From Melampsora larici-populina 98AG31 (lineage: Eukaryota; Basidiomycota; Pucciniomycetes; Pucciniales; Melampsoraceae): DNA of 64,000 bases. Positions 1-64,000 of the stretch are shown here, piece by piece. The position numbers and the translations under genes are program-made. Location of the stretch: NCBI RefSeq assembly GCF_000204055.1, contig NW_006768780.1, positions 36,286 through 100,285 of the forward strand. The letters are read 5' to 3'. Under the pieces are notes generated by a model. The model saw only the letters and a list, made by a program, of their open reading frames with translations, did not search any database and was not told the origin of the DNA. Position 1 is the first letter of the stretch. Each line of letters starts with the position of its first letter.

Positions 1-1897
1 TTTGAAACAACGCCAAGCAGGAAATCTTATGTCTTCAACCCGCCCAAATGTCAATGACCGAATTCGCCCATTCGGTTCCCAATTTGAGAACCAAGATACT
101 TAATCAGATGGTTGGCATGTGGGTGATACGAACTGCTCAACCCTGGGCGCAGAGTCAAAGACCCCTATCTACGGGCAGCTTTCCGGTATGCCAACCCCAA
201 CCGCCTCACTTACTGGGCCGCATGTGGGTGGCTAAGTCACCTGTACATTTAAGTATCTACCCTATACCATAGGGGTCATACAGACGTATGTATGACCCAA
301 TGTCATTCGACATCCTATGCCAAGATGAAACAGCATCCTGAGAAGCTTCTTGGGGGGTAGAAAATATGGCTAAGTCCAATATTCTCCCTAAGGAGAACAA
401 GACCAGCCACGCATAGTCAAAAACACACCACACCTGTGTTGTAACATCACACCAGTTTACAAAAACTCCCACCTTATCAGCCCTAAACCACACCACACTT
501 CACTTTAATCTTGTACACCACGCATTAACTCCACCGCCCCTACACACAAACCCCACCAGCCCACCAGGACTCCACCACCCTACACAGACTCGCACACCTA
601 GCTTTCAAGGCCCACCACTCTTACCCCTTCACTACGTCTTCCCACCACCTCGGTACCGTCCCCACCAGTCTGCCCAAAACCTACTCTATGGGGTAGTTAC
701 ACCGCTCCACAATGTACACTCACAACTGTTAGAGCCCAAAACAACCACCTCACGATCCCTTCTTCAACATCATAACCGTCTAACTCACACCCTCATTACC
801 CTCATTCCCACTTGATTTCACCACAACGATTCAAATAGTTCTTTAAAACTCAATGTATACCTCTTCTTCTCACTAAGTCACAAACAGCAGACTCGGTCAT
901 TTGAGATGAACTCATTTTATGAACTTCACAAGTTATCGACCTCTCCACAACACAACACCTCAATTTTGTTAAATGGATCTCTTCATTAAGACCTACCAAA
1001 TGCTGCTGCTGACAGTCTAAGGATACAATTACGGTACAAATACAACACACCAACATCACTGTGGTACACCACACTTCTAAACCGACAGAATCCCGATTTC
1101 AATGGTTTCGTTTGAAAGAGACCGAACAAAATTGAAAATAGCAAACAAACGATACAATACCATTTCCGCCAAAAACATGAATCACTGTTATCTCTTCAAA
1201 ATGATGCATTGTGTAGTCTGGAGATCGATATCTGAAATAAGGACTTCTCTATGAATTAAGGGGCTTCATACGAAGGGTGGATATGGTGTCAATTTCTAAA
1301 ACACAAGCGTCTGTGGCTTGGTTTAAGAAGGACCAATACAGGTCATGACCTCAAATCAACCTCGTAAAGGCTTTAGTACATACATATCTCACAAGTCTAA
1401 CCCCAACCCTACCACACTAGTATACACCCCTAAAAAACCACCATGTCAATCAACATGCCACCTCAACCCATCTCCACCACCCTTGAAATCTCGCATTGAC
1501 AAATGTTTCATGTCACAAATGACAACACCCTTAAACATGAGAAAAGAAAAACCAAGTGATATTACTTAGTCATATTTACATACACCACCCTATAGAAGGT
1601 TCTATACACAATCGAATGTCGCCACACCAGGCCACACCCTACTAAAAACCAAAAACCACTAGCGCACAAGTTTTGACCTACACCACAATGATAATTACAA
1701 CACATACACCTCTCCACACTCCCACCCTATTGACCCCAACCGTCTCAATTAGACTTTTCTGTCTATCATCGTGTCCACAGTCATTCATTGAACCTAATTC
1801 ATCTTCTTCCAACATTTGCGAATAGCAAAGCCTTCACCAAATCCTACACGGTTATTTTTTACCTCCTCCTTGCCCAACAGGTTTTGACTCTCATCAG
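1..1897. other. Gene-free, C/A-rich upstream region
   Basis: No coding region is convincing here. From about 420 to 1760 the plus strand is strongly rich in C and A and poor in G, with many CCACCAC-like runs and no regular period. An imperfect palindrome with arms GGGTCATAC and GTATGACCC lies at about 273-298. The short reading frames are low-complexity products of the base skew. The region could be the edge of a mobile element carrying the two genes that follow, but no terminal repeat was found. Confidence 0.5.
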
Positions 1898-3840
1898 ATG
1901 GCGCCCCCAAAAACACGTGTACCTCCCACCACCCGCCCTGGTTCTACCACCCGTCGAACCCGCCAAAGCAACCGCAGACTAACTGAGCTAACTGCAGCCG
2001 AGCTGGCATTAGGTATGTCCTATACCTATAATAGTTGCATACCTCCTTTTTATTTACACTACCTCCTCACTAACTAATTTCATGACCGTTAGATGACGCA
2101 GAACAATCAGATTCAGCAGCATCTGAGTCTGAACACTCATCAGACAGTATAGGTAAATTTTTCATAGTTTTCTTGGGCGTCCCCTTTCTGTAACTGTTGC
2201 TAATGGGCCAAACATCCTCCAGTCCAGGTACCCAGCGGAAACGTCCGAGACGAAGAAAGTCCAAGAAGGCCTCCACACTGCCACCCAAAGCAGATGACCT
2301 CCTGGTTCCTGACCCCACTCATACGATGGATGAAAATGGGATGCCACTTCACCAAAACCCCGCCACCAAACCCACGCTCTACAACTACAAGGAACTTGCC
2401 GAAGAATGGAGTTCAGCGGAGCTTGATCACTATCTGCAATGCACCAAAGCAAAGGGGCACAGTCGAATCCCACCTGATATCCTCAACGAAGCCCGAGCCC
2501 TTGAGGATGAATTAGCCACCAGATTGAAGGTGTTGAGCCTTGCAGGCGGCGTTTCATATGACACAATGAAATACGGAGTGTTAAGTATTCCATCATTACT
2601 AAGGAAATATGAATTACTGATGTTGACTTACCCAGTGCAGTCATCGTGCGGTGCGCGAAGATCATCGAAAGCCGTACAACATCTTTCGCAAGTTCAGCAA
2701 CGCAGCCACTGTTGACAACATCAGTCAGTTCCACTTTTACCCTCGTGCCATTACCCCTACACGCTGATGTATTGTATCACTGACCCTGCTTGGCTAATTC
2801 GACTTCAGTGCCCCAGACCACACAACTTGACGCCAAAACTGAGGTGCAGGACTCACCTCATCTTAGCACCTACAACGACAACGTCACTGCTATATGGCGA
2901 CAAATCAAGAACACTGACGAAGGGAAGGTTTTCGCACCCGAACTTTTCAATCGAATTGCACTTGTCATTTCCAATGAATCAGTCGACCTCGATGATCATG
3001 ATAAATTATCTGTCAAAGAGCAGGTGTATCTCCCCGCCTTTGAACGTCTTGTTAACATCAAGAAGGTCAAAGCACATCTTGCTTTGAGTCGTCACCCTGA
3101 TCAAAGCAAGAGGTACCAAGAACAAGGAATTCGCCAAATCGAGTTGATACACTCCTCCGTACGCCCCAATATCATTTACCCTCTTTGATGGCAAGTTACT
3201 AACTAAAGTTTATGATACAATTCAGCTTCAAGCGGCCCATAAGAGCTATGGTATACACTACCATCTCCTGGCTGCGTCATGGAATCCAACCACCACCAAT
3301 CCATCGGCTGGGTGGTCTAAAGAGTTTAGCTCTGATCCTATTTACCTGACATCGTTCTCCGCTCGCAATCACCTTCTCGAACGTTTTGACCGCTTTGCCA
3401 CCAGACGCAATCAGTCTGCCGAAAATGCCAAGCAGGTCGGACTGAGTGGCAATGACCAGCTGCGGAAAGACTTCACGTCTGCCTTGAATGGGCTGGTCTG
3501 TAAGCTATCACCAATCTCTCACCTTGTCACCAAGTTGATTCATGTATTGTCTATCCTAGCCAAACACCTCGAAGGTGTGAAACCAAAACTCATCAAGGAA
3601 AGAGTCCACATCCATCCTAAGAAGCCACAATGCAATGTCCTACTAGAGCGGATCACCTTTCCGAATGAAATCCGACTGGTGGTTCATCAGACTAGCGATT
3701 CCAAGGTCACGGCTGAGATGATTTCAGCCGGACCTGCAGCTATCATGAACAATCAGCATTTGATGCGGGTATGGCTCGACGATATTTTGGCCCGTCGCTA
3801 CACTGTTATCCGCGTCAACAAATCCCTTTCAGCCCAATGA
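1898..3840 (+). CDS. Conserved unknown protein A, locus 1 (partner of TET/JBP gene)
   Basis: Function unknown. The ATG at 1898 opens a basic tail (MAPPKTRVPP...). Exons 1898-2012, 2093-2152 and 2228 to about 2590 join in phase, followed by exons near 2651-2740 and 2809-3166 (borders approximate), then 3226-3499 and 3560-3840. Acidic/Ser stretches precede a conserved core. The core is shared with the gene at 11489-14085: a helical segment ending in GGV, a Tyr-Asn...Ile-Trp block, the block YGIHYHLLAAS...GWSKEFSS, then HPKKP and a C-terminal WLDDI...RYTVI motif. The protein is about 500 aa and all recognised exons are open. The helical segment is faintly SAP-like, which is a weak guess. It lies 1.6 kb upstream of a co-oriented TET/JBP-like gene, and the same two families sit together in the KDZ element. 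That suggests a shared role in element DNA or chromatin, by inference only. Confidence 0.65.
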
Positions 3841-5418
3841 ACATCTCACAATGATATCATTCTTTACTTTTGCTAGTAGATACACATTTAATTTCCATCT
3901 TTTGTGGAAGATATGATAGTTTCCTCTTGTTAATTCAATTAATAATAAAATATTACACTTTGTCATCAACCTTGAAGCTGGACAATGGATGTACAAGCCG
4001 TGTGAAGTTACACAATATCCAAATGTGATTTGGATAATGTCTTCTCTTTGCAAACATCAAGCCACGTGCCAGAGACAATGTCGACATTGGCTCTGAGGCT
4101 CATGACGCTGTGTAAGACATATCCCCCGAACCTCTACCGCCGACCATCAACGGATGGCATTTGATGAAGAGGAATTCGCCCAGTTTACATCATCAGCTCA
4201 GACTTGCTGGGAATAAAGGGCGCTAAACCCGTGGCTGACACAATTTCGAGGGGACAAAACGACAAACATGGCTTATTTCGAAACCATGTTGTCCACAGTT
4301 CAATCATTCTGATTTGGGATTGAACCAACGTTTGCGTCCGAGTTGAACTTCGATGTTCGTATCGTAATGAACACTCTGCATCCTCATTGGGGTATCTATG
4401 TAGCCTCGCGTTTCGCCAGTCTAGGAAAGATTCAATGAGGACACATATCAACGAATAAGGGCATTGCTGCCGAGGCGGACGAGGCAGGGTCAGGGTCCTA
4501 TTGGCCCATTTCAGATGAAAAGGGCCGAGCTTCAGCTGCTTTATCGTCTGTCACAGGGGTCCTGTAATGTAACTGGTTTCACATCAACAAGTGAAACCAG
4601 TTACACCCTTCATGTCAATCGCGAATCTCATTCGCACTACCAAGGCATGTCACTTCTCCGGGTTCCTTCAATATCCAAATGATACACCTTATAAACCGAG
4701 TTCCCACCTTTCTTAGACCACTTCCCACCTTTCTATAACCTCCATACGTAGTTTCGTTCACCACCGAGGTCGTTAACAACGTATGTTGTTAACTTTGTCA
4801 ATTTGTTATCAATCGGCTAACTCACTCCTCACTCACCGTTCTACAATGTCTACACATACCTAGTTTCAATTTCCATCAAGGTCAGTGACATCCCCTTTTC
4901 AGTTCTTTCACTTCTATCGTTAAAACATCTTCGGAAGTCCAAACGTTTACGTTTTTCAAACGTTTGACACTTTCAAATATTAACTTGATTGCTTCTTTTT
5001 GTGCGACTTACTTTCTCCAAAGTGCATCATTTATCCCTACGCCGCATTGTCCAATTTCCTTACTAGATCTGTCCATCGAGCTTATCCCCTGCAACCGGTG
5101 TCTCCAGAAAAAAACCTCCCATACTCCCTTCAACCCTCCTCGATTCACCCAAGTACGTAAGTGAAAATTTTACATACCCCTGTATTATTGTCTCTGGACA
5201 TGGCCTTTTCCTGGTTGCTGGTGTACTGGGGAAGAGATAGTGGTTGGAGATATCTGGGAGTGGTTTCCTAATGAGGGACAAAACACACCCGAAGTCTCCG
5301 ACGCAAACCTCTTCTCCATTCCATGGGCACAAGAGCAGGTCTCCATCTGATATGCCCATTTTTTCACATCTCACATGTACTATTGCATTTCCTGTTTGCT
5401 TTTTAGTTCGCTACGACC
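3841..5418. other. Intergenic region between protein A and TET/JBP gene
   Basis: No gene is supported. Apart from a strong hairpin at 4568-4605 and short palindromes (for example GTTAACAAC/GTTGTTAAC around 4774-4797), the region is unremarkable. The last few hundred bases are pyrimidine-rich and presumably hold the promoter of the dioxygenase gene. Confidence 0.5.
4568..4605. repeat. Perfect 15-bp inverted repeat (hairpin)
   Basis: The arms TGTAACTGGTTTCAC (4568-4582) and GTGAAACCAGTTACA (4591-4605) are exact reverse complements around an 8-nt loop. No T-run follows, and fungal genes do not use such terminators. It may be a protein-binding site or the trace of an excised or tiny inverted-repeat element. 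Confidence 0.8.
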
Positions 5419-6742
5419 ATGAGCAAGAAACGTTCCTCAAGCAGCCGCAAGAACAGCAAACGCCAAAGCAATGCACGAAATCGCCCGCGCCCTAATCCAG
5501 GCCCTCCCAATCATTTGAATCGAGACGCGAGACGATCAAGCGATTTCGAATCTCTTCGCAAAGAAGTCACCGAAGCCTACGGGTTACCCAGTGATTGTCG
5601 AATGTATTTCTTGAAGAAATACAGTATGGGTAATCTCCCACAAACGCCTCGCTTACGAATTTCACACCACAACAGTGTCATCTTGGACGCCGATACTTGG
5701 AAGGTGCTTCAAGTAATTCGATTTACTCCTTTTTCTGCTATGGATGACGACCATATGAAATCGATGAAATTCACCATCAAAATGGTCTACAAACATACAC
5801 TGGCTAGATCAACGGTCAAAATCAATCATGCAATGAAGGGGGTAGAAAACCCAGGCGAAATGTATTCCGCAGGCTTCAGGGGTGCCTCAGACAAAGGGCG
5901 CACGATGGGTAAGCCAACCATTGGATATCTCGCAACATCACAATCCACATACTTACCAATTAACTATATTGGTGTGCCTCATAGGGGTAACTGCACTCAG
6001 TGCAAAGACAGGTCGAAGTAAGCAAGCTATCCTCGAGGACGAATTGAGGATGGACGACATGGCCATCATAAATGACACTCTGGCTGAGTGGATGTCTACT
6101 TTATGCATGCGCGCTTTTCAATCAAACCGAGACCTGGCTTTAGAATTCTCCATTCCATCTTTCTCCGATAAAGCTTGGTGTGATTCTCCGAATGCAAATG
6201 TAATTGCGTCCAACATCGTGGTCACCCAAGACGGTTTCCACAATAATCCTCATCCCGACTTCGATGCAAGCCCATATGCTTATGGGCTATTTGCCCGTAT
6301 AAGTCGCGAAACTGGCGAGCTTCACTGGGTTGACCTTTCGGATTACTTAGGTGATATTGTGGGTTGTTATTTCATTTTGGATCAATATCACGTTGAACTA
6401 TGTCTGGATGCATGTGACGGCGTTGTTGAGAGTTGTTGGGCAAGTGATGAACTCCATCACACTTCCGCCTCAACAACTTACGACGAGGGCTGGCAGTCTA
6501 TCAAACCGAAGGATTCACCCATCACCCGATTCGGTTGCTCATTGCAGATCAATGCCGCTCTCCTTGGACGAATCGATGGTTTACTGAAATTGAAGGTTGG
6601 TAAAACCGATGATGAATGGGCAATCTACAAACGAAAAGTGGTGAAGTGTTATGAGCAAGAAATTGTTAATAAGTTATCAAAGGTTCCCATCAAGCCTGTT
6701 AAACTTCCCAAAAGTAAGAAATCCAAGAAGAATGCCATGTGA
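5419..6742 (+). CDS. TET/JBP-like 2-oxoglutarate/Fe(II) dioxygenase, locus 1
   Basis: Predicted nuclear dioxygenase of the TET/JBP type. Characterised relatives oxidise 5-methylcytosine or thymine in DNA using Fe(II) and 2-oxoglutarate. Exons 5419-5908 and 5985-6742 join in phase to give 415 aa. The N-terminus is very basic (Lys/Arg/Ser/Asn). The second exon has an HxD iron motif (NNPHPDFD, about H253/D255), a distal His pair in ELHHTSAS and a 2-oxoglutarate-binding Arg in TRFGCSLQI; all are kept in the paralogue at 19518-20798. The C-terminus is a Lys-rich tail. The intron position and phase also match the paralogue. No transposase accompanies it within the window. The family call rests on motif order and association with a KDZ element, a link known from basidiomycetes. 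Another 2OG-oxygenase family is possible. Confidence 0.7.
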
Positions 6743-8180
6743 TAGATGTTACATTTTATACTGGTTTCCTTCCTATTCTTCTCTACATTCATCATTGATT
6801 GTTTTTACATTAGATAGTAGTTTCCGTACCTGTTTTGTTTGATTTAATGTCACCTTTTCAACTGGCCGACTTCAAATGGCTTATTGGTTTCATGTCATCC
6901 ATTTCACTTTCATGATTACAACATATGATACCAAATTGTTTTTGTTTGATTCCATGTCTTTTCTTCAACTGGAATCAATCAAATACTTGATTGATTTCCA
7001 AAATATAAATGTCATATTACGATATGGGTGGCTAAGTATCACATGGATACTTAGATATTTTTAATGTCAAATATATACATGATTATATTTCAGATGAATG
7101 TTTGATCACATATACGAGATTTTCTTTCACCCATATGTATTTTGTTTCACATTTGGGTGAAAGCATTTCACCTATGGGTGAAAGTAATTCACATTTGGGT
7201 ATGACATAGTAAGGTTTTCTTGATCCACAACTACATGCAGTAGACACACGTGGTCAAATTATCATGGGCAAAGTTAGTTAGGCATAATATTCTTATACAC
7301 CAAAATTGGCTTTCATCTGAAAGGGTTGCACCAAATATTCTGCTTCAATTCAAGTCACTGTAGTGGCATGGTCACATCAGACCTTATAAAATAAACAAAA
7401 ATGCCAAATATCACTATATTTGATTGAACAAATATAGTAATATTTGTTCAATCTATGTGCCAATTATTATGATACATTTCAATTCACAGTAATGGAAGGT
7501 TCACATTTTATGTTATAAAAGCAAACCTGGTACATTTGACCAACAATATGCTGCAATTGAAACCATATAACTATCAATATATGCCTCTATTTGATGGTAC
7601 ATTTGACCAATATGCTGCAATTAGAACCATATAACTAGTGTTTTAACCAGGGTGACGGATATTCAATAGACCACAAGTTGGTTTGTTGGGATTTTATAAC
7701 ATTCCTTACATGTATGTTTGGCAATAGACATCCATCCTGGTGAAGTTGTTTGTTGTAATAATGTTTTACTAGGTGGTTGGGTCATCCATCACTGAAAAGC
7801 AACCATATGTTGTGTTAGTTGTAACATATTCAGGGACCACTGACGACATTGAGCTTTCTAATATCAAGTACAATGTTATTAGAGGTATCTAAATGTTAAG
7901 GTTGGTATCAGGGGTTTGACAAGGTTGTGAGGTATTTGCATAGATCTTCCTCTTCATATAACTAGATTGTCGGATGAGGAACAGTACGGGCTCATCGCCA
8001 CCTCATCTGAAGTACAAGTGTTATCTGTGAAATGTATCCTTAACTGTCACTCGTTGTACATGTCCTGAATCATAACACTAAAGCACCATGTAATTAGAAC
8101 ATTTAACTTGGAATTAAGCACCAGCCATCAATCAAGTAGTCACTTGGGAATATAATTACTCATAAGTTAATTAAAAGAAT
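6743..8180. other. AT-rich gene-free region with short inverted repeats
   Basis: Only short AT-rich reading frames occur. A perfect 14-bp hairpin lies at 7422-7453 (GATTGAACAAATAT, loop AGTA, ATATTTGTTCAATC). Between about 7117 and 7200 the words TTCACCCATA, TTCACATTTGGGT and ATGGGTGAAAG repeat in both orientations. Two near-identical strings (CATTTGACCAA...TATGCTGCAATT) lie near 7535-7560 and 7598-7622. This looks like decayed repeat DNA. Confidence 0.55.
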
Positions 8181-8460
8181 CAACATCTGAGTAATTATAT
8201 TCCCAATTATAACAATTGACATATGACAATCAACATCTGAGTCATTATATTCCCAATTATAACAATTGAAATATGACAATCAACATCTGAGTCATTATAT
8301 TCCCAATTATAACAATTGAAATATGACAATCAACATCTGAGTCATTCTATTCCCAATTATAACAATTGAAATATGACAATCAACATCTGAGTCATTCTAT
8401 TCCCAATTATAACAATTAACATATGACAATTAACATATGAGTGATTATATTCCCAAGTGA
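8181..8460. repeat. 50-bp tandem repeat, about 5.5 copies
   Basis: A 50-base unit beginning CAACATCTGAGTCATTATAT and ending ATATGACAAT repeats head to tail, with starts at about 8181, 8231, 8281, 8331 and 8381. Copies differ at only a few bases (ATTATAT/ATTCTAT, AATTGAAAT/AATTAACAT). The region is non-coding satellite-like DNA and shares its CTGAGTAATTATATTCCC motif with the 64-bp array just downstream. Confidence 0.85.
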
Positions 8461-8614
8461 CTACTTGCTTGATGTCTGGTGATCACTGTGGTTAGTCACC
8501 ACAAGTGACTGACCATTACCCACAATCATTTGGCCTCACCATTATCTAAAGCACCATGTAATTAGAACATTTAACTTGTAATCAAGCACCAGCCATCAAT
8601 CAAGTAGTCACTTG

Positions 8615-8806
8615 GGAATATAATTACTCATAAGTTAATTAAAAGAATCAACATCTGAGTAATTATATTCCCAATTATGGAATATAATTACTCATAAGTT
8701 AATTAAAAGAATCAACATCTGAGTAATTATATTCCCAATTATGGAATATAATTACTCATAAGTTAATTAAAAGAATCAACATCTGAGTAATTATATTCCC
8801 AATTAT
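8615..8806. repeat. 64-bp hairpin-forming tandem repeat, 3 copies
   Basis: Three copies of a 64-base unit start at 8615, 8679 and 8743. Within each, GGAATATAATTACTCA at the start is the exact reverse complement of TGAGTAATTATATTCC near the end, so every unit can fold into a 16-bp stem. The unit resembles a tiny inverted-repeat element that has been tandemly amplified. Confidence 0.85.
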
Positions 8807-9179
8807 AACAATTAACATATGACAATTAACATATGAGTCATTATGTTCCCATGTCTGGTGATCACTGGGGTTAGTCACCACAAGTGACTGACCATTACCC
8901 ACAATCATTTGGCCTCACTATTGGTCATACAATCAAAAATGTTTCCATTGTATGAACAATGGTGAACCCAAAAATGCCTCACCATTGGACATACAATGAA
9001 CAATGGTGAACCCAAAAATCACCTTTGATTCTATGAATCAACTTCTTTTTGGTCCTATAATGCAACATATAAACTGCCTTGCAAAGCTTAGCTTATAATC
9101 ACATTGCTCAAGTTCAATGTGATTAGCACAATAAAGTACCATGTCATCAGAACAATTACATGGGGTGAGTCACCACCAG

Positions 9180-9840
9180 TCCAGTGACTTACCATTATAA
9201 TAACTCATAAGGTATTTAGAATAATTCCTTATGAGTGATTATATTCCCAAGTGACTACTTGCTTGAAGACTTGTGCTCTAAGTGAGTGACAGGTGGTAAT
9301 CAACAATTTACGTTGTAAATTGCTCAAGTACAATGTGATTAGAACAACAAAGGGTCCTATAATGCAACATATAAAGTGCCTTGCAAAGTTAGAATAATTA
9401 CTTATGAGTGATTATATTCCCAAGTGACTACTTGCTTGAACACTTGTGCTCACTGGAATTAGTCACCCCCAGTGTTACTACATTCAATAAGTGAGTGACT
9501 GGTGGTAATCTACAAATTCCCTTGTAATTTGCTCAAGTACAATGTGATTAGAACAACAAAGGGTCCTATAATGCAACATATAAAGTGCCTTGCAAAGTTA
9601 GAATAATTACTTATGAGTGATTATATTCCCAAGTGACTACTTGCTTGAACACTTGTGCTCCCTGGAATTAGTCACCACCAGTGTTACTACATTCAATAAG
9701 TGAGTGACTGGTGGTAATCTACAAATTGCCTTGTAATTTGCTCAAGTACAATGTGATTAGAACAATAAAGGGTCCTATAATGTAACATATAAACTGCCAT
9801 TTACTTGCAATGTTTAGCTTACAAGTAAATTGCTCAAGTA
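9180..9840. repeat. About 209-bp tandem repeat, about 3 copies
   Basis: A long unit starting at AGAATAATTACTTATGAGTG occurs at 9391 and 9600, with a diverged earlier copy from about 9215. Each unit carries AAGTGACTACTTGCTTGAAC, GTGAGTGACTGGTGGTAATC and CAAAGGGTCCTATAATGC. The array ends just before the left edge of the KDZ element. No coding capacity is seen. Confidence 0.75.
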
Positions 9841-9898
9841 CAGTGTGATTAGAACAATAAAGGACCATGTAATTAGAACAATTACATGGGGCACCTGT

Positions 9899-10170
9899 GG
9901 CGCCTACACCAAGCGACTACGTAGTCGATGGTGAAGTGACGCGCACCATCGACCTCGAGTCGGACCTAAAGCCCAGAGCACATATGATACACTGAGCCAC
10001 TGATTTGTCAAATTGAAAGAACTCAGATGGAACTTTTTTTGAGTGTAGATGCTATTTCTATGCATGTCTCATCAAAGAAGAAATTTATTTTTTAATCTTA
10101 TTCATGGTGTTATTGACACAAGGTGTTGCCAGAGCCCTCTGGGTGACTCCAGAGCGCTCTGATAGGGCTC
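9899..10170 (+). repeat. Left terminal inverted repeat of the KDZ element (unique part)
   Basis: It aligns with the reverse complement of about 28945-29171 over its whole length. Shared landmarks in order are GCGCCT, AGCGACTACG, the region around CACCATCGAC, AAGCCCAGAGCAC, a stretch ending in GAACTTTTT, ACAAGGT, TTGCCAGAGC and GCTCTGATAGGG. The arms have diverged by substitutions and small indels. Confidence 0.75.
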
Positions 10171-11265
10171 CCACAGCAGTGCGGAGAGCTTCAAACCATC
10201 ATAGAGCAGCTTCACAGCATATGAAATGTGCTTCACAGCAGTGCGGAGAGCTTCAAACCATCATAGAGCAGCTTCACAGCATATGAAATGTGCTTCACAG
10301 CAGTGCGGAAAGCCTCAAACCATCATAGAGCTGCTTCACAGCATATACAAGGTGCTTCACAGCAGTGCGGAAAGCCTCAAACCATCATAGAGCTGCTTCA
10401 CAGCATATAACAGGTGCTTCACAGCAGTGCACAGAGCTTCAAAAAATTATAGAGCTGCTTCACAGCATATACAAGGTGCTTCACAGCAGTGCGGAAAGCT
10501 TCAAACCATCATAGAGCTGCTTCACAGCATATAACAGGTGCTTCACAGCAGTGCACAGAGCTTCAAAAGTTTATAGAGCTGCTTCACAGCATATACAAGG
10601 TGCTTCACAGCAGGGCGGAAAGCTTCAAACCATCATAGAGCTGCTTCACAGCATATAACAGGTGCTTCACAGCAGTGCACAGAGCTTCAAAAAATTATAG
10701 AGCTGCTTCACAGCATATACAAGGTGCTTCACAGCAGTGCGGAAAGCTTCAAACCATCATAGAGCTGCTTCACAGCATATACAAGGTGCTTCACAGCAGT
10801 GCGGAAAGCTTCAAACCATCATAGAGCCGCTTCACAGCATATAACAGGTGCTTCACAGCAGTGCACAGAGCTTCAAAAAATTTCAGAGCAGCTTCACAGC
10901 ATATAAAAGGTGCTTCACAGCAGTGCGGAAGGCCTCAAACCATCATAGAGCTGCTTCACAGCATATAAAAGGTGCTTCACAGCAAATAAAAGGCACTTCA
11001 CAGCAGATCAGTGCAAACAGCTTCAACACACTGCACACCAGCTTGCGGAAACATTCAAAACAGTGGAGAACAGCTTCACATCAGAGCACGTGGGCTTCAC
11101 AGCAGTTCAAAAATCTTGTAACCACCATAGACCAGCTTCACAGCAAGAAATGTGGCTTCACAGCAGTGAGCAAACATTCAAAACAGTGCAGAACAGCTTC
11201 ACATCAGAGCACGTGGGCTTCACAGCAGTTCAAAAATCTTGTAAGCACTACAGACCAGCTTCAAA
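10171..11265 (+). repeat. Left subterminal array of about 62-bp repeats (CTTCACAGCA family)
   Basis: More than ten head-to-tail copies of a roughly 62-base unit of the form GTGCTTCACAGCAGTGCGG, AAGCTTCAAACCATCATAGAG, CTGCTTCACAGCATATAACAG. Each unit has two CTTCACAGCA words. From about 11000 the array becomes irregular, with CTTCACATCAGAGCACGTGG variants. The reading frames seen here are repeat artefacts. It mirrors the array at 28060-28950. Confidence 0.9.
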
Positions 11266-11488
11266 GATTGTTTTGTATTGCACGTGATTACATCTCACTG
11301 AGGAAACCCAGATTTTACCTTCCTTTAGGAAACAAACACAAGCCAAGAATCTAAAACCTCATTGAATTGACATATGTGAATACAATTATATTATACTCAA
11401 TGATCTAATCCCAATTCAAGATAAAAGCAAGCAAAAATGACATCCAATACCAAAAGTACCAAAGACATCATGAATCCTACAATCACGT

Positions 11489-14085
11489 TCAGTTGAAATT
11501 TTCTGACTGGTGTTGCTTTTTCTTTCTCTTTTTGTCTTGAATAGTTTGATCACCATTAGCCAAAGCCTTGAGCTTACGCTTAAGATTATTCTTTACCTGT
11601 GACCCTGTGTGAAGTTCCTTTGTTTGATTAATCTGAGTGGCTTGATCATGAGATGAAACATTGGTAATTTGTGTATTTGTAGGCTGACTATCGTTGTTGA
11701 TATTGTTGTCGTGGATTTGACAGTCTAAGTCAGCGTCAGAGTCAACTCTTTGAAAAGCTCTGCGAGCCCGAATTACTTTTAAGATAGATTCCCGAGTTTG
11801 CTCATGATCACTTCTGACATTTCTTCCTGAATTGTCTAAATTGTTGTGACAGGATGAGGTATGTACATTCAATCTTTGAGACTGAGTGAGGACCTGATGG
11901 TTTCGGTGCTTTTTTGGACGTTGAGGATTGATTGATACTGTGAAATCGCTTTCTGACTCGTCTCCAGAGGATGAATTCAATCTTTGCGGCTGAGTGACAA
12001 CCTTACGGTTTTGGCGCTTTTTTGGACGTGGAGGGTTGACAGAATCGAAATCTGGAATCATTTCAATGACAAATCGTTCATTTTCAATGTCGTCAAGCCA
12101 GCGCTTCACACTCGAATCTCTTGCATCTCGATGGCCTATTTCGAGTTCGGCTTTAGATAGGAGACTTCCAGGTTTTTGTAAGATCTGTATTGGCCACCCC
12201 TTTTCCAAGATCTCGGCTTCTGGATGGGCCTTCTTTGGAAAGATCTTGTCCTTGCCCGACAACAGATTGCCTAAGATTGAGAATATTAACAATCAGCTCA
12301 ATTTCAGTTATAATTCAAGTTAAAATTTCCACCAGAAAATCTCAGATTCACAGCGGTGTGATACACTTTCAAATAATGTAGATAGGCTTCACAGCGGTGG
12401 CTAAATCATAAAGACAATGTAGAAAAAAACAAAGACACTAATTATTAAGGAAGTCTTACCAACTAGGGCATTGAGTTCCTTCCCTAAGCGACTCTTTCGT
12501 TCATCACTTGGTTGTTGCATCTTGCCACTTTCAACAATCTTTGCCGCAGATATTCCATGAACGTATGATCGTAGTGTACTCGGGACCTGGGCATCGTTCA
12601 AAGCCCACTGTGCAAAGAGTGTGTTGTTTGAGTATACTTGCGACCACCCTTCAATACTCCCACAGCTGACCGCCGCTAAGTAGTAGGTAATTTGATATTG
12701 TTGACAGACTACCACAAACTGAGTGAGAAGCAGTGAAATGTAAGCCCCTGAAGGTTATATGAGGTTTCATATCACAAAGAGACACACTTACTGTGTGATG
12801 TGCCTTCTTTAATTCCGACAAGGACCGTTGTTGAAGAGTGGCTATTGACTTTGAAGTGTCTGGTTTTCCACGAGATAATTGAAGTTTTTCAACATCAACA
12901 AGGTCGTCAAATAAAGGTTGATATTTGAGGCGCTCGTCTTCCGTCAGTTTGTGAACCGCAGGTGCAACTGATGTTGCATCTTGGCCCAATTCAGCTCCAT
13001 CTTCATTTTCAAGTGGTACATCCAAAAGATCGGGGAGATTTGACAATGATAAAAAGAGGGGATCTTTAAAGACGTCCCTTTGGTCCACGGTGAAACCATT
13101 CCAGATATCAGAAAGCTTTGTATTGTAAGCACTCCAAGCTTTTTTATCATCACGAGAAGGCACTAAATCCAGGCAAGGTTTTGAGAATGGAAAAATTGCT
13201 TTCATCAGTATGGCATGATTGGAAATTTGATGGTTTGATCAAGGTTTTTACAATGAACTTACTTTGTTCAGCCAGTGCAAGTGGGCAAAATGATTTAAAA
13301 CGCATCCAGGGATTTGCTTTTCCCTTCTTTGGGCCCTCACCACTAATGTAAATCAAGAAAGAAGACCATAGAACACACAAATGTATGTGAGAAACAATCA
13401 AAGACATCCAAAAAAAGAAGTAATAGGAGGGAGAAGTTACTTACACAATGTTCCAAACAACTACTTCGGGCACTCCACCCATCAAAGCAGCCATCAACAT
13501 GCGCTTCTCATATTCTAAACGAATGGTCTTCACTAGAGATTTGACATCCTTTGGTGCCTTACTTGACCGCGAACCCTGCTTTGCAATGTTTTCCCGAAGC
13601 TCATCCACTGTCCAATCGTCCAAAAAATCCTCGTAATTATCCATCTCAAATCCAGGAAATTGAGAACGGAATATGGTTTTCTTGGTGGAAGCATTTTGAT
13701 TGTTCTGTGCTGATCTATCTCTGACTCTATTTTGGTCCAAAATCTGTTGTTGCGCAAGAGGTTGGATTATAGAGTGATCTGATTTGAGTGAATAAGCATC
13801 ATCTTGCTCTTCATCATATTCATCCTCAGTATCAAAGTCGTCATCAGACTGGGGGTGTTGAGATTGAGGCTTTTGAGATTTCTTAGAAGTTGCTTTGATT
13901 GTCTTGGGAGTAGCTTTAAGTTTCTTAGAGGTTGCTTTAGATTTCCTAGAGGTTGCTTTAGATTTCGTAGCAGTTGCTTTAGTAGATTGTTGCTTGGCTT
14001 TTGAGTTATGTTGAGTTTCCTTGGTAGAGGATGGATTTTGATTTGACCCTCGTGTCGAATGGGGATTTGAGCGTGTGAAAGGCAT
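11489..14085 (-). CDS. Conserved unknown protein A, KDZ-element copy
   Basis: Function unknown. On the minus strand, exons 14085-13445, 13342-13263, 13198-12792, 12718-12460 and 12270-11489 join in phase to give 722 aa with no stop. The N-terminus is low-complexity and basic (repeated KATSKK-like words), followed by an acidic block. The core matches protein A at 1898-3840: helical TVDELRENIAKQG...LMGGV, AYNTKLSDIWNGF, the YQITYYLAAVS...GWSQVYS block, FPKKAHPEA and KRWLDDIENERFVIE. Unlike locus 1, this copy has a long C-terminal tail rich in Gln, Asn and Lys/Arg with a nuclear-localisation-like RKRKLK and KKRKKK. It is convergent with the left terminal repeat and divergent from the FAR1/OTU gene. 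Cargo of the element; a role with the dioxygenase is inference. Confidence 0.75.
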
Positions 14086-15105
14086 TGATGCAGAAATGTG
14101 ATGTTGTGGATGTGGATGGAGAATTGTGGTTCTGTAGTTTCTTTTCTTGTCAGAGGATCCTGAGGAGCATAGCCTTAATGTAAGCTTGATCATTTGGTAA
14201 CACCTACACGTGGCCAGGAACTGACCCGGCCATGTGTACATATGGTTCAGCAATTGACGCGGCCATGTATATATATATGTATATATATATATATATATAT
14301 ACATGTGTGTGTATAGCAGCTTCACAGCAGCAAACATTGGCCTCACAGCAGTTTCAAAAATCTCAAACAGTGTAGAGTGACTACACATTGGAACATGTGG
14401 GCTTCACAGCAGCCCAACAAGCTTGTAAGTACCAGACTAGCTTCCCAGCAGAAATTTGAGGCTTCACAGCAGTGCAAAAAGCTTTAAAACAATGCATACC
14501 ATCTTCACAGCAGGAAACACAGGCTTCACAGCAGTTTGGAAATATGTAAAACAGTGGAGACCAGCTTCACATCAGAGCGTGAGGGCTTCACAGCATGTCA
14601 AATATCTTGTGAGCACTACAGACCAGCTTCACAGCAGGCAGTGGGCTTCACAGCAGGTCAACAAGCTCCTAAGCACCCTAGAACAGCTTCACAGCAGTTT
14701 GGAAATATGTAAAACAGTTGAGACCAGCTTCACATCAGAGCATGAGGGCTTCACAGCATGTCAAAAATCGTGTGAGCACTACAGACCAGCTTCACAGCAG
14801 GCAGTGGGCTTCACAGCAGTGCGAAAATATCTAAAACAGTGGAAGACCAGCTTCACAGCAGGATTTGTGGAGTTCACAGCAGTGCGAAAAGCTTTGAAAC
14901 ACTACATAACCATTTCACAGATTGTTCTGTATTGCATGTGATTACATGTCACTCAGGAATCACAGATTTTACCTTCCTTTCTTCTTCCCCGAGTCTGCAC
15001 AGCTTTCATACTTCACATGCTTCATCACATCATTCATCAGCTTCACATCAAATCACCACCTCTCTAAATCAAATCAATATCTTCACATCTGTCTTCACAG
15101 CAAGA
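14086..15105 (+). repeat. Internal CTTCACAGCA array and AT/TG microsatellite between divergent genes
   Basis: An (AT)n/(TG)n microsatellite at about 14265-14313 is followed by irregular copies of CTTCACAGCAG...AAACAGTGGAGACCAGCTTCACATCAG up to about 14930. The array lies between the start of protein A (-) and the ATG of the FAR1/OTU gene (+), so it forms the shared upstream region of two divergent genes. Open frames reading into it from the right belong to the repeat. Confidence 0.8.
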
Positions 15106-18100
15106 ATGCCTCCCCGACGGTCTAAACGCAAAGCTCTACCTTGCTCCAAGAAAACGAATCATTCTACATCCACACCCAATACTACCGAACCGATTGAATT
15201 CCAAATAACCAGCCCTATTGGATCGATTAACCATTGTCCTCCTTCACAGGATGATCAACCTCTCCTTACAGTCAAACCTCAAGACAGCAATCCAATCGAA
15301 TCTCAAATCACCAATCCTATTGTTTCGATCAGTGATGGTCCTCCTCCTACCGATGAAGAACTTCTAGCCACAGTTCCTCCAACCAATAATCAACCTCTAG
15401 TTACAGCCAACCCTCACGAAGACAATGCTCCTGATGAAGATGCTGATGAAGAAGGTCCTAATGATGATCATCAAGATGATCAACCTCAAATTATGTATTA
15501 CACTTTGCCAACACCACCACCAGGTGTTTTTCAAGACAAAAATAAGTTAATAGATCATATCAACTCAAATTCATTGCAACATGGTTACAAGATCTCGATT
15601 CTAGGTCAGACTCGACAGGTACAGATTGATTTCAAGTGTTCCAAAGGAAAAACCCGTCAGCCATGGAGCAAGGGTACCTGTCCTTTCAAACTAGTGGCGA
15701 AACAACCGACCAAGAAAGATCTCTGGACACTCACTGTTGTGGAACCTCGACATGATCATCCAGCTAGCACTCTTGAACTGAAAATACGATCAAAGCCTAA
15801 CTTTAAATCAGAAGAATTTGTAGAAGATGAAGAGGAAGTGGCTTACCTTAATTTTGTTTCTGAATGGTCTGAAGATTTATCGTGGTCTGGAAATTCATTT
15901 TCACTTCCTTTGAACCTCAGTACACACCTTAAAGAAGAATACACAGGCTTATTCCGGCGAATGAGAAAATTAGATGATGTTACTCAGGATTACCTCCTTC
16001 AAGCTTTTAAAAAGGCTTTGTCAACTACTGAATTGATTGTCAAGAACAAAAAAAAACGCAAGAGGAATTCAGCCGATCAAACATTCAACAAACCAGTCAA
16101 AGTTCCTCATATTGATATTGAATCACTTGCTAAGACGAACAATCTAACCACCGAGTTGAAGAACATACCTGGTGCTGACACCTCGACAAAAGCTGCTGAT
16201 TTTCCTGGTATCAATCTTAATGATGAAAATGAACATCAAACACTTGCTGAAATGAATAATCTAACCAACAAGTTTCTCACCATACCTGGCTCTGAAGCGT
16301 TGAACAAAGCCAACAGTGAATCTCCTTCGGGTCATCTCACACCAACAACTAAAGCCGAATACAATCAAATGTTTTCAGGAAGTGGTGGAAATCTGAATAC
16401 CACTCAATATGAATCTCAGCCGGATGTAGATCTAAATAAATCAATGAAATCATGTGACTCTCCAATGCCTGATATCACAATGCTCTTGGATCGACAACTC
16501 AGCAAATCAAAGACGATTGATCCCTCTCTCCTAGCTCAATCTTCAGTCAAGCAATCGACTTTCAATGCTTCCCAATATGAAAAAAATGAAGATCTGACCC
16601 CTCAAGTTGAGATAACACATACAATCCAACATAAACTGAAACAAACTGAAGAAAACAAAGACGAACAGACCATCAGTGAAACTCCAGGATCCGATTCCTT
16701 TCCCAAAGATGATTCAAACACTCTTCAAAATCACCTTACTCGATGTCCATCTTCAAAAAATGCACTGCGCTCGAATACTAATGGTGTAAATCACTTGGTT
16801 TGTTCAAGATCAGCTTCACCCCCTACCTCAGGACTTTCATCTCCTGAAACTTCAGTATGCAAAAATATTATTATGTCATTGACACCAAAAGTTCGCTTTT
16901 TTCATTTCTCTTCACTTCACCAAATCAAACTAACCATCATTTCTCTTTGGTAACTTTAGAAAGGACGGACTGACAAAGATGTATCTATTGTAACCAAACA
17001 GAAAGAAGATAACAACCTTGCACACCATTCCTCTTCTCTCTCTGACAAACCACTCAATCGATCTTCCTTGGCTAACACTAGCAGGAAAATTCTGCGTTCC
17101 AATGTTTCTCAAGGGCTTAAAAACCCAAAGATCACCAAAGTATCCACCTTATCACTCAGATCCTCTTCTCGTCTTCACCAAGAAGAAGAGACGACTCAAA
17201 AAAATCGATTGGTTCCTTCAACAAGAAGACTTACAAGGGCCACGTCTGGCTCAAATCGACCAGCAGAAGCACCACACAGTTTGCCAAGTGCATCTTGCAT
17301 CTCACACAAAGCTAAGCCGATTTGTGAATCTGTCACCATTCAGCCTGTTACTTCGAGAATTGTTGATGTCAAGAATGATAAAGATTTGAATGTACGTTCT
17401 TGTTTCTCTGTCACCTTACATATCATTCATTATACTAAATGCAAGTATTGCTTTAGTCTTCTGGTTCATCATCATCAGAGCTTTCATCAGCTTCGGACGA
17501 ATCTGATGAGGAATCAGATTCAGAAATACCCGATGATGATTCAACATCAGAAAAATCCGAAGATGTTGCAGACACAGGAAATTTCGATACAGTACACCAT
17601 GTACGCATGTTGTCATGCCAATTCTTTTTTATGCTTGCTAACGCTCTGCCTACCTACCTCATTCCAGGCTTTCAAATACATTAAAGATATCCCTTCATAT
17701 CTATATCCTTTCCTAATCAAGCCAACAGATGTTCAACGGAATGGCTTATGTTCATTCTCATCGATTGCAGTCTCCATGGGGCGCTCAAAAAGAGATTCTA
17801 TAAAAGTACGAGATGAGTTGAAACAAGAACTTTTAGCAAGATATCCTTGGTATGAAAAGAATATGCCGGATTTCTCCATTGGTTACAATGTTGAAAAAAT
17901 TCTCACCATCCTCAACAATCCTGAAGACCAAGCCGAAAAAGAATTGTGGCTACCAATGTTGGCTTGCCTACCTCTCATTGCCAATACCTACAAGCAGCCA
18001 GTAATCTATTATAGCTCCCCCGATTCTTACTCAAGGTTTTCTTTTCCATTCTTCAGCCCACCTCCAAAGCTAGTCAAACCAATTGTTGTATGCTTTGTCA

Positions 18101-18345
18101 ACAAGGATCACTACATCTCACTCACACTAGATTTCACAAAGGAAGTTCCTATACCGGTCCTATGTCCTGAGTGGAAAACATTGCATGAGACCTCTGCTAA
18201 TCTATGGAATGGTATGTACGACTTTAATTATTCAGTTTTCAAAGAAATCAAATCAAAAAGGGACGAAGAGAAAAGGGAAGAAGAGGTTAAGATAGCTTCT
18301 CAAGATAATTTCAAACCTAAAAAACCCCCAACATTCATAGATTGA
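15106..18345 (+). CDS. FAR1-like zinc-finger / OTU-protease fusion protein, KDZ cargo
   Basis: Exons 15106-16890, 16960-17391, 17457-17600 and 17668-18345 are all in phase and give 1012 aa. The ATG (MPPRRSKRKA) was chosen over the frame extending into the repeats. Residues about 140-220 resemble a FAR1/WRKY-GCM1-type finger: Cys178, Cys192 in GTCPF, Trp207 and a HDH at 216-218. A long disordered, Ser/Asp-rich middle follows. The last 220 residues resemble an OTU cysteine protease: D808-V-Q-R-N-G-L-C815-S-F with a catalytic His935 in NKDHYISL. In MULE transposons FAR1-type fingers and OTU domains usually flank a transposase; here no transposase core is seen. Plausible roles are binding the CTTCACAKCA repeats and removing ubiquitin, both inference. 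Confidence 0.7.
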
Positions 18346-19517
18346 TTAACATATTTGTGTATTTATGATGAGTATTGTGAAGAATTCTCAGTTTTTGGTT
18401 TCTTTAATTTTTTTGATGACTTCAGAATTCTCAGTTTTTGGTTTATTTTATTTTTTTGATGACTTCACATCTGAAATGTTTCGAATTATGTGAAGTATAA
18501 TTTTTGTGGGTAATATTTTTTCATGATTCATTGTGGTCTGAGTACAGATTCAACAATATGTGTATTTCAAAGTTCAATGTGAAGTCAAAATTATATATGT
18601 AATCTCCAAGTTCCAGGCCTTCCTCTTGAATCATCATTGTATGATGAAAGATCGATAATGTGCAAATCCAAGTTGGTTGTGAAGTTGAAAATAAATGAAG
18701 GAGCCCCCCACAAATCTCGAATTGTTGTGAAGGTAGCTGTGAAGGACATACCTCATTGTGGGTCACCTTCACATCAAAGACTTTTCTACTTCACATCACA
18801 GCCTATTATACTTCACATCAAAAAAAATTCTACTTCACATCAAAGAATGTTCTACTTCACATCAAATAATATTCTACTTCACATCAAAGAATATTTGTAG
18901 TCTCTACTTCACATCCATCATGAAGATTATTGTTGTGATGTGAACCTGTCAAGTTAAGAAGTTTCTACTTCACATCAAGAATTGTATGTGAAGTAGAAAC
19001 TAGAAGTTAACACAAATCTTGAATTGTTGTGAAGGTAGCTGTGAAGGACATACCTCATTGTGGGTCACCTTCACATCAAAGACTTTTCTACTTCACATCA
19101 CAGCTTATTATACTTCACATCAAAAAATATTCTACTTCACATCCAAGAATGTTCTACTTCACATCAAATAATATTCTACTTCACATCCAAGAATATTTGT
19201 AGTCTCTACTTCACATCCATCATGAAGATTATTGTTGTGATGTGAACCTGTCAAGTTAAGAAGTTTCTACTTCACATCAAGAATTGTATGTGAAGTAGAA
19301 ACTTTCAAGTTAAGAAGCCAAAACGTCACATTGGGAAATATATGTCAAGTAAGAAACTTCTGAACCTTAAAGCTTCACATCGAAGAAGGAGAAACTTCAC
19401 AGGAATCCAATTGAAGAAGTGAATGCATAACACATATCAACATTGATGAGTAGAAAAAAAAACATGACCCACACAAAAAAAGGAAACAAAAAAATTATCA
19501 AAGATGAAAAAACTCGG
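18346..19517. repeat. Internal CTTCACATCA array with a 302-bp tandem duplication
   Basis: The 3' sides of the FAR1/OTU gene and the TET/JBP gene face each other here. A block of about 302 bases starting at 18711 (CAAATCTCGAATTGTTGTGAAGG) is repeated at about 19013 with few changes. Both copies carry runs of CTACTTCACATCAAAGAAT and a palindromic CTACTTCACATCAAGAATTGTATGTGAAGTAG. Near 18370-18470 the string GAATTCTCAGTTTTTGGTTT occurs twice. No gene is supported. Confidence 0.8.
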
Positions 19518-20798
19518 TTAAAAATTATCTTCCCAAATTCCCAACTTGATGGCAAGTGCCTTCATTTTTGCATGGGCCTGAACACCATAACCATGTAGCT
19601 GTGTATCTCGATAAACATTCCATTGTTTTTCATTCATGCCATCTCGTAATGCATACACCTTTGCAATCCTTTGAACCAGGGACAAAGAGATCTGGCATGA
19701 GCAAGCAAATCGTGTCACTTCTGCATCAGCAGGTGCTACTCTTTGATTGTTTGCATCGTAAGTTTTGGATGGACTGGTGTGATGGTTAACCTGTGTATTC
19801 CATATGAGTTCAAGCACCCCGTCAGATGAGTCTAGGTCTACTTCCAGGTTGTAATCATCCAATACAAATCGAGCACCAATGACATTACCCCTAGGCACTG
19901 TTGACCCTTTTTCATAAAGTTCACCAGTTGCACGATCAATGAGGCAAAAGAATCCAAAAGCATAGTCGGTAGCATCGTGGTCTTTATGCTTTTTGTTGGT
20001 AAATTCGTCACAGGTCATTGTTATATTGGACGAGAAGACTTGGGAATTTGGTGAAACATAGAAAGATTGATTCGCCCAAGATGGAGCATCAGTTATCAAA
20101 GCTAAGGTACTATTTGATTGAAAGGCATTATATGAGAGTCCAGAAAATCGTTCGGCAATGAAGTTTTCTATTTCAGGCAAATTTCCCTGGCGTTTGAGAT
20201 CAGCCTCCATCTTGGCATAATCAGCAGCTGTTTCTTCATTCCAAGTGTAGGTACCTGTTATCATAAACATGTTAGTTAGCCTACATCAGTATATAAAACA
20301 AGATATTTTTGGAGAACTATGATCACCTGCTGCTACTCCTTTCTCATATCCAGGTCTCAAGCCAAATGCATACATGGTTCCATGCTTGCGAATCCTACGC
20401 TTCTCTTTATAACTTGCACCATTAATATTAATAATTCCACGCGCCTTAGCATGCTGATAGATTGTACTAATAGAATGATTGTACGACTCAAAAAGGTCCT
20501 CATTAACTTCGTCTCTCTCAACAAATCTTGCCACCAGTAGCAATTCAGATGTATCAGCATCAAGGCATACAACTGTCCCATATCGGACTGTGAAGCGAGC
20601 TCTTTTTAACCAGCGGCCTTTCTTGAAAAATAAAAATTTTGTATCTGAGGGTAGGCCATACTGTTCGATCAATTCTGCTTTACTTGCAGCTCGTGCATTG
20701 ATTAAAGGGCGAGCTCTTTCTGGATCCTGCATGTTTTTATTGATCGTATGATTCGCTCTGGCCTTACGGGTACTTGGTGATTTGTATTTATGACCCAT
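19518..20798 (-). CDS. TET/JBP-like 2-oxoglutarate/Fe(II) dioxygenase, KDZ-element copy
   Basis: On the minus strand, exons 20798-20327 and 20254-19518 join in phase to give 402 aa. The basic N-terminus (MGHKYKSPSTRKAR) leads to a conserved YGLPSDTKFLFFKKG block, as in the paralogue at 5419. The catalytic half has the HxD motif in KKHKDHDA (about H247/D249), a distal His in VNHHTSPS (H315/H316) and Arg339 in TRFACSCQIS. Also conserved are GFFCLIDRATGEL and VIGARFVLDDYNLEVDLDSSDG. All catalytic residues expected of this fold are present, so the enzyme should be active. Such enzymes oxidise methylated bases in DNA, which could lift host methylation from the element; that use is inference. Confidence 0.75.
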
Positions 20799-23700
20799 TT
20801 GACGAATTGAAAGGGAATTGGTGTGATTGATTGAAGATTAAGTCGAGAACAGGAGAACATTCCAAAGTGAAAATGACCCAAAGAACTGTCGAAGAAGAAG
20901 TTGAGAATGATCCGGATGATGTGCAATTAAGAAGTATAGAAGACCTATCAGGAAGTTTAATCGGATCCAGAATGATCCAAATGACCTAATTAGCTATTGA
21001 TCAAGGTTGAAGTTGTGATTCATTTGAATATGAAGTTAAGAAACATACGATTCAATTAAGAGGTTCAGAATTTCTTGAAGAGCGATTAAGTTGTTGAGAA
21101 GAATTCGATTTGCGTTTCAGAGTAATCAAGTCGATGAGAGCGATTTGAATTACGTTAGAGTGCTTTGAATCGAACAATTTGGGGAGCGATATGTTCGAGG
21201 TTAAGATTAATCTGGTAGATACGAAGGCCTCTTGAATATGAAGTAGAGAAGGATGTAAAGTAATTAATGGTAAGAGCAATGATGTGAAGAGCGATTAAGA
21301 TCTTGAGACTGATTTGAAGGGCGATTGAGGCTTTTAGAACCATTCAAAGAGCAATTAAGAAGTTGAGATCAATCCAAAGACCAAATAAAGAGTTCTGAAG
21401 AATTCAACAAATTCGCTCCCCTCTAGCTTCTGTGTTATGCGTCGCGATGAACTCAATCTCCGAAGCATGCAGGGGTTTGAAAGTGTTAATCTAATGGTTT
21501 ATCAGGTTCTATCCACCAAAGACCTTCAAAGACGACTTGCCATTTGAAATTTTCAAACTTTCACATGTTTATCCCAAAATTTCACATGTTCATGCTAGAC
21601 TTGTATACATATGTCACATGTTGGCAACCAAGATCAAATGGGCGGTCAAATGATGTGATGTGATGTGAATTATATATCAAGAATAATTACTCCTAAATAT
21701 GTCACATGATGGGAACCATATTCAAATGGGTGGTGAATTGATCTGATTTGATATGTAGTTGATTAATGTCTTCACATGAAGAGTCCTATTTGAATTACTC
21801 AAAATGGCATGTGTCATTGAGATGCACAAAGAGTTATGATATAATGAGAATAATTCCTTCTAATGAACACCCTTTTTGATGTATACAAGAACACCACATT
21901 ACCACAGATTTTATATATCATGAGCATGTCATCTAATTCCATTGTCATAACATGATTCAAACCTACAAATATGTGTTTTTTCTAGAATGGAATGTGTTCT
22001 AATTGCATCAGAATTCATAATTTCCTTCATAGTCAAAAAAGACCAGTGATTCACAAAGACAGCCTTTGTGTTTGATTTATTCAATGTGCCAATCAAAATG
22101 GACTAAGTAATACAAATCAGATTGAATTCATTCCAAAGATACCCATATTTTTATCTAGGTGACCTTCTAGTAAACAAAATCAAAAAAGTCTCATAAATAT
22201 ATAATATCAAATGTGTTTCCAAAGTTGTGTGCCTTCTACTTATGGTGATAGATCAAATTGAATCCCAGAGTACCAATAGGATACTTGAGGGATATGACCG
22301 TAACCAATAATACAACCAAAGATCTTCCCTGTTGTCTTGACTAACAGGTTCAGGTGTTCTTCAGACTTCTATTTAGTTAAGAATAGAAGAGAATCTGAGG
22401 TTCACAAGTATCTAAGTCTTGAAGCAATAAAATCTTTTCAGATTTTATTGCTTCAGGGTGAAATTATTGAAGACACATCTTACTATAGCGTACATGGCAA
22501 GAAACTAAACTGGGTTTCATACTGATGCATCAGATGCATGCACTTATTTTGATTTTCCACTATGTTTGCCTCATTATAATTCCTCAAGTGACTCAGTCAA
22601 ACACAAGGATCAATCACCAAGCTTCAATTATTGAACCAATTAGAAGGTGAACCATCTACCTGAACTTCAAGATTGAATATAGGGTCTTGCCCATCACCAC
22701 CCCCACTGACATGGAAACTAATTTTCCCAACTGTAGTATCACCTTATCAAGAACCTGCATGGAAAATACCTACTAGAAGGCTTTCCAACAGAGGAAACAT
22801 CAATATCTTATGCCATGAAATCTACTTTCCGTTCCCTTCAATTAACATCATCACATATCCTATTCAGGATACAAAGCCTTCTCAGACATACAAAACATTG
22901 AATTCTTAGTTATCTGATGATTCAGAAACAAGTATAAAGTTGAAAGACTTTTGTATACAGCAGTCAAGTTGATAAAACACATCTATCCAACTGTCAAGGG
23001 TAATATATCAGGAAAAGAAGAATGAAAATATGAAGTGAGACAACAAAGAAGTTTGAAGACAGCCAAGTTGCACTTACGAGCAAGAATGATGACCAAATAA
23101 TCATCTACCTCAAATATATTGTGAATTATAAAGAGAACATAATCAGCACGCCTCATTCACAAGAAGGAACTCAAGCAGAGACCATTAAGATAGGTTGTTG
23201 ATGATTCAAATCAATAGAAGTTAAAAAATGTTGTATGTCCATACGAGTTTAATAAGATTAAGTTGAGAGACTTGCTACATTTCTTACCTTCCACCTTGAT
23301 TTGGAATGCTCTGCTGATTTTGTTATCTTACACTGTGATTCTTACACCATGAGGTGTTCTATTATGATTGACCCTGTTTCTGGAATTGGACTCAGAAAAG
23401 ATGGAAAAGATCAATGATTTACAGAGGGTTTTTGGAAAAGAAGTGATATGGAAGTGAATATATGAAACCTCAACCACCTGGATGCTTTTCCTTTCCAAGG
23501 TTGCTTACTCTTCTTCTGGCAAAATCAATCTAACTTTCACTTCAAACTTTTGGATTTTGTCTTGAAGTAACCTTTGACAAAACAGACATAAATTTAAACA
23601 AGAATTTCACTTTGATGATGTTTTCTGATCAAACATCAAACATGAAAGATGTGTTGGACTACGTGTTTGAGATGTTTCATAAATTCTCACCATTGAGTGT

Positions 23701-24309
23701 GAGCAAGCAACATATGCAAGTATTGCAACATGTATAGCTTTGGAGAATACAAATATACGAGACATTGTAAGATGATATGTGACTGCTTAACATATTGAAT
23801 GGTTCAGTATCCATTACTACTACTACAAAGCAGATTTGTTACTGACAAGGACTAAATGTTGTGCCTGGTCATAACTATTCTACATGAATCTATTCGTTCT
23901 TCCTCAAAAGTAAGTAAAAGATATCTCACCTATGTCCATTTTAGACACTTGGACTGGCCTGTACTTACAGTGCTCCAACCTTATCTATTCAAGAGTGTCA
24001 CATCAATCATTATTGGATTGGTGTGCCTATGTTGACGGTTGACCGGCGAAGTCCATTTAGAGTGACCAATCAATCACTGATTTAATGATTGGCACTAGCA
24101 ATAGAGTATTCACCGACACTAGTTTTTGTATGGACAATTCACCAGAAATCTCCTTGATGAAGTCATTCATTATGAGGTCATTTCATTTGTAATACTTTCA
24201 TCAATTACCAACCAGGGAAAACATGATTGAGATCATTTGAATAATAATCATAACCAGTTGATTCGTATAAACTACAGATTTATATCATAACAACTAGTCT
24301 TTTCATGCA
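20799..24309. other. AT-rich region upstream of the KDZ transposase
   Basis: No gene is recognised in these 3.5 kb. About 20820-21400 is a degenerate purine-rich stretch with many GAAGTTGAG, GAGCGATTAAG and AATTAAGAAG words. A perfect 14-bp hairpin lies at 22421-22454 (GAAGCAATAAAATC, TTTTCA, GATTTTATTGCTTC). Short frames at 22337-22525 and 22673-22909 do not join into anything identifiable. The region must contain the transposase promoter and may hold remains of a lost cargo gene. Confidence 0.5.
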
Positions 24310-27300
24310 ATGGCTTTATTTGGAGAAGAAGTCAAGCCAGCCAAGAAACGAGCCCGACGTGATAACCCAGCAGGCGAAGGAAGCGCAAGCCAGAGATGGA
24401 ACCAACTGCAGACTCGCAAAGCTGAAGCAGCTCAGGCCCGGCTTGGCTCTCTGAAGACTGAACATCAGCCTGTTCAGGATCAAATTTCCTCTGAACCACC
24501 TCTGCAGCATCATGATCTCGATAGTAATGAAGATGACGATGGTGACAATGGTGATGAAGTTATTGCACCACAGGTGTATGAAGAGCTCCATCTGGTTGAA
24601 GAGGCAAACCCAGCCTCTGGAGAAGGAGATAATCTGACAGTGATACCGGCCAACCGATCTGACTACTATCGAGGTGTAACTTACCAAGAGCGAACACTTT
24701 GTGAAGAAGCTGACTGGCAGGATGTCATTCCACAAATCTTTAGGGTGTTCATACCTTGTGCTCAGAAGACTCGACAATGGGGCGACCAGAATTTATGGAA
24801 TTTTGACTGGAATTCTCAGTGCAGATGTGCTGGTTGGCAGAAGTCTGAGGTTGAAGTGGATGCTATAGATATCTTAAGTGAGTGTATCCTGACTCAGCTC
24901 AGACAATTGTCATCCTTGATTTGAAGTGTATATCAATGTTTGTTCATAGGCCGTCAGAAGATCAAACTTCAGACCTGTCGATGCATTCCTGATGTAGTGC
25001 GGCTAGTTATGAAAGGCTACATGGGTGGTTCAGCAGATCGGCCACGGACTGCATTCTCGATCCGTTTACTACGCTTTAATCACATACTGTGGAAGCATTG
25101 CACAGCTCGTCTTGCTCCCTTTGTTGAGGGGCTAAATGAGTTCCTTGATGCCTCAAATGCTCTTTTTTTGGTACCAGGTACTGATAATGTAAGTATTTCT
25201 CTCATCTCAAAATTGTTATCTATACTAAAACTTCTTTTTGGCAGGGTAGACTCGCGACTGGCGAAAGAACTTCTCAGCAGCTGTTGATGCGTATCGGGAG
25301 ATGATTCGGCTTGAGGAAGAGATGGTTACGAAAGCTTTGCATTTAACACCAATTGATCAGCTTGCATCAAACTGCCCACCTTGCTTTGGACCGGTTGTTC
25401 CAGGAAAGCGAGCAGAAGAGCCCAACTATATCATATGCTTAGATGGTAATTTCCAGCACAGGCGACACATGGCTGCAAGTGCTTCTTGGCGAGGTGAGAG
25501 CGGACTTTTACCCTCTCTTTTCATTTCACCAGAGCTTGTGAAGGTGTGGGAGTCGCAATTGGGGCAACGAGGGCGTAACAATCGTCAACAGAAACCTGAA
25601 GTCATTGTAAGACAATTGAAACTTCTATGCATATAAATATATGTTTATTGACATTTTTCTATTGTTGCCTCAGGACCCATGTACTAGCCAGCACACAGCA
25701 GCCAATGATGTACGCGGTAGACAGACTTGGAAGGGGTTTGATGAGACAGGTCTGATGGGTATGGCATGCCGCCATGATCATCTGCTTAAGTTAATCAATA
25801 TTGTACAGACAGGCGAACGGTGTGTGGTTCAGACATCTCGTATATTTTTAGAATACTCACTTACTTCTTTACTCACAGGGGTGAATACCCTCTTGCAATG
25901 CTTGACTGGATTCTCAAGCGAACTGTCAACAATGATCAGACTTCCACCTTGTTTGGAGTACTATATGACATTGGATGTAACCTAGAGAAGAGCATCAAAA
26001 AGGTTGTACACTTTTGTTCTATCTGACCAAACGGTTCATTCACTGAAAACACATTTTCTTAATATGTAGAGAAACTTTTTTGAACGGTTTATTGATCAAA
26101 TGAAGTTTGGAACAAGTGTCTTCCACTCATACGTACACCAGTGGTCATGTCAATTAAGGTACAACCCACGATTGAATGTAGATTGGGGGCTGTCAGATGG
26201 TGAAGGTCTCGAAAGGATATGGTCCGCTCTGTCATCCTTGGTTGGCCCTTCGCGGTACTGTACGAAGCTTCACAGGCTTGTTGCTTTATACCTGCGTGCA
26301 ACTCATCACAATGAGGCTCGTAGATTTGCATCTGGTTTGTCAAACTTTTTTTGATTCCGAAATACACAGTACATTCTAAATGAAAGGAAATGACTTTTTG
26401 TGTAGTTAAATGGTTATTGAAACGCTTGTCAACAAGCCATCAACTATATTCTGAAAGCGACCAAAAGTTAAATCACTTGAAGACCAATCCTGCTTACTCT
26501 GACCAATATTTTGAGACCCAATGGAACAGACAGCGGGAGTCTCAGTTGCAGGTGATGGTTCACGATAATTTGCAAAGCTTGGAGGAAAAAGTGAACAAGC
26601 TGACCAGCCTGGAAGAAAGCTACCATGAGTCCGAGTTGAGCATACTTTTGATTATTTTTAATTTTTCCAAGGATCTTTGATAGTCAACCTTGATTTGGAT
26701 GATATAGGGAAGAACTCGAGTTTTTGCGGGCTAAGCACAGAAGAGATAGGACTCCACTCGAAAATGATAAGATCAATAACCTACCGGTGAGATTGAGAAT
26801 ACTGCAGGGTGAGATTGATCAATTAGTTGAAAACCTAGGTGGAGATCATTACAGGGATATGCCGTCTGATAGTAAGTATCTTTTGCTGATGATTTGGAAG
26901 TATTACTCTGATATAAATATTAAAATATTGAATAGCTCCAAAAGGTGCCAAACTTATCCGAATCCGAGTGGCAAAGTCAACATTGTATGGTGCCAAAGTG
27001 GATTTGTTTGAAATGCAAAAGCTCAGTGATCGCAGAGAAGGTGTGTAGATAGCATGCACATTTCAATTATTTTAGTTCCATTGCTGATATTACAACCCTA
27101 TGAAGGAACCCGTCTTCAACAAAAAACAAAGCGAGATTTGAGAGTCAAGCAAACGGCTTTGAAGAAGAAACACGATACATTCCACAAACTGGTTACGGAA
27201 TTTAATGAAGCATTCCCATCTCCGCATCCTATTAATTGCCCTCCTTTTGACGACATCAAAGGACTTCCAGTATTTGATCCTTTCTGGGATATGGGTGACT

Positions 27301-28000
27301 TAACCCATCCAACGGAAGCCTGGGCTGTGGATCAAAAGACTAAAGAGGGCATTGTGGCATATCGTGATAAGATCCATGCTTTTGATGAGCTGCGTCGTGT
27401 AGGGCGTGAGTGCAGACAGTCAATAAAGTGGGCATTGGAAATGGACACAAAGATTCAGTTGCTTGAGACTAGGATAGAAGGTGAGTAGTTGATAAGCAAA
27501 GTTGTCAATTGGATGATAAAGCTCATGGTATATATGGTGTTTCAGATGAGAATCCAGATGATGATTCAAGTAAATGGATGGTAGGATTAGTGGGATCTAC
27601 CAAGGCAAAACCTGCAGATCGATTGAATGAAAGTAAAAATATCTTACGTGGTATTGTTGGACATCTCCGTCAGGATTTCTCTCGCCTATGGATGTCGTGG
27701 AACTGTGGGATGCCTCAGCTCCTGGATGGTACTGCTGAATATAGTCAGATGTTGGAACCAGAAGAAGCCTTGTTGACAACAAGGTGGGCAGGATTAGTTG
27801 AGACAAGTAGGTTGATGTGGAAAGCAAATTCCCAAGCAGAGATTGTAGAGGCCACACCTATGGATGAGGGAGAATTGGCCGAGCAACATCTGGCCAACCT
27901 TGATGAATACCTTGATGAAGACAACGGTGAAGAGGATGATTTGGAAGAGGTCAACAAGAATGAAGATGTTGATTCAGATGAGGGTATTGATCTTGATTAA
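24310..28000 (+). CDS. KDZ transposase (CxC1-type cysteine cluster)
   Basis: Catalyses element transposition. Exons 24310-24877, 24950-25188, 25250-25606, 25674-25819, 25879-26002, 26070-26334, 26406-26628, 26708-26871, 26936-27040, 27106-27480 and 27546-28000 are all in phase and give 1006 aa with no stop. After an NLS-like start (KPAKKRARR) comes a cysteine cluster (NSQCRCAGWQ...LQTCRCIPDVV), the CxC1-type region preceding KDZ transposases. The RNase-H-like core shows LDGNFQHRRH (D334), DETGLMGMACRHD, YDIGC (D467) and WGLSDGEGLERIWS (E523/E526), the expected D-D-E order. A coiled-coil C-terminus and an acidic tail follow. It is the only transposase between the terminal repeats and is intact, so the element may be able to move itself. 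Confidence 0.85.
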
Positions 28001-28059
28001 GGTGTTATTGATTTGTATTTGCCGCTGTGAATCTGCTCTACAATGTTTTGAAGCACCTT

Positions 28060-28950
28060 TTATTTGCTCTACAATTTTATGAAGCGCCTTTTATCTGCTG
28101 TGAAGCTTTCCACACTGCTGTGAAGCACCTGTTAGATGCTGTGAAGCTGCTCTATAATGGTTTGAGGCTTTTCGCACTGCTGTGAAGCATCTTTATATGC
28201 TGTGAAGGTGCTCTAGAATATTTTGAGGCTGTCCGCACTGCTGTGAATCATCTTTACATGCTGTGAAGCTGCTCTTCAATATATAACAGGTGCTGTGAAG
28301 CACCTGTTATATGCTGTGAAGCTGCTCTATAATGGTTTGAGGCTGTCCGCACTGCTGTGAAGCATCTTTACATGCTGTGAAGCTGCTCTTCAATGGTTTG
28401 GAGCTGTCCGCACTGCTGTGAAGCATCTTTACATGCTGTGAAGGTGCTCTATGATATTTTGAGGCTGTCCGCACTGCTGTGAAGCATCTTTACATGCTGT
28501 GAAGCTGCTCTTCAATCTTTTGAAGCTTTCCCCCCTGCTGTGAAGCGCCTTTTATCTGCTGTGAAGCTGCTCTATAATGGTTTGAGGCTGTCCGCACTGC
28601 TGTGAAGCATCTTTACATGCTGTGAAGCTGCTCTTCAATGGTTTGGAGCTGTCCGCACTGCTGTGAAGCATCTTTACATGCTGTGAAGGTGCTCTGATAT
28701 TTTGAGGCTGTCCGCACTGCTGTGAAGCATCTTTACATGCTGTGAAGCTGCTCTTCTTGTTTTGGAGCTGTCCGCACTGCTGTGAAGCACCTTTACATGC
28801 TGTGAAGGTGCTCTATGATATTTTGAGGCTGTCCGCACTGCTGTGAAGCACCATGCTGTGAAGCTGCTCTTCAATGTTTTGGAGCTTTCTGTACTGCTGT
28901 GAAGCACCTATTATATGCTGTGAAGCTGCTCTTCAATGTTTTGGAGCTTT
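28060..28950 (-). repeat. Right subterminal array of about 62-bp repeats (TGCTGTGAAG family)
   Basis: Head-to-tail copies of TGCTGTGAAGCTGCTCT..., TGGTTTGAGGCTGTCCG..., CACTGCTGTGAAGCATCTTTACA repeat immediately after the transposase stop codon. Read on the minus strand they match the left array (CTTCACAGCAGTGCGG...CTTCACAGCAT). Together the two arrays form the inner part of long inverted repeats. Confidence 0.9.
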
Positions 28951-29171
28951 CCGTACTGCTGTGAGGGCCCTATCAGAGCACTCTGTGAGTCACACAGAGC
29001 GCTCTGGCAAAACCTTGTGTGACTTACAAAAAGTTCAATTTGAGTTGTTTCAAAGTCACAAGTTTGTTAGCCCAGTGCATCTTACGTGCTCTGGGCTTTA
29101 CAATCGATTCAAAGTCGATGGTGTATGCCATCTTCCCTTCGACTTCGTAGTCGCTTCTTACAGGAGGCGCG
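28945..29171 (-). repeat. Right terminal inverted repeat of the KDZ element (unique part)
   Basis: The reverse complement aligns with 9899-10170. It carries CCTATCAGAGCACTCTG, GAGCGCTCTGGCAA, GTGCTCTGGGCTTTAC, a CGACTTCGTAGTCGC block and finally AGGAGGCGCG. Immediately beyond, the sequence is coding (minus strand) for the MULE-like protein. Confidence 0.75.
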
Positions 29172-29941
29172 AATGGCTGCATGAATTGAATTTTGACCAA
29201 TGGATAAAATGGACCTAATACTGCCATCCTGCGGATTCATATCCCATGTGGACCGCGATGAAAAGAACTTCATCAACTTGGTATAAATATGTTTTGATTT
29301 ACCACTTGACCCGCTGTACCAAAACGTGGTATGCACTGCATACATGCACTCGGTCATGGCATTGAGCCAACACCGGTTTTTGTGACCTTGCTTGTAACAA
29401 GCTTGAAATCCTTGATAGGTGGTCACCGGGTTACAATCGACATTGAGGGAACCTTTGGGCTGTCCCAGTTTTTTGGGTGGACCAAGCAAAGCATTTGTGG
29501 TGTCCGGTGGGCGACCATCATTCTTTTCGAGCTTGCGATTTTGAGTCTTCTTGGACCAGCCAAGTAGCTGAGCTACTTTTGCATAATTCTTGTGTCCATA
29601 TTTGACTGGAACCCCGCGAAGTAGATCCTCGTGATCTCTTTGAAGGCATTTCACAAATGCATACAACTGTACAGTCAACTCTCTCTAAGTTGATGTCTCT
29701 TTAAGTGCATAATTCTTTATGTGCATAAGAATTTTTTCCGCCATTTTTGGCGGCACCAAAACCAAGTGTTAACTGCATAAAATCCCTTAACTGCATACTG
29801 CATAAGATTTTGAGCCGCCATAAGTCCATATAGGTGCATAAATTCTATGTAAAATTTGATTTCTCTCAGGTTCTGCCTGATTCTGCACGTCTCCACAATC
29901 CCACCAAACCTTCAAAGCTTCCATACTTCACACTCCAAACA

Positions 29942-32278
29942 ATGCCCAACAAATCAACAAGAAGGTTTGGAGTTGATCCAGTCCAATATGAAACCGAGAA
30001 TCCTCCACATGCTATCCGTGTAGGAAACATCCTTTACCTTTCAAATTCTGATCTTCCTCTCTCAAAAATTGAAGCCGAAAGCATGGCTACGGAAGAGTTC
30101 GAGATTGATCAACTTCAGACTGGTCTCAAATCATTGAAAGCCAGCTGCGACAAGAAAATCTCCGATCTCACTCAACGCCAAAATCGAGGTGAAACTCTTT
30201 CTGCTGAAGATGAAGAATGGCTTGATCAGAACGGAAATCTTATTACCGAGCAACTTGTGATCAATGAAATCCTCAACCTTGATGAGAACTCCAGCCAATG
30301 TCTCAGTCGCTCCCAGTTTGATGCCATCACGGTTCTTTCCGAGGGCTATGAACAACACAAGCTTGATCAGAAAGTAGAAAATCAATCAAATAAAAGAAAA
30401 AGAAACTCACCCCAGCCAAATTCGAAGCCAACAAAGCTCAAAGGTGCAAAGAAATCAAAAGGGACGTCAACCAAAATCTGCTCGGCCACGATTTCTCAGA
30501 AGCTCCAGATTCTCGACTGGTTCCATGCAAATGGAGAAAGCCAGAAGAAAACAGTTGAGCACTTTAGTTTACACTTACCCGATCTCAACTTGAAGCAACC
30601 AACACTCAGCCGATGGATTGGCTCTGAGGTCAAGATCCGCGAGACTGCTCCAGTCAACTCACAAACAGCTCTTCGAGTCCGACCAGTGAAGCATTCTGAC
30701 ATTGAGACAATGCTTGAACAATGGCTTGACGAGGCTTATGCTTCTGGAGTCATCATTACGGGTGAGGTAATCAAAGCTCAATGGAAGGACTTTGCTCGTA
30801 AAAAGAACCTCCCCGAAGATCAATGGCTTCGGGTGAGTGATGGATGGCTCACCCGATTCAAAACTCGACACAACATCCAGCTCTACACTAACCATGGCGA
30901 AGCTGGGTCAGTTGACATGGCGACTGTCAAAGATGAAATCAAACGGGTTCAAGATATCAATCGAGAATTTAATTATTCAGACATATACAATATGGATGAG
31001 ACTGCATTGTTTTATGCGTAAGTTTTGTTTTTAACATCCTTTCTTCATATGTCCTCATCATCATTGTTTTGTTCTTTTAGCATGCCACCTGATTGAGGTC
31101 TGGCAAAGGAGGGCAAATCTGGAGTGAAAGGGGTTAAAGCTCGGATCACGATCGTAGTCACCACCAATGCTGATGGATCCGACAAACGACATCTTACTTT
31201 CATTGGTCACGCCCGTCATCCACAGCCTTTCAAGAGGAAAGGGGGTCGTGAGGCTCATAACCTTGATTATCACTGGAACTCGAAGGCTTGGATGACTAGC
31301 TCTATCTTTGCCGAGTGGATTTATGAGTGGGACCGCAATCTAGCTGTAGAGAAGAGAAACATAATCCTATGGGTCGATAACTTCTCTGGACACGTTGTTC
31401 CAGAAGGATCTCTCAAGAATATCCGACTTGAAAAGTTCAAGCCCAATCTAACCTCTCACATCCAGCCATGCGATGCTGGGATAATCCGAACATTCAAAGC
31501 TCATTATTGAAAACGGTTCATCAATCGATTGATTTGAAACTTTTCGCAAGGCATGTGTGGTGCCGAGATATACAAAATCAACATATTACAAGCCATGAAG
31601 ATGGCTAAACATGCTTGGAACTCGGTTTCATCAAACACTATCAAGCACTGCTGGGCTCATACAAAAGTAATTTCCATCAATGGAAACTTTTCTATGTAAG
31701 CCTTTGATCCTTTCTTCTTTACCCAATCATATCAATGCGTTAATTCACTGAATATCGCTCGGTCTCGATCTCTTCCAAAAGCGAGGAGACTCACTCGGAG
31801 ATCGAAGAAGGTTTAAGAAATTTACAAGCAATTGGCGCTCTCTCATCATCGAACACAATCTCACTAGAGAACCATTATTCAATCCATAGACGAGATTGAG
31901 ATTTCACACGAGGTCTCATCAACAGAAGATATATTCAATGAATACTGTCTTAACCACAAGGAATCTGAAGCCGAAGAGAATCCATCAGAACTTGAACCCN
32001 NNNNNNNNNNNNNNNNNNNNNNNNNNNNNNNNNNNNNNNNNNNNNNNNNNNNNNNNNNNNNNNNNNNNNNNNNNNNNNNNNNNNNNNNNNNNNNNNNNNG
32101 CTATGAAAGAATGTCGACTCTGTTTCGCTTCATTGAAACACAAGACTGTGTTGAGGCAGATGATTGTGATGCCCCTTTGCACAAGCTTGAAAGATACATC
32201 AAGACTCAAATCTTTCATTCTTTCTCAAAACAAACTGACCTCACCGATTTTTTCCAAATACATCACAACAACAAATGA
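29942..32278 (+). pseudogene. Pogo-like transposase (CENP-B HTH + DDE_1), inactivated
   Basis: The ATG at 29942 (MPNKSTRRFG) was chosen. An acidic N-terminus is followed by a helix-turn-helix pair: SQKLQILDWFHANGESQKKT...PTLSRWI, then ITGEVIKAQWKDFA...VSDGWLTRFKTRH, as in CENP-B/pogo proteins. The DDE core is NMDETALFYA (exon end 31017; intron to about 31080), IILWVDNFSGHV and SHIQPCDAGIIRTFKAHY. TGA stops at 31094, 31508 and 31535 break the frame where Arg is expected. The last exon ends KQTDLTDFFQ, which fits a PCNA-interacting PIP box, a feature known at the C-terminus of pogo transposase. Part of the 3' half is hidden by the N gap. Confidence 0.85.
32000..32099. other. Assembly gap (100 N)
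   Basis: Exactly 100 unknown bases lie within the pogo-like element, a conventional placeholder length. The reading frame across the gap cannot be judged, and this may hide either a collapsed repeat or only a few bases. Confidence 1.
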
Positions 32279-34630
32279 TTTCCTGTAGTGAACCTTATGC
32301 GATATTTTTGTTTTTCTTTTTATGCAAACCTTTTCCATGTGGTTGAAATGGATTCTATATGACACAATGTCTCTCTCTCTGCTGCGATTTCTTTGATAAA
32401 GAAGTGCACATCATATCCCTCTATCTGCAAATTTCCATGCAGTTAGAGGGCATATTCCTCTAACTGCAACATTTCATGCAGTTAGAGGGTATGCATACTA
32501 TCATGCACTTAGAGAGAAGAGCTCCGTAAGTGAATATTCCTCTAAGTGCATAACATTTCCACCCGCACATGTGTATGCACTTAGAGAGAGTTGACTGTAC
32601 TAGTCCTATTTGAACAGTACAGTTGCCCTCCCTGGATACGCAGCAGCTTCAGTCACGGTGGTGGAAAGATGATGTAGAGTAGGAGTAGAAGTTACGTACA
32701 AAATCATGTAATAAACACTATGCAGAGATTCTTGGGCGTTTGTTGTTTCTGGCAAAGGATCAATGCAAAGGCCGTCATTGTCTAATTGCTTTGGTCAAGA
32801 TTGGAAAAGCATGGTCTCAATGTCTGAGGTCTGCCACCATTTGATCCACTTCTTGGCTTTTGGGTATTCATGGGGAAGCTTCGCCATTTTTTCTGTGAAC
32901 GTCAAGTCGCCAGGTTTGTCTTTCTCCAAAAGTGCCATAGCCGCCTTCTGAAATAAACCCTACAAAATTATTTCATCAAAAGAAATAAGAGACACAATCA
33001 AAATCCACGAAGAATGGGAAGACAAAATTCAAGCAAGGAAAACCCATACCTCTTTCTCCCTGGGAATAATAGCATGGTTCCTCTTCATGCGGGTGACCTG
33101 TGCTCAAAAGTGCTCTTTGCACCCTTGTAGTTTGGACAGTGCCATGTTGCGATTGGTCTCTTCAAACACCTCCATGTAAGCAATGATAAAGCCATTTTTC
33201 TGTGCCAAAGAAAAATCGACCACCTGTCAAACAAGCGTATCACGTTTGGCGTTGGTAAGTCGAGGATCGCTTTGTACTTGTTTCATGAGGGTGACAAAGT
33301 GTGCGGCGTAGTGCTTCTTGCTGATACCTCTCAACCAAGTTAGCTGAACTGGCATCCATCGCTTCAGGACACCGTGGTACATTGAGGTTGAAAGTAAGTA
33401 GCCATTCACAAAGAATTTATAGGTGACGTCTGAAAGTAGACCACCTCCGTAAAATCGGTCGTCATTGTCACGGGAAAGCAGCTGTTCTGCCATCCATTCA
33501 GTTTGAAATGTCATGTGCGTGTTTTCTGGCAGGAAAGAACAAGAGATCATGCGCAAACCACGACTAATAAGGGTGAGATTTGAGAAAATCAATAGAATCA
33601 TCAGCAAATATTTTGTAAAAATAATCTACTTGACAAAAACTTACTCTGCCCAATGGCCCATGTCTAAGATGAAGCTATCTGCTGTGCCAGGTATCCTCTT
33701 TTCAGGAATGACACCCGCATCTACGAGGAGCTTTCGGCGGTAGTATGCCGAGCGGTGAAGGTTTCCGAATGCTGGGTGGATGTTGGTAACTGTGGTGATC
33801 TCTTTTTTCCCAGCTGGAGCGCGCCCGACCTTCCAATCAGGAAAGCAACAGCACATAGAATCAGCATTAACACCACACAAAAATATGATGATGAAGACAT
33901 ACCTTCAGTCGTAATGGCCCCACATCTGGGTTTTTGACCACTTTTTTGCTAAGTTTGTCAAGAGACAGCTTGTCTGGCTTTCCACGACAAGGCCATGGGT
34001 GGTCGTGGATCCCACAGTGTCGAATGATTCCCCAGCCAGTTGGTAGATGCTTGTCCATACGGCATATTGTGTTGTTGCGGCGGATATACATGAGGTAGTC
34101 AGTGCATCGGGCTGCTGGGCACTTCTGGGGTCTGATAGCAGATTGGAAAAGTCAGAAAGGTCCGATTCAGCGATTTGAAAGAGCATGAATTACTTGCTCT
34201 CCCAATCCAATCTCTTGTTGGAGGAAGTGGGGGGCGAGCCAGGGTATTCACATTCCAGGTTCTTGCAGAGTAGGACACCTAAGCAGGTGTATCAAACTAT
34301 TTGCCAGTCGGAGCCTTTGCTTGTGCCACCACCAGAGGTAACGTAGGTAAAACCAAAAGTTCCCCAGTTGATGAGGGTTTCGCCGGGTTGCCTGACATAG
34401 ACCGTGTTACCATTTGGCAGTAACGGATACCCTTGGTCGTCAAGGGTGGTGTCCTCGTCAATGTAGGTAGTGAAAGATGGCCGGTTGAGTGGCAGACCAA
34501 AGGTCTTCTTGCCCTTCTTTGGTGCATGTTTCCTTGCTGTTCCTTCCTGTTCCTCATAACGTTGGGTTGGTGCCGGTGGTTGGTGCTCAGAATTGGTTGT
34601 GCCGACTTCAAAGTCACATGAGTCACTCAT

Positions 34631-36063
34631 TTTGAGGTAAAACAAATGAGCACGAGAATGGTATAAGAGAAGAGATGATAAATTCAAGAAGAAAAGTTCG
34701 ATTAAAGTGGTAATTGGGGATGCTTGGAGATTGTGAGCTTGAAGGTATCTGGTTTGTTTCTTGCAAGAGAATAAACAGATATGATGTTTTCTTGCCGACT
34801 GACCAAGATAAGATAAGATCAATTGGTAAGAAGAGGGATCACTCTTGGCTGATACTACTCGTGTGATAATGTCGTTTCGTTCTTTCTGATAAGAAAGAAT
34901 GTAATGGCCGTTGTGCGACATCTTTTCAACATTTGGTGTGGGTTTCTGGTTTACCTCTTTTCTTTCTTTTTGTTTCACCTCTGTTCTCTTGATGGCTTTC
35001 TTTTTGGCCATTTAATTGTACGTAACATCATCATCAATCATATTGATTGGAATCGATTGTTTTTGATGTCAATACTTGACATGATTTTGGGTTAACGTCA
35101 ATCATCTTGATTGGAAATGAAGTGTTGCAAAGTTATAGAAATGAGGTTTTGGTTGGTGAATTCCCCGATGGTTCAGTTGCGAGTGATTGTGATCTCTGCA
35201 AGGGTGGCACTGCAAAAATGGACAATGGAGGTGAATGTTATAAATTTTGGGTGGATATGATTTCCGAACGACATTGGTGGAAAGTTTTGTATGTAAAATT
35301 CGTGTATGTAGGTACATGTATGTAATTTTCAGGTGTATGTTTTACAACGGTTTTTTTCCCAGACATTAAAAAAAAAAGTGCCGTAAAATTAAAGATTGTC
35401 TGGGGAAAATGTATTTTTACAGCCATCCAGTTTTGCGGTGCTTATGGTCCGCAAAACAATGTTTGGAAAAATCTCGCGCACCCTTATCTAAATTGGTATT
35501 CGGAAAATGAGCTGAAGAAAAAAAGTAAAGTGGTTGTGATTCAATAGGTTTCTTGATACATGTTCTACATCTTTGTTGTACATGCTTTTCCTTTTGAATT
35601 CTTTTTTAATTTCACTTGATAACTTTTTTCATTTCAATTAATAATGATTTTATATAAACAAAACAAATGTGCCAATTCCCTGTTTTTCTCAGCATTTTGC
35701 TGCCTTGACAGCGGCCTGCGGCCCGCTGCGCGATTTGGGCCGCTGCAACGGCGGCCGACGGTGCGCGGCGAATATTTTGGCCGTGCCGTCTTCGCAATCA
35801 TGTTTGTACTCACTGCGACTGCACTGCGATGGCTGTGTCCTGGCGCGGCGATGATTCGTTGCGCTGTCGCTGTGGAGGTGGTCCTGCAGCGCGCTTCGCG
35901 GCGTTTGCGTGTTGTCAGACCTCACTCAAATCACAGAAATACATTCAAAATGGTGCAAATATCAAGAAACAAACAAGACGGTTAGGACATGCAGTGTCAA
36001 GACGCACTCAAAGTAAAGTATTTTCAATCTCAGTGGCAAATATGGTAGGGCGGCTGATTAGAC
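34631..36063. other. Gene-free region with a GC-rich island
   Basis: No gene is supported. From about 35695 to 35925 base composition shifts abruptly to high GC (GCGGCCTGCGGCCCGCTGCG, GGCGGCCGACGGTGCGCGGC) within AT-rich DNA. Frames through it on both strands are Arg/Ala-rich composition artefacts. The edges are sharp, which suggests an inserted short repeat. TCAATCAT...TTGATTGGAA occurs twice near 35030-35055 and 35098-35118. Confidence 0.5.
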
Positions 36064-37225
36064 TGAGGACTTGAGGGACATAAACACAGATCTTGATACA
36101 ATGATATAGTGGCGGAAATGAAAATGATGATGATGAATGATGATGATGAATCAAGAGGAGTGTAGGCCAACAGTGTGGCAAAGTTGGAAAATGTCTTTGA
36201 AACATGAGTCATATATGGCAAAGCATATATCAAGAGTATTGAGTATTAGGCAAGAGGAACATGTGTTAAATTCATACAAATGAGTGGAGTGAACTTCAGA
36301 TAAAGTTTGACACAGATATGGCACTGTGATTTGTTTGAGTAAGTAAGTAAGAGTGCGGTCTTCTAAGTTCTAAGTGGCCAAATAAGAACTGTCTCAAGTC
36401 CTTCCCACCACACGTTCTAAATATCTGAGTAGCAATAAGAAACTCAATGAGCTTATGATGAAGTGGTTCTCAATCAAAAAAGCATACCAATTTATCATCC
36501 TCCATCACATTGTTCAGTCATTAATCAACTTTCATGGTGTTCAGACTTTTGTACAGACAGACCAGTAAGGCTTATCCTTTAACCAAATTTCCAGGCAAGA
36601 ACTTGTGATGGGATTGTCCAGAAAATGTCAGTAGACTGTCTTCACAATTGAGTACTTGAGGGACATAAACACAGATGTTGATACAATGATACAGTGACGG
36701 AAATGGAAATAATGATGATGAATCAAGAGGAGCCTTGACCAAAAGTGTGGTAAAGTTGGACAATGACTTTGAAACATGAGTCATAGATGGCAAAGCATAT
36801 ATCAATAGTATTGTCATGAGTATTATGCAACAGAAACATGTGTTAAGTTCATACAATTGAGTGGACCAAACTTCAGATAAAGTTTGACACAGATATGTCA
36901 CTGTGATTTGTTTGAGTAATCAAGTTTGAGTGTGGTATTCTACGTTCTAAGTGGCCAAATGAAAACTGTCTCAAGTCCTTGCCACCACACATCCTGAATT
37001 TCTTAGTAGCCATAAGCAATTAAATGATCTTATGATGACCTGGTTATCAATCAAAAAAGCATACCAGTTTATCATCCTCCATCAAATTGTTCAGTCTTTA
37101 ATCAATTTTCATGGTGTTCAGACTTTTGTACATACAGAACAGGAAGGCTTATCCTTTAACCAAATTCCCAGACAAGAAAGCGTGATAGGATTGTCCAGAA
37201 AATGTCAATAGACTGTCTTCACTCT
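36064..37225. repeat. Tandem duplication of a 585-bp unit
   Basis: Two diverged copies sit head to tail: 36064-36648 and 36649 to about 37225. Shared landmarks are ACTTGAGGGACATAAACACAG (36069 and 36654), CATGAGTCATA.ATGGCAAAG, CTTCAGATAAAGTTTGACAC, AAGCATACCA.TTTATCATCC and CCAGAAAATGTCA.TAGACTG. Differences are mostly single-base changes plus small indels. No coding potential is evident. Confidence 0.85.
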
Positions 37226-38859
37226 TACATGAGCTTTTTTTATGAACTGACCCATTCCTCTAATACAGTCAAACCCGGTCATGGAAGCTCTACTTCTGAT
37301 TGCAAGCATCACATTACATTTGAAATTGGACCATTAACATCAGACGAGGTAAAAAAATTCTGGAAGAAGAGTAAGTACCAATTATGAACAAATCTGATTT
37401 CCTTGCAACTAAATATTTGTTAAAGGTATCCAACATACTGAACTCTAACCAAACTTGGCAGGTCATGTAACAGAATCATCCAAGAAGAAACATAGGGGAT
37501 TGATTGAATCTATCAGCAGGCTGATGAAGCAAGACAGAGCAACTTGGAAAGACAGACTTGCAGCTTTATTTGACATGATGCAAATACATCTTCCAATGGG
37601 AGATGATGAAGAGAATATAATAATTTTGCAAACACTAAATCAACTCATTAGGAGCTATGACCTACCATTTGATGTTGTTCAAGTGACATGGGCTCAATTG
37701 ATCAAAATGGATACCATACAGTATTGTATTCGACGTCGTATCAAGAATCAACTATGGCATGATGAGTTGAATATTGCACTAAAATTGTACAAAGATAAGA
37801 TGGTTCATACTATATAGGTTCTCTGGTATCATGGAACAGTTAGTCAAGTAATTTCTGTTCTTGATAGTCACTTGCATCAGTCTTCACACTCACCTTTTGA
37901 ATTGTTTTCAATCACAAGAGACCTAAGTGATTTTGAATCCATGCAAGCATCAATTGGTGAATATGGTATGAGATTAGCTGGAGATTGGCCTCCATCAGTT
38001 CAGAAAAATCTATATGCACTTTGGACTTTAGGTATGTCAGCATATCAATTGCCACTAGGAAAGAAATCATACTGAGTTCACCATCAAGATGCGGTGGTTT
38101 ATGTAAGCCTTAGACACAAAAAGCAGTTACAAAAAGTTGTGGAGACTCAAGTTGTCCAAAGACAATATATTGAATCAGTTCATAACTTGCCTAGCAATAG
38201 CATTATTGAAAAAGTCTACAGAGATTGGATACACAACAAATTGAGATCTCATTCAGCTACAATTTTGGAATATATTGACTCCTTGCAGGATGAGAGGTAT
38301 GTTAATCCTGAAGTCCTTGTGAAAGAAGAGTACCTTTGTTAACCCAGACTCATATTGAAGCACTAGAATTGAATTCCGATCAGTGGAATGGGATGTGAAG
38401 CCCTATGGCATGAACTTGAGTCCTTTGTTGGATCCAACCAAGGCAATCAAGGTTATTCAATTTTGGGCAAGACGTGAGTGATTTGTGATCAAATCCAAAC
38501 CATGAATCTAGACTAACAATGATGTATCTTGGGTTGTTGAAGATGTTCACGTGTTCTTGAACATGAAGAGATTGGGGGAGACTGTTGAATTACAAAAAAC
38601 TGTGGAAAAATTAGTCATGAGAAGTTTTGAGGAGACAAGTAGAATCATGGCAGTGTTCCTTGAAGAAAAAGATGGAACTACTTTCACCTATGAAAGACCT
38701 GTTCTCTATGAGTTTTTGAAATATTTTAATGCTCAAAATCATCTAATGAATGAAGGAATCCAAAAGGTCCTTGTGGAATATGAAAACAAAGTCAAGTGTG
38801 AAAAATTTGAAAGACTCAACCGCAAGCTGCCAAAGTCTATGTTCTGTCAGATAATGTAG
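37226..38859 (+). pseudogene. Unrecognised multi-exon gene, probably decayed
   Basis: Not recognised. Several protein-like stretches follow one another on the plus strand. One ends in LTSDEVKKFWKKS at a GTAAGT donor (37373). After an acceptor near 37461 comes GHVTESSKKKHRGLIESISR...KMVHTI, then VLWYHGTVSQVISVLDSHL...LGKKSY, then YVSLRHKKQLQKVVETQ...KEEYLC, and finally VFLNMKRLGETVELQK...MFCQIM (to 38859). The stretches are helical and charged without a known motif. In-frame stops at about 37816 (TAG) and 38073 (TGA), plus shifts of frame, suggest decay. Missed introns could explain some of this. Confidence 0.35.
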
Positions 38860-39515
38860 TCACAACATTCACAGCCTATCTTGTTGCTACTTTTTGACTG
38901 ATCAGACTTGATCTCAATGGTTTATACATGTTGTGTTCTACTCTTCAATATGTAGCAAAAGATCCTGAAGGCCCCCCTATTGGCTTGGCTTTACTTTTGG
39001 GATCAAGGATTTATATGAAATATGTATTCAACTGAATACAAGTGCTTTGGCAACTAGTTTAACAAAAACCCCAGTGTACCGTGGAGCAGTTCAATGTGCT
39101 TGAGATCAAAGTGCAGAAATAAACAGTCTTTTACTGTGATATGTATCCTACATGTTTTAGTTCTTTGCTTTTGTTATTAAATAAAGGGTTGTAAGTTGTG
39201 TAAGACATCACAACACATAAATCCTCAGGATTTTCCGGACAAGAGCTTTGGAGTTTTTTGTTCTTCACCGCATGTAAGCCAATTCTTTCCACCCCCATTT
39301 GATGAAATAGTGCAAAGCGTTGATGGTGACTGTGAGTTGTGACTGATTGTCACTTAAGCTAGCATTGGGGGACTTGAGATGTCACAATCTGTGGTTTGAG
39401 GTGTACTCGGGTGTCCAAATGCTCCAAGTCATATATAATTAAAACTATGAACAAGATGCACTTCACACTAATCAACTCAACCATGGATCTATTTAACAGG
39501 AGGTTGTGATAGATC

Positions 39516-40639
39516 TTGGCCTTGATGCTTGATTGGCCTATATTACTCATGGCTATGAGCCTTTGGGGTTTTACCAGCACCATATGTCACCCTGTTCCAG
39601 CCACAGCAGGCTATGCGGAACCATTGGCATGGTCACATCACACTTGGCATCTGTGTCAACACTCCATCAGCAGGAAATTTGATCAATTGGAAGGAGAATA
39701 TACTTCTGATGGATGCTCAAATGTGCCTGCAATGTCAATTCCAATCCCTAGCAACATTCCCGTTACGCCTACTGGTCACATCACACCAATGGACAATCCT
39801 TACACCAATGCATATGACACAACTTTCAGTGAACAATTTGGATTCCTTTGCACACCAATTACAACATTCCTACTTTGGAATCATCAACTCTCCCAGATTG
39901 GCAGGCCTCTTGGTCACAACTTAAACCATATACAACTCTTAGTTTTGACTCTGTGGCAAAGTATCTCTAGAAATCCAAACCCAAGGCAACTATCCATGTG
40001 AGTCCTGTGGATGTGAAAAAACATCAGTCAGAAATCAGAGCTATAGAAAAGTATCACAGAAGAGGTAGGCATCTTGAAATATCAAAAAAGTTGGAGATAG
40101 CTTCCTCAGGAAAGACACATATAATAAAGACTTTTGAGCAGACATATTTGAAACACTACCCCCCTGCACAATCATTGTGATATGGACCATCAAGGCTGTC
40201 TGAGCCAAGTCACCCAGGAACAAATGCAATTTCCCAACCGCAAGTGGGCTTATAATACACCACACGTCATGGTCAGGAACTGGTATCAAATTCAATTCAA
40301 GAGCCATTGTTGCCTCACAATTTGATTTATACATACTGGCCTAGAGTTTTAGGATTTCCAAAGTTGATAGGCAAACATTAAACTGTTGAGAGTCACAAGA
40401 GATATCTTTTTGAAAACAAGAAGAGGGTTTGGCATAATTACCTAGACATGGTCAGCATATGTCCTGGAGTGTTTTTGTCCAATGATGTCCATGAAAACAT
40501 GGCAGAAGATCTGGACAATGCGTTCAACTGGCTTGCACAAAGACTTGCAAGAATTCCCACAACTTGCTTTGAATGGGCGCCAGTTCTGGAAATAAAGCAT
40601 TCACCCAAAATATCACATGAGAGAAATTTCTATGATTAA
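39516..40639 (+). other. Protein-like fragments without recognised function
   Basis: Two overlapping frames at 39516-40001 and 39613-39924 have plausible but unidentified composition. They are followed by a Lys/His-rich fragment (VDVKKHQSEIRAIEKYH..., 40004-40180) and one at 40448-40639. They may be remains of an element gene or exons of the gene upstream. No domain or start can be defended. Confidence 0.25.
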
Positions 40640-43600
40640 AAATTTACAGTTTTTCCGTACATGATGGCACAATATTTTTGCTGACTTGTGGATTGTACAA
40701 TCAAAGACGTAAACACCTGGGGGCCTTATATAAATTGAACTTCTTACATAACAAACAATAGGAATGGCCTAAAAACTTGAATCTTTTGAATCTTTCAAGT
40801 GACAAAGAATTGTTACTCAAAAAATTGTTAAGTTCACTAAAAAGGGTGAGACTATTGAGATATTCCAGGGCCATAAGAACCAGGTACAATGGCCGGGAGA
40901 GGGAAGTTTGGAGCAAGCCATCCCAGAAAGCAAGATACAAACCCTATACTGCACAGTACTAAATCCGTATATGGGCCACTGGTGACCCAAGACCACCCAT
41001 CTCTCCACACATGTAGCTCTCTCTATGAGCAGCCTCTTCAACAATTGACTGGACTGGACTGGACTCAACCAACTTCCTTGGAGTCTATGAGTCTTGGAAA
41101 ATTTGATTGCAATCCCTGCCAATTCCTGAACTGCACTCAGCCCAATGCCAGTAACAGATGGAGTTAATCTTGGACTCTTTTTGAGATGGATTGTTTCCAA
41201 TGTTATTTTTGTATCCTGATCTTGGTCTTTTTTAAAGTTGTCAAGTATCCCAAAGTGCTGATTGCATATCTTTCAATTTGTGTCACTGATTGTCAACTCT
41301 TGATTTTCTATCCTCAAATTTCCATAAATATTTGGCTCACCTCTCCAATATCAAATGCAGTTGCACTGGGAGACTATCACTTCAACAATCAATCTATTTA
41401 CTGTCTGAAAATTATGTGATGGTAGTTTGTATAAGTTATGTATCCTTTCTGCAAGCTCTAGTCAATGGTCTAAGGGTGTTGATTTGCTATGGTCAATATC
41501 CTATTTCATTTCAATTTCTAAAACAAATTTGATTTTGAGTTTTGAACACTGTATGATGAATAGGATGGCAAAGGGTCTTAGCCCAGCTGACAATACTGCC
41601 AAGAGAATGACAAGAGGATAAAGAATAGCCAAGACCAGATAGAAGAGAAAAATGGACTTATAGTCACTGTCTATTGGTTAAAGATCCAAAACATTGATCT
41701 CATGGACCAGGCAAGTGATGATCGGATCTGGATTATACCTATCCTCTATGAACACTGTCTTCCTTGTTCCAGTTTCCAGTGAAGACACTGCCAGATTATG
41801 ATACATTGAGAAAAACTGCTTGATGGAAGTCACTCAATCTACCAAATAAATCCAAATTCACAGCATGTATCTTCATTTGGCTATTGTACCTACGCAACAT
41901 GTAACAACACAGCATAACAACTTGATTTGTAGCTAATCATAACATCTAGCGGCCTTGTATAGCTCCTACCAAGGTTGTCACCTGAACCAGATAAATAGTC
42001 ACAAGTGATTGGGCTCCTTACCACAACTCAAACAGACTCAGACTGGCCGAAATTTACTGGAGGAACAGATGGTCACAAATCAAGAATGATTTTTATCTAC
42101 AGCCTGGGGTTGCTTGAGCCAGAAGCAGAATATACTAATCTATATTCAACCCAGTCATTTGAATTGGTTCCAGATCCATTGCTTTGAGTGGATAATCAAA
42201 GTGGCAGACCTTGTTCGGGATTCAAATATCAGATTGTTGAATGAGGATACAATAGATATTGCATAATCTGCTAAAGTACAATCCACAACTGTGACATGTA
42301 TACACAAGCCTTTAACACACTCTACAGTCATTGTACCATACCATTGAACCCCCTTTAACACCCAACTTCCTCTTGCAAGTCTGCATTGTTTTCACAGATA
42401 GCATTGAAGAACCCCTTGGGTAAAACTCTTTACCCTCTCACTACATCCGCTTCCTTCTCTTGTACTTCTTTGTCAAATTAGGAAATTTGTGATACTCTGA
42501 TTTCCTTATTTCCTCTTGTTCTCTTGTATTGTCTGCCTTGCACATTTCAAGTGCACTGTCAGTTTATTTTACTTGTGTGCCTTCAAAATGTACCTGTTCT
42601 CTTTTTCTTTTGACAAATCCTTACCAGATTTGTCCCATGATGTTGTTTACTGGATCCTGAATTGCATATCTGACCATTACTTTCTCACTTTGATGTCTTC
42701 AACGTTGTTACATTGTACCTTCATTCCTATTACCATATCTGCTCCCTTGCAGAGATGGATGTCTATGTAAGACACCCATACCTATCCCTTGCTTGAGTAA
42801 TAGATAACCAAGTAGCTTCTCAATATATTCACCACAACAAATCCCTATTGACAATAACACTTGAAATGGTCAACAGCAATTGAAGTTATAGATGTTTACA
42901 CTTATTTGGTTTCTCTAATCTTATATTCAAAATCCTCTCATATTACATTCTTGTCTCATATGATTGTTTTCTCTTCTCATATGTTATGCCATCATCTGCT
43001 GTGACTTGCTGTGACTGTGTATGTGATGTGTTTGCTATATAAAGAGATCCTCTTTTACTCATTGTAATTTCTCTTTTTCCTCACCAATTTCTACTCATCA
43101 CTTTGAGCAGGTTTGTTCTGGCTCGTTATTGGTCACAGAAATAATAATCTCTACTAGTAACATGCTAGTGTTCCTCTCAGGTTTGTTCTTGCTCATTATC
43201 AGTCACAGAGATAATAATCTCTACTAATAACTTGCTAGTGTTCCTCTCCGACTTTTACCCATCTCACAATTACCACGGGGGCTTCTGACCAAAAGATCCT
43301 AATTTTACTAAAATTCAATATCCGACCAGAAAAAAGTTGCAAAAAGTCCTAATCTTCATCAGACACCTCACTAAGGGCTTTCCAGTGTCTTGATGAGACT
43401 GTCTCTGCTCTCTCTAAAGATTGAGCTTGAGTAAAAGTGCAGTCATGAAGATTATGAGGCAGCCTCTTTTGGCCAATGTTCTTGATAATTGAGGCTGGAC
43501 TCATTCCAAATTGAAATATTCATAGACACATCTCATTGCAAGACTTGCTTTGTTCAAGTCAATGCTTTGACTACCCGAACTGATCATCAACATCAAAATA

Positions 43601-43955
43601 AAACATTCACATATAATCAATCAAGTTCACAACAAAATCTAGATTATCACACTCAAGTAGAATGAAAATCCATGAACTGCATTGGGAGATTGACCTTGAA
43701 TTTCTGACAATAATGGAGCGGGAACTCTACCAATTCCTAAACCAATGAAAAGCAACAAAAGAGATTGGGAAATTTAAAATGCTAAATTTATTTTTGGTTG
43801 AGTTTTAACAAAAAAAATCAATCATTGCTTGAGAAAAAGAAAGCAAAGATCTCGTCTGAGATTTGAGTTGACAGGAGAGAACTACATAATGAGAAACTGG
43901 ATGTTGACTACAAGATTTATTCCGATTTGTGGAGATTACTAGAGAATCAAAATGA
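40640..43955. other. AT-rich repeat debris with LTR-like segment
   Basis: No gene is recognised. At 43108-43247 a 70-base unit (CAGGTTTGTTCTGGCTCGTT...GTGTTCCTCT) is tandemly duplicated with about 10 changes. A TATATAAAG box lies just upstream at 43036. This promoter-plus-leader arrangement resembles an LTR or the promoter of a retroelement, but matching ends were not found. Confidence 0.35.
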
Positions 43956-45500
43956 TCAACGCGTTTCTCTAGATAATTCCACGCAGGCGGGGCAAATTGA
44001 TTGTATTTGTTGGCCGTGAGTGTGGCGGTACGGATAGTCTTTTAAGTTCTTACAAGTGTGACACTCGTATCTCGTTGTGATACCCTTCTGTGGGCATTCA
44101 ATTGCGTTCTGACATTGAGTGCAGGTGAATGGCATGCATTTGAAGCGTCCGACCAGCTTCTCCATAATGCACTCACAGGCTCTTGGTTCGTTGGCAAAGG
44201 CTGTGCCTGCCGCAAAAAGTGCCCACAGGTAGAGACATGCGCGGACATGATTCATTGTTAGCGAATTGTAGTGCTATGTTGGGAAGCACGATTTCATCAG
44301 TCACAGTCAACAATCAATGGGTTATTCGGAAGATTGCTGAGTTTCTTGATTTGGTTGACTTACAAGAAGGACGTGTGTGAAGGCTTTGAAATATCTGATG
44401 GAGTTACCTTGTACGGTGCCAAAGATTTGGAGGATTTTATATCTAATAGTGTAAGGGGAAGGTCAAAGTTTGTTCCTGGTGATAAGAGAATCAATTCAGG
44501 GAAGTCGTCTACCTTTGAATTACAAAAAGTCTGGTGGCGTGAGACTAAGTCAGGAGACAATTGGAAGCGTTTGTCAGTTGTAGTGATGGAAAGAAAAAGT
44601 ATCCTTTGGTAAATAACGGAATAATCCAGGACTCAGAGTCCAACAGTGTTTGCTGAAGAATTGAAAAGGCTCCTTTTAAGATTTTCAGTCCATTGCTTGA
44701 GTATGCTGAAGCAATTATGCTGCGAGTTGAAGCTCATAAGTTTGCAATAAAGAAAGCTATCAATTGATATGTACCCAACACATTCCATCAGAAATCAAAT
44801 CTTATTCAGCGGGATATGCTCCATCACTCGATCAGGTATCAGACTTTTTCTCTTGTGCAGTTCTCTTTGCCTCCGATGATGAAAGCTATCGATTAATATC
44901 CCCAACACAGAGTGAGGCCATCGGGCGAACCTCTTTTGGCATGAGGAGTGTCTTTGGGTCTCATGTAAGTCATCTCCGCATGCTTCAAGTTTCCCTACAA
45001 GTTTTCTTTTGTTGTTCCCATAATCTTGTGTTTTGCGACGTCTTAGAAATTATTGATGTACATAGAAGGCTACTGAACGCTATGATCAATAGATCTTTAT
45101 AGCCCCCTGGAACCGTTGTATCAGAAGCTGGTTTTGTGGCATGTGCTTCATTACTCAATCAGTTATCATACAATGTGTCTTTGGAGCAGTTGTCTCCACC
45201 TCAATCACAGATCCGTTCACATCCTATCAAGGACTTCTGCACATGCTTCAAGAGCCCTTGCTATATGTTTTCTTTCACCCGCTGTTTTTTTGGAATGATT
45301 CATCTCGGAGGATTTCAAAAGCTATTGAATAACATGAAACTTATGTCCCTTTGAATTCTGAATACAAGTCTTATCTTGTAAATATGGTTCATGTTTAAAT
45401 GCTTTATCATGCACTTTGTCTTTTGTGCAGTGCATTCTTAGATCGATCCAATTTGAGGATGAATACCTGAAACCCTCGGATGCAGCCATATTGAAGTGTC
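43860..45500. repeat. Duplicated segment carrying secreted-protein gene 1
   Basis: The segment aligns with about 48760-50560 in the same orientation. Shared landmarks are TGAGAAACTGGAT near the left edge, the secreted-protein gene, GATTTCATCAGT, a CTGATGG/CCGATGG block, TCCATCACTC and ACTTCTGCACATGCTTCAAG near 45234/50272. Similarity is patchy, so the duplication is old. Reading frames at 44271-45354 are fragments and no second gene is supported. Confidence 0.65.
43956..44255 (-). CDS. Cys-rich small secreted protein 1 (candidate effector)
   Basis: 99 aa. The start MNHVRACLYLWALFAAGTA is a classical signal peptide with a likely cut after the Ala-rich end. The mature 80 residues hold ten Cys in a pattern that can be written CxxCx4-5-ECx8-YECxxC...RHTH...CxxC. 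Pairs of CxxC with His suggest either disulfides or metal binding. It is shared with the paralogue at 48944-49261, where spacing and the RHTH motif are kept but most other residues differ. Small, secreted, Cys-rich, lineage-specific and duplicated are the usual marks of rust candidate effectors. Target unknown; no intron is needed. Confidence 0.7.
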   Translation of the reverse strand: MNHVRACLYLWALFAAGTAFANEPRACECIMEKLVGRFKCMPFTCTQCQNAIECPQKGITTRYECHTCKNLKDYPYRHTHGQQIQSICPACVELSRETR

Positions 45501-46117
45501 ATTTTACAAAATATTTACATGCATAGCAGGTTTCATGTAGCCTTTGGCAATTTTGTTGCCTGCCTACAGCTAGTGGCTGATTGCGCTGGAATGTAATTAC
45601 TTATGAGTAATAGGGAAGCTTTGTGATTATCAGATATGTGGTATTGCTAATACTATGACATAAGCAGAGGATAATGCTCAAGTGACAAGCAGGACATACA
45701 AGGAAGCATCAAGCTGGAAAAGCAGTCTGGATGTGTTCTAACATACTCACTTAGTTTGACATAGCATGATGGTGTTTAGATTGAGAAAGATCAAGAGTAG
45801 TAAGTAGAGAAATGTTGTACATACTTTCTGATAGTTTTTTAATTCTGCGAAATTATGGTCATCTACATTAATATTTAATCAATTCAATTTTACTAAAGCT
45901 CAAAACTATAGTTTACTAATAACTCACTTCATGAACAATCTCCAGTCAATTGCAAAAAGCTTGCCAGATTGGTCAAGCCCTCTGGTTTGCACCTGATCCA
46001 TGCACTTGTTTACAGAACACTTGGTTCCAACTATTTGATTTTTCTTGTAATTTCCTTCTAACACAAATCTCTCTGTGATGCAAAACATCATTGGACAACA
46101 GCTCTAGAGACCTATAA

Positions 46118-46129
46118 TGGTATCAGAGG
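46118..46129 (+). other. Possible retroelement primer-binding site
   Basis: TGGTATCAGAGG matches the primer-binding sequence used by many Copia-type elements that prime on initiator tRNA-Met. No LTR with matching copies was found on either side, so this may be chance or a relic. Confidence 0.3.
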
Positions 46130-46181
46130 GCTCTCAATCAAGCCTTGATGTTTTCCTTGATCTCCCTCCCTCACCTCCCTT

Positions 46182-47925
46182 TTGTTTCAGTTCCCCTGGT
46201 TTGCCTTTTTCCAATTGCTGTTTTTTCTTGATTGCCCATTCTCTGATTTCTTTTTAATGGTTAAAACTACTCCCTTACCCCTCCCAACTACTTTACTGGT
46301 AGTGGCCATTTTAGGTGTCCTGACATGCACCCTCCAACAGGTAAGGCATTCCATCCTGCCATTGCATATACTTTTTATCAATTTTTTGCTTTCTGTTTTT
46401 GACTATGTAGACCAAAGACCACCCCAACTCCTATTTTTCAAACACTCACCCTTGCATGCCCAGTTTAGCCACACCAACACAATGCCAAAACCCAGATTAA
46501 CACAGCTGTGGCAAGGCTATGTCTCATGAACTCAAGGTAACTGCTAGATAATTGAAATCTCCCTGTTCCAGACAGTCAAGTTTCTGTTGCACAGGCCTTC
46601 TTGAACTCCCCTGCTCAGAGTCAGATTGGTTATCTGGTACTCAACTCATCCCAAGCCTCAGAATCCACCATACCAACAAGGTTAATAAGCTCATCCCAAG
46701 TCTTGGAATGCTTTGAGTTGCCTGGAAACCTGCAGCTCTCAGAAGGTGTTTATCTTCTGAACAAGATAACCTATCACAATTGTTCCATCAAGCCACCTAG
46801 CAAGCCTCCTTGCGCTCATGAAGGTGAGTGGTCACTTTTTCAATCAATATCTAGAAGTTTGAATAATACAGGTTGTTTTTCCAAAAACACCTGTACTGAA
46901 CCAGTGGTAAAAATCACTTTGAGGCCTTGTATACTTGCAAGGCGGTCAACGGATTTGCAAGAAATTCAATCAAGAAGGGTTGAAAGCCTGGTTTTTTGCC
47001 CTACAAGATCCCAGCGCAGAAGACCAAGAACCACTGCCAGCATTAAATAGGTTCCCTGGTCGGAACATGACCTAGGCTGGGAATATCATTGAGAGAAGAA
47101 TGGAGCATCAAATCATCTCGCACTGCACATCTGAGCCATAAAGCATACACTACATATGTGCAAACATCTGAGTAAATCCTTAGCTATCAGCTACATACAG
47201 GTCCGCTCAGTTATCTGCTCATCTAGATAAGGAAATCATGTGTAATACATGCTGTAACTTTGTTCAGATTGAGACACACATTTCAAAATATTGACTACAT
47301 ATATCACAATGGCTACTCAGGCAATATTCATGGAACTGTGTAACAGTAGCAGAATGGGAATCTGATCACTAGGACCCATATTCCCATCTGGGAACCTCTT
47401 TAATGCTGGCAGTGAACTGACATACCGGCATGCCACTTGTTGCCTTCAAAGACCCTACCCCAATTCTGATGGAAACTCCAATATCCTCAATCAAGCTGAC
47501 ACCCAAGGAAACATCTCTATGCAGGTATACATCACTCAACTCAAAAAATACCCTAACAATTGTGAACACTTCATCACTTCTGAAGCCAGAATCCAAGACT
47601 AAAACACTGTTATGTTGAATCCAAAAAAGGAAGCTGGAGTCCTTGTCTTGATGCAAGATCCAGCTCAAAAGGTTTGAGATGATGAATGTGTGAGTTTTAT
47701 TATCTTTATTGATCTTTTTTTGACTAAACTGATGTTGTGTGTTTCTAGGAACTATATCAATCTTGCATGCCAGAGTAGTTGCAAAGGATGCAAAAAAAGA
47801 CCAAACCACCATCCCTTCTGCTATAGTTAGAGGTCTCCCAATGCACTGGACAACAACACCTTTCTGCACTTCTCAAAAAGTACACTACTACTCACAACAA
47901 GTTGCACAAAGGGTGGAAAATTTAT
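46182..47925 (+). other. Fragments of an unrecognised protein-coding sequence
   Basis: Plus-strand stretches follow one another: a hydrophobic one at 46182-46340 ending at a possible GTAAGG donor, TKDHPNSYFSNTHPC near 46411, SPAQSQIGYLVLNSSQ...TTASIK at 46604-47050, MPLVAFKDPTP...KTKTLLC at 47430-47618, and ISILHARVVAKDAKKDQ...RVENL ending about 47927. The residues look protein-like but no domain is known and frame changes are needed. It may be a decayed lineage-specific gene or a retroelement gag remnant, given the upstream primer-like site. Confidence 0.3.
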
Positions 47926-47933
47926 AATAAAGA

Positions 47934-48943
47934 TGATGTGACCATGGTGATTAATATCCCTCATGTACATATGGTTAAGTGGGACCATAAGTCATGTGGT
48001 GGGTGCTTTATTTAAAAAAAGACACACCCCGTTGCGCCTGAGGGGGGTAAGGTAGGCTCAATTTCTTTGGGGGAGCAAGATGCACAATAGGTGCAAAGAA
48101 TAGATACACAAGGGTTGAATTATGTGCCATTGTGAACATTGGGGATTAGGAAACATCTGGACCAACCGGACACTTTGTTACATTTAGTTTTAGTGGAAAT
48201 ATTGGTTTAAATGCCTTTCACCCGGTGCTTTGGGGTTTTATGTACGTCTTGGGTGCCTTAATTTTGGTTTCTTGGTCAAGGTATTACTGCAAAATAGGTG
48301 AAAAATCATTGTTCATCCAATGGAGTACACATAGGGTGTGCCCTCCCCATATTTGAGAAAAAGGCTGTGGCCAACATGTGACCCACAACATGGTGTGTTT
48401 TCTTTTGGATTTTTGTCCCTTTCCATCATGATCAATCTTATAATTTACTTTTTGCAACAAAACCCCCTGTACTTTTCAATAGGCCAAACAAGATCTATGA
48501 ACTCCTATGTAGAGTAGCATAGGCTACGCCAGAGGGGGATGAAGTACAACCAAAGAGAAAGGTGGTACAACAGGCACAATGAAGCTTCCCTAAACTCCCA
48601 AGGAATTCAAAGTTCAGAACAGAGGAGTACAATGCAAGAAAAACATTTCCTACTACGCACAACCAACACCTGCAACAGCCTTGCTGTTTATTCTTCCTAC
48701 TGAGCCCACAACATCAAATTCCAATCAATACCTTCATGAGCTGTGAGAAAGGGAACTGATGAGAAACTGGATATTAACCACAACATTCTCTACTCCATTT
48801 TTTTCTGATGAACACTATTGGAGATAGAATCAACATGGCTGCTGTACCCAATCCTATTTCTCACTTAATCCACATCAAAAGATTCCAATACTCAAGGTTT
48901 CACATTTGTTGATGTTGCTTTTTGCGGGGTTTGTTGAGGATTA
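47934..48943. other. Gene-free region
   Basis: No gene or structured repeat is seen until the second secreted-protein segment begins at about 48760. Confidence 0.5.
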
Positions 48944-49261
48944 CTAGAGTTTGAAGGAAACAGAATCTCGCAGTTGTTCACTACAGCTGGAGCAACATGC
49001 TATATCGTGAGTGTGCCGGTTATTCAAGTAATGAATACCTCCACAGTCTCGGCAGTCAAAAGCAGAACTCGCGGTGACACCACATTCACCAGGTTTATGA
49101 CATCGAGGGCACTTCACCGAAGCTCCACATATCTTGTTTCTTTCTTCGCATGCTGTCAAACGTGTTCCAGGACATCCATCAGAATTCATGTCAAATCTGG
49201 CCCATGCTGTGCCGGCTGCAAAAAGTGCCCACAGATATAGACACGCGCGGACGTGATTCAT
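48944..49261 (-). CDS. Cys-rich small secreted protein 2 (candidate effector)
   Basis: 105 aa, paralogue of the gene at 43956-44255. The first 19 residues are identical, with seven codons differing only silently. The mature part has eleven Cys: KCPRC, ECGVTASSAFDCRDC, RHTHDIACCSSC. It keeps the CxxC, [FY][DE]CxxC and RHTH positions of its relative, but the first 25 mature residues are unrelated. An odd number of Cys leaves one unpaired or metal-bound. Probably a secreted candidate effector; role and target unknown. Confidence 0.7.
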   Translation of the reverse strand: MNHVRACLYLWALFAAGTAWARFDMNSDGCPGTRLTACEERNKICGASVKCPRCHKPGECGVTASSAFDCRDCGGIHYLNNRHTHDIACCSSCSEQLRDSVSFKL

Positions 49262-50830
49262 TGTTGGTCAATTGTAATACTATATCAGGGAGAATGATTT
49301 CATCAGTTGCAGTCTGCAGTCAAAAAAATACTCAAAGGCTCGCTCAGTTCCTCGATTTATTAGTCAACTTACAAGCAGGATATGTGTGAATGCGTTGGAG
49401 TATCCGATGGGATTGCCTCAAATGGGGCCAAAAATTCGAACAATTTTCTGTCTGATAGTGGGGCCCGGGGGGAGGGTCAAGATTAGTCTGGTGATAAGAG
49501 AGTCATATTAAGAAGGTCACTTACCTTTGATCTGCAACAATTTTTGTGGCTTAGCGAATGATTTGAGACACAATTGGAAGAGTTTTTAGTGAGGGAAAGA
49601 CAAGTATTTGGTAAGTAAAGGATTATATCCAGGGGATCTTCTGCTGAGAATGGACTTAAGAGAAGAATTTACTGGTAAGTATCAATGACTCTGTCTACCC
49701 TGCTAAATCCAAAGAAGATGAGAACAACAAGGCTCCTTTTATGCTTTTCAGTCCATTGCTTCAGTATTCTGGAACTTTTTCTCTTGGAGTTGAAGCTCAT
49801 ACACGGTTCTGATAAGGAAAGCTATCAACTGAAACCTAACACGTTCCACCAGAAGCTTATGTTGCGGGATGTGCTCCATCACTCAATGAGCTATCATCGA
49901 CTTTTCTTTTTGCGCACTCCCCTTCGCGTCCGATGATTAAAGCTATCAATTGATAACACATCCTCTGAGACTTTCGGATGAGCCTTTTTTCACACAAAGG
50001 GTCTCTCCGGATCTTATCTTAATAATTCTCCGCATGCTTCAAGTTTCCCTGCAAGTTTGCTTTCTTTATCCGCATCATTTTGCCCGGTACGTTTTAAAAA
50101 TGGTTCAAGTAAGTAAAGGCTGATGAAATCTGATCATAAATATTACATATCCCTCTCAAACCGTTGGATCAGAATGTTATTTTGCGGAATCTGGTCCATC
50201 GCTTGATCAGTTATGATAGGATTTGTCTTTTTGTTCACTTCGATCGCAGGTCATTTCGTATCTCATCTGAGACTTCTGCACATGCTTCAAGTGCCCTGGT
50301 TATATGCTTTTCTTCATCCACGGCGTCCTTGAAATGATCCAAGTCGCAGGATCCAGCAGGCTACCACATAATATCTTACTTTAAATCAGAAATTTATATT
50401 GAGGAATATATCACCGCGTTATCATAGACTTCGTCATTTCCGCAGCTCTCTTCACTTCAATTGCATTTGTATCTTGATGATGCAATTTGATGCGATGAAT
50501 ACGTTTCTGAAACTTTCGGATCAAGCTGAATTGAAAGTTTGTTTGACGAAATACCCTATAGCAGGTTTCAAGCCTTGTCAAATTTCTCGCCTCTCTGGTA
50601 TAGCTGATGGGCTTTTTAGCTGGAAGGTTACATATGAGTTATGGGCAAGACTGGCGGTTCTCAGACGCAAGGCATGGCTGAGCTTTGAGCAGAAGAGAAT
50701 GCTCATTTGGTGGATAAAACAAAAAAGAATGCACAACGCAGGGGAACTGAATGCGTTCTATGATACTTGTGACTCAGTTAACATTATTTCTATAAAATAT
50801 CTTATTCGGCTATTTTGGAATACTTGAATC
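49262..50830. repeat. Second copy of the duplicated secreted-protein segment
   Basis: Downstream (plus strand) part of the copy starting near 48760, paralogous to 44256-45500. The longest frame (50399-50827) is uninterrupted but has no recognisable domain and lacks a clear ATG context, so it is not called as a gene. Confidence 0.5.
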
Positions 50831-51239
50831 CTTTGGTTTTGCTTGATCTTTCACATTCTCAAAGGCCTCCTGAGGTTTTTGGTTTTTCTCGCTTTTCATC
50901 ATGAAGTATGTATGTCAAGATGGATGGGTCTATACCAAAGACCGCACAAAATCAAGTTTAAATGTTTCAAAAATTACAATTCTCAAGTTATAAGCTAATT
51001 AAACACGACAACAAAAAATTAAACGCGACGACAAAAGATTGAACACGACGAAAAGTTAAATAATTATTTAAATCATCTTGAACTCCTTCCAAAGAGATTG
51101 TATGATATGAAGTTTCTCAATCACAAATGAAGAAAATTACAGGAAGGTAGGTCTGATGAGATTTGTTTCTGATATTCCAAGCTTCGAATTCCGGGCCATA
51201 CAGGGATTCACCAAACCACACCGGCAGTCCGTTTTACTT

Positions 51240-52558
51240 TCAGCGATGTGTAGTTGTTGGTGAAATAGACCCAGGTGAAAGAGACCCACGCCTTGAATCA
51301 GCAGTAGTACTCGAGGAAATTGAGCTCGTTCTTGAGATCACAGGCCCATTCTTCACTTCAGATGTCAACAAGACTGTAGATTGCCTAAACTCTTCGCCAC
51401 CAAAGGCAGGTGCAGGCTTTCCTTGTCCCATCGCGAGCGTTCTAACCACTTCTACATCCTCAATGTCACCTGTCCTTGGACTTGGGCCTGCCATACTTCC
51501 AGTACGGATCATGTTGAACACAGCCGTATAGGGTGGTAATGGAGGTGTTCGAGCTGCTTCAGGCGTGATGTTGAGAGCCTTTGCCCACCATGGGAGCGCT
51601 GGTGGTGGGGGTAAGATCGCTTGTGGGTTTGCGAGATCAGGTATTGGGACAGGGTACGTCTGATCGACGAAAGATCCAAGCCGATGATATAGACTTCGTA
51701 AAGAACCAATCAAAATACAAATCCTGCTCAGAAAACATTCAAAGGATGTCAGTTCGAGCGGGGTGTTGTAAAGGTGGAGCGGGAAAACCTCACTCGACCA
51801 ATAAAGCAACTACAAAGATAGTACCAATGTAAGCAAACGAGACACCACTCAGAGTTCCGTCACCCATATCTCCTTGCTCGTTTTCCCCATTATGCCTCGA
51901 CGGGTCATCCATTTGGGCGTCGTGCGAGGCTTTGGCGTTTGATATGCGGCGCTGAGTTTCAATGAATCCAATGGTAGTGAGAATCAAGAGGGTAACACCG
52001 AACATAACCAATATGACAGGTTTGAGGAACAGATTTGATAGAGATCGATGAACCAAAGTCCCTGATCCTCGGCGAGCGGAAGGACGATCACCAGTTTCAA
52101 TCGGGACTTGATTCATGAACTCGCCGGCGAGCTCAGAAGCAAAACGCGGTCTTCCACCCCAAGCCTCTAAATCTGCGTCGTCATTTGCAAAGCTCGCATT
52201 TGATTGCATCCGTCGTCCGCGCGGGGCCTGCGATGGGATAGTCTGCGGTTGTCCTGAGACAGCATACGATTGTAAGCGCATTCCTCGCGAGTCTTGCACT
52301 GTGTTGGTGTGCTGTTGTTGGTGAGTGTATCCTACGATGCCAACTCAAATGAAATTAGCTGGATGATACGTGATAGACTCGAGATGGATGCTGTCTACCA
52401 ATCTCTCCCACTTTCTCAGGGAGTGGGCCTGTTTGATCTTTACCATGGATTGTTCCACGGGAGAACGATTCCTGGTCTTCAAGGATAACAGGCAAGGCTA
52501 ACGATCGTCTGGATGAGACGAATGCATTGGGCGCATTGGCGGATCGGTAAGATGACAT
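51240..52558 (-). CDS. Conserved two-helix integral membrane protein, function unknown
   Basis: On the minus strand, exon 1 is 52558-52370 (MSSYRSANAPNAFVSS...), an exon follows from about 52311, and the last exon ends at 51240. An intron from a GTGAGG donor near 51790 to an acceptor near 51727 keeps the phase. The N-terminal half is polar and Ser/Arg/Gln-rich. Two hydrophobic helices follow: LFLKPVILVMFGVTLLIL...GFI, and FAYIGTIFVVALLVEICIL, which crosses the intron. A Pro-rich, Ser-rich tail follows (SISSSTTADSRRGSLSPGS). It is not recognised as a named family. Exon 1 and its splice site are less certain than the rest. Confidence 0.6.
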
Positions 52559-55041
52559 GGGTCTTGATTGTTGGTCGCGTAATACGTATTGCGTCTGCTT
52601 AGGATGTCACTTGGCACACAGTGCAAGTGCTGTTTGCAACCGACATAAGTGAAAATCAGTGTTTTTGTTCTCCTTGTGACCGTAAAGTGAGATTCTTACT
52701 ACGAATAAGCCTAATTGTTCGGATGATGAAACGTCCCAGGGACGGTGGGGGAGAGTGTCGAGCGAAGAGCTCGATGGCGACTTCCGTGATGCTTTTGCTG
52801 GAGGGATTCGTTATTATTTGTTAAGTGAAGGCGGGAGGTTTTTCCAGAAAACGTAGGATGCAACGAAGAAAACGGACGACACTGATTAAAGATTAATTGG
52901 ACAAGAGATAAACAAGACTCCAAAACGACAAACTAGAGAAACAAAGATAAAGCTGGGCTATAGGAAGGAAGGATAGATATTTGAGCTTTTCGCTATGAGA
53001 TATAAGAAAAGAGAAATCCTTAGACGTCTATTATCTGGATAGCTTACACGGCTTCCGTGATTTGCAAAGCTGTTGTGACGATCGATACCAGAAGACGAAA
53101 ATCAAGTCCGAATTGGATGACGACCAATGTCACAACGGCCAAGAGTGCTGAAGAGATCTTGAGAGACTTCAGCTCGATATCTTGAGGATAGTAAATCAAG
53201 TCCAGTCCGTAGATATGATAAAGGAATGGAATTAATCGAAACAAGCAAAGCACAGATGACCTATCTAGTCAGGCCTGTGAATGATAAAACTTGCGGCCGA
53301 TCATTACTTGACGACAGCTACCACCACCCACGCCAACTTGCCCACAGAAAAGAAAGAATAATGTTTAACAAGCGTTTTGGGATCCACTTAAGCTTAAACC
53401 TCGCCTCAATCATGGTTACGATAACGACGCTACACATTTCAAAATTGTTCAGCAGAGAATCGGACCCCGCGCCGGCCGAGATGCAATAGGAAAGTAGCAA
53501 TGGGAGAAAATAAAAGCATGTGTACGGAAACTCCTTCAAACGGGATTGTGCTGCGTCTTTCTTCTCCCTTCGCGATTTCTCCCCTTCTGGTTAAACGTGC
53601 TGCATTTTCTGCGCGAGACTAAGAACTTGAAGGAACTTGCGTCTCAGTCTTCAGAAAACTCGTACGTCATATATGCACGTATTCTTCAAAACCCCAAGCA
53701 AGCTGAGGGTTTGCAAGGTGTTTCCTCGCTCAAGCCTGCCTTCGGCGCGAGGGACTTTGTTGAGTTTGATGCATACATCCCCCGAAAGCTAGGAGCCCAA
53801 AATCAGCACAAAGGAGAATTTCTGGTCAACAGGATGTGACAATAACTACTTAGACCCAGCATATAGTAGACTTACTGCCACCTCTTCATGGGCAGTCAGT
53901 GAGAGCATCCCCAAGCGCTTGCCGTAAAGCGTGACGTACAGCACTATGCAGATTTGGGGTAGCCTGACCCCTTCCAAAAAGGTATCTTCTTCATGTCAAG
54001 ACCGGATGATCTCACCGCCCATATATCTTCAAAGATTAGATCACCTGTCGCTGATTTGACTGTCGTCTTTTTATAAATGATTTAACAATTTAACTATGAA
54101 TTTAACAAGAATGAGCGGAGATCTCGAATAAGCCGAGAATACTTGAATAGAAGTATTATAATATCCATTGAGTGAATAAGTAAGGAAAGTGGAAAGAACC
54201 GAAGCTCGAGATCATCCGCTGGATTATAAGTGTTAATCATATCAGAGAGTAAACAGCTTCCTCATTACTAAAAAGGTAATGAGGGATTTTCGCAAGGAAA
54301 ATCATCACAAGAGTGCCAATCACACGCGACGCAATGGCTTATCCATCATTTGTTGTGGCTACGTCACATGGCTTTGTAACCTATTCTCTATGTAACTAGA
54401 AGTTCACTCCTAGTATGTACCCACTTGTTTCACATGATTGTGATCACAAAGGTACAGCTGTTCCAACAAAGATTGATTTTTTTGAAAATCTCGCCAATGT
54501 GCAAAACCCGGGTTTTATCCCTCACTTGATTTTGTCTCTCCGCTAATTGGAAGAATACAGGAAATAATAAGCCTGTAATCAAGTTTTGTCTTTGGTTTTA
54601 GCCGCTGCGGAGACAACTTTCTCCAAAAAACAGTTGTCAACCTTCCTTGGAACGGCTGTACAACACAGCATACTAAACATAACTGATTCAAAAGCCAATG
54701 GGTATGAGCACAAATCTCATGACAAAGTCCCTCCATTGGTTTAGAAACCCCTCATCCGGTGAACAATACTCAACAACATACAAACATCATCAGACCCCAC
54801 TCAAAATCTCTAGCCACACTCATGCCTACAACTCTATAAGGAGAGATCAAGAGGGCATGCAAAGCACGCAGGACTCATCATCAGGAGACAAGGCATAAAC
54901 ACAGCGCAGGCATTCTGTAACCCATGATTCAGTAAGAGGGAATCTTAAACGTTATTTAGAAGATCTTTATACTTCCTTTAATCTATTTATATTGAATGTG
55001 ATTTTCAAGGAAAGGTAATTTAATCCTTCTTAGGACAACTT
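52559..55041. other. Intergenic region, one possible small exon
   Basis: A minus-strand stretch ending at about 53041 reads GLDLIYYPQDIELKSLKISS followed by a hydrophobic segment and could be the last exon of an unidentified membrane protein. Its upstream exons are not clear. Otherwise nothing supported. At about 53901 the word GAGAGCATCCCCA resembles one at 61606 and may mark related short elements. Confidence 0.3.
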
Positions 55042-56480
55042 TTAAGATTCAAATGTTAAGCTAGCTCCAACCTTGTGAGCGGCTATACCACCCCCACTCT
55101 TCTCATCATCACCATTGCTGGCTCCATTGACTTGCTGAGTATCAAGTGCAAGCCCAAAGCTGACTTTCACACCAGGTCGTAGGGCTTGAGTGTACCCCAA
55201 ACCAAGGATACCGTTATTGTTGATCTTGGCTTTGATGAAAGAGGCGTTGTCGAGGTAAGCCCTGGTGCCAACCTCGAGAATGATGTCCTTACTTGTCGAT
55301 TTCGTGTTGTAGATCCTACATGTATCCATAGCACCTCCAGGAAATTGTCAATCAATAGTCTTAATCTTGAGTTTTTAGTGAATTCAACTCACGCTTTTGC
55401 ACCGGCTTCAACATCACGGTTCACCTTGTGGTAGTAGGATGCATGGAAAGCGGACAAGTTGGAGAGTCCGTGTAAAGTGATGGCGTACTCGGGAGCAGAA
55501 TATCCGATTGCAGCGTTATATTTCTGGATAAACATTTCAATGATGAGCTAAAATCAAAACTCGATTAGGTGAATCAACCCTACGCTAATTGCAGCTCTTT
55601 GCACATCGTAAGTGGCATCAGCTCCCACAAGGAAACCCTCCCGACCGACAACGGCATCCAAAGTGAAAGCAGGTCCCTACAACATGGGATTGAGAGATAA
55701 GCAAGGTGATCACACAAGACGCCACGAGAGACTTACACGGAAGATATCGACTAATGTCCTGGCATGTAGCCCGGGCTGCTTGTATGTTCCGGTCAAGGCG
55801 GCAGTTTTGGCATTTGTGACTGGATTGATGCTAGTGGCCAAGTCGAGCTTGAGACCTTATATGTGATAACCGATCATCGCGAGCGGGGGAGAGTCACTTT
55901 AGCATGAGAAACGGAACGATGAGGATGATGACCCATGACCCACCTTTGGCAAATTTGTTGTCAAGTTCAAGTTGAGCCCTGACTAGGTTCGAGGTGGACC
56001 AGGTAGGTGTGAAGGTGAGACCGTACTTGGGTAAAAGGTATTTTGCTTCAAGGTCACCACCGATCGAACCAGATCTGCTGTCTCGTAAACCAGCAACCTA
56101 GAGAGTTTATAGACATCAAAATGAGATCAGGTAAAGTGGTCAAGAGAGCGGAAAGGTCGAAAACGTCAAAGTAGGAGGAAGGACGGTGATCGATCGGGAC
56201 AAGATTGGATATAAGGATTTAGTTATAGGAAACAAACAGTCGAAGTAGAGTAAGTGAGTGTAGGTCGAAGAGTGATAAAGGGATCTTTGAAAGGGCGAAA
56301 GAGAAGAGTAGCTGATGATCGAGTAAAAGTAAATTGCTTGAGACGCACTTTAAAGACGACATTGTTAGGTGCCTTTGTTTTAACCTCAAGTTGAGTACCA
56401 GAGATTGGGTAATCTTTACTCAAAAGATCGTTAGCTGCCTTTCCAAGGTCTTTGAAGGAAGGAGGTACTGGTTGAGACAT
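55042..56480 (-). CDS. POR1: Mitochondrial outer-membrane porin (VDAC)
   Basis: Beta-barrel channel that passes metabolites such as ATP/ADP through the mitochondrial outer membrane. On the minus strand, six exons 56480-56349, 56097-55944, 55855-55737, 55676-55584, 55523-55393 and 55315-55042 all join in phase to give 300 aa, close to the usual 280-300. The start MSQPVPPSFKDLGKAANDLL matches the N-terminal helix of eukaryotic porins. Family landmarks follow: SGSIGGDLEAKY, GLTFTPTWSTSN, LKLDLATSINP, the GYSAPEYAITLHGL block, and near the C-terminus NGILGLGYTQALRPG and VKVSFGLALD. A housekeeping gene with dense short introns typical of basidiomycetes. The symbol follows the yeast gene name. Confidence 0.92.
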
Positions 56481-57652
56481 GATAAGGGTGTTGTTGATGA
56501 TGATATGGGTGATGAGTTGATGAGGATTGAGTTTGAAGTTGGTTGAACTGTCTCGGTGAGAAATTCGATCACAGACTCAGTTCTATGATCTGTAACTTCC
56601 GTAACAGGCCGAGTTCAAGCTGATTTCACTGGAAACCTAACTACATACACTGTCACACCTATAAAACCATAAAAACTTCACCAACATTTGTACATGGCTC
56701 AACTGCTCACACTCAGCATTTGGAATTTTGGCTTGATTTGAAGGCTTTAAAAGACTGTGAAGTGGTACTACCACGTTTGAGAAGAGAAGCAGAAATCCCA
56801 ATGATGATCATATGCTACCTTTGATTTTAAACTGGCACATGTTCGAGCTTTTTTGAAAATTTCTTGCGAGTTGGTGGTGAACTCCTACTAGACTTTTTAC
56901 ATTCTCTTAGATACGCCAGGTAAATTGGAAGCTTGCCTTGGTAGACAATAACTTGTTATCTTGAAACATTTTATATGTATTTCCTCACTTTTGCACGCCC
57001 AGCTCTGCAAAATTGTATCACATGGCCCCTCTTTTTTCTCGTATGTTTGTTCTTCTCACTTTGGCCTAGGGGTCAGGTGTTCATCATGGTAATTGGAATC
57101 CATCTCATGCTTTTTGCTCATCACAATGTGATATATGTCAGCTGATCATGTCAAAGATGCGGCTTGGTTTTTGAGGTAGGAGTGCTCAGGTTCCGTTAGG
57201 AGCACTATGGCTCCTGATTATTGGTCATTTATCACGAGTGTTCAGTAGAAAACTGATTCGAAATACCTCCTGCTGGCATATAAAGTGGCTTGGGTTCTAT
57301 GATTCTGCCACTCTCACCGTTGGAAGTCAAAACCATCAGTTAGTTTCAAAGATATTTCTGCAAAACATACGTCCAAAATACTTCGGCTGAGCCAGCACGG
57401 GAGCGTACAGACTGCACTTGCATAGATTGTGAAGGCGCATCAGCATGGTGAGAATATTTAAATTTTTGGCCACAATTGTGAGGAGCTTTGAGGCTTCAGT
57501 ATGCTTGCTTTATGCTGACTGATGTGTGACGGCCAAATGTAGTTTTAAAGTGTATTTTATTAAACTGCAGTTTTAGGCAAGACGAATCAATCTCGATTCT
57601 CCCTATCATCAAGGTCAACAAGATCTTCATTAACAACCACTATCACTTCAGC
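56481..57652. other. Intergenic region between divergent POR1 and inhibitor-2 genes
   Basis: The porin gene (-) and phosphatase inhibitor gene (+) diverge from here, so both promoters lie in this 1.2 kb. No reading frame or repeat is worth calling. Confidence 0.5.
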
Positions 57653-58781
57653 ATGTCAACTTCAGTCTCAACACCACCCACTTCATCGATCGCAACTCAA
57701 TCATCTTCATCATCATTATCATCTATGCCTCATCATCAACCAAATAGCAATCTAACTTCTGCCCCGCGAGGTATCTTGAAAAACAAACCAGGATCACAAG
57801 AATCTCGTTCCCCACAGTCAGTCACCGTTCTCTCCTTCATCTAGTTGATATCCATATCGATTGTGGTATTCTTGCTGATAAGTCGATCTGAAAATCAGTT
57901 TGACGTGGGATGAACCTAACCTGGCTCTCAACGATCTCAACCGGTATGTCTTAACATTAGATCCCCCCCGCTAGATTTCCTGATTACCGCTTTGTCTTTT
58001 GACTGATGCCTTTCCATGCCATGCTTGAATAGAGACTCGACCATGAAGATCACTGAGCCAAAGACACCATTTGTATGCTATCTTTGAGGTTAAATCGATC
58101 TACGTCATATCAACTGACCTCACCTCAACTACAGGTTCGCTACAACGCAGAGACAGACGAAGTCATGAACTTGGACGGTAAGCTTACTATACATGTTGAT
58201 TTCTTCAAGAACATAAGCTTGGTAGATAATTGAACCTCAATCTATCATTGGCACAGCGATACCGGACTTCGATCTTGGCCACTCCACCAGCTCGGCCAGA
58301 GACCGTAGTGCTTCACCTGGGACTTGTATGTCAGGTCTTACCCAAGAAGTCTCATCCCCTGTACATCAAGATAGTGCTGGTCCTAGTGTGATTCGTCGAG
58401 CCTCAACATCGTCTCGTAGGGATTCTGACACTACCGAACGAAGACAAGTACTATTACAAAAACCTAACATACCTTCAGCTGCCGATGACGATGAAGACGA
58501 AGAGCTAGATCCTGATAGCAAGGCAAAACATGATGCATTTGTGAAAGCTCGAAAAGGTCATTACGGGTAAGTATATCTCAAAAACCGATCGATCCCAAAT
58601 ATAACAATGAAAGCTGACCTACTGAGTCTTTTGCTTGTTCAGGAATGAAGCTGAAGCGATGAAGCGTGCACGAGAATTGGCTGAGCGTGAAGAAGTTGAG
58701 AGTGAGATGAATGCTGAATCCGATTTACCCAGTGCGGATTCCTCATCTGACTTGGTCTCCTTGACCAATGGTACAGCATGA
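57653..58781 (+). CDS. GLC8: Protein phosphatase inhibitor 2 (IPP-2 family)
   Basis: Regulatory partner of type-1 protein phosphatase (yeast Glc8, animal inhibitor-2). Exons 57653-57816, 57899-57943, 58033-58072, 58135-58177, 58257-58566 and 58643-58781 are all in phase and give 246 aa. Family motifs in order: SAPRGILKN (PP1-docking KGILKN-like), LTWDEPNLALND, ITEPKTPFVRYNAETDE, and KHDAFVKARKGHYGNEA, where the HYNE-type motif of the family is HYGNE with an extra Gly at the exon junction. Ser/Asp-rich linkers surround them. The ATG sits after a short leader. A near-identical copy lies 4.48 kb downstream. Confidence 0.88.
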
Positions 58782-59518
58782 TTACATTCATTTGTAATCT
58801 GTAATTTTTCACATCCTTACCCCTCCTTGCTATCCTTATTCACGTCTTCTGCCTGGACACTCGCGTGGATCGAATGTTTGTTTCTTTGAACCGGCTTCCC
58901 AAATGTTCCTCAGTTTTGCTGCACATGTGCAGGCCAATTGTTAGTGGTGCATTTCATTCCTGGTTGTGCAACTTGTAATCAAAATCATATTGCGTTGTAT
59001 TCTCTTGAAAATCTTCGTCCACAAATATTGTGCTCAAACCCACCCATCGACAAGTAGGTATCCTCCTCTTAACACCTCTGGGCCTGTCTGCCTAACAAAG
59101 GGTCAATCAACCCCTCACCACCAAACTCAACACGTCATGCGAGTTACCTTCCGGTGACGCAGCTCGTTTGGATAATTCCAAAGGCTTGGTCGGAAATCTA
59201 TCAAGCAAAATATCTCCTCTAACTTGTCTCCATACATCAGCGGCACAGACGATACTCACTTAAACACACGCGGATAATTCTGACCGTCACGCTGTGTCCA
59301 ATTGTTAATCATCAAAATATTATCTTGAGGTCAATCATCTCATGTAACTTTTCTACATGATGAAATCCCAAAAGCTGTGATCATTGAGACCAAACGCAAG
59401 GATGTGAATGTTGGACAGTCCCTCATCCTCAAACATGACATGGGATTGGGTACAAATTCAATCATCTGAATTGTCTGCATCTATGAGGACAACAAACAGT
59501 TCTCACTACAAGCGATGA
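57730..59518. repeat. Source copy of a segmental duplication (unit at least 1.8 kb)
   Basis: The segment from inside the first exon of inhibitor-2 to beyond 59518 is repeated at 62213-64000 with an offset of 4483 bases and very few differences. The left junction is sharp; the right end lies outside the window. Past the gene the segment is non-coding. Confidence 0.92.
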
Positions 59519-60099
59519 GATTACATAAGATCGTGTTCATCGTGATGGATACATCCTTTGATGAAATGATTTGAGAGGTCGATACATTCTTTGATGAAAA
59601 GATTTAAGATGACACTTCCCTTCATTACCCTATGAGGTTTGTACTGCGATTTGGCCAGAGCGAGGAAGGAATATACCTCATAACTATCTACACGCTGCTG
59701 GTGTTTCATCACAGCAGACCAATTCGCATTACTCTTTTGGTCACATAAAGAATTTTATTCCCTTATCTTGTTTGGATTTTGTTTTTTTACCAATTGTCCA
59801 TCTTTAAAGGAAAAGGTGTGTTTTCATCTTGACCTCATTATTGCTTGGATTATCTGCAAGGATCTCTCTGATACATTATATATAGGTAAATAGAAAAACA
59901 TAGTTATCACTCCAACCTTTTCGATACCTAAAACCTCCTTGGACAGACCAAGTCCAACAAGATCACCACCGACGCTTCATCGCAACTCAACAGTATTTTA
60001 CTATAGAAGCCAGGTCAGTCCTTCAAACAATCATTGCTGTTTCAGTCTTCAATTGTTGATTTGCTTTGAAAGTGAACAGATCTACCTTATACATTGAAG
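58782..60099. other. Intergenic region downstream of inhibitor-2
   Basis: No gene is supported. At about 59554-59598 the phrase CATCCTTTGATGAAATGATTTGAGAGGTCGATACATTCTTTGATGAAAAGATTT shows a short internal repeat of CTTTGATGAAA. The 3' part, about 60008-60080, probably contains an intron in the leader of the next gene (GTCAGT...GTGAACAG). Confidence 0.45.
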
Positions 60100-60549
60100 A
60101 TGAATCTCGCCAGCTGTTTCCTCTATTACTTAATCAGTATGGAACACCTAGTTAATGGAATGCATTTGGCCCATCGCGTGCCGCCAGCAGACATCGGTGG
60201 CCCTGGTGCTCCAAGTATTGCGTTATCCTCCACAGGGGCTCCAATGAGTGAGGAAAAAATCAATAATGATCGACATCTTGCTGAAAATTTCGAAGTATAT
60301 CAAACCAAATATATGCCACCTTCAGCCCCACCGGGCTTTCAAGATTCTGAAACACTTATTATTTATAATACCGATGTGGAGCGCAAGACTTCCGCCGGTG
60401 ATGTTTTCAAAGCAATTGGGATAGTCTTTGGTTCCATTTTTGGTGTTTTTGGTCTGGGTTATGCGGCATGGAAAGCAGTGGGTCCGGTTGCTGATTGCCT
60501 GGATAAACTGGATGCAGAAAAAAAGATGCGTCAAGTTACTCCAGTCTAA
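60100..60549 (+). CDS. Small secreted or membrane protein with glycine-zipper helix
   Basis: 149 aa from the ATG at 60100 (MNLASCFLYYLIS). A hydrophobic start resembles a signal peptide (about 25 residues), followed by a Pro/Gly-rich segment (RVPPADIGGPGAPS). A single strong helix near residues 105-130 (AIGIVFGSIFGVFGLGYAAW) contains repeated small residues spaced G-xxx-G, a pattern that packs helices together. A short charged tail ends the protein. No family is recognised. It has a possible leader intron and no paralogue in the window. Confidence 0.55.
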   Translation: MNLASCFLYYLISMEHLVNGMHLAHRVPPADIGGPGAPSIALSSTGAPMSEEKINNDRHLAENFEVYQTKYMPPSAPPGFQDSETLIIYNTDVERKTSAGDVFKAIGIVFGSIFGVFGLGYAAWKAVGPVADCLDKLDAEKKMRQVTPV

Positions 60550-60822
60550 TCTCAACCACGATCACTCTTCCAAAACAAAATTTGATTACACAACTTTACA
60601 TACATGACTCCCATGAATAAGCAGTGTGAAGTCATTTTTGGATCAGAAGGGTGTTTGTGTAAGGTGGCTCTAAGGAGGACCCCGGAGAGCTACTGTAGAG
60701 GGGCATGAGGTACAAGATTTTATTTTCTAACGTTTTCTGTCAATTGCTGTGTGTTTTACAGCCTCTACACCACATTAAAACTCTTCAAACCTGTGTAGGT
60801 ATGGATTTTAAACTGAACCAAG

Positions 60823-61122
60823 CACCGTGTAAATATCCGTGTAGCACGTCGACGTGCACACACGAAAGACTTTCCTTGGACCCTGTAACGACCCATCAAA
60901 GAGGTTCCACGACAAGTACATCTTCCCCTTATCACCTGGGAGGTTGAAAGTCAGTTGGCCCCCACTGACAACAAAGGATTCTGCAAATCCTTTAAACAAA
61001 TCACAAAGCACAAAGGGCGCTCAACAAAAATCTCAGTCTCAATCCGACCAAAAGACTTTGAGATTTATTTTAAAACTCTCCGTGTGTGCACGTCGACGTG
61101 CTACACGGATATTTACATGGTG
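60823..61122. mobile_element. 300-bp MITE with 42-bp terminal inverted repeats
   Basis: The left end (60823-60864, CACCGTGTAAATATCCGTGT...) and right end (61081-61122) are reverse complements over 42 bases with one mismatch. The element is flanked by AAG on both sides, a possible 3-bp target duplication. The inner ends contain the palindrome CACGTCGACGTG. It has no coding capacity, so it is a non-autonomous miniature element whose parent family is unknown. Confidence 0.85.
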
Positions 61123-61969
61123 AAGTGTTATGATCCAGGCTGGTCATCTATGCGGCAGGAGCAATGGACTTGATCAAGTTTCTATGACTTTAACCTGTGG
61201 TGAAGTGTGTGTAGTGTAGGACAATATTATATGTCATGTACCTCAATAAGGGTTTTCCTGGGTCCTCTCCAAGGTGCCACTTGAGTCAAAACTATGAGTC
61301 ATCCATGGCAAAACAATACATTGTAAGTAAGTGATGTTTGCTAGTAAAAAGGAGAGTTTTTAATAGATGATTTATTTTGCAAACAAAAGAACAGCACAAA
61401 GAACTAACAGACAAAACATGTACACATGACAAGAGAAATAAAGAGATATGAAAAAGGACTAAGAGAAACTCACCTATGAGTCATTCACGGCAAAACAATA
61501 CGTTGTAAGTAAGTGATGTTTGCTAGTGAAAAGAAAAGTTTTTAATAGATGAGGAAAAAACTCTTCAGACTCATAGGCGGCTCTTTATAGTAAACAGACT
61601 AAGAGCATCCCCACCGCAGCTGGAACCGTAAAGTTGATACAGCTGTCCAAATTGACAGACAGACAGCTGTATCTCAGCTGCAGCCAGCCTTGCCAGCACC
61701 GCGCAAGCTGGATATTGTTGTTGTGATTCTACCTTTGTCATGGATGACTGTTTTGTTGGATCACAACCTCTGGAAAAAATCCAGTCTTTTGCTTCAATCA
61801 CTTGCTGGGACAATCAAGTGGTGGTGATTGTCATACAAGATAGCACACACTGCAGCCAACTAGGGTCTGCGTGTGAAGCTGGAATGTCCAAAGTATGAAA
61901 AAACAAGTTGTCCAGAGCTTTCAGCTCAACTAGCAACAACTCGGACACCTGTGGCCAGGTGAGGGACTA
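61123..61969. other. Gene-free region with a 75-bp direct repeat
   Basis: The segment at about 61291-61370 (GAGTCATCCATGGCAAAACA...TTTTTAATAGATGA) is repeated at about 61477-61551 with a handful of changes. Beyond it GAGCATCCCCACCGCAGC (61606) begins a stretch rich in CAGCTG words. No gene is supported. Confidence 0.55.
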
Positions 61970-62212
61970 CAGTCAACTCTCGATGTAAGCATATCGACCG
62001 TCGACAGATTTGCTGTGCTTACATCGAGCGATGCATAATCACAAAGTAAGCATAATTCAAGTTTTGCCCTTTTTTGGCTTGAATTATGCGTTTATGGTGA
62101 GAATGGGCCCCCGGCGCGCAAATATAAGCCCCGCTTTGAGCGGGGCGGAGCCAGCCCGGCCCCGCCGAGTCAATATGGTACCGCCCAGCAGTCGGACTTA
62201 CCACACAAATAA
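61970..62212. mobile_element. Orphan end of a pogo-like element plus GC-rich linker
   Basis: After a TA (61968-61969) the sequence CAGTCAACTCTC matches the first 12 bases of the pogo-like element at 29672. It is followed by its own subterminal repeats, GTAAGCATA in both orientations. Around 62100-62180 it becomes GC-rich (GGGCCCCCGGCGCGC). The other terminus is not found before the duplicated inhibitor-2 sequence begins at 62213, so this is a truncated end. Confidence 0.65.
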
Positions 62213-63264
62213 TCATCATCAACCAAATAGCAATCTAACTTCTGCCCCGCGAGGTATCTTGAAAAACAAACCAGGATCACAAGAATCTCGTTCCCCACAG
62301 TCAGTCACCGTTCTCTCCTTCATCTAGTTGATATCCATATCGATTGTGGTATTCTTGCTGATAAGTCGATCTGAAAATCAGTTTGACGTGGGATGAACCT
62401 AACCTGGCTCTCAACGATCTCAACCGGTATGTCTTAACATTAGATCCCCCCCGCTAGATTTCCTGATTACCGCTTTGTCTTTTGACTGATGCCTTTCCAT
62501 GCCATGCTTGAATAGAGACTCGACCATGAAGATCACTGAGCCAAAGACACCATTTGTATGCTATCTTTGAGGTTAAATCGATCTACGTCATATCAACTGA
62601 CCTCACCTCAACTACAGGTTCGCTACAACGCAGAGACAGACGAAGTCATGAACTTGGACGGTAAGCTTACTATACATGTTGATTTCTTCAAGAACATAAG
62701 CTTGGTAGATAATTGAACCTCAATCTATCATTGGCACAGCGATACCGGACTTCGATCTTGGCCACTCCACCAGCTCGGCCAGAGACCGTAGTGCTTCACC
62801 TGGGACTTGTATGTCAGGTCTTACCCAAGAAGTCTCATCCCCTGTACATCAAGATAGTGCTGGTCCTAGTGTGATTCGTCGAGCCTCAACATCGTCTCGT
62901 AGGGATTCTGACACTACCGAACGAAGACAAGTACTATTACAAAAACCTAACATACCTTCAGCTGCCGATGACGATGAAGACGAAGAGCTAGATCCTGATA
63001 GCAAGGCAAAACATGATGCATTTGTGAAAGCTCGAAAAGGTCATTACGGGTAGGTATATCTCAAAAACCGATCGATCCCAAATATAACAATGAAAGCTGA
63101 CCTACTGAGTCTTTTGCTTGTTCAGGAATGAAGCTGAAGCGATGAAGCGTGCACGAGAATTGGCTGAGCGTGAAGAAGTTGAGAGTGAGATGAATGCTGA
63201 ATCCGATTTACCCAGTGCAGATTCCTCATCTGACTTGGTCTCCATGACCAATGGTACAGCATGA
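62031..63264 (+). CDS. Duplicated phosphatase inhibitor 2 with chimeric N-terminus
   Basis: Second copy of the gene at 57653. Exons 62031-62299, 62382-62426, 62516-62555, 62618-62660, 62740-63049 and 63126-63264 are in phase. The original start and first 26 codons are missing. The frame instead runs open from an ATG at 62031 through the pogo-like end and the GC-rich linker into HQPNSNLTSAPRGILKN, giving 281 aa if used. All PP1-contact motifs are kept. Differences include donor GTAAGT to GTAGGT at 63050 and a Leu to Met near the C-terminus. It lacks the original promoter, so it may be silent, a pseudogene, or newly driven by element sequence. Confidence 0.65.
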
Positions 63265-64000
63265 TCACATGCATTTGTAATCTCTAATTTTTCACATCCT
63301 TACCCCTCCTTGCTATCCTTATTCACGTCTTCTGCCTGGACACTCGCGTGGATTGAATGTTTGTTTTTTTGAACCGGCTTCCTAAATGTTCCTCATTGTT
63401 GCTGCACATGTGCATGCCAATTGTTAGTGGTGCATTTCATTTCTGGTTGTGCAACTTGTAATCAAAATCATATTGCGTTGTATTCTCTTGAAAATCTTCG
63501 TCCACAAATATTGTGCTCAAACCCACCCATCGACAAGTAGGTATCCTCCTCTCAACCCCTCTGGCCTGTCTGCCTAACAAAGGGTCAATCAACCCCTCAC
63601 CACCAAACTCAACACGTCATGCGAGTTACCTTGGGGTGACGCAGCTCGTTTGGATAATTCCAAAGGGTTGGTCGGAAATCTATCAAGCAAAATATCTCCT
63701 CTAACTTGTCTCCATACATCAGCGGCACAGACGATACTCACTTAAACACACGCGGATAATTCTGACCGTCACGCTGTGTCCAATTGTTAATCATCAAAAT
63801 ATTATCTTGAGGTCAATCATCTCATGTAACTTTTCTACATGATGAAATCCCAAAAGCTGTGATCATTGAGACCAAACGCAAGGATGTGAATGTTGGACAG
63901 TCCCTCATCCTCAAACATGACATGGGATTGGGTACAAATTCAATCATCTGAATTGTCTGCATCTATGAGGACAACAAACAGTTCTCACTACAAGCGATGA
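62213..64000. repeat. Second copy of the inhibitor-2 segmental duplication
   Basis: Near-identical to 57730-59518 and runs to the window edge, so its right end is unseen. The unit starts abruptly in the middle of exon 1 at TCATCATCAACC. The near-identity in introns and downstream non-coding DNA shows that the duplication is recent (or an assembly artefact of two haplotypes). Confidence 0.92.

What the first reader, a model, noticed from the sequence alone, without database searches (positions are those of the whole stretch)
9899..29171. A complete giant KDZ transposon carrying a dioxygenase, a deubiquitinase-like protein and an unknown partner
Matching inverted ends, mirror-image repeat arrays and four genes that all splice without a stop define one self-contained 19.3-kb unit. 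The gene set is a DNA-base dioxygenase, a FAR1-type DNA-binder with an OTU protease, protein A and the transposase. This looks like a mobile element with its own anti-silencing kit: oxidise methylated DNA, remove ubiquitin from host chromatin, then transpose. KDZ elements with TET/JBP genes are known in basidiomycetes; the four-gene set and the OTU part are, as far as I can tell, not standard. The anti-silencing role is inference.
Basis: partly seen in the sequence, partly recalled or inferred. Interest (0 to 1): 0.9.

Follow-up and report, generated by a model that had tools for sequence, protein, structure and literature searches.

The report
Transposon with TET and deubiquitinase genes
A 19-kb jumping gene in what is probably a rust fungus carries, besides its transposase, a DNA-base oxidase and a DNA-binding deubiquitinase, and is studded with a private 10-letter DNA word, which makes it look like a mobile element with its own addressed anti-silencing kit, although that function is untested.

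The parts
9892..10044 (+). left terminal inverted repeat; begins CACCTGTGGCGCC
   Evidence: border shared with L002 in a different flank; aligns to the reverse-complemented right end
29022..29175 (-). right terminal inverted repeat; begins CATTCGCGCC on the minus strand (its first bases could also belong to the interrupted gene)
   Evidence: shared with L003 and L004 in other flanks
10172..11263 (+). left array: 62-bp units, 33 copies of CTTCACAKCA, all on the plus strand
11489..14085 (-). protein A gene, 5 exons, 673-710 aa depending on one acceptor; 13445-14085, 13263-13342, 12792-13162, 12460-12607 (or to 12718), 11489-12270
   Evidence: relatives beside KDZ genes
14313..15102 (+). array between the divergent protein A and DBD-OTU genes: 17 copies of CTTCACAKCA, plus strand
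15106..18345 (+). DBD-OTU gene, 4 exons (15106-16854, 16960-17391, 17457-17600, 17668-18345), 1000 aa
   Evidence: weak AFT/FAR1-like match; OTU fold
17668..18345 (+). OTU exon; Cys at domain residue 28 and His at residue 148
18767..19279 (+). array between the convergent DBD-OTU and TET genes: 12 copies of CTTCACATCA, mostly 22 bp apart
19518..20798 (-). TET/JBP dioxygenase gene, exons 20327-20798 and 19518-20254, 402 aa; HxD...H present
   Evidence: PF20515 E 5.9e-42; hand model (the codon-score search in the same call preferred an earlier donor); triad
24310..28000 (+). KDZ transposase gene, 11 exons, 1008 aa, CxC1 cluster
   Evidence: PF18802 E 3.2e-22, PF18758 E 1.4e-21; hand gene model
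28096..28925 (-). right array: about 61-bp units, 28 copies of CTTCACAGCA, all on the minus strand

Best explanation
This is a four-gene KDZ DNA transposon, probably of the lineage known in rust fungi as TET-bearing Dileera. SHOWN here: the transposase, with protein A as its divergent neighbour; between them a convergent pair, DBD-OTU and TET, a pairing that recurs across the genome; and a private 10-bp motif arrayed in one orientation in noncoding stretches and inverted at the far end. INFERRED: one of the element's own DNA-binding proteins (the DBD-OTU protein, the transposase or protein A) reads the motif arrays as an address. On the element, TET oxidises methylated cytosine, and the OTU removes ubiquitin either from chromatin proteins or from the element's own proteins, so that the genes stay expressed and the ends stay open to the transposase.
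Against: CpG observed/expected is 0.46 in the element against 0.63 and 0.56 in the flanks, and 0.23-0.28 in the terminal arrays, so the element looks hypermutated; of 30 KDZ loci examined, the 5 with TET (median 0.63) are not richer in CpG than the 25 without (0.75), p 0.21. Many KDZ elements lack both genes: 74 of 191 KDZ hits have no listed A, TET or OTU within 14 kb, and 50 have protein A alone. A methyltransferase search found one short fragment just over cut-off. The residue three before the Cys is Asn here, Asp in 22 of 41 rows. No target duplication. Single-sequence searches with the OTU exon found nothing. No binding, enzymatic or expression data.
Confidence: 0.5

Rival explanations
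1. The OTU acts on the element's own proteins or on host repair factors: it removes ubiquitin from the transposase or TET and so stabilises them, or it activates repair after excision. Chromatin is not its target.
For: Ginger1 transposases carry OTU or Ulp1 domains and a role in transposition or repair was proposed (PMC2836005, passages). In a second OTU group of 48 hits, 28 have KDZ within 12 kb, mostly at about 2 kb, and 14 of those 28 have no TET within 12 kb.
Against: The closer OTU group sits beside TET (39 of 59 within 12 kb) and not next to KDZ (0 of 59 within 4 kb, 12 of 59 within 12 kb), and many of its genes carry a DNA-binding domain.
Confidence: 0.25
2. The motif arrays are ordinary transposase-binding subterminal repeats that spread inside the element by slippage; TET and OTU are hitchhiking cargo.
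For: The densest arrays are at both ends in inverted orientation. The close KDZ copies at C75 and C90 keep the motif but have no listed cargo.
Against: 29 motif copies lie in two inner intergenic stretches, where a cutting transposase needs none; OTU and TET frames are under purifying selection.
Confidence: 0.3
3. This is a composite: left and right parts come from two elements or were rearranged, so the four genes do not move as one unit.
For: No 8-bp duplication; the gene cut by the right border does not continue at the left border or elsewhere in the window; the left end is closest to L002 and the right end to L003 and L004.
Against: The same motif fills four noncoding arrays from end to end; the right-end relative C75 also has the nearest transposase; L002 shows, by eye only, a protein-A-like reading beside its left end.
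Confidence: 0.2

Closest known systems
TET-positive Dileera (KDZ) of rust fungi, e.g. Zisupton-1_PGr (Kojima 2025, PMC12730594; abstract, sections 3.1 and 3.4, and part 1 of 2 of section 4 read)
   Same: KDZ transposase with a TET/JBP gene inside an inverted-repeat element in what is probably a rust
   Different: that paper gives 8-bp target duplications, not found here; 'OTU' has 0 occurrences in its main text; its supplements were not open to me
Ginger1, some Helitrons/Helentrons (OTU) and Mutator (Ulp1) (PMC2836005 and PMC6431247, passages)
   Same: DNA transposons carrying an OTU or Ulp1 protease
   Different: there OTU is a domain of the transposase or of Helitron proteins; here it is a separate gene with a FAR1-like DNA-binding domain, paired with TET
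VANDAL/VANC sequence-specific anti-silencing in Arabidopsis (PMC5735166, passages)
   Same: short motif at high density, same orientation, tandem arrays, mainly noncoding, private to one family
   Different: no relation of the proteins was tested; no binding or demethylation has been shown here
TET-positive IS3EU of rusts, with alpha-kinase (PMC12730594)
   Same: TET paired with a second signalling-type enzyme
   Different: partner is a kinase; 13 of 150 TET hits have an alpha-kinase hit within 12 kb here

Membership tests
KDZ superfamily | KDZ transposase domain with associated Cys cluster | tested here: met
   PF18758 E 1.4e-21 and PF18802 E 3.2e-22, both over cut-off, on single exons
KDZ superfamily | acidic residues of a DDE-type site | tested here: inconclusive
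   LDGNF, YDIGC and DGEGLERIW are in the model; that they are the catalytic ones is recalled, not from a call
KDZ superfamily | terminal inverted repeats | tested here: met
   score 106, shuffles at most 30; borders shared with other copies
KDZ superfamily | 8-bp target-site duplication | tested here: not met
   no matching 8-mer at the borders; flanks not from one target
Dileera lineage | position in the transposase tree | not testable with these tools
   no named KDZ reference sequences were held; TET-bearing rust KDZ elements are called Dileera in PMC12730594
TET/JBP dioxygenase | 2OG-Fe(II) domain with HxD...H | tested here: met
   PF20515 E 5.9e-42; H and D in 29 of 29, second His in 27 of 29 with 2 gaps, among high-scoring loci (29 sequences, 150 hits in all)
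OTU deubiquitinase | OTU fold | tested here: met
OTU deubiquitinase | catalytic Cys and His | tested here: met
   Cys 40 of 41 (one row gapped), His 39 of 41; Asp three before Cys only 22 of 41, Asn in the window
OTU deubiquitinase | ubiquitin cleavage | not tested
   no assay
FAR1/AFT (WRKY-GCM1) DNA-binding domain | profile match | tested here: inconclusive
   PF08731 18.7 bits, below its cut-off of 21.6
VANC-like anti-silencing | family-private motif arrays in noncoding DNA | tested here: met
VANC-like anti-silencing | element protein binds motif and lowers methylation | not testable with these tools
   needs binding and methylation data

The most novel reading that the evidence does not exclude
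An addressed, two-enzyme anti-silencing system in a fungal transposon: a DNA-binding OTU deubiquitinase reads the element's private motif arrays and works with an adjacent TET dioxygenase to strip both chromatin ubiquitin and DNA methylation from the element only. The OTU-TET pair travels as a cassette among transposons, which would also explain part of the OTU expansion reported in rust genomes as adaptation.
Probability: 0.25. Interest if true: 0.88.

Novelty: new variant of a known kind. Interest (0 to 1): 0.65.

Why it matters
How TET-bearing transposons aim an unspecific oxidase at themselves is open. A private motif array plus a DNA-binding deubiquitinase next to TET makes that directly testable. 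It also offers a simple reading of a published result: OTU and alpha-kinase domains are listed as enriched in wheat rusts, in a section that reads such domains as adaptation by gene duplication (PMC5295586, one section read), whereas in this genome many OTU hits, and some alpha-kinase hits, sit beside transposon genes.

Tried and rejected
Single-sequence Pfam and PDB searches with the OTU exon found nothing; the family profile and fold were needed. The large protein collection gave no relative at E 1e-3 (389 candidates), so distribution outside this genome is untested. Protein A: the core exon model is poor (pLDDT 67.1) with no PDB match; a SAP-like stretch seen by eye had no Pfam support and is not claimed. 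A codon-score splice search fragmented KDZ and chose another TET donor; hand models were used. A first OTU extraction failed on a faulty motif and was redone. Spacing of motifs (mostly 20-22 and 41 bp) was computed, but tandem copying alone could give it; not used as evidence. The transposase tree of 21 short rows groups the window with protein-A types weakly (80/87); the order of gains and losses of the pair is left open. Alpha-kinase near TET was first counted on a partial list (7 of 150 within 8 kb, none with an OTU hit); with the full list it is 13 of 150 within 12 kb. The organism was not identified; 'rust' is inferred from the TET and KDZ expansion plus PMC12730594.

Full report
THE THING ITSELF. 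The window lies in a 98.3-Mb eukaryote genome of 243 contigs with no name and no relatives held. It has at least 150 TET-domain and 207 KDZ-domain matches (only the best candidates were scored), which points to a rust fungus (Kojima 2025, PMC12730594); the species is unknown. The element runs from 9892 to 29175. Its ends align as inverted repeats far above shuffles and carry mirrored arrays. The left border recurs at C85 and the right border at C75 and C90, each in a different flank. The C90 end copy (161.6 kb) lies 28 kb from the close C90 transposase (189.6 kb), so they need not be one element.

GENES. Protein A (minus, 673-710 aa), DBD-OTU (plus, 1000 aa), TET (minus, 402 aa) and KDZ transposase (plus, 1008 aa) can all be spliced with GT-AG introns and no internal stop. 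These are models, partly by hand; there is no transcript evidence, and some donors in the KDZ model are weak. Pfam on single exons confirms TET, CxC1 and KDZ. TET keeps HxD...H. The DNA-binding part of DBD-OTU is only a sub-threshold AFT match.

RECURRENCE. Counts are of hits, not genes; the lists were capped by the tool, and some loci look like near-duplicates by equal scores (for example C49 and C68, or C62 and C32), so they are not all independent. Protein A: 44 of 94 hits have a KDZ hit within 12 kb; of 41 within 8 kb, 37 are divergent. OTU: 60 of 150 hits have TET within 12 kb against 6 of 150 for alpha-kinase, used as a control of similar number. I split the OTU list by rank after seeing it: in the closest 59, 39 have TET within 12 kb and 2 alpha-kinase; in the next 48, 20 have TET and 28 KDZ within 12 kb; in the last 43, 1 has TET and 4 KDZ. 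The order OTU>, <TET, KDZ> occurs at 8 loci, the window included. A, TET and OTU all lie within 14 kb of 4 of 191 KDZ hits, in differing orders; 74 of 191 have none of the three. The DNA-binding domain has an OTU exon 1.0-2.4 kb downstream on the same strand in 24 of 31 hits, which are 20 loci. Among the 27 next-closest transposase exons after the two near copies, 19 have protein A within 8 kb, while 2 have TET and 2 have OTU within 12 kb. So the window may be an A-KDZ element with an OTU-TET pair added, though the tree is too weak to order the events.

CONSTRAINT. dN/dS is 0.13-0.41 in the 20 listed OTU pairs (of 27 with pS under 0.6), 0.07-0.18 in the 14 listed TET pairs of 18, and for protein A 1.08 in a near-identical pair and 0.17 in the only other.

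MOTIF. CTTCACAKCA occurs 91 times in the window, all inside the element, against 0.6 expected: 33 in the left array, 17 between the divergent A and DBD-OTU genes, 12 between the convergent DBD-OTU and TET genes, 28 in the right array, and 1 at 21280; none within the four gene spans. Left and inner array copies are on the plus strand, right array copies on the minus strand. The close pair of motifs occurs 50 times in 98 Mb: 42 here, 4 at C75, 2 at C90, 1 at C85, 1 at C182; the reversed control gives 0. The C75 and C90 pairs lie near the two nearest transposases, and C85 holds the left-end copy.

WHAT DOES NOT FIT. There is no 8-bp duplication. The right border interrupts a gene whose three fetched paralogues continue; that continuation is not at the left border or elsewhere in the window. 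The element is CpG-poor (0.46 against 0.63 and 0.56 in the flanks; terminal arrays 0.23-0.28), and 5 KDZ loci with TET are not richer in CpG than 25 without (medians 0.63 and 0.75, p 0.21). A cytosine methyltransferase search gave one short fragment just over cut-off, though genes split by introns can be missed.

MECHANISM. Most likely, inferred: an element protein reads the arrays; TET and OTU then act locally. The nearest working model is VANC, which binds a 9-base motif arrayed in one orientation in noncoding parts of its own family and causes loss of methylation (PMC5735166, passages). I put the explanation as a whole at 0.5 and the specific reading in which DBD-OTU reads the motif at 0.25.

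NOVELTY. TET-bearing KDZ elements in rusts are known (PMC12730594; abstract, sections 3.1 and 3.4, and part 1 of 2 of section 4 read). OTU in Ginger1 and Helitrons is known (PMC2836005, PMC6431247; passages). In ten searches of the open library, seven of which listed only part of what they matched, I saw no paper that joins OTU with TET in a fungal transposon. Iyer et al. 2014 was not held under the DOI I recalled, and supplements could not be read, so this is not proof of absence. OTU and alpha-kinase are listed as enriched in wheat rusts without a transposon explanation in the section read (PMC5295586).

Noticed in passing
window 5407-6739, plus strand: A second TET-like dioxygenase gene (PF20515 E 6.4e-37) lies just left of the element, probably in another transposon.
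   Followed up: partly
window 29176-29684, minus strand: Fragment of an unrelated repeated gene (11 other genome matches) cut by the element's right border; paralogues read on past the border.
   Followed up: partly
window 29834-31015, plus strand: Open frame with a Tc5-type transposase DNA-binding domain (PF03221 E 1.8e-13).
   Followed up: no
window 8178-9798: Several tandem arrays (50-, 64- and 209-bp units) lie next to the left border.
   Followed up: no
window 58226-58567 and 62709-63050: Open frames with the same printed start appear twice, suggesting a local duplication.
   Followed up: no
genome C48, C54, C26, C4: The FAR1-like domain gives two neighbouring hits upstream of the OTU exon at four loci, as if tandemly doubled.
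   Followed up: no
genome-wide: 13 of 150 TET hits have an alpha-kinase hit within 12 kb, 11 of them on the same strand, which may be the IS3EU type of PMC12730594.
   Followed up: partly
window 32000-32099: A run of 100 N.
   Followed up: no
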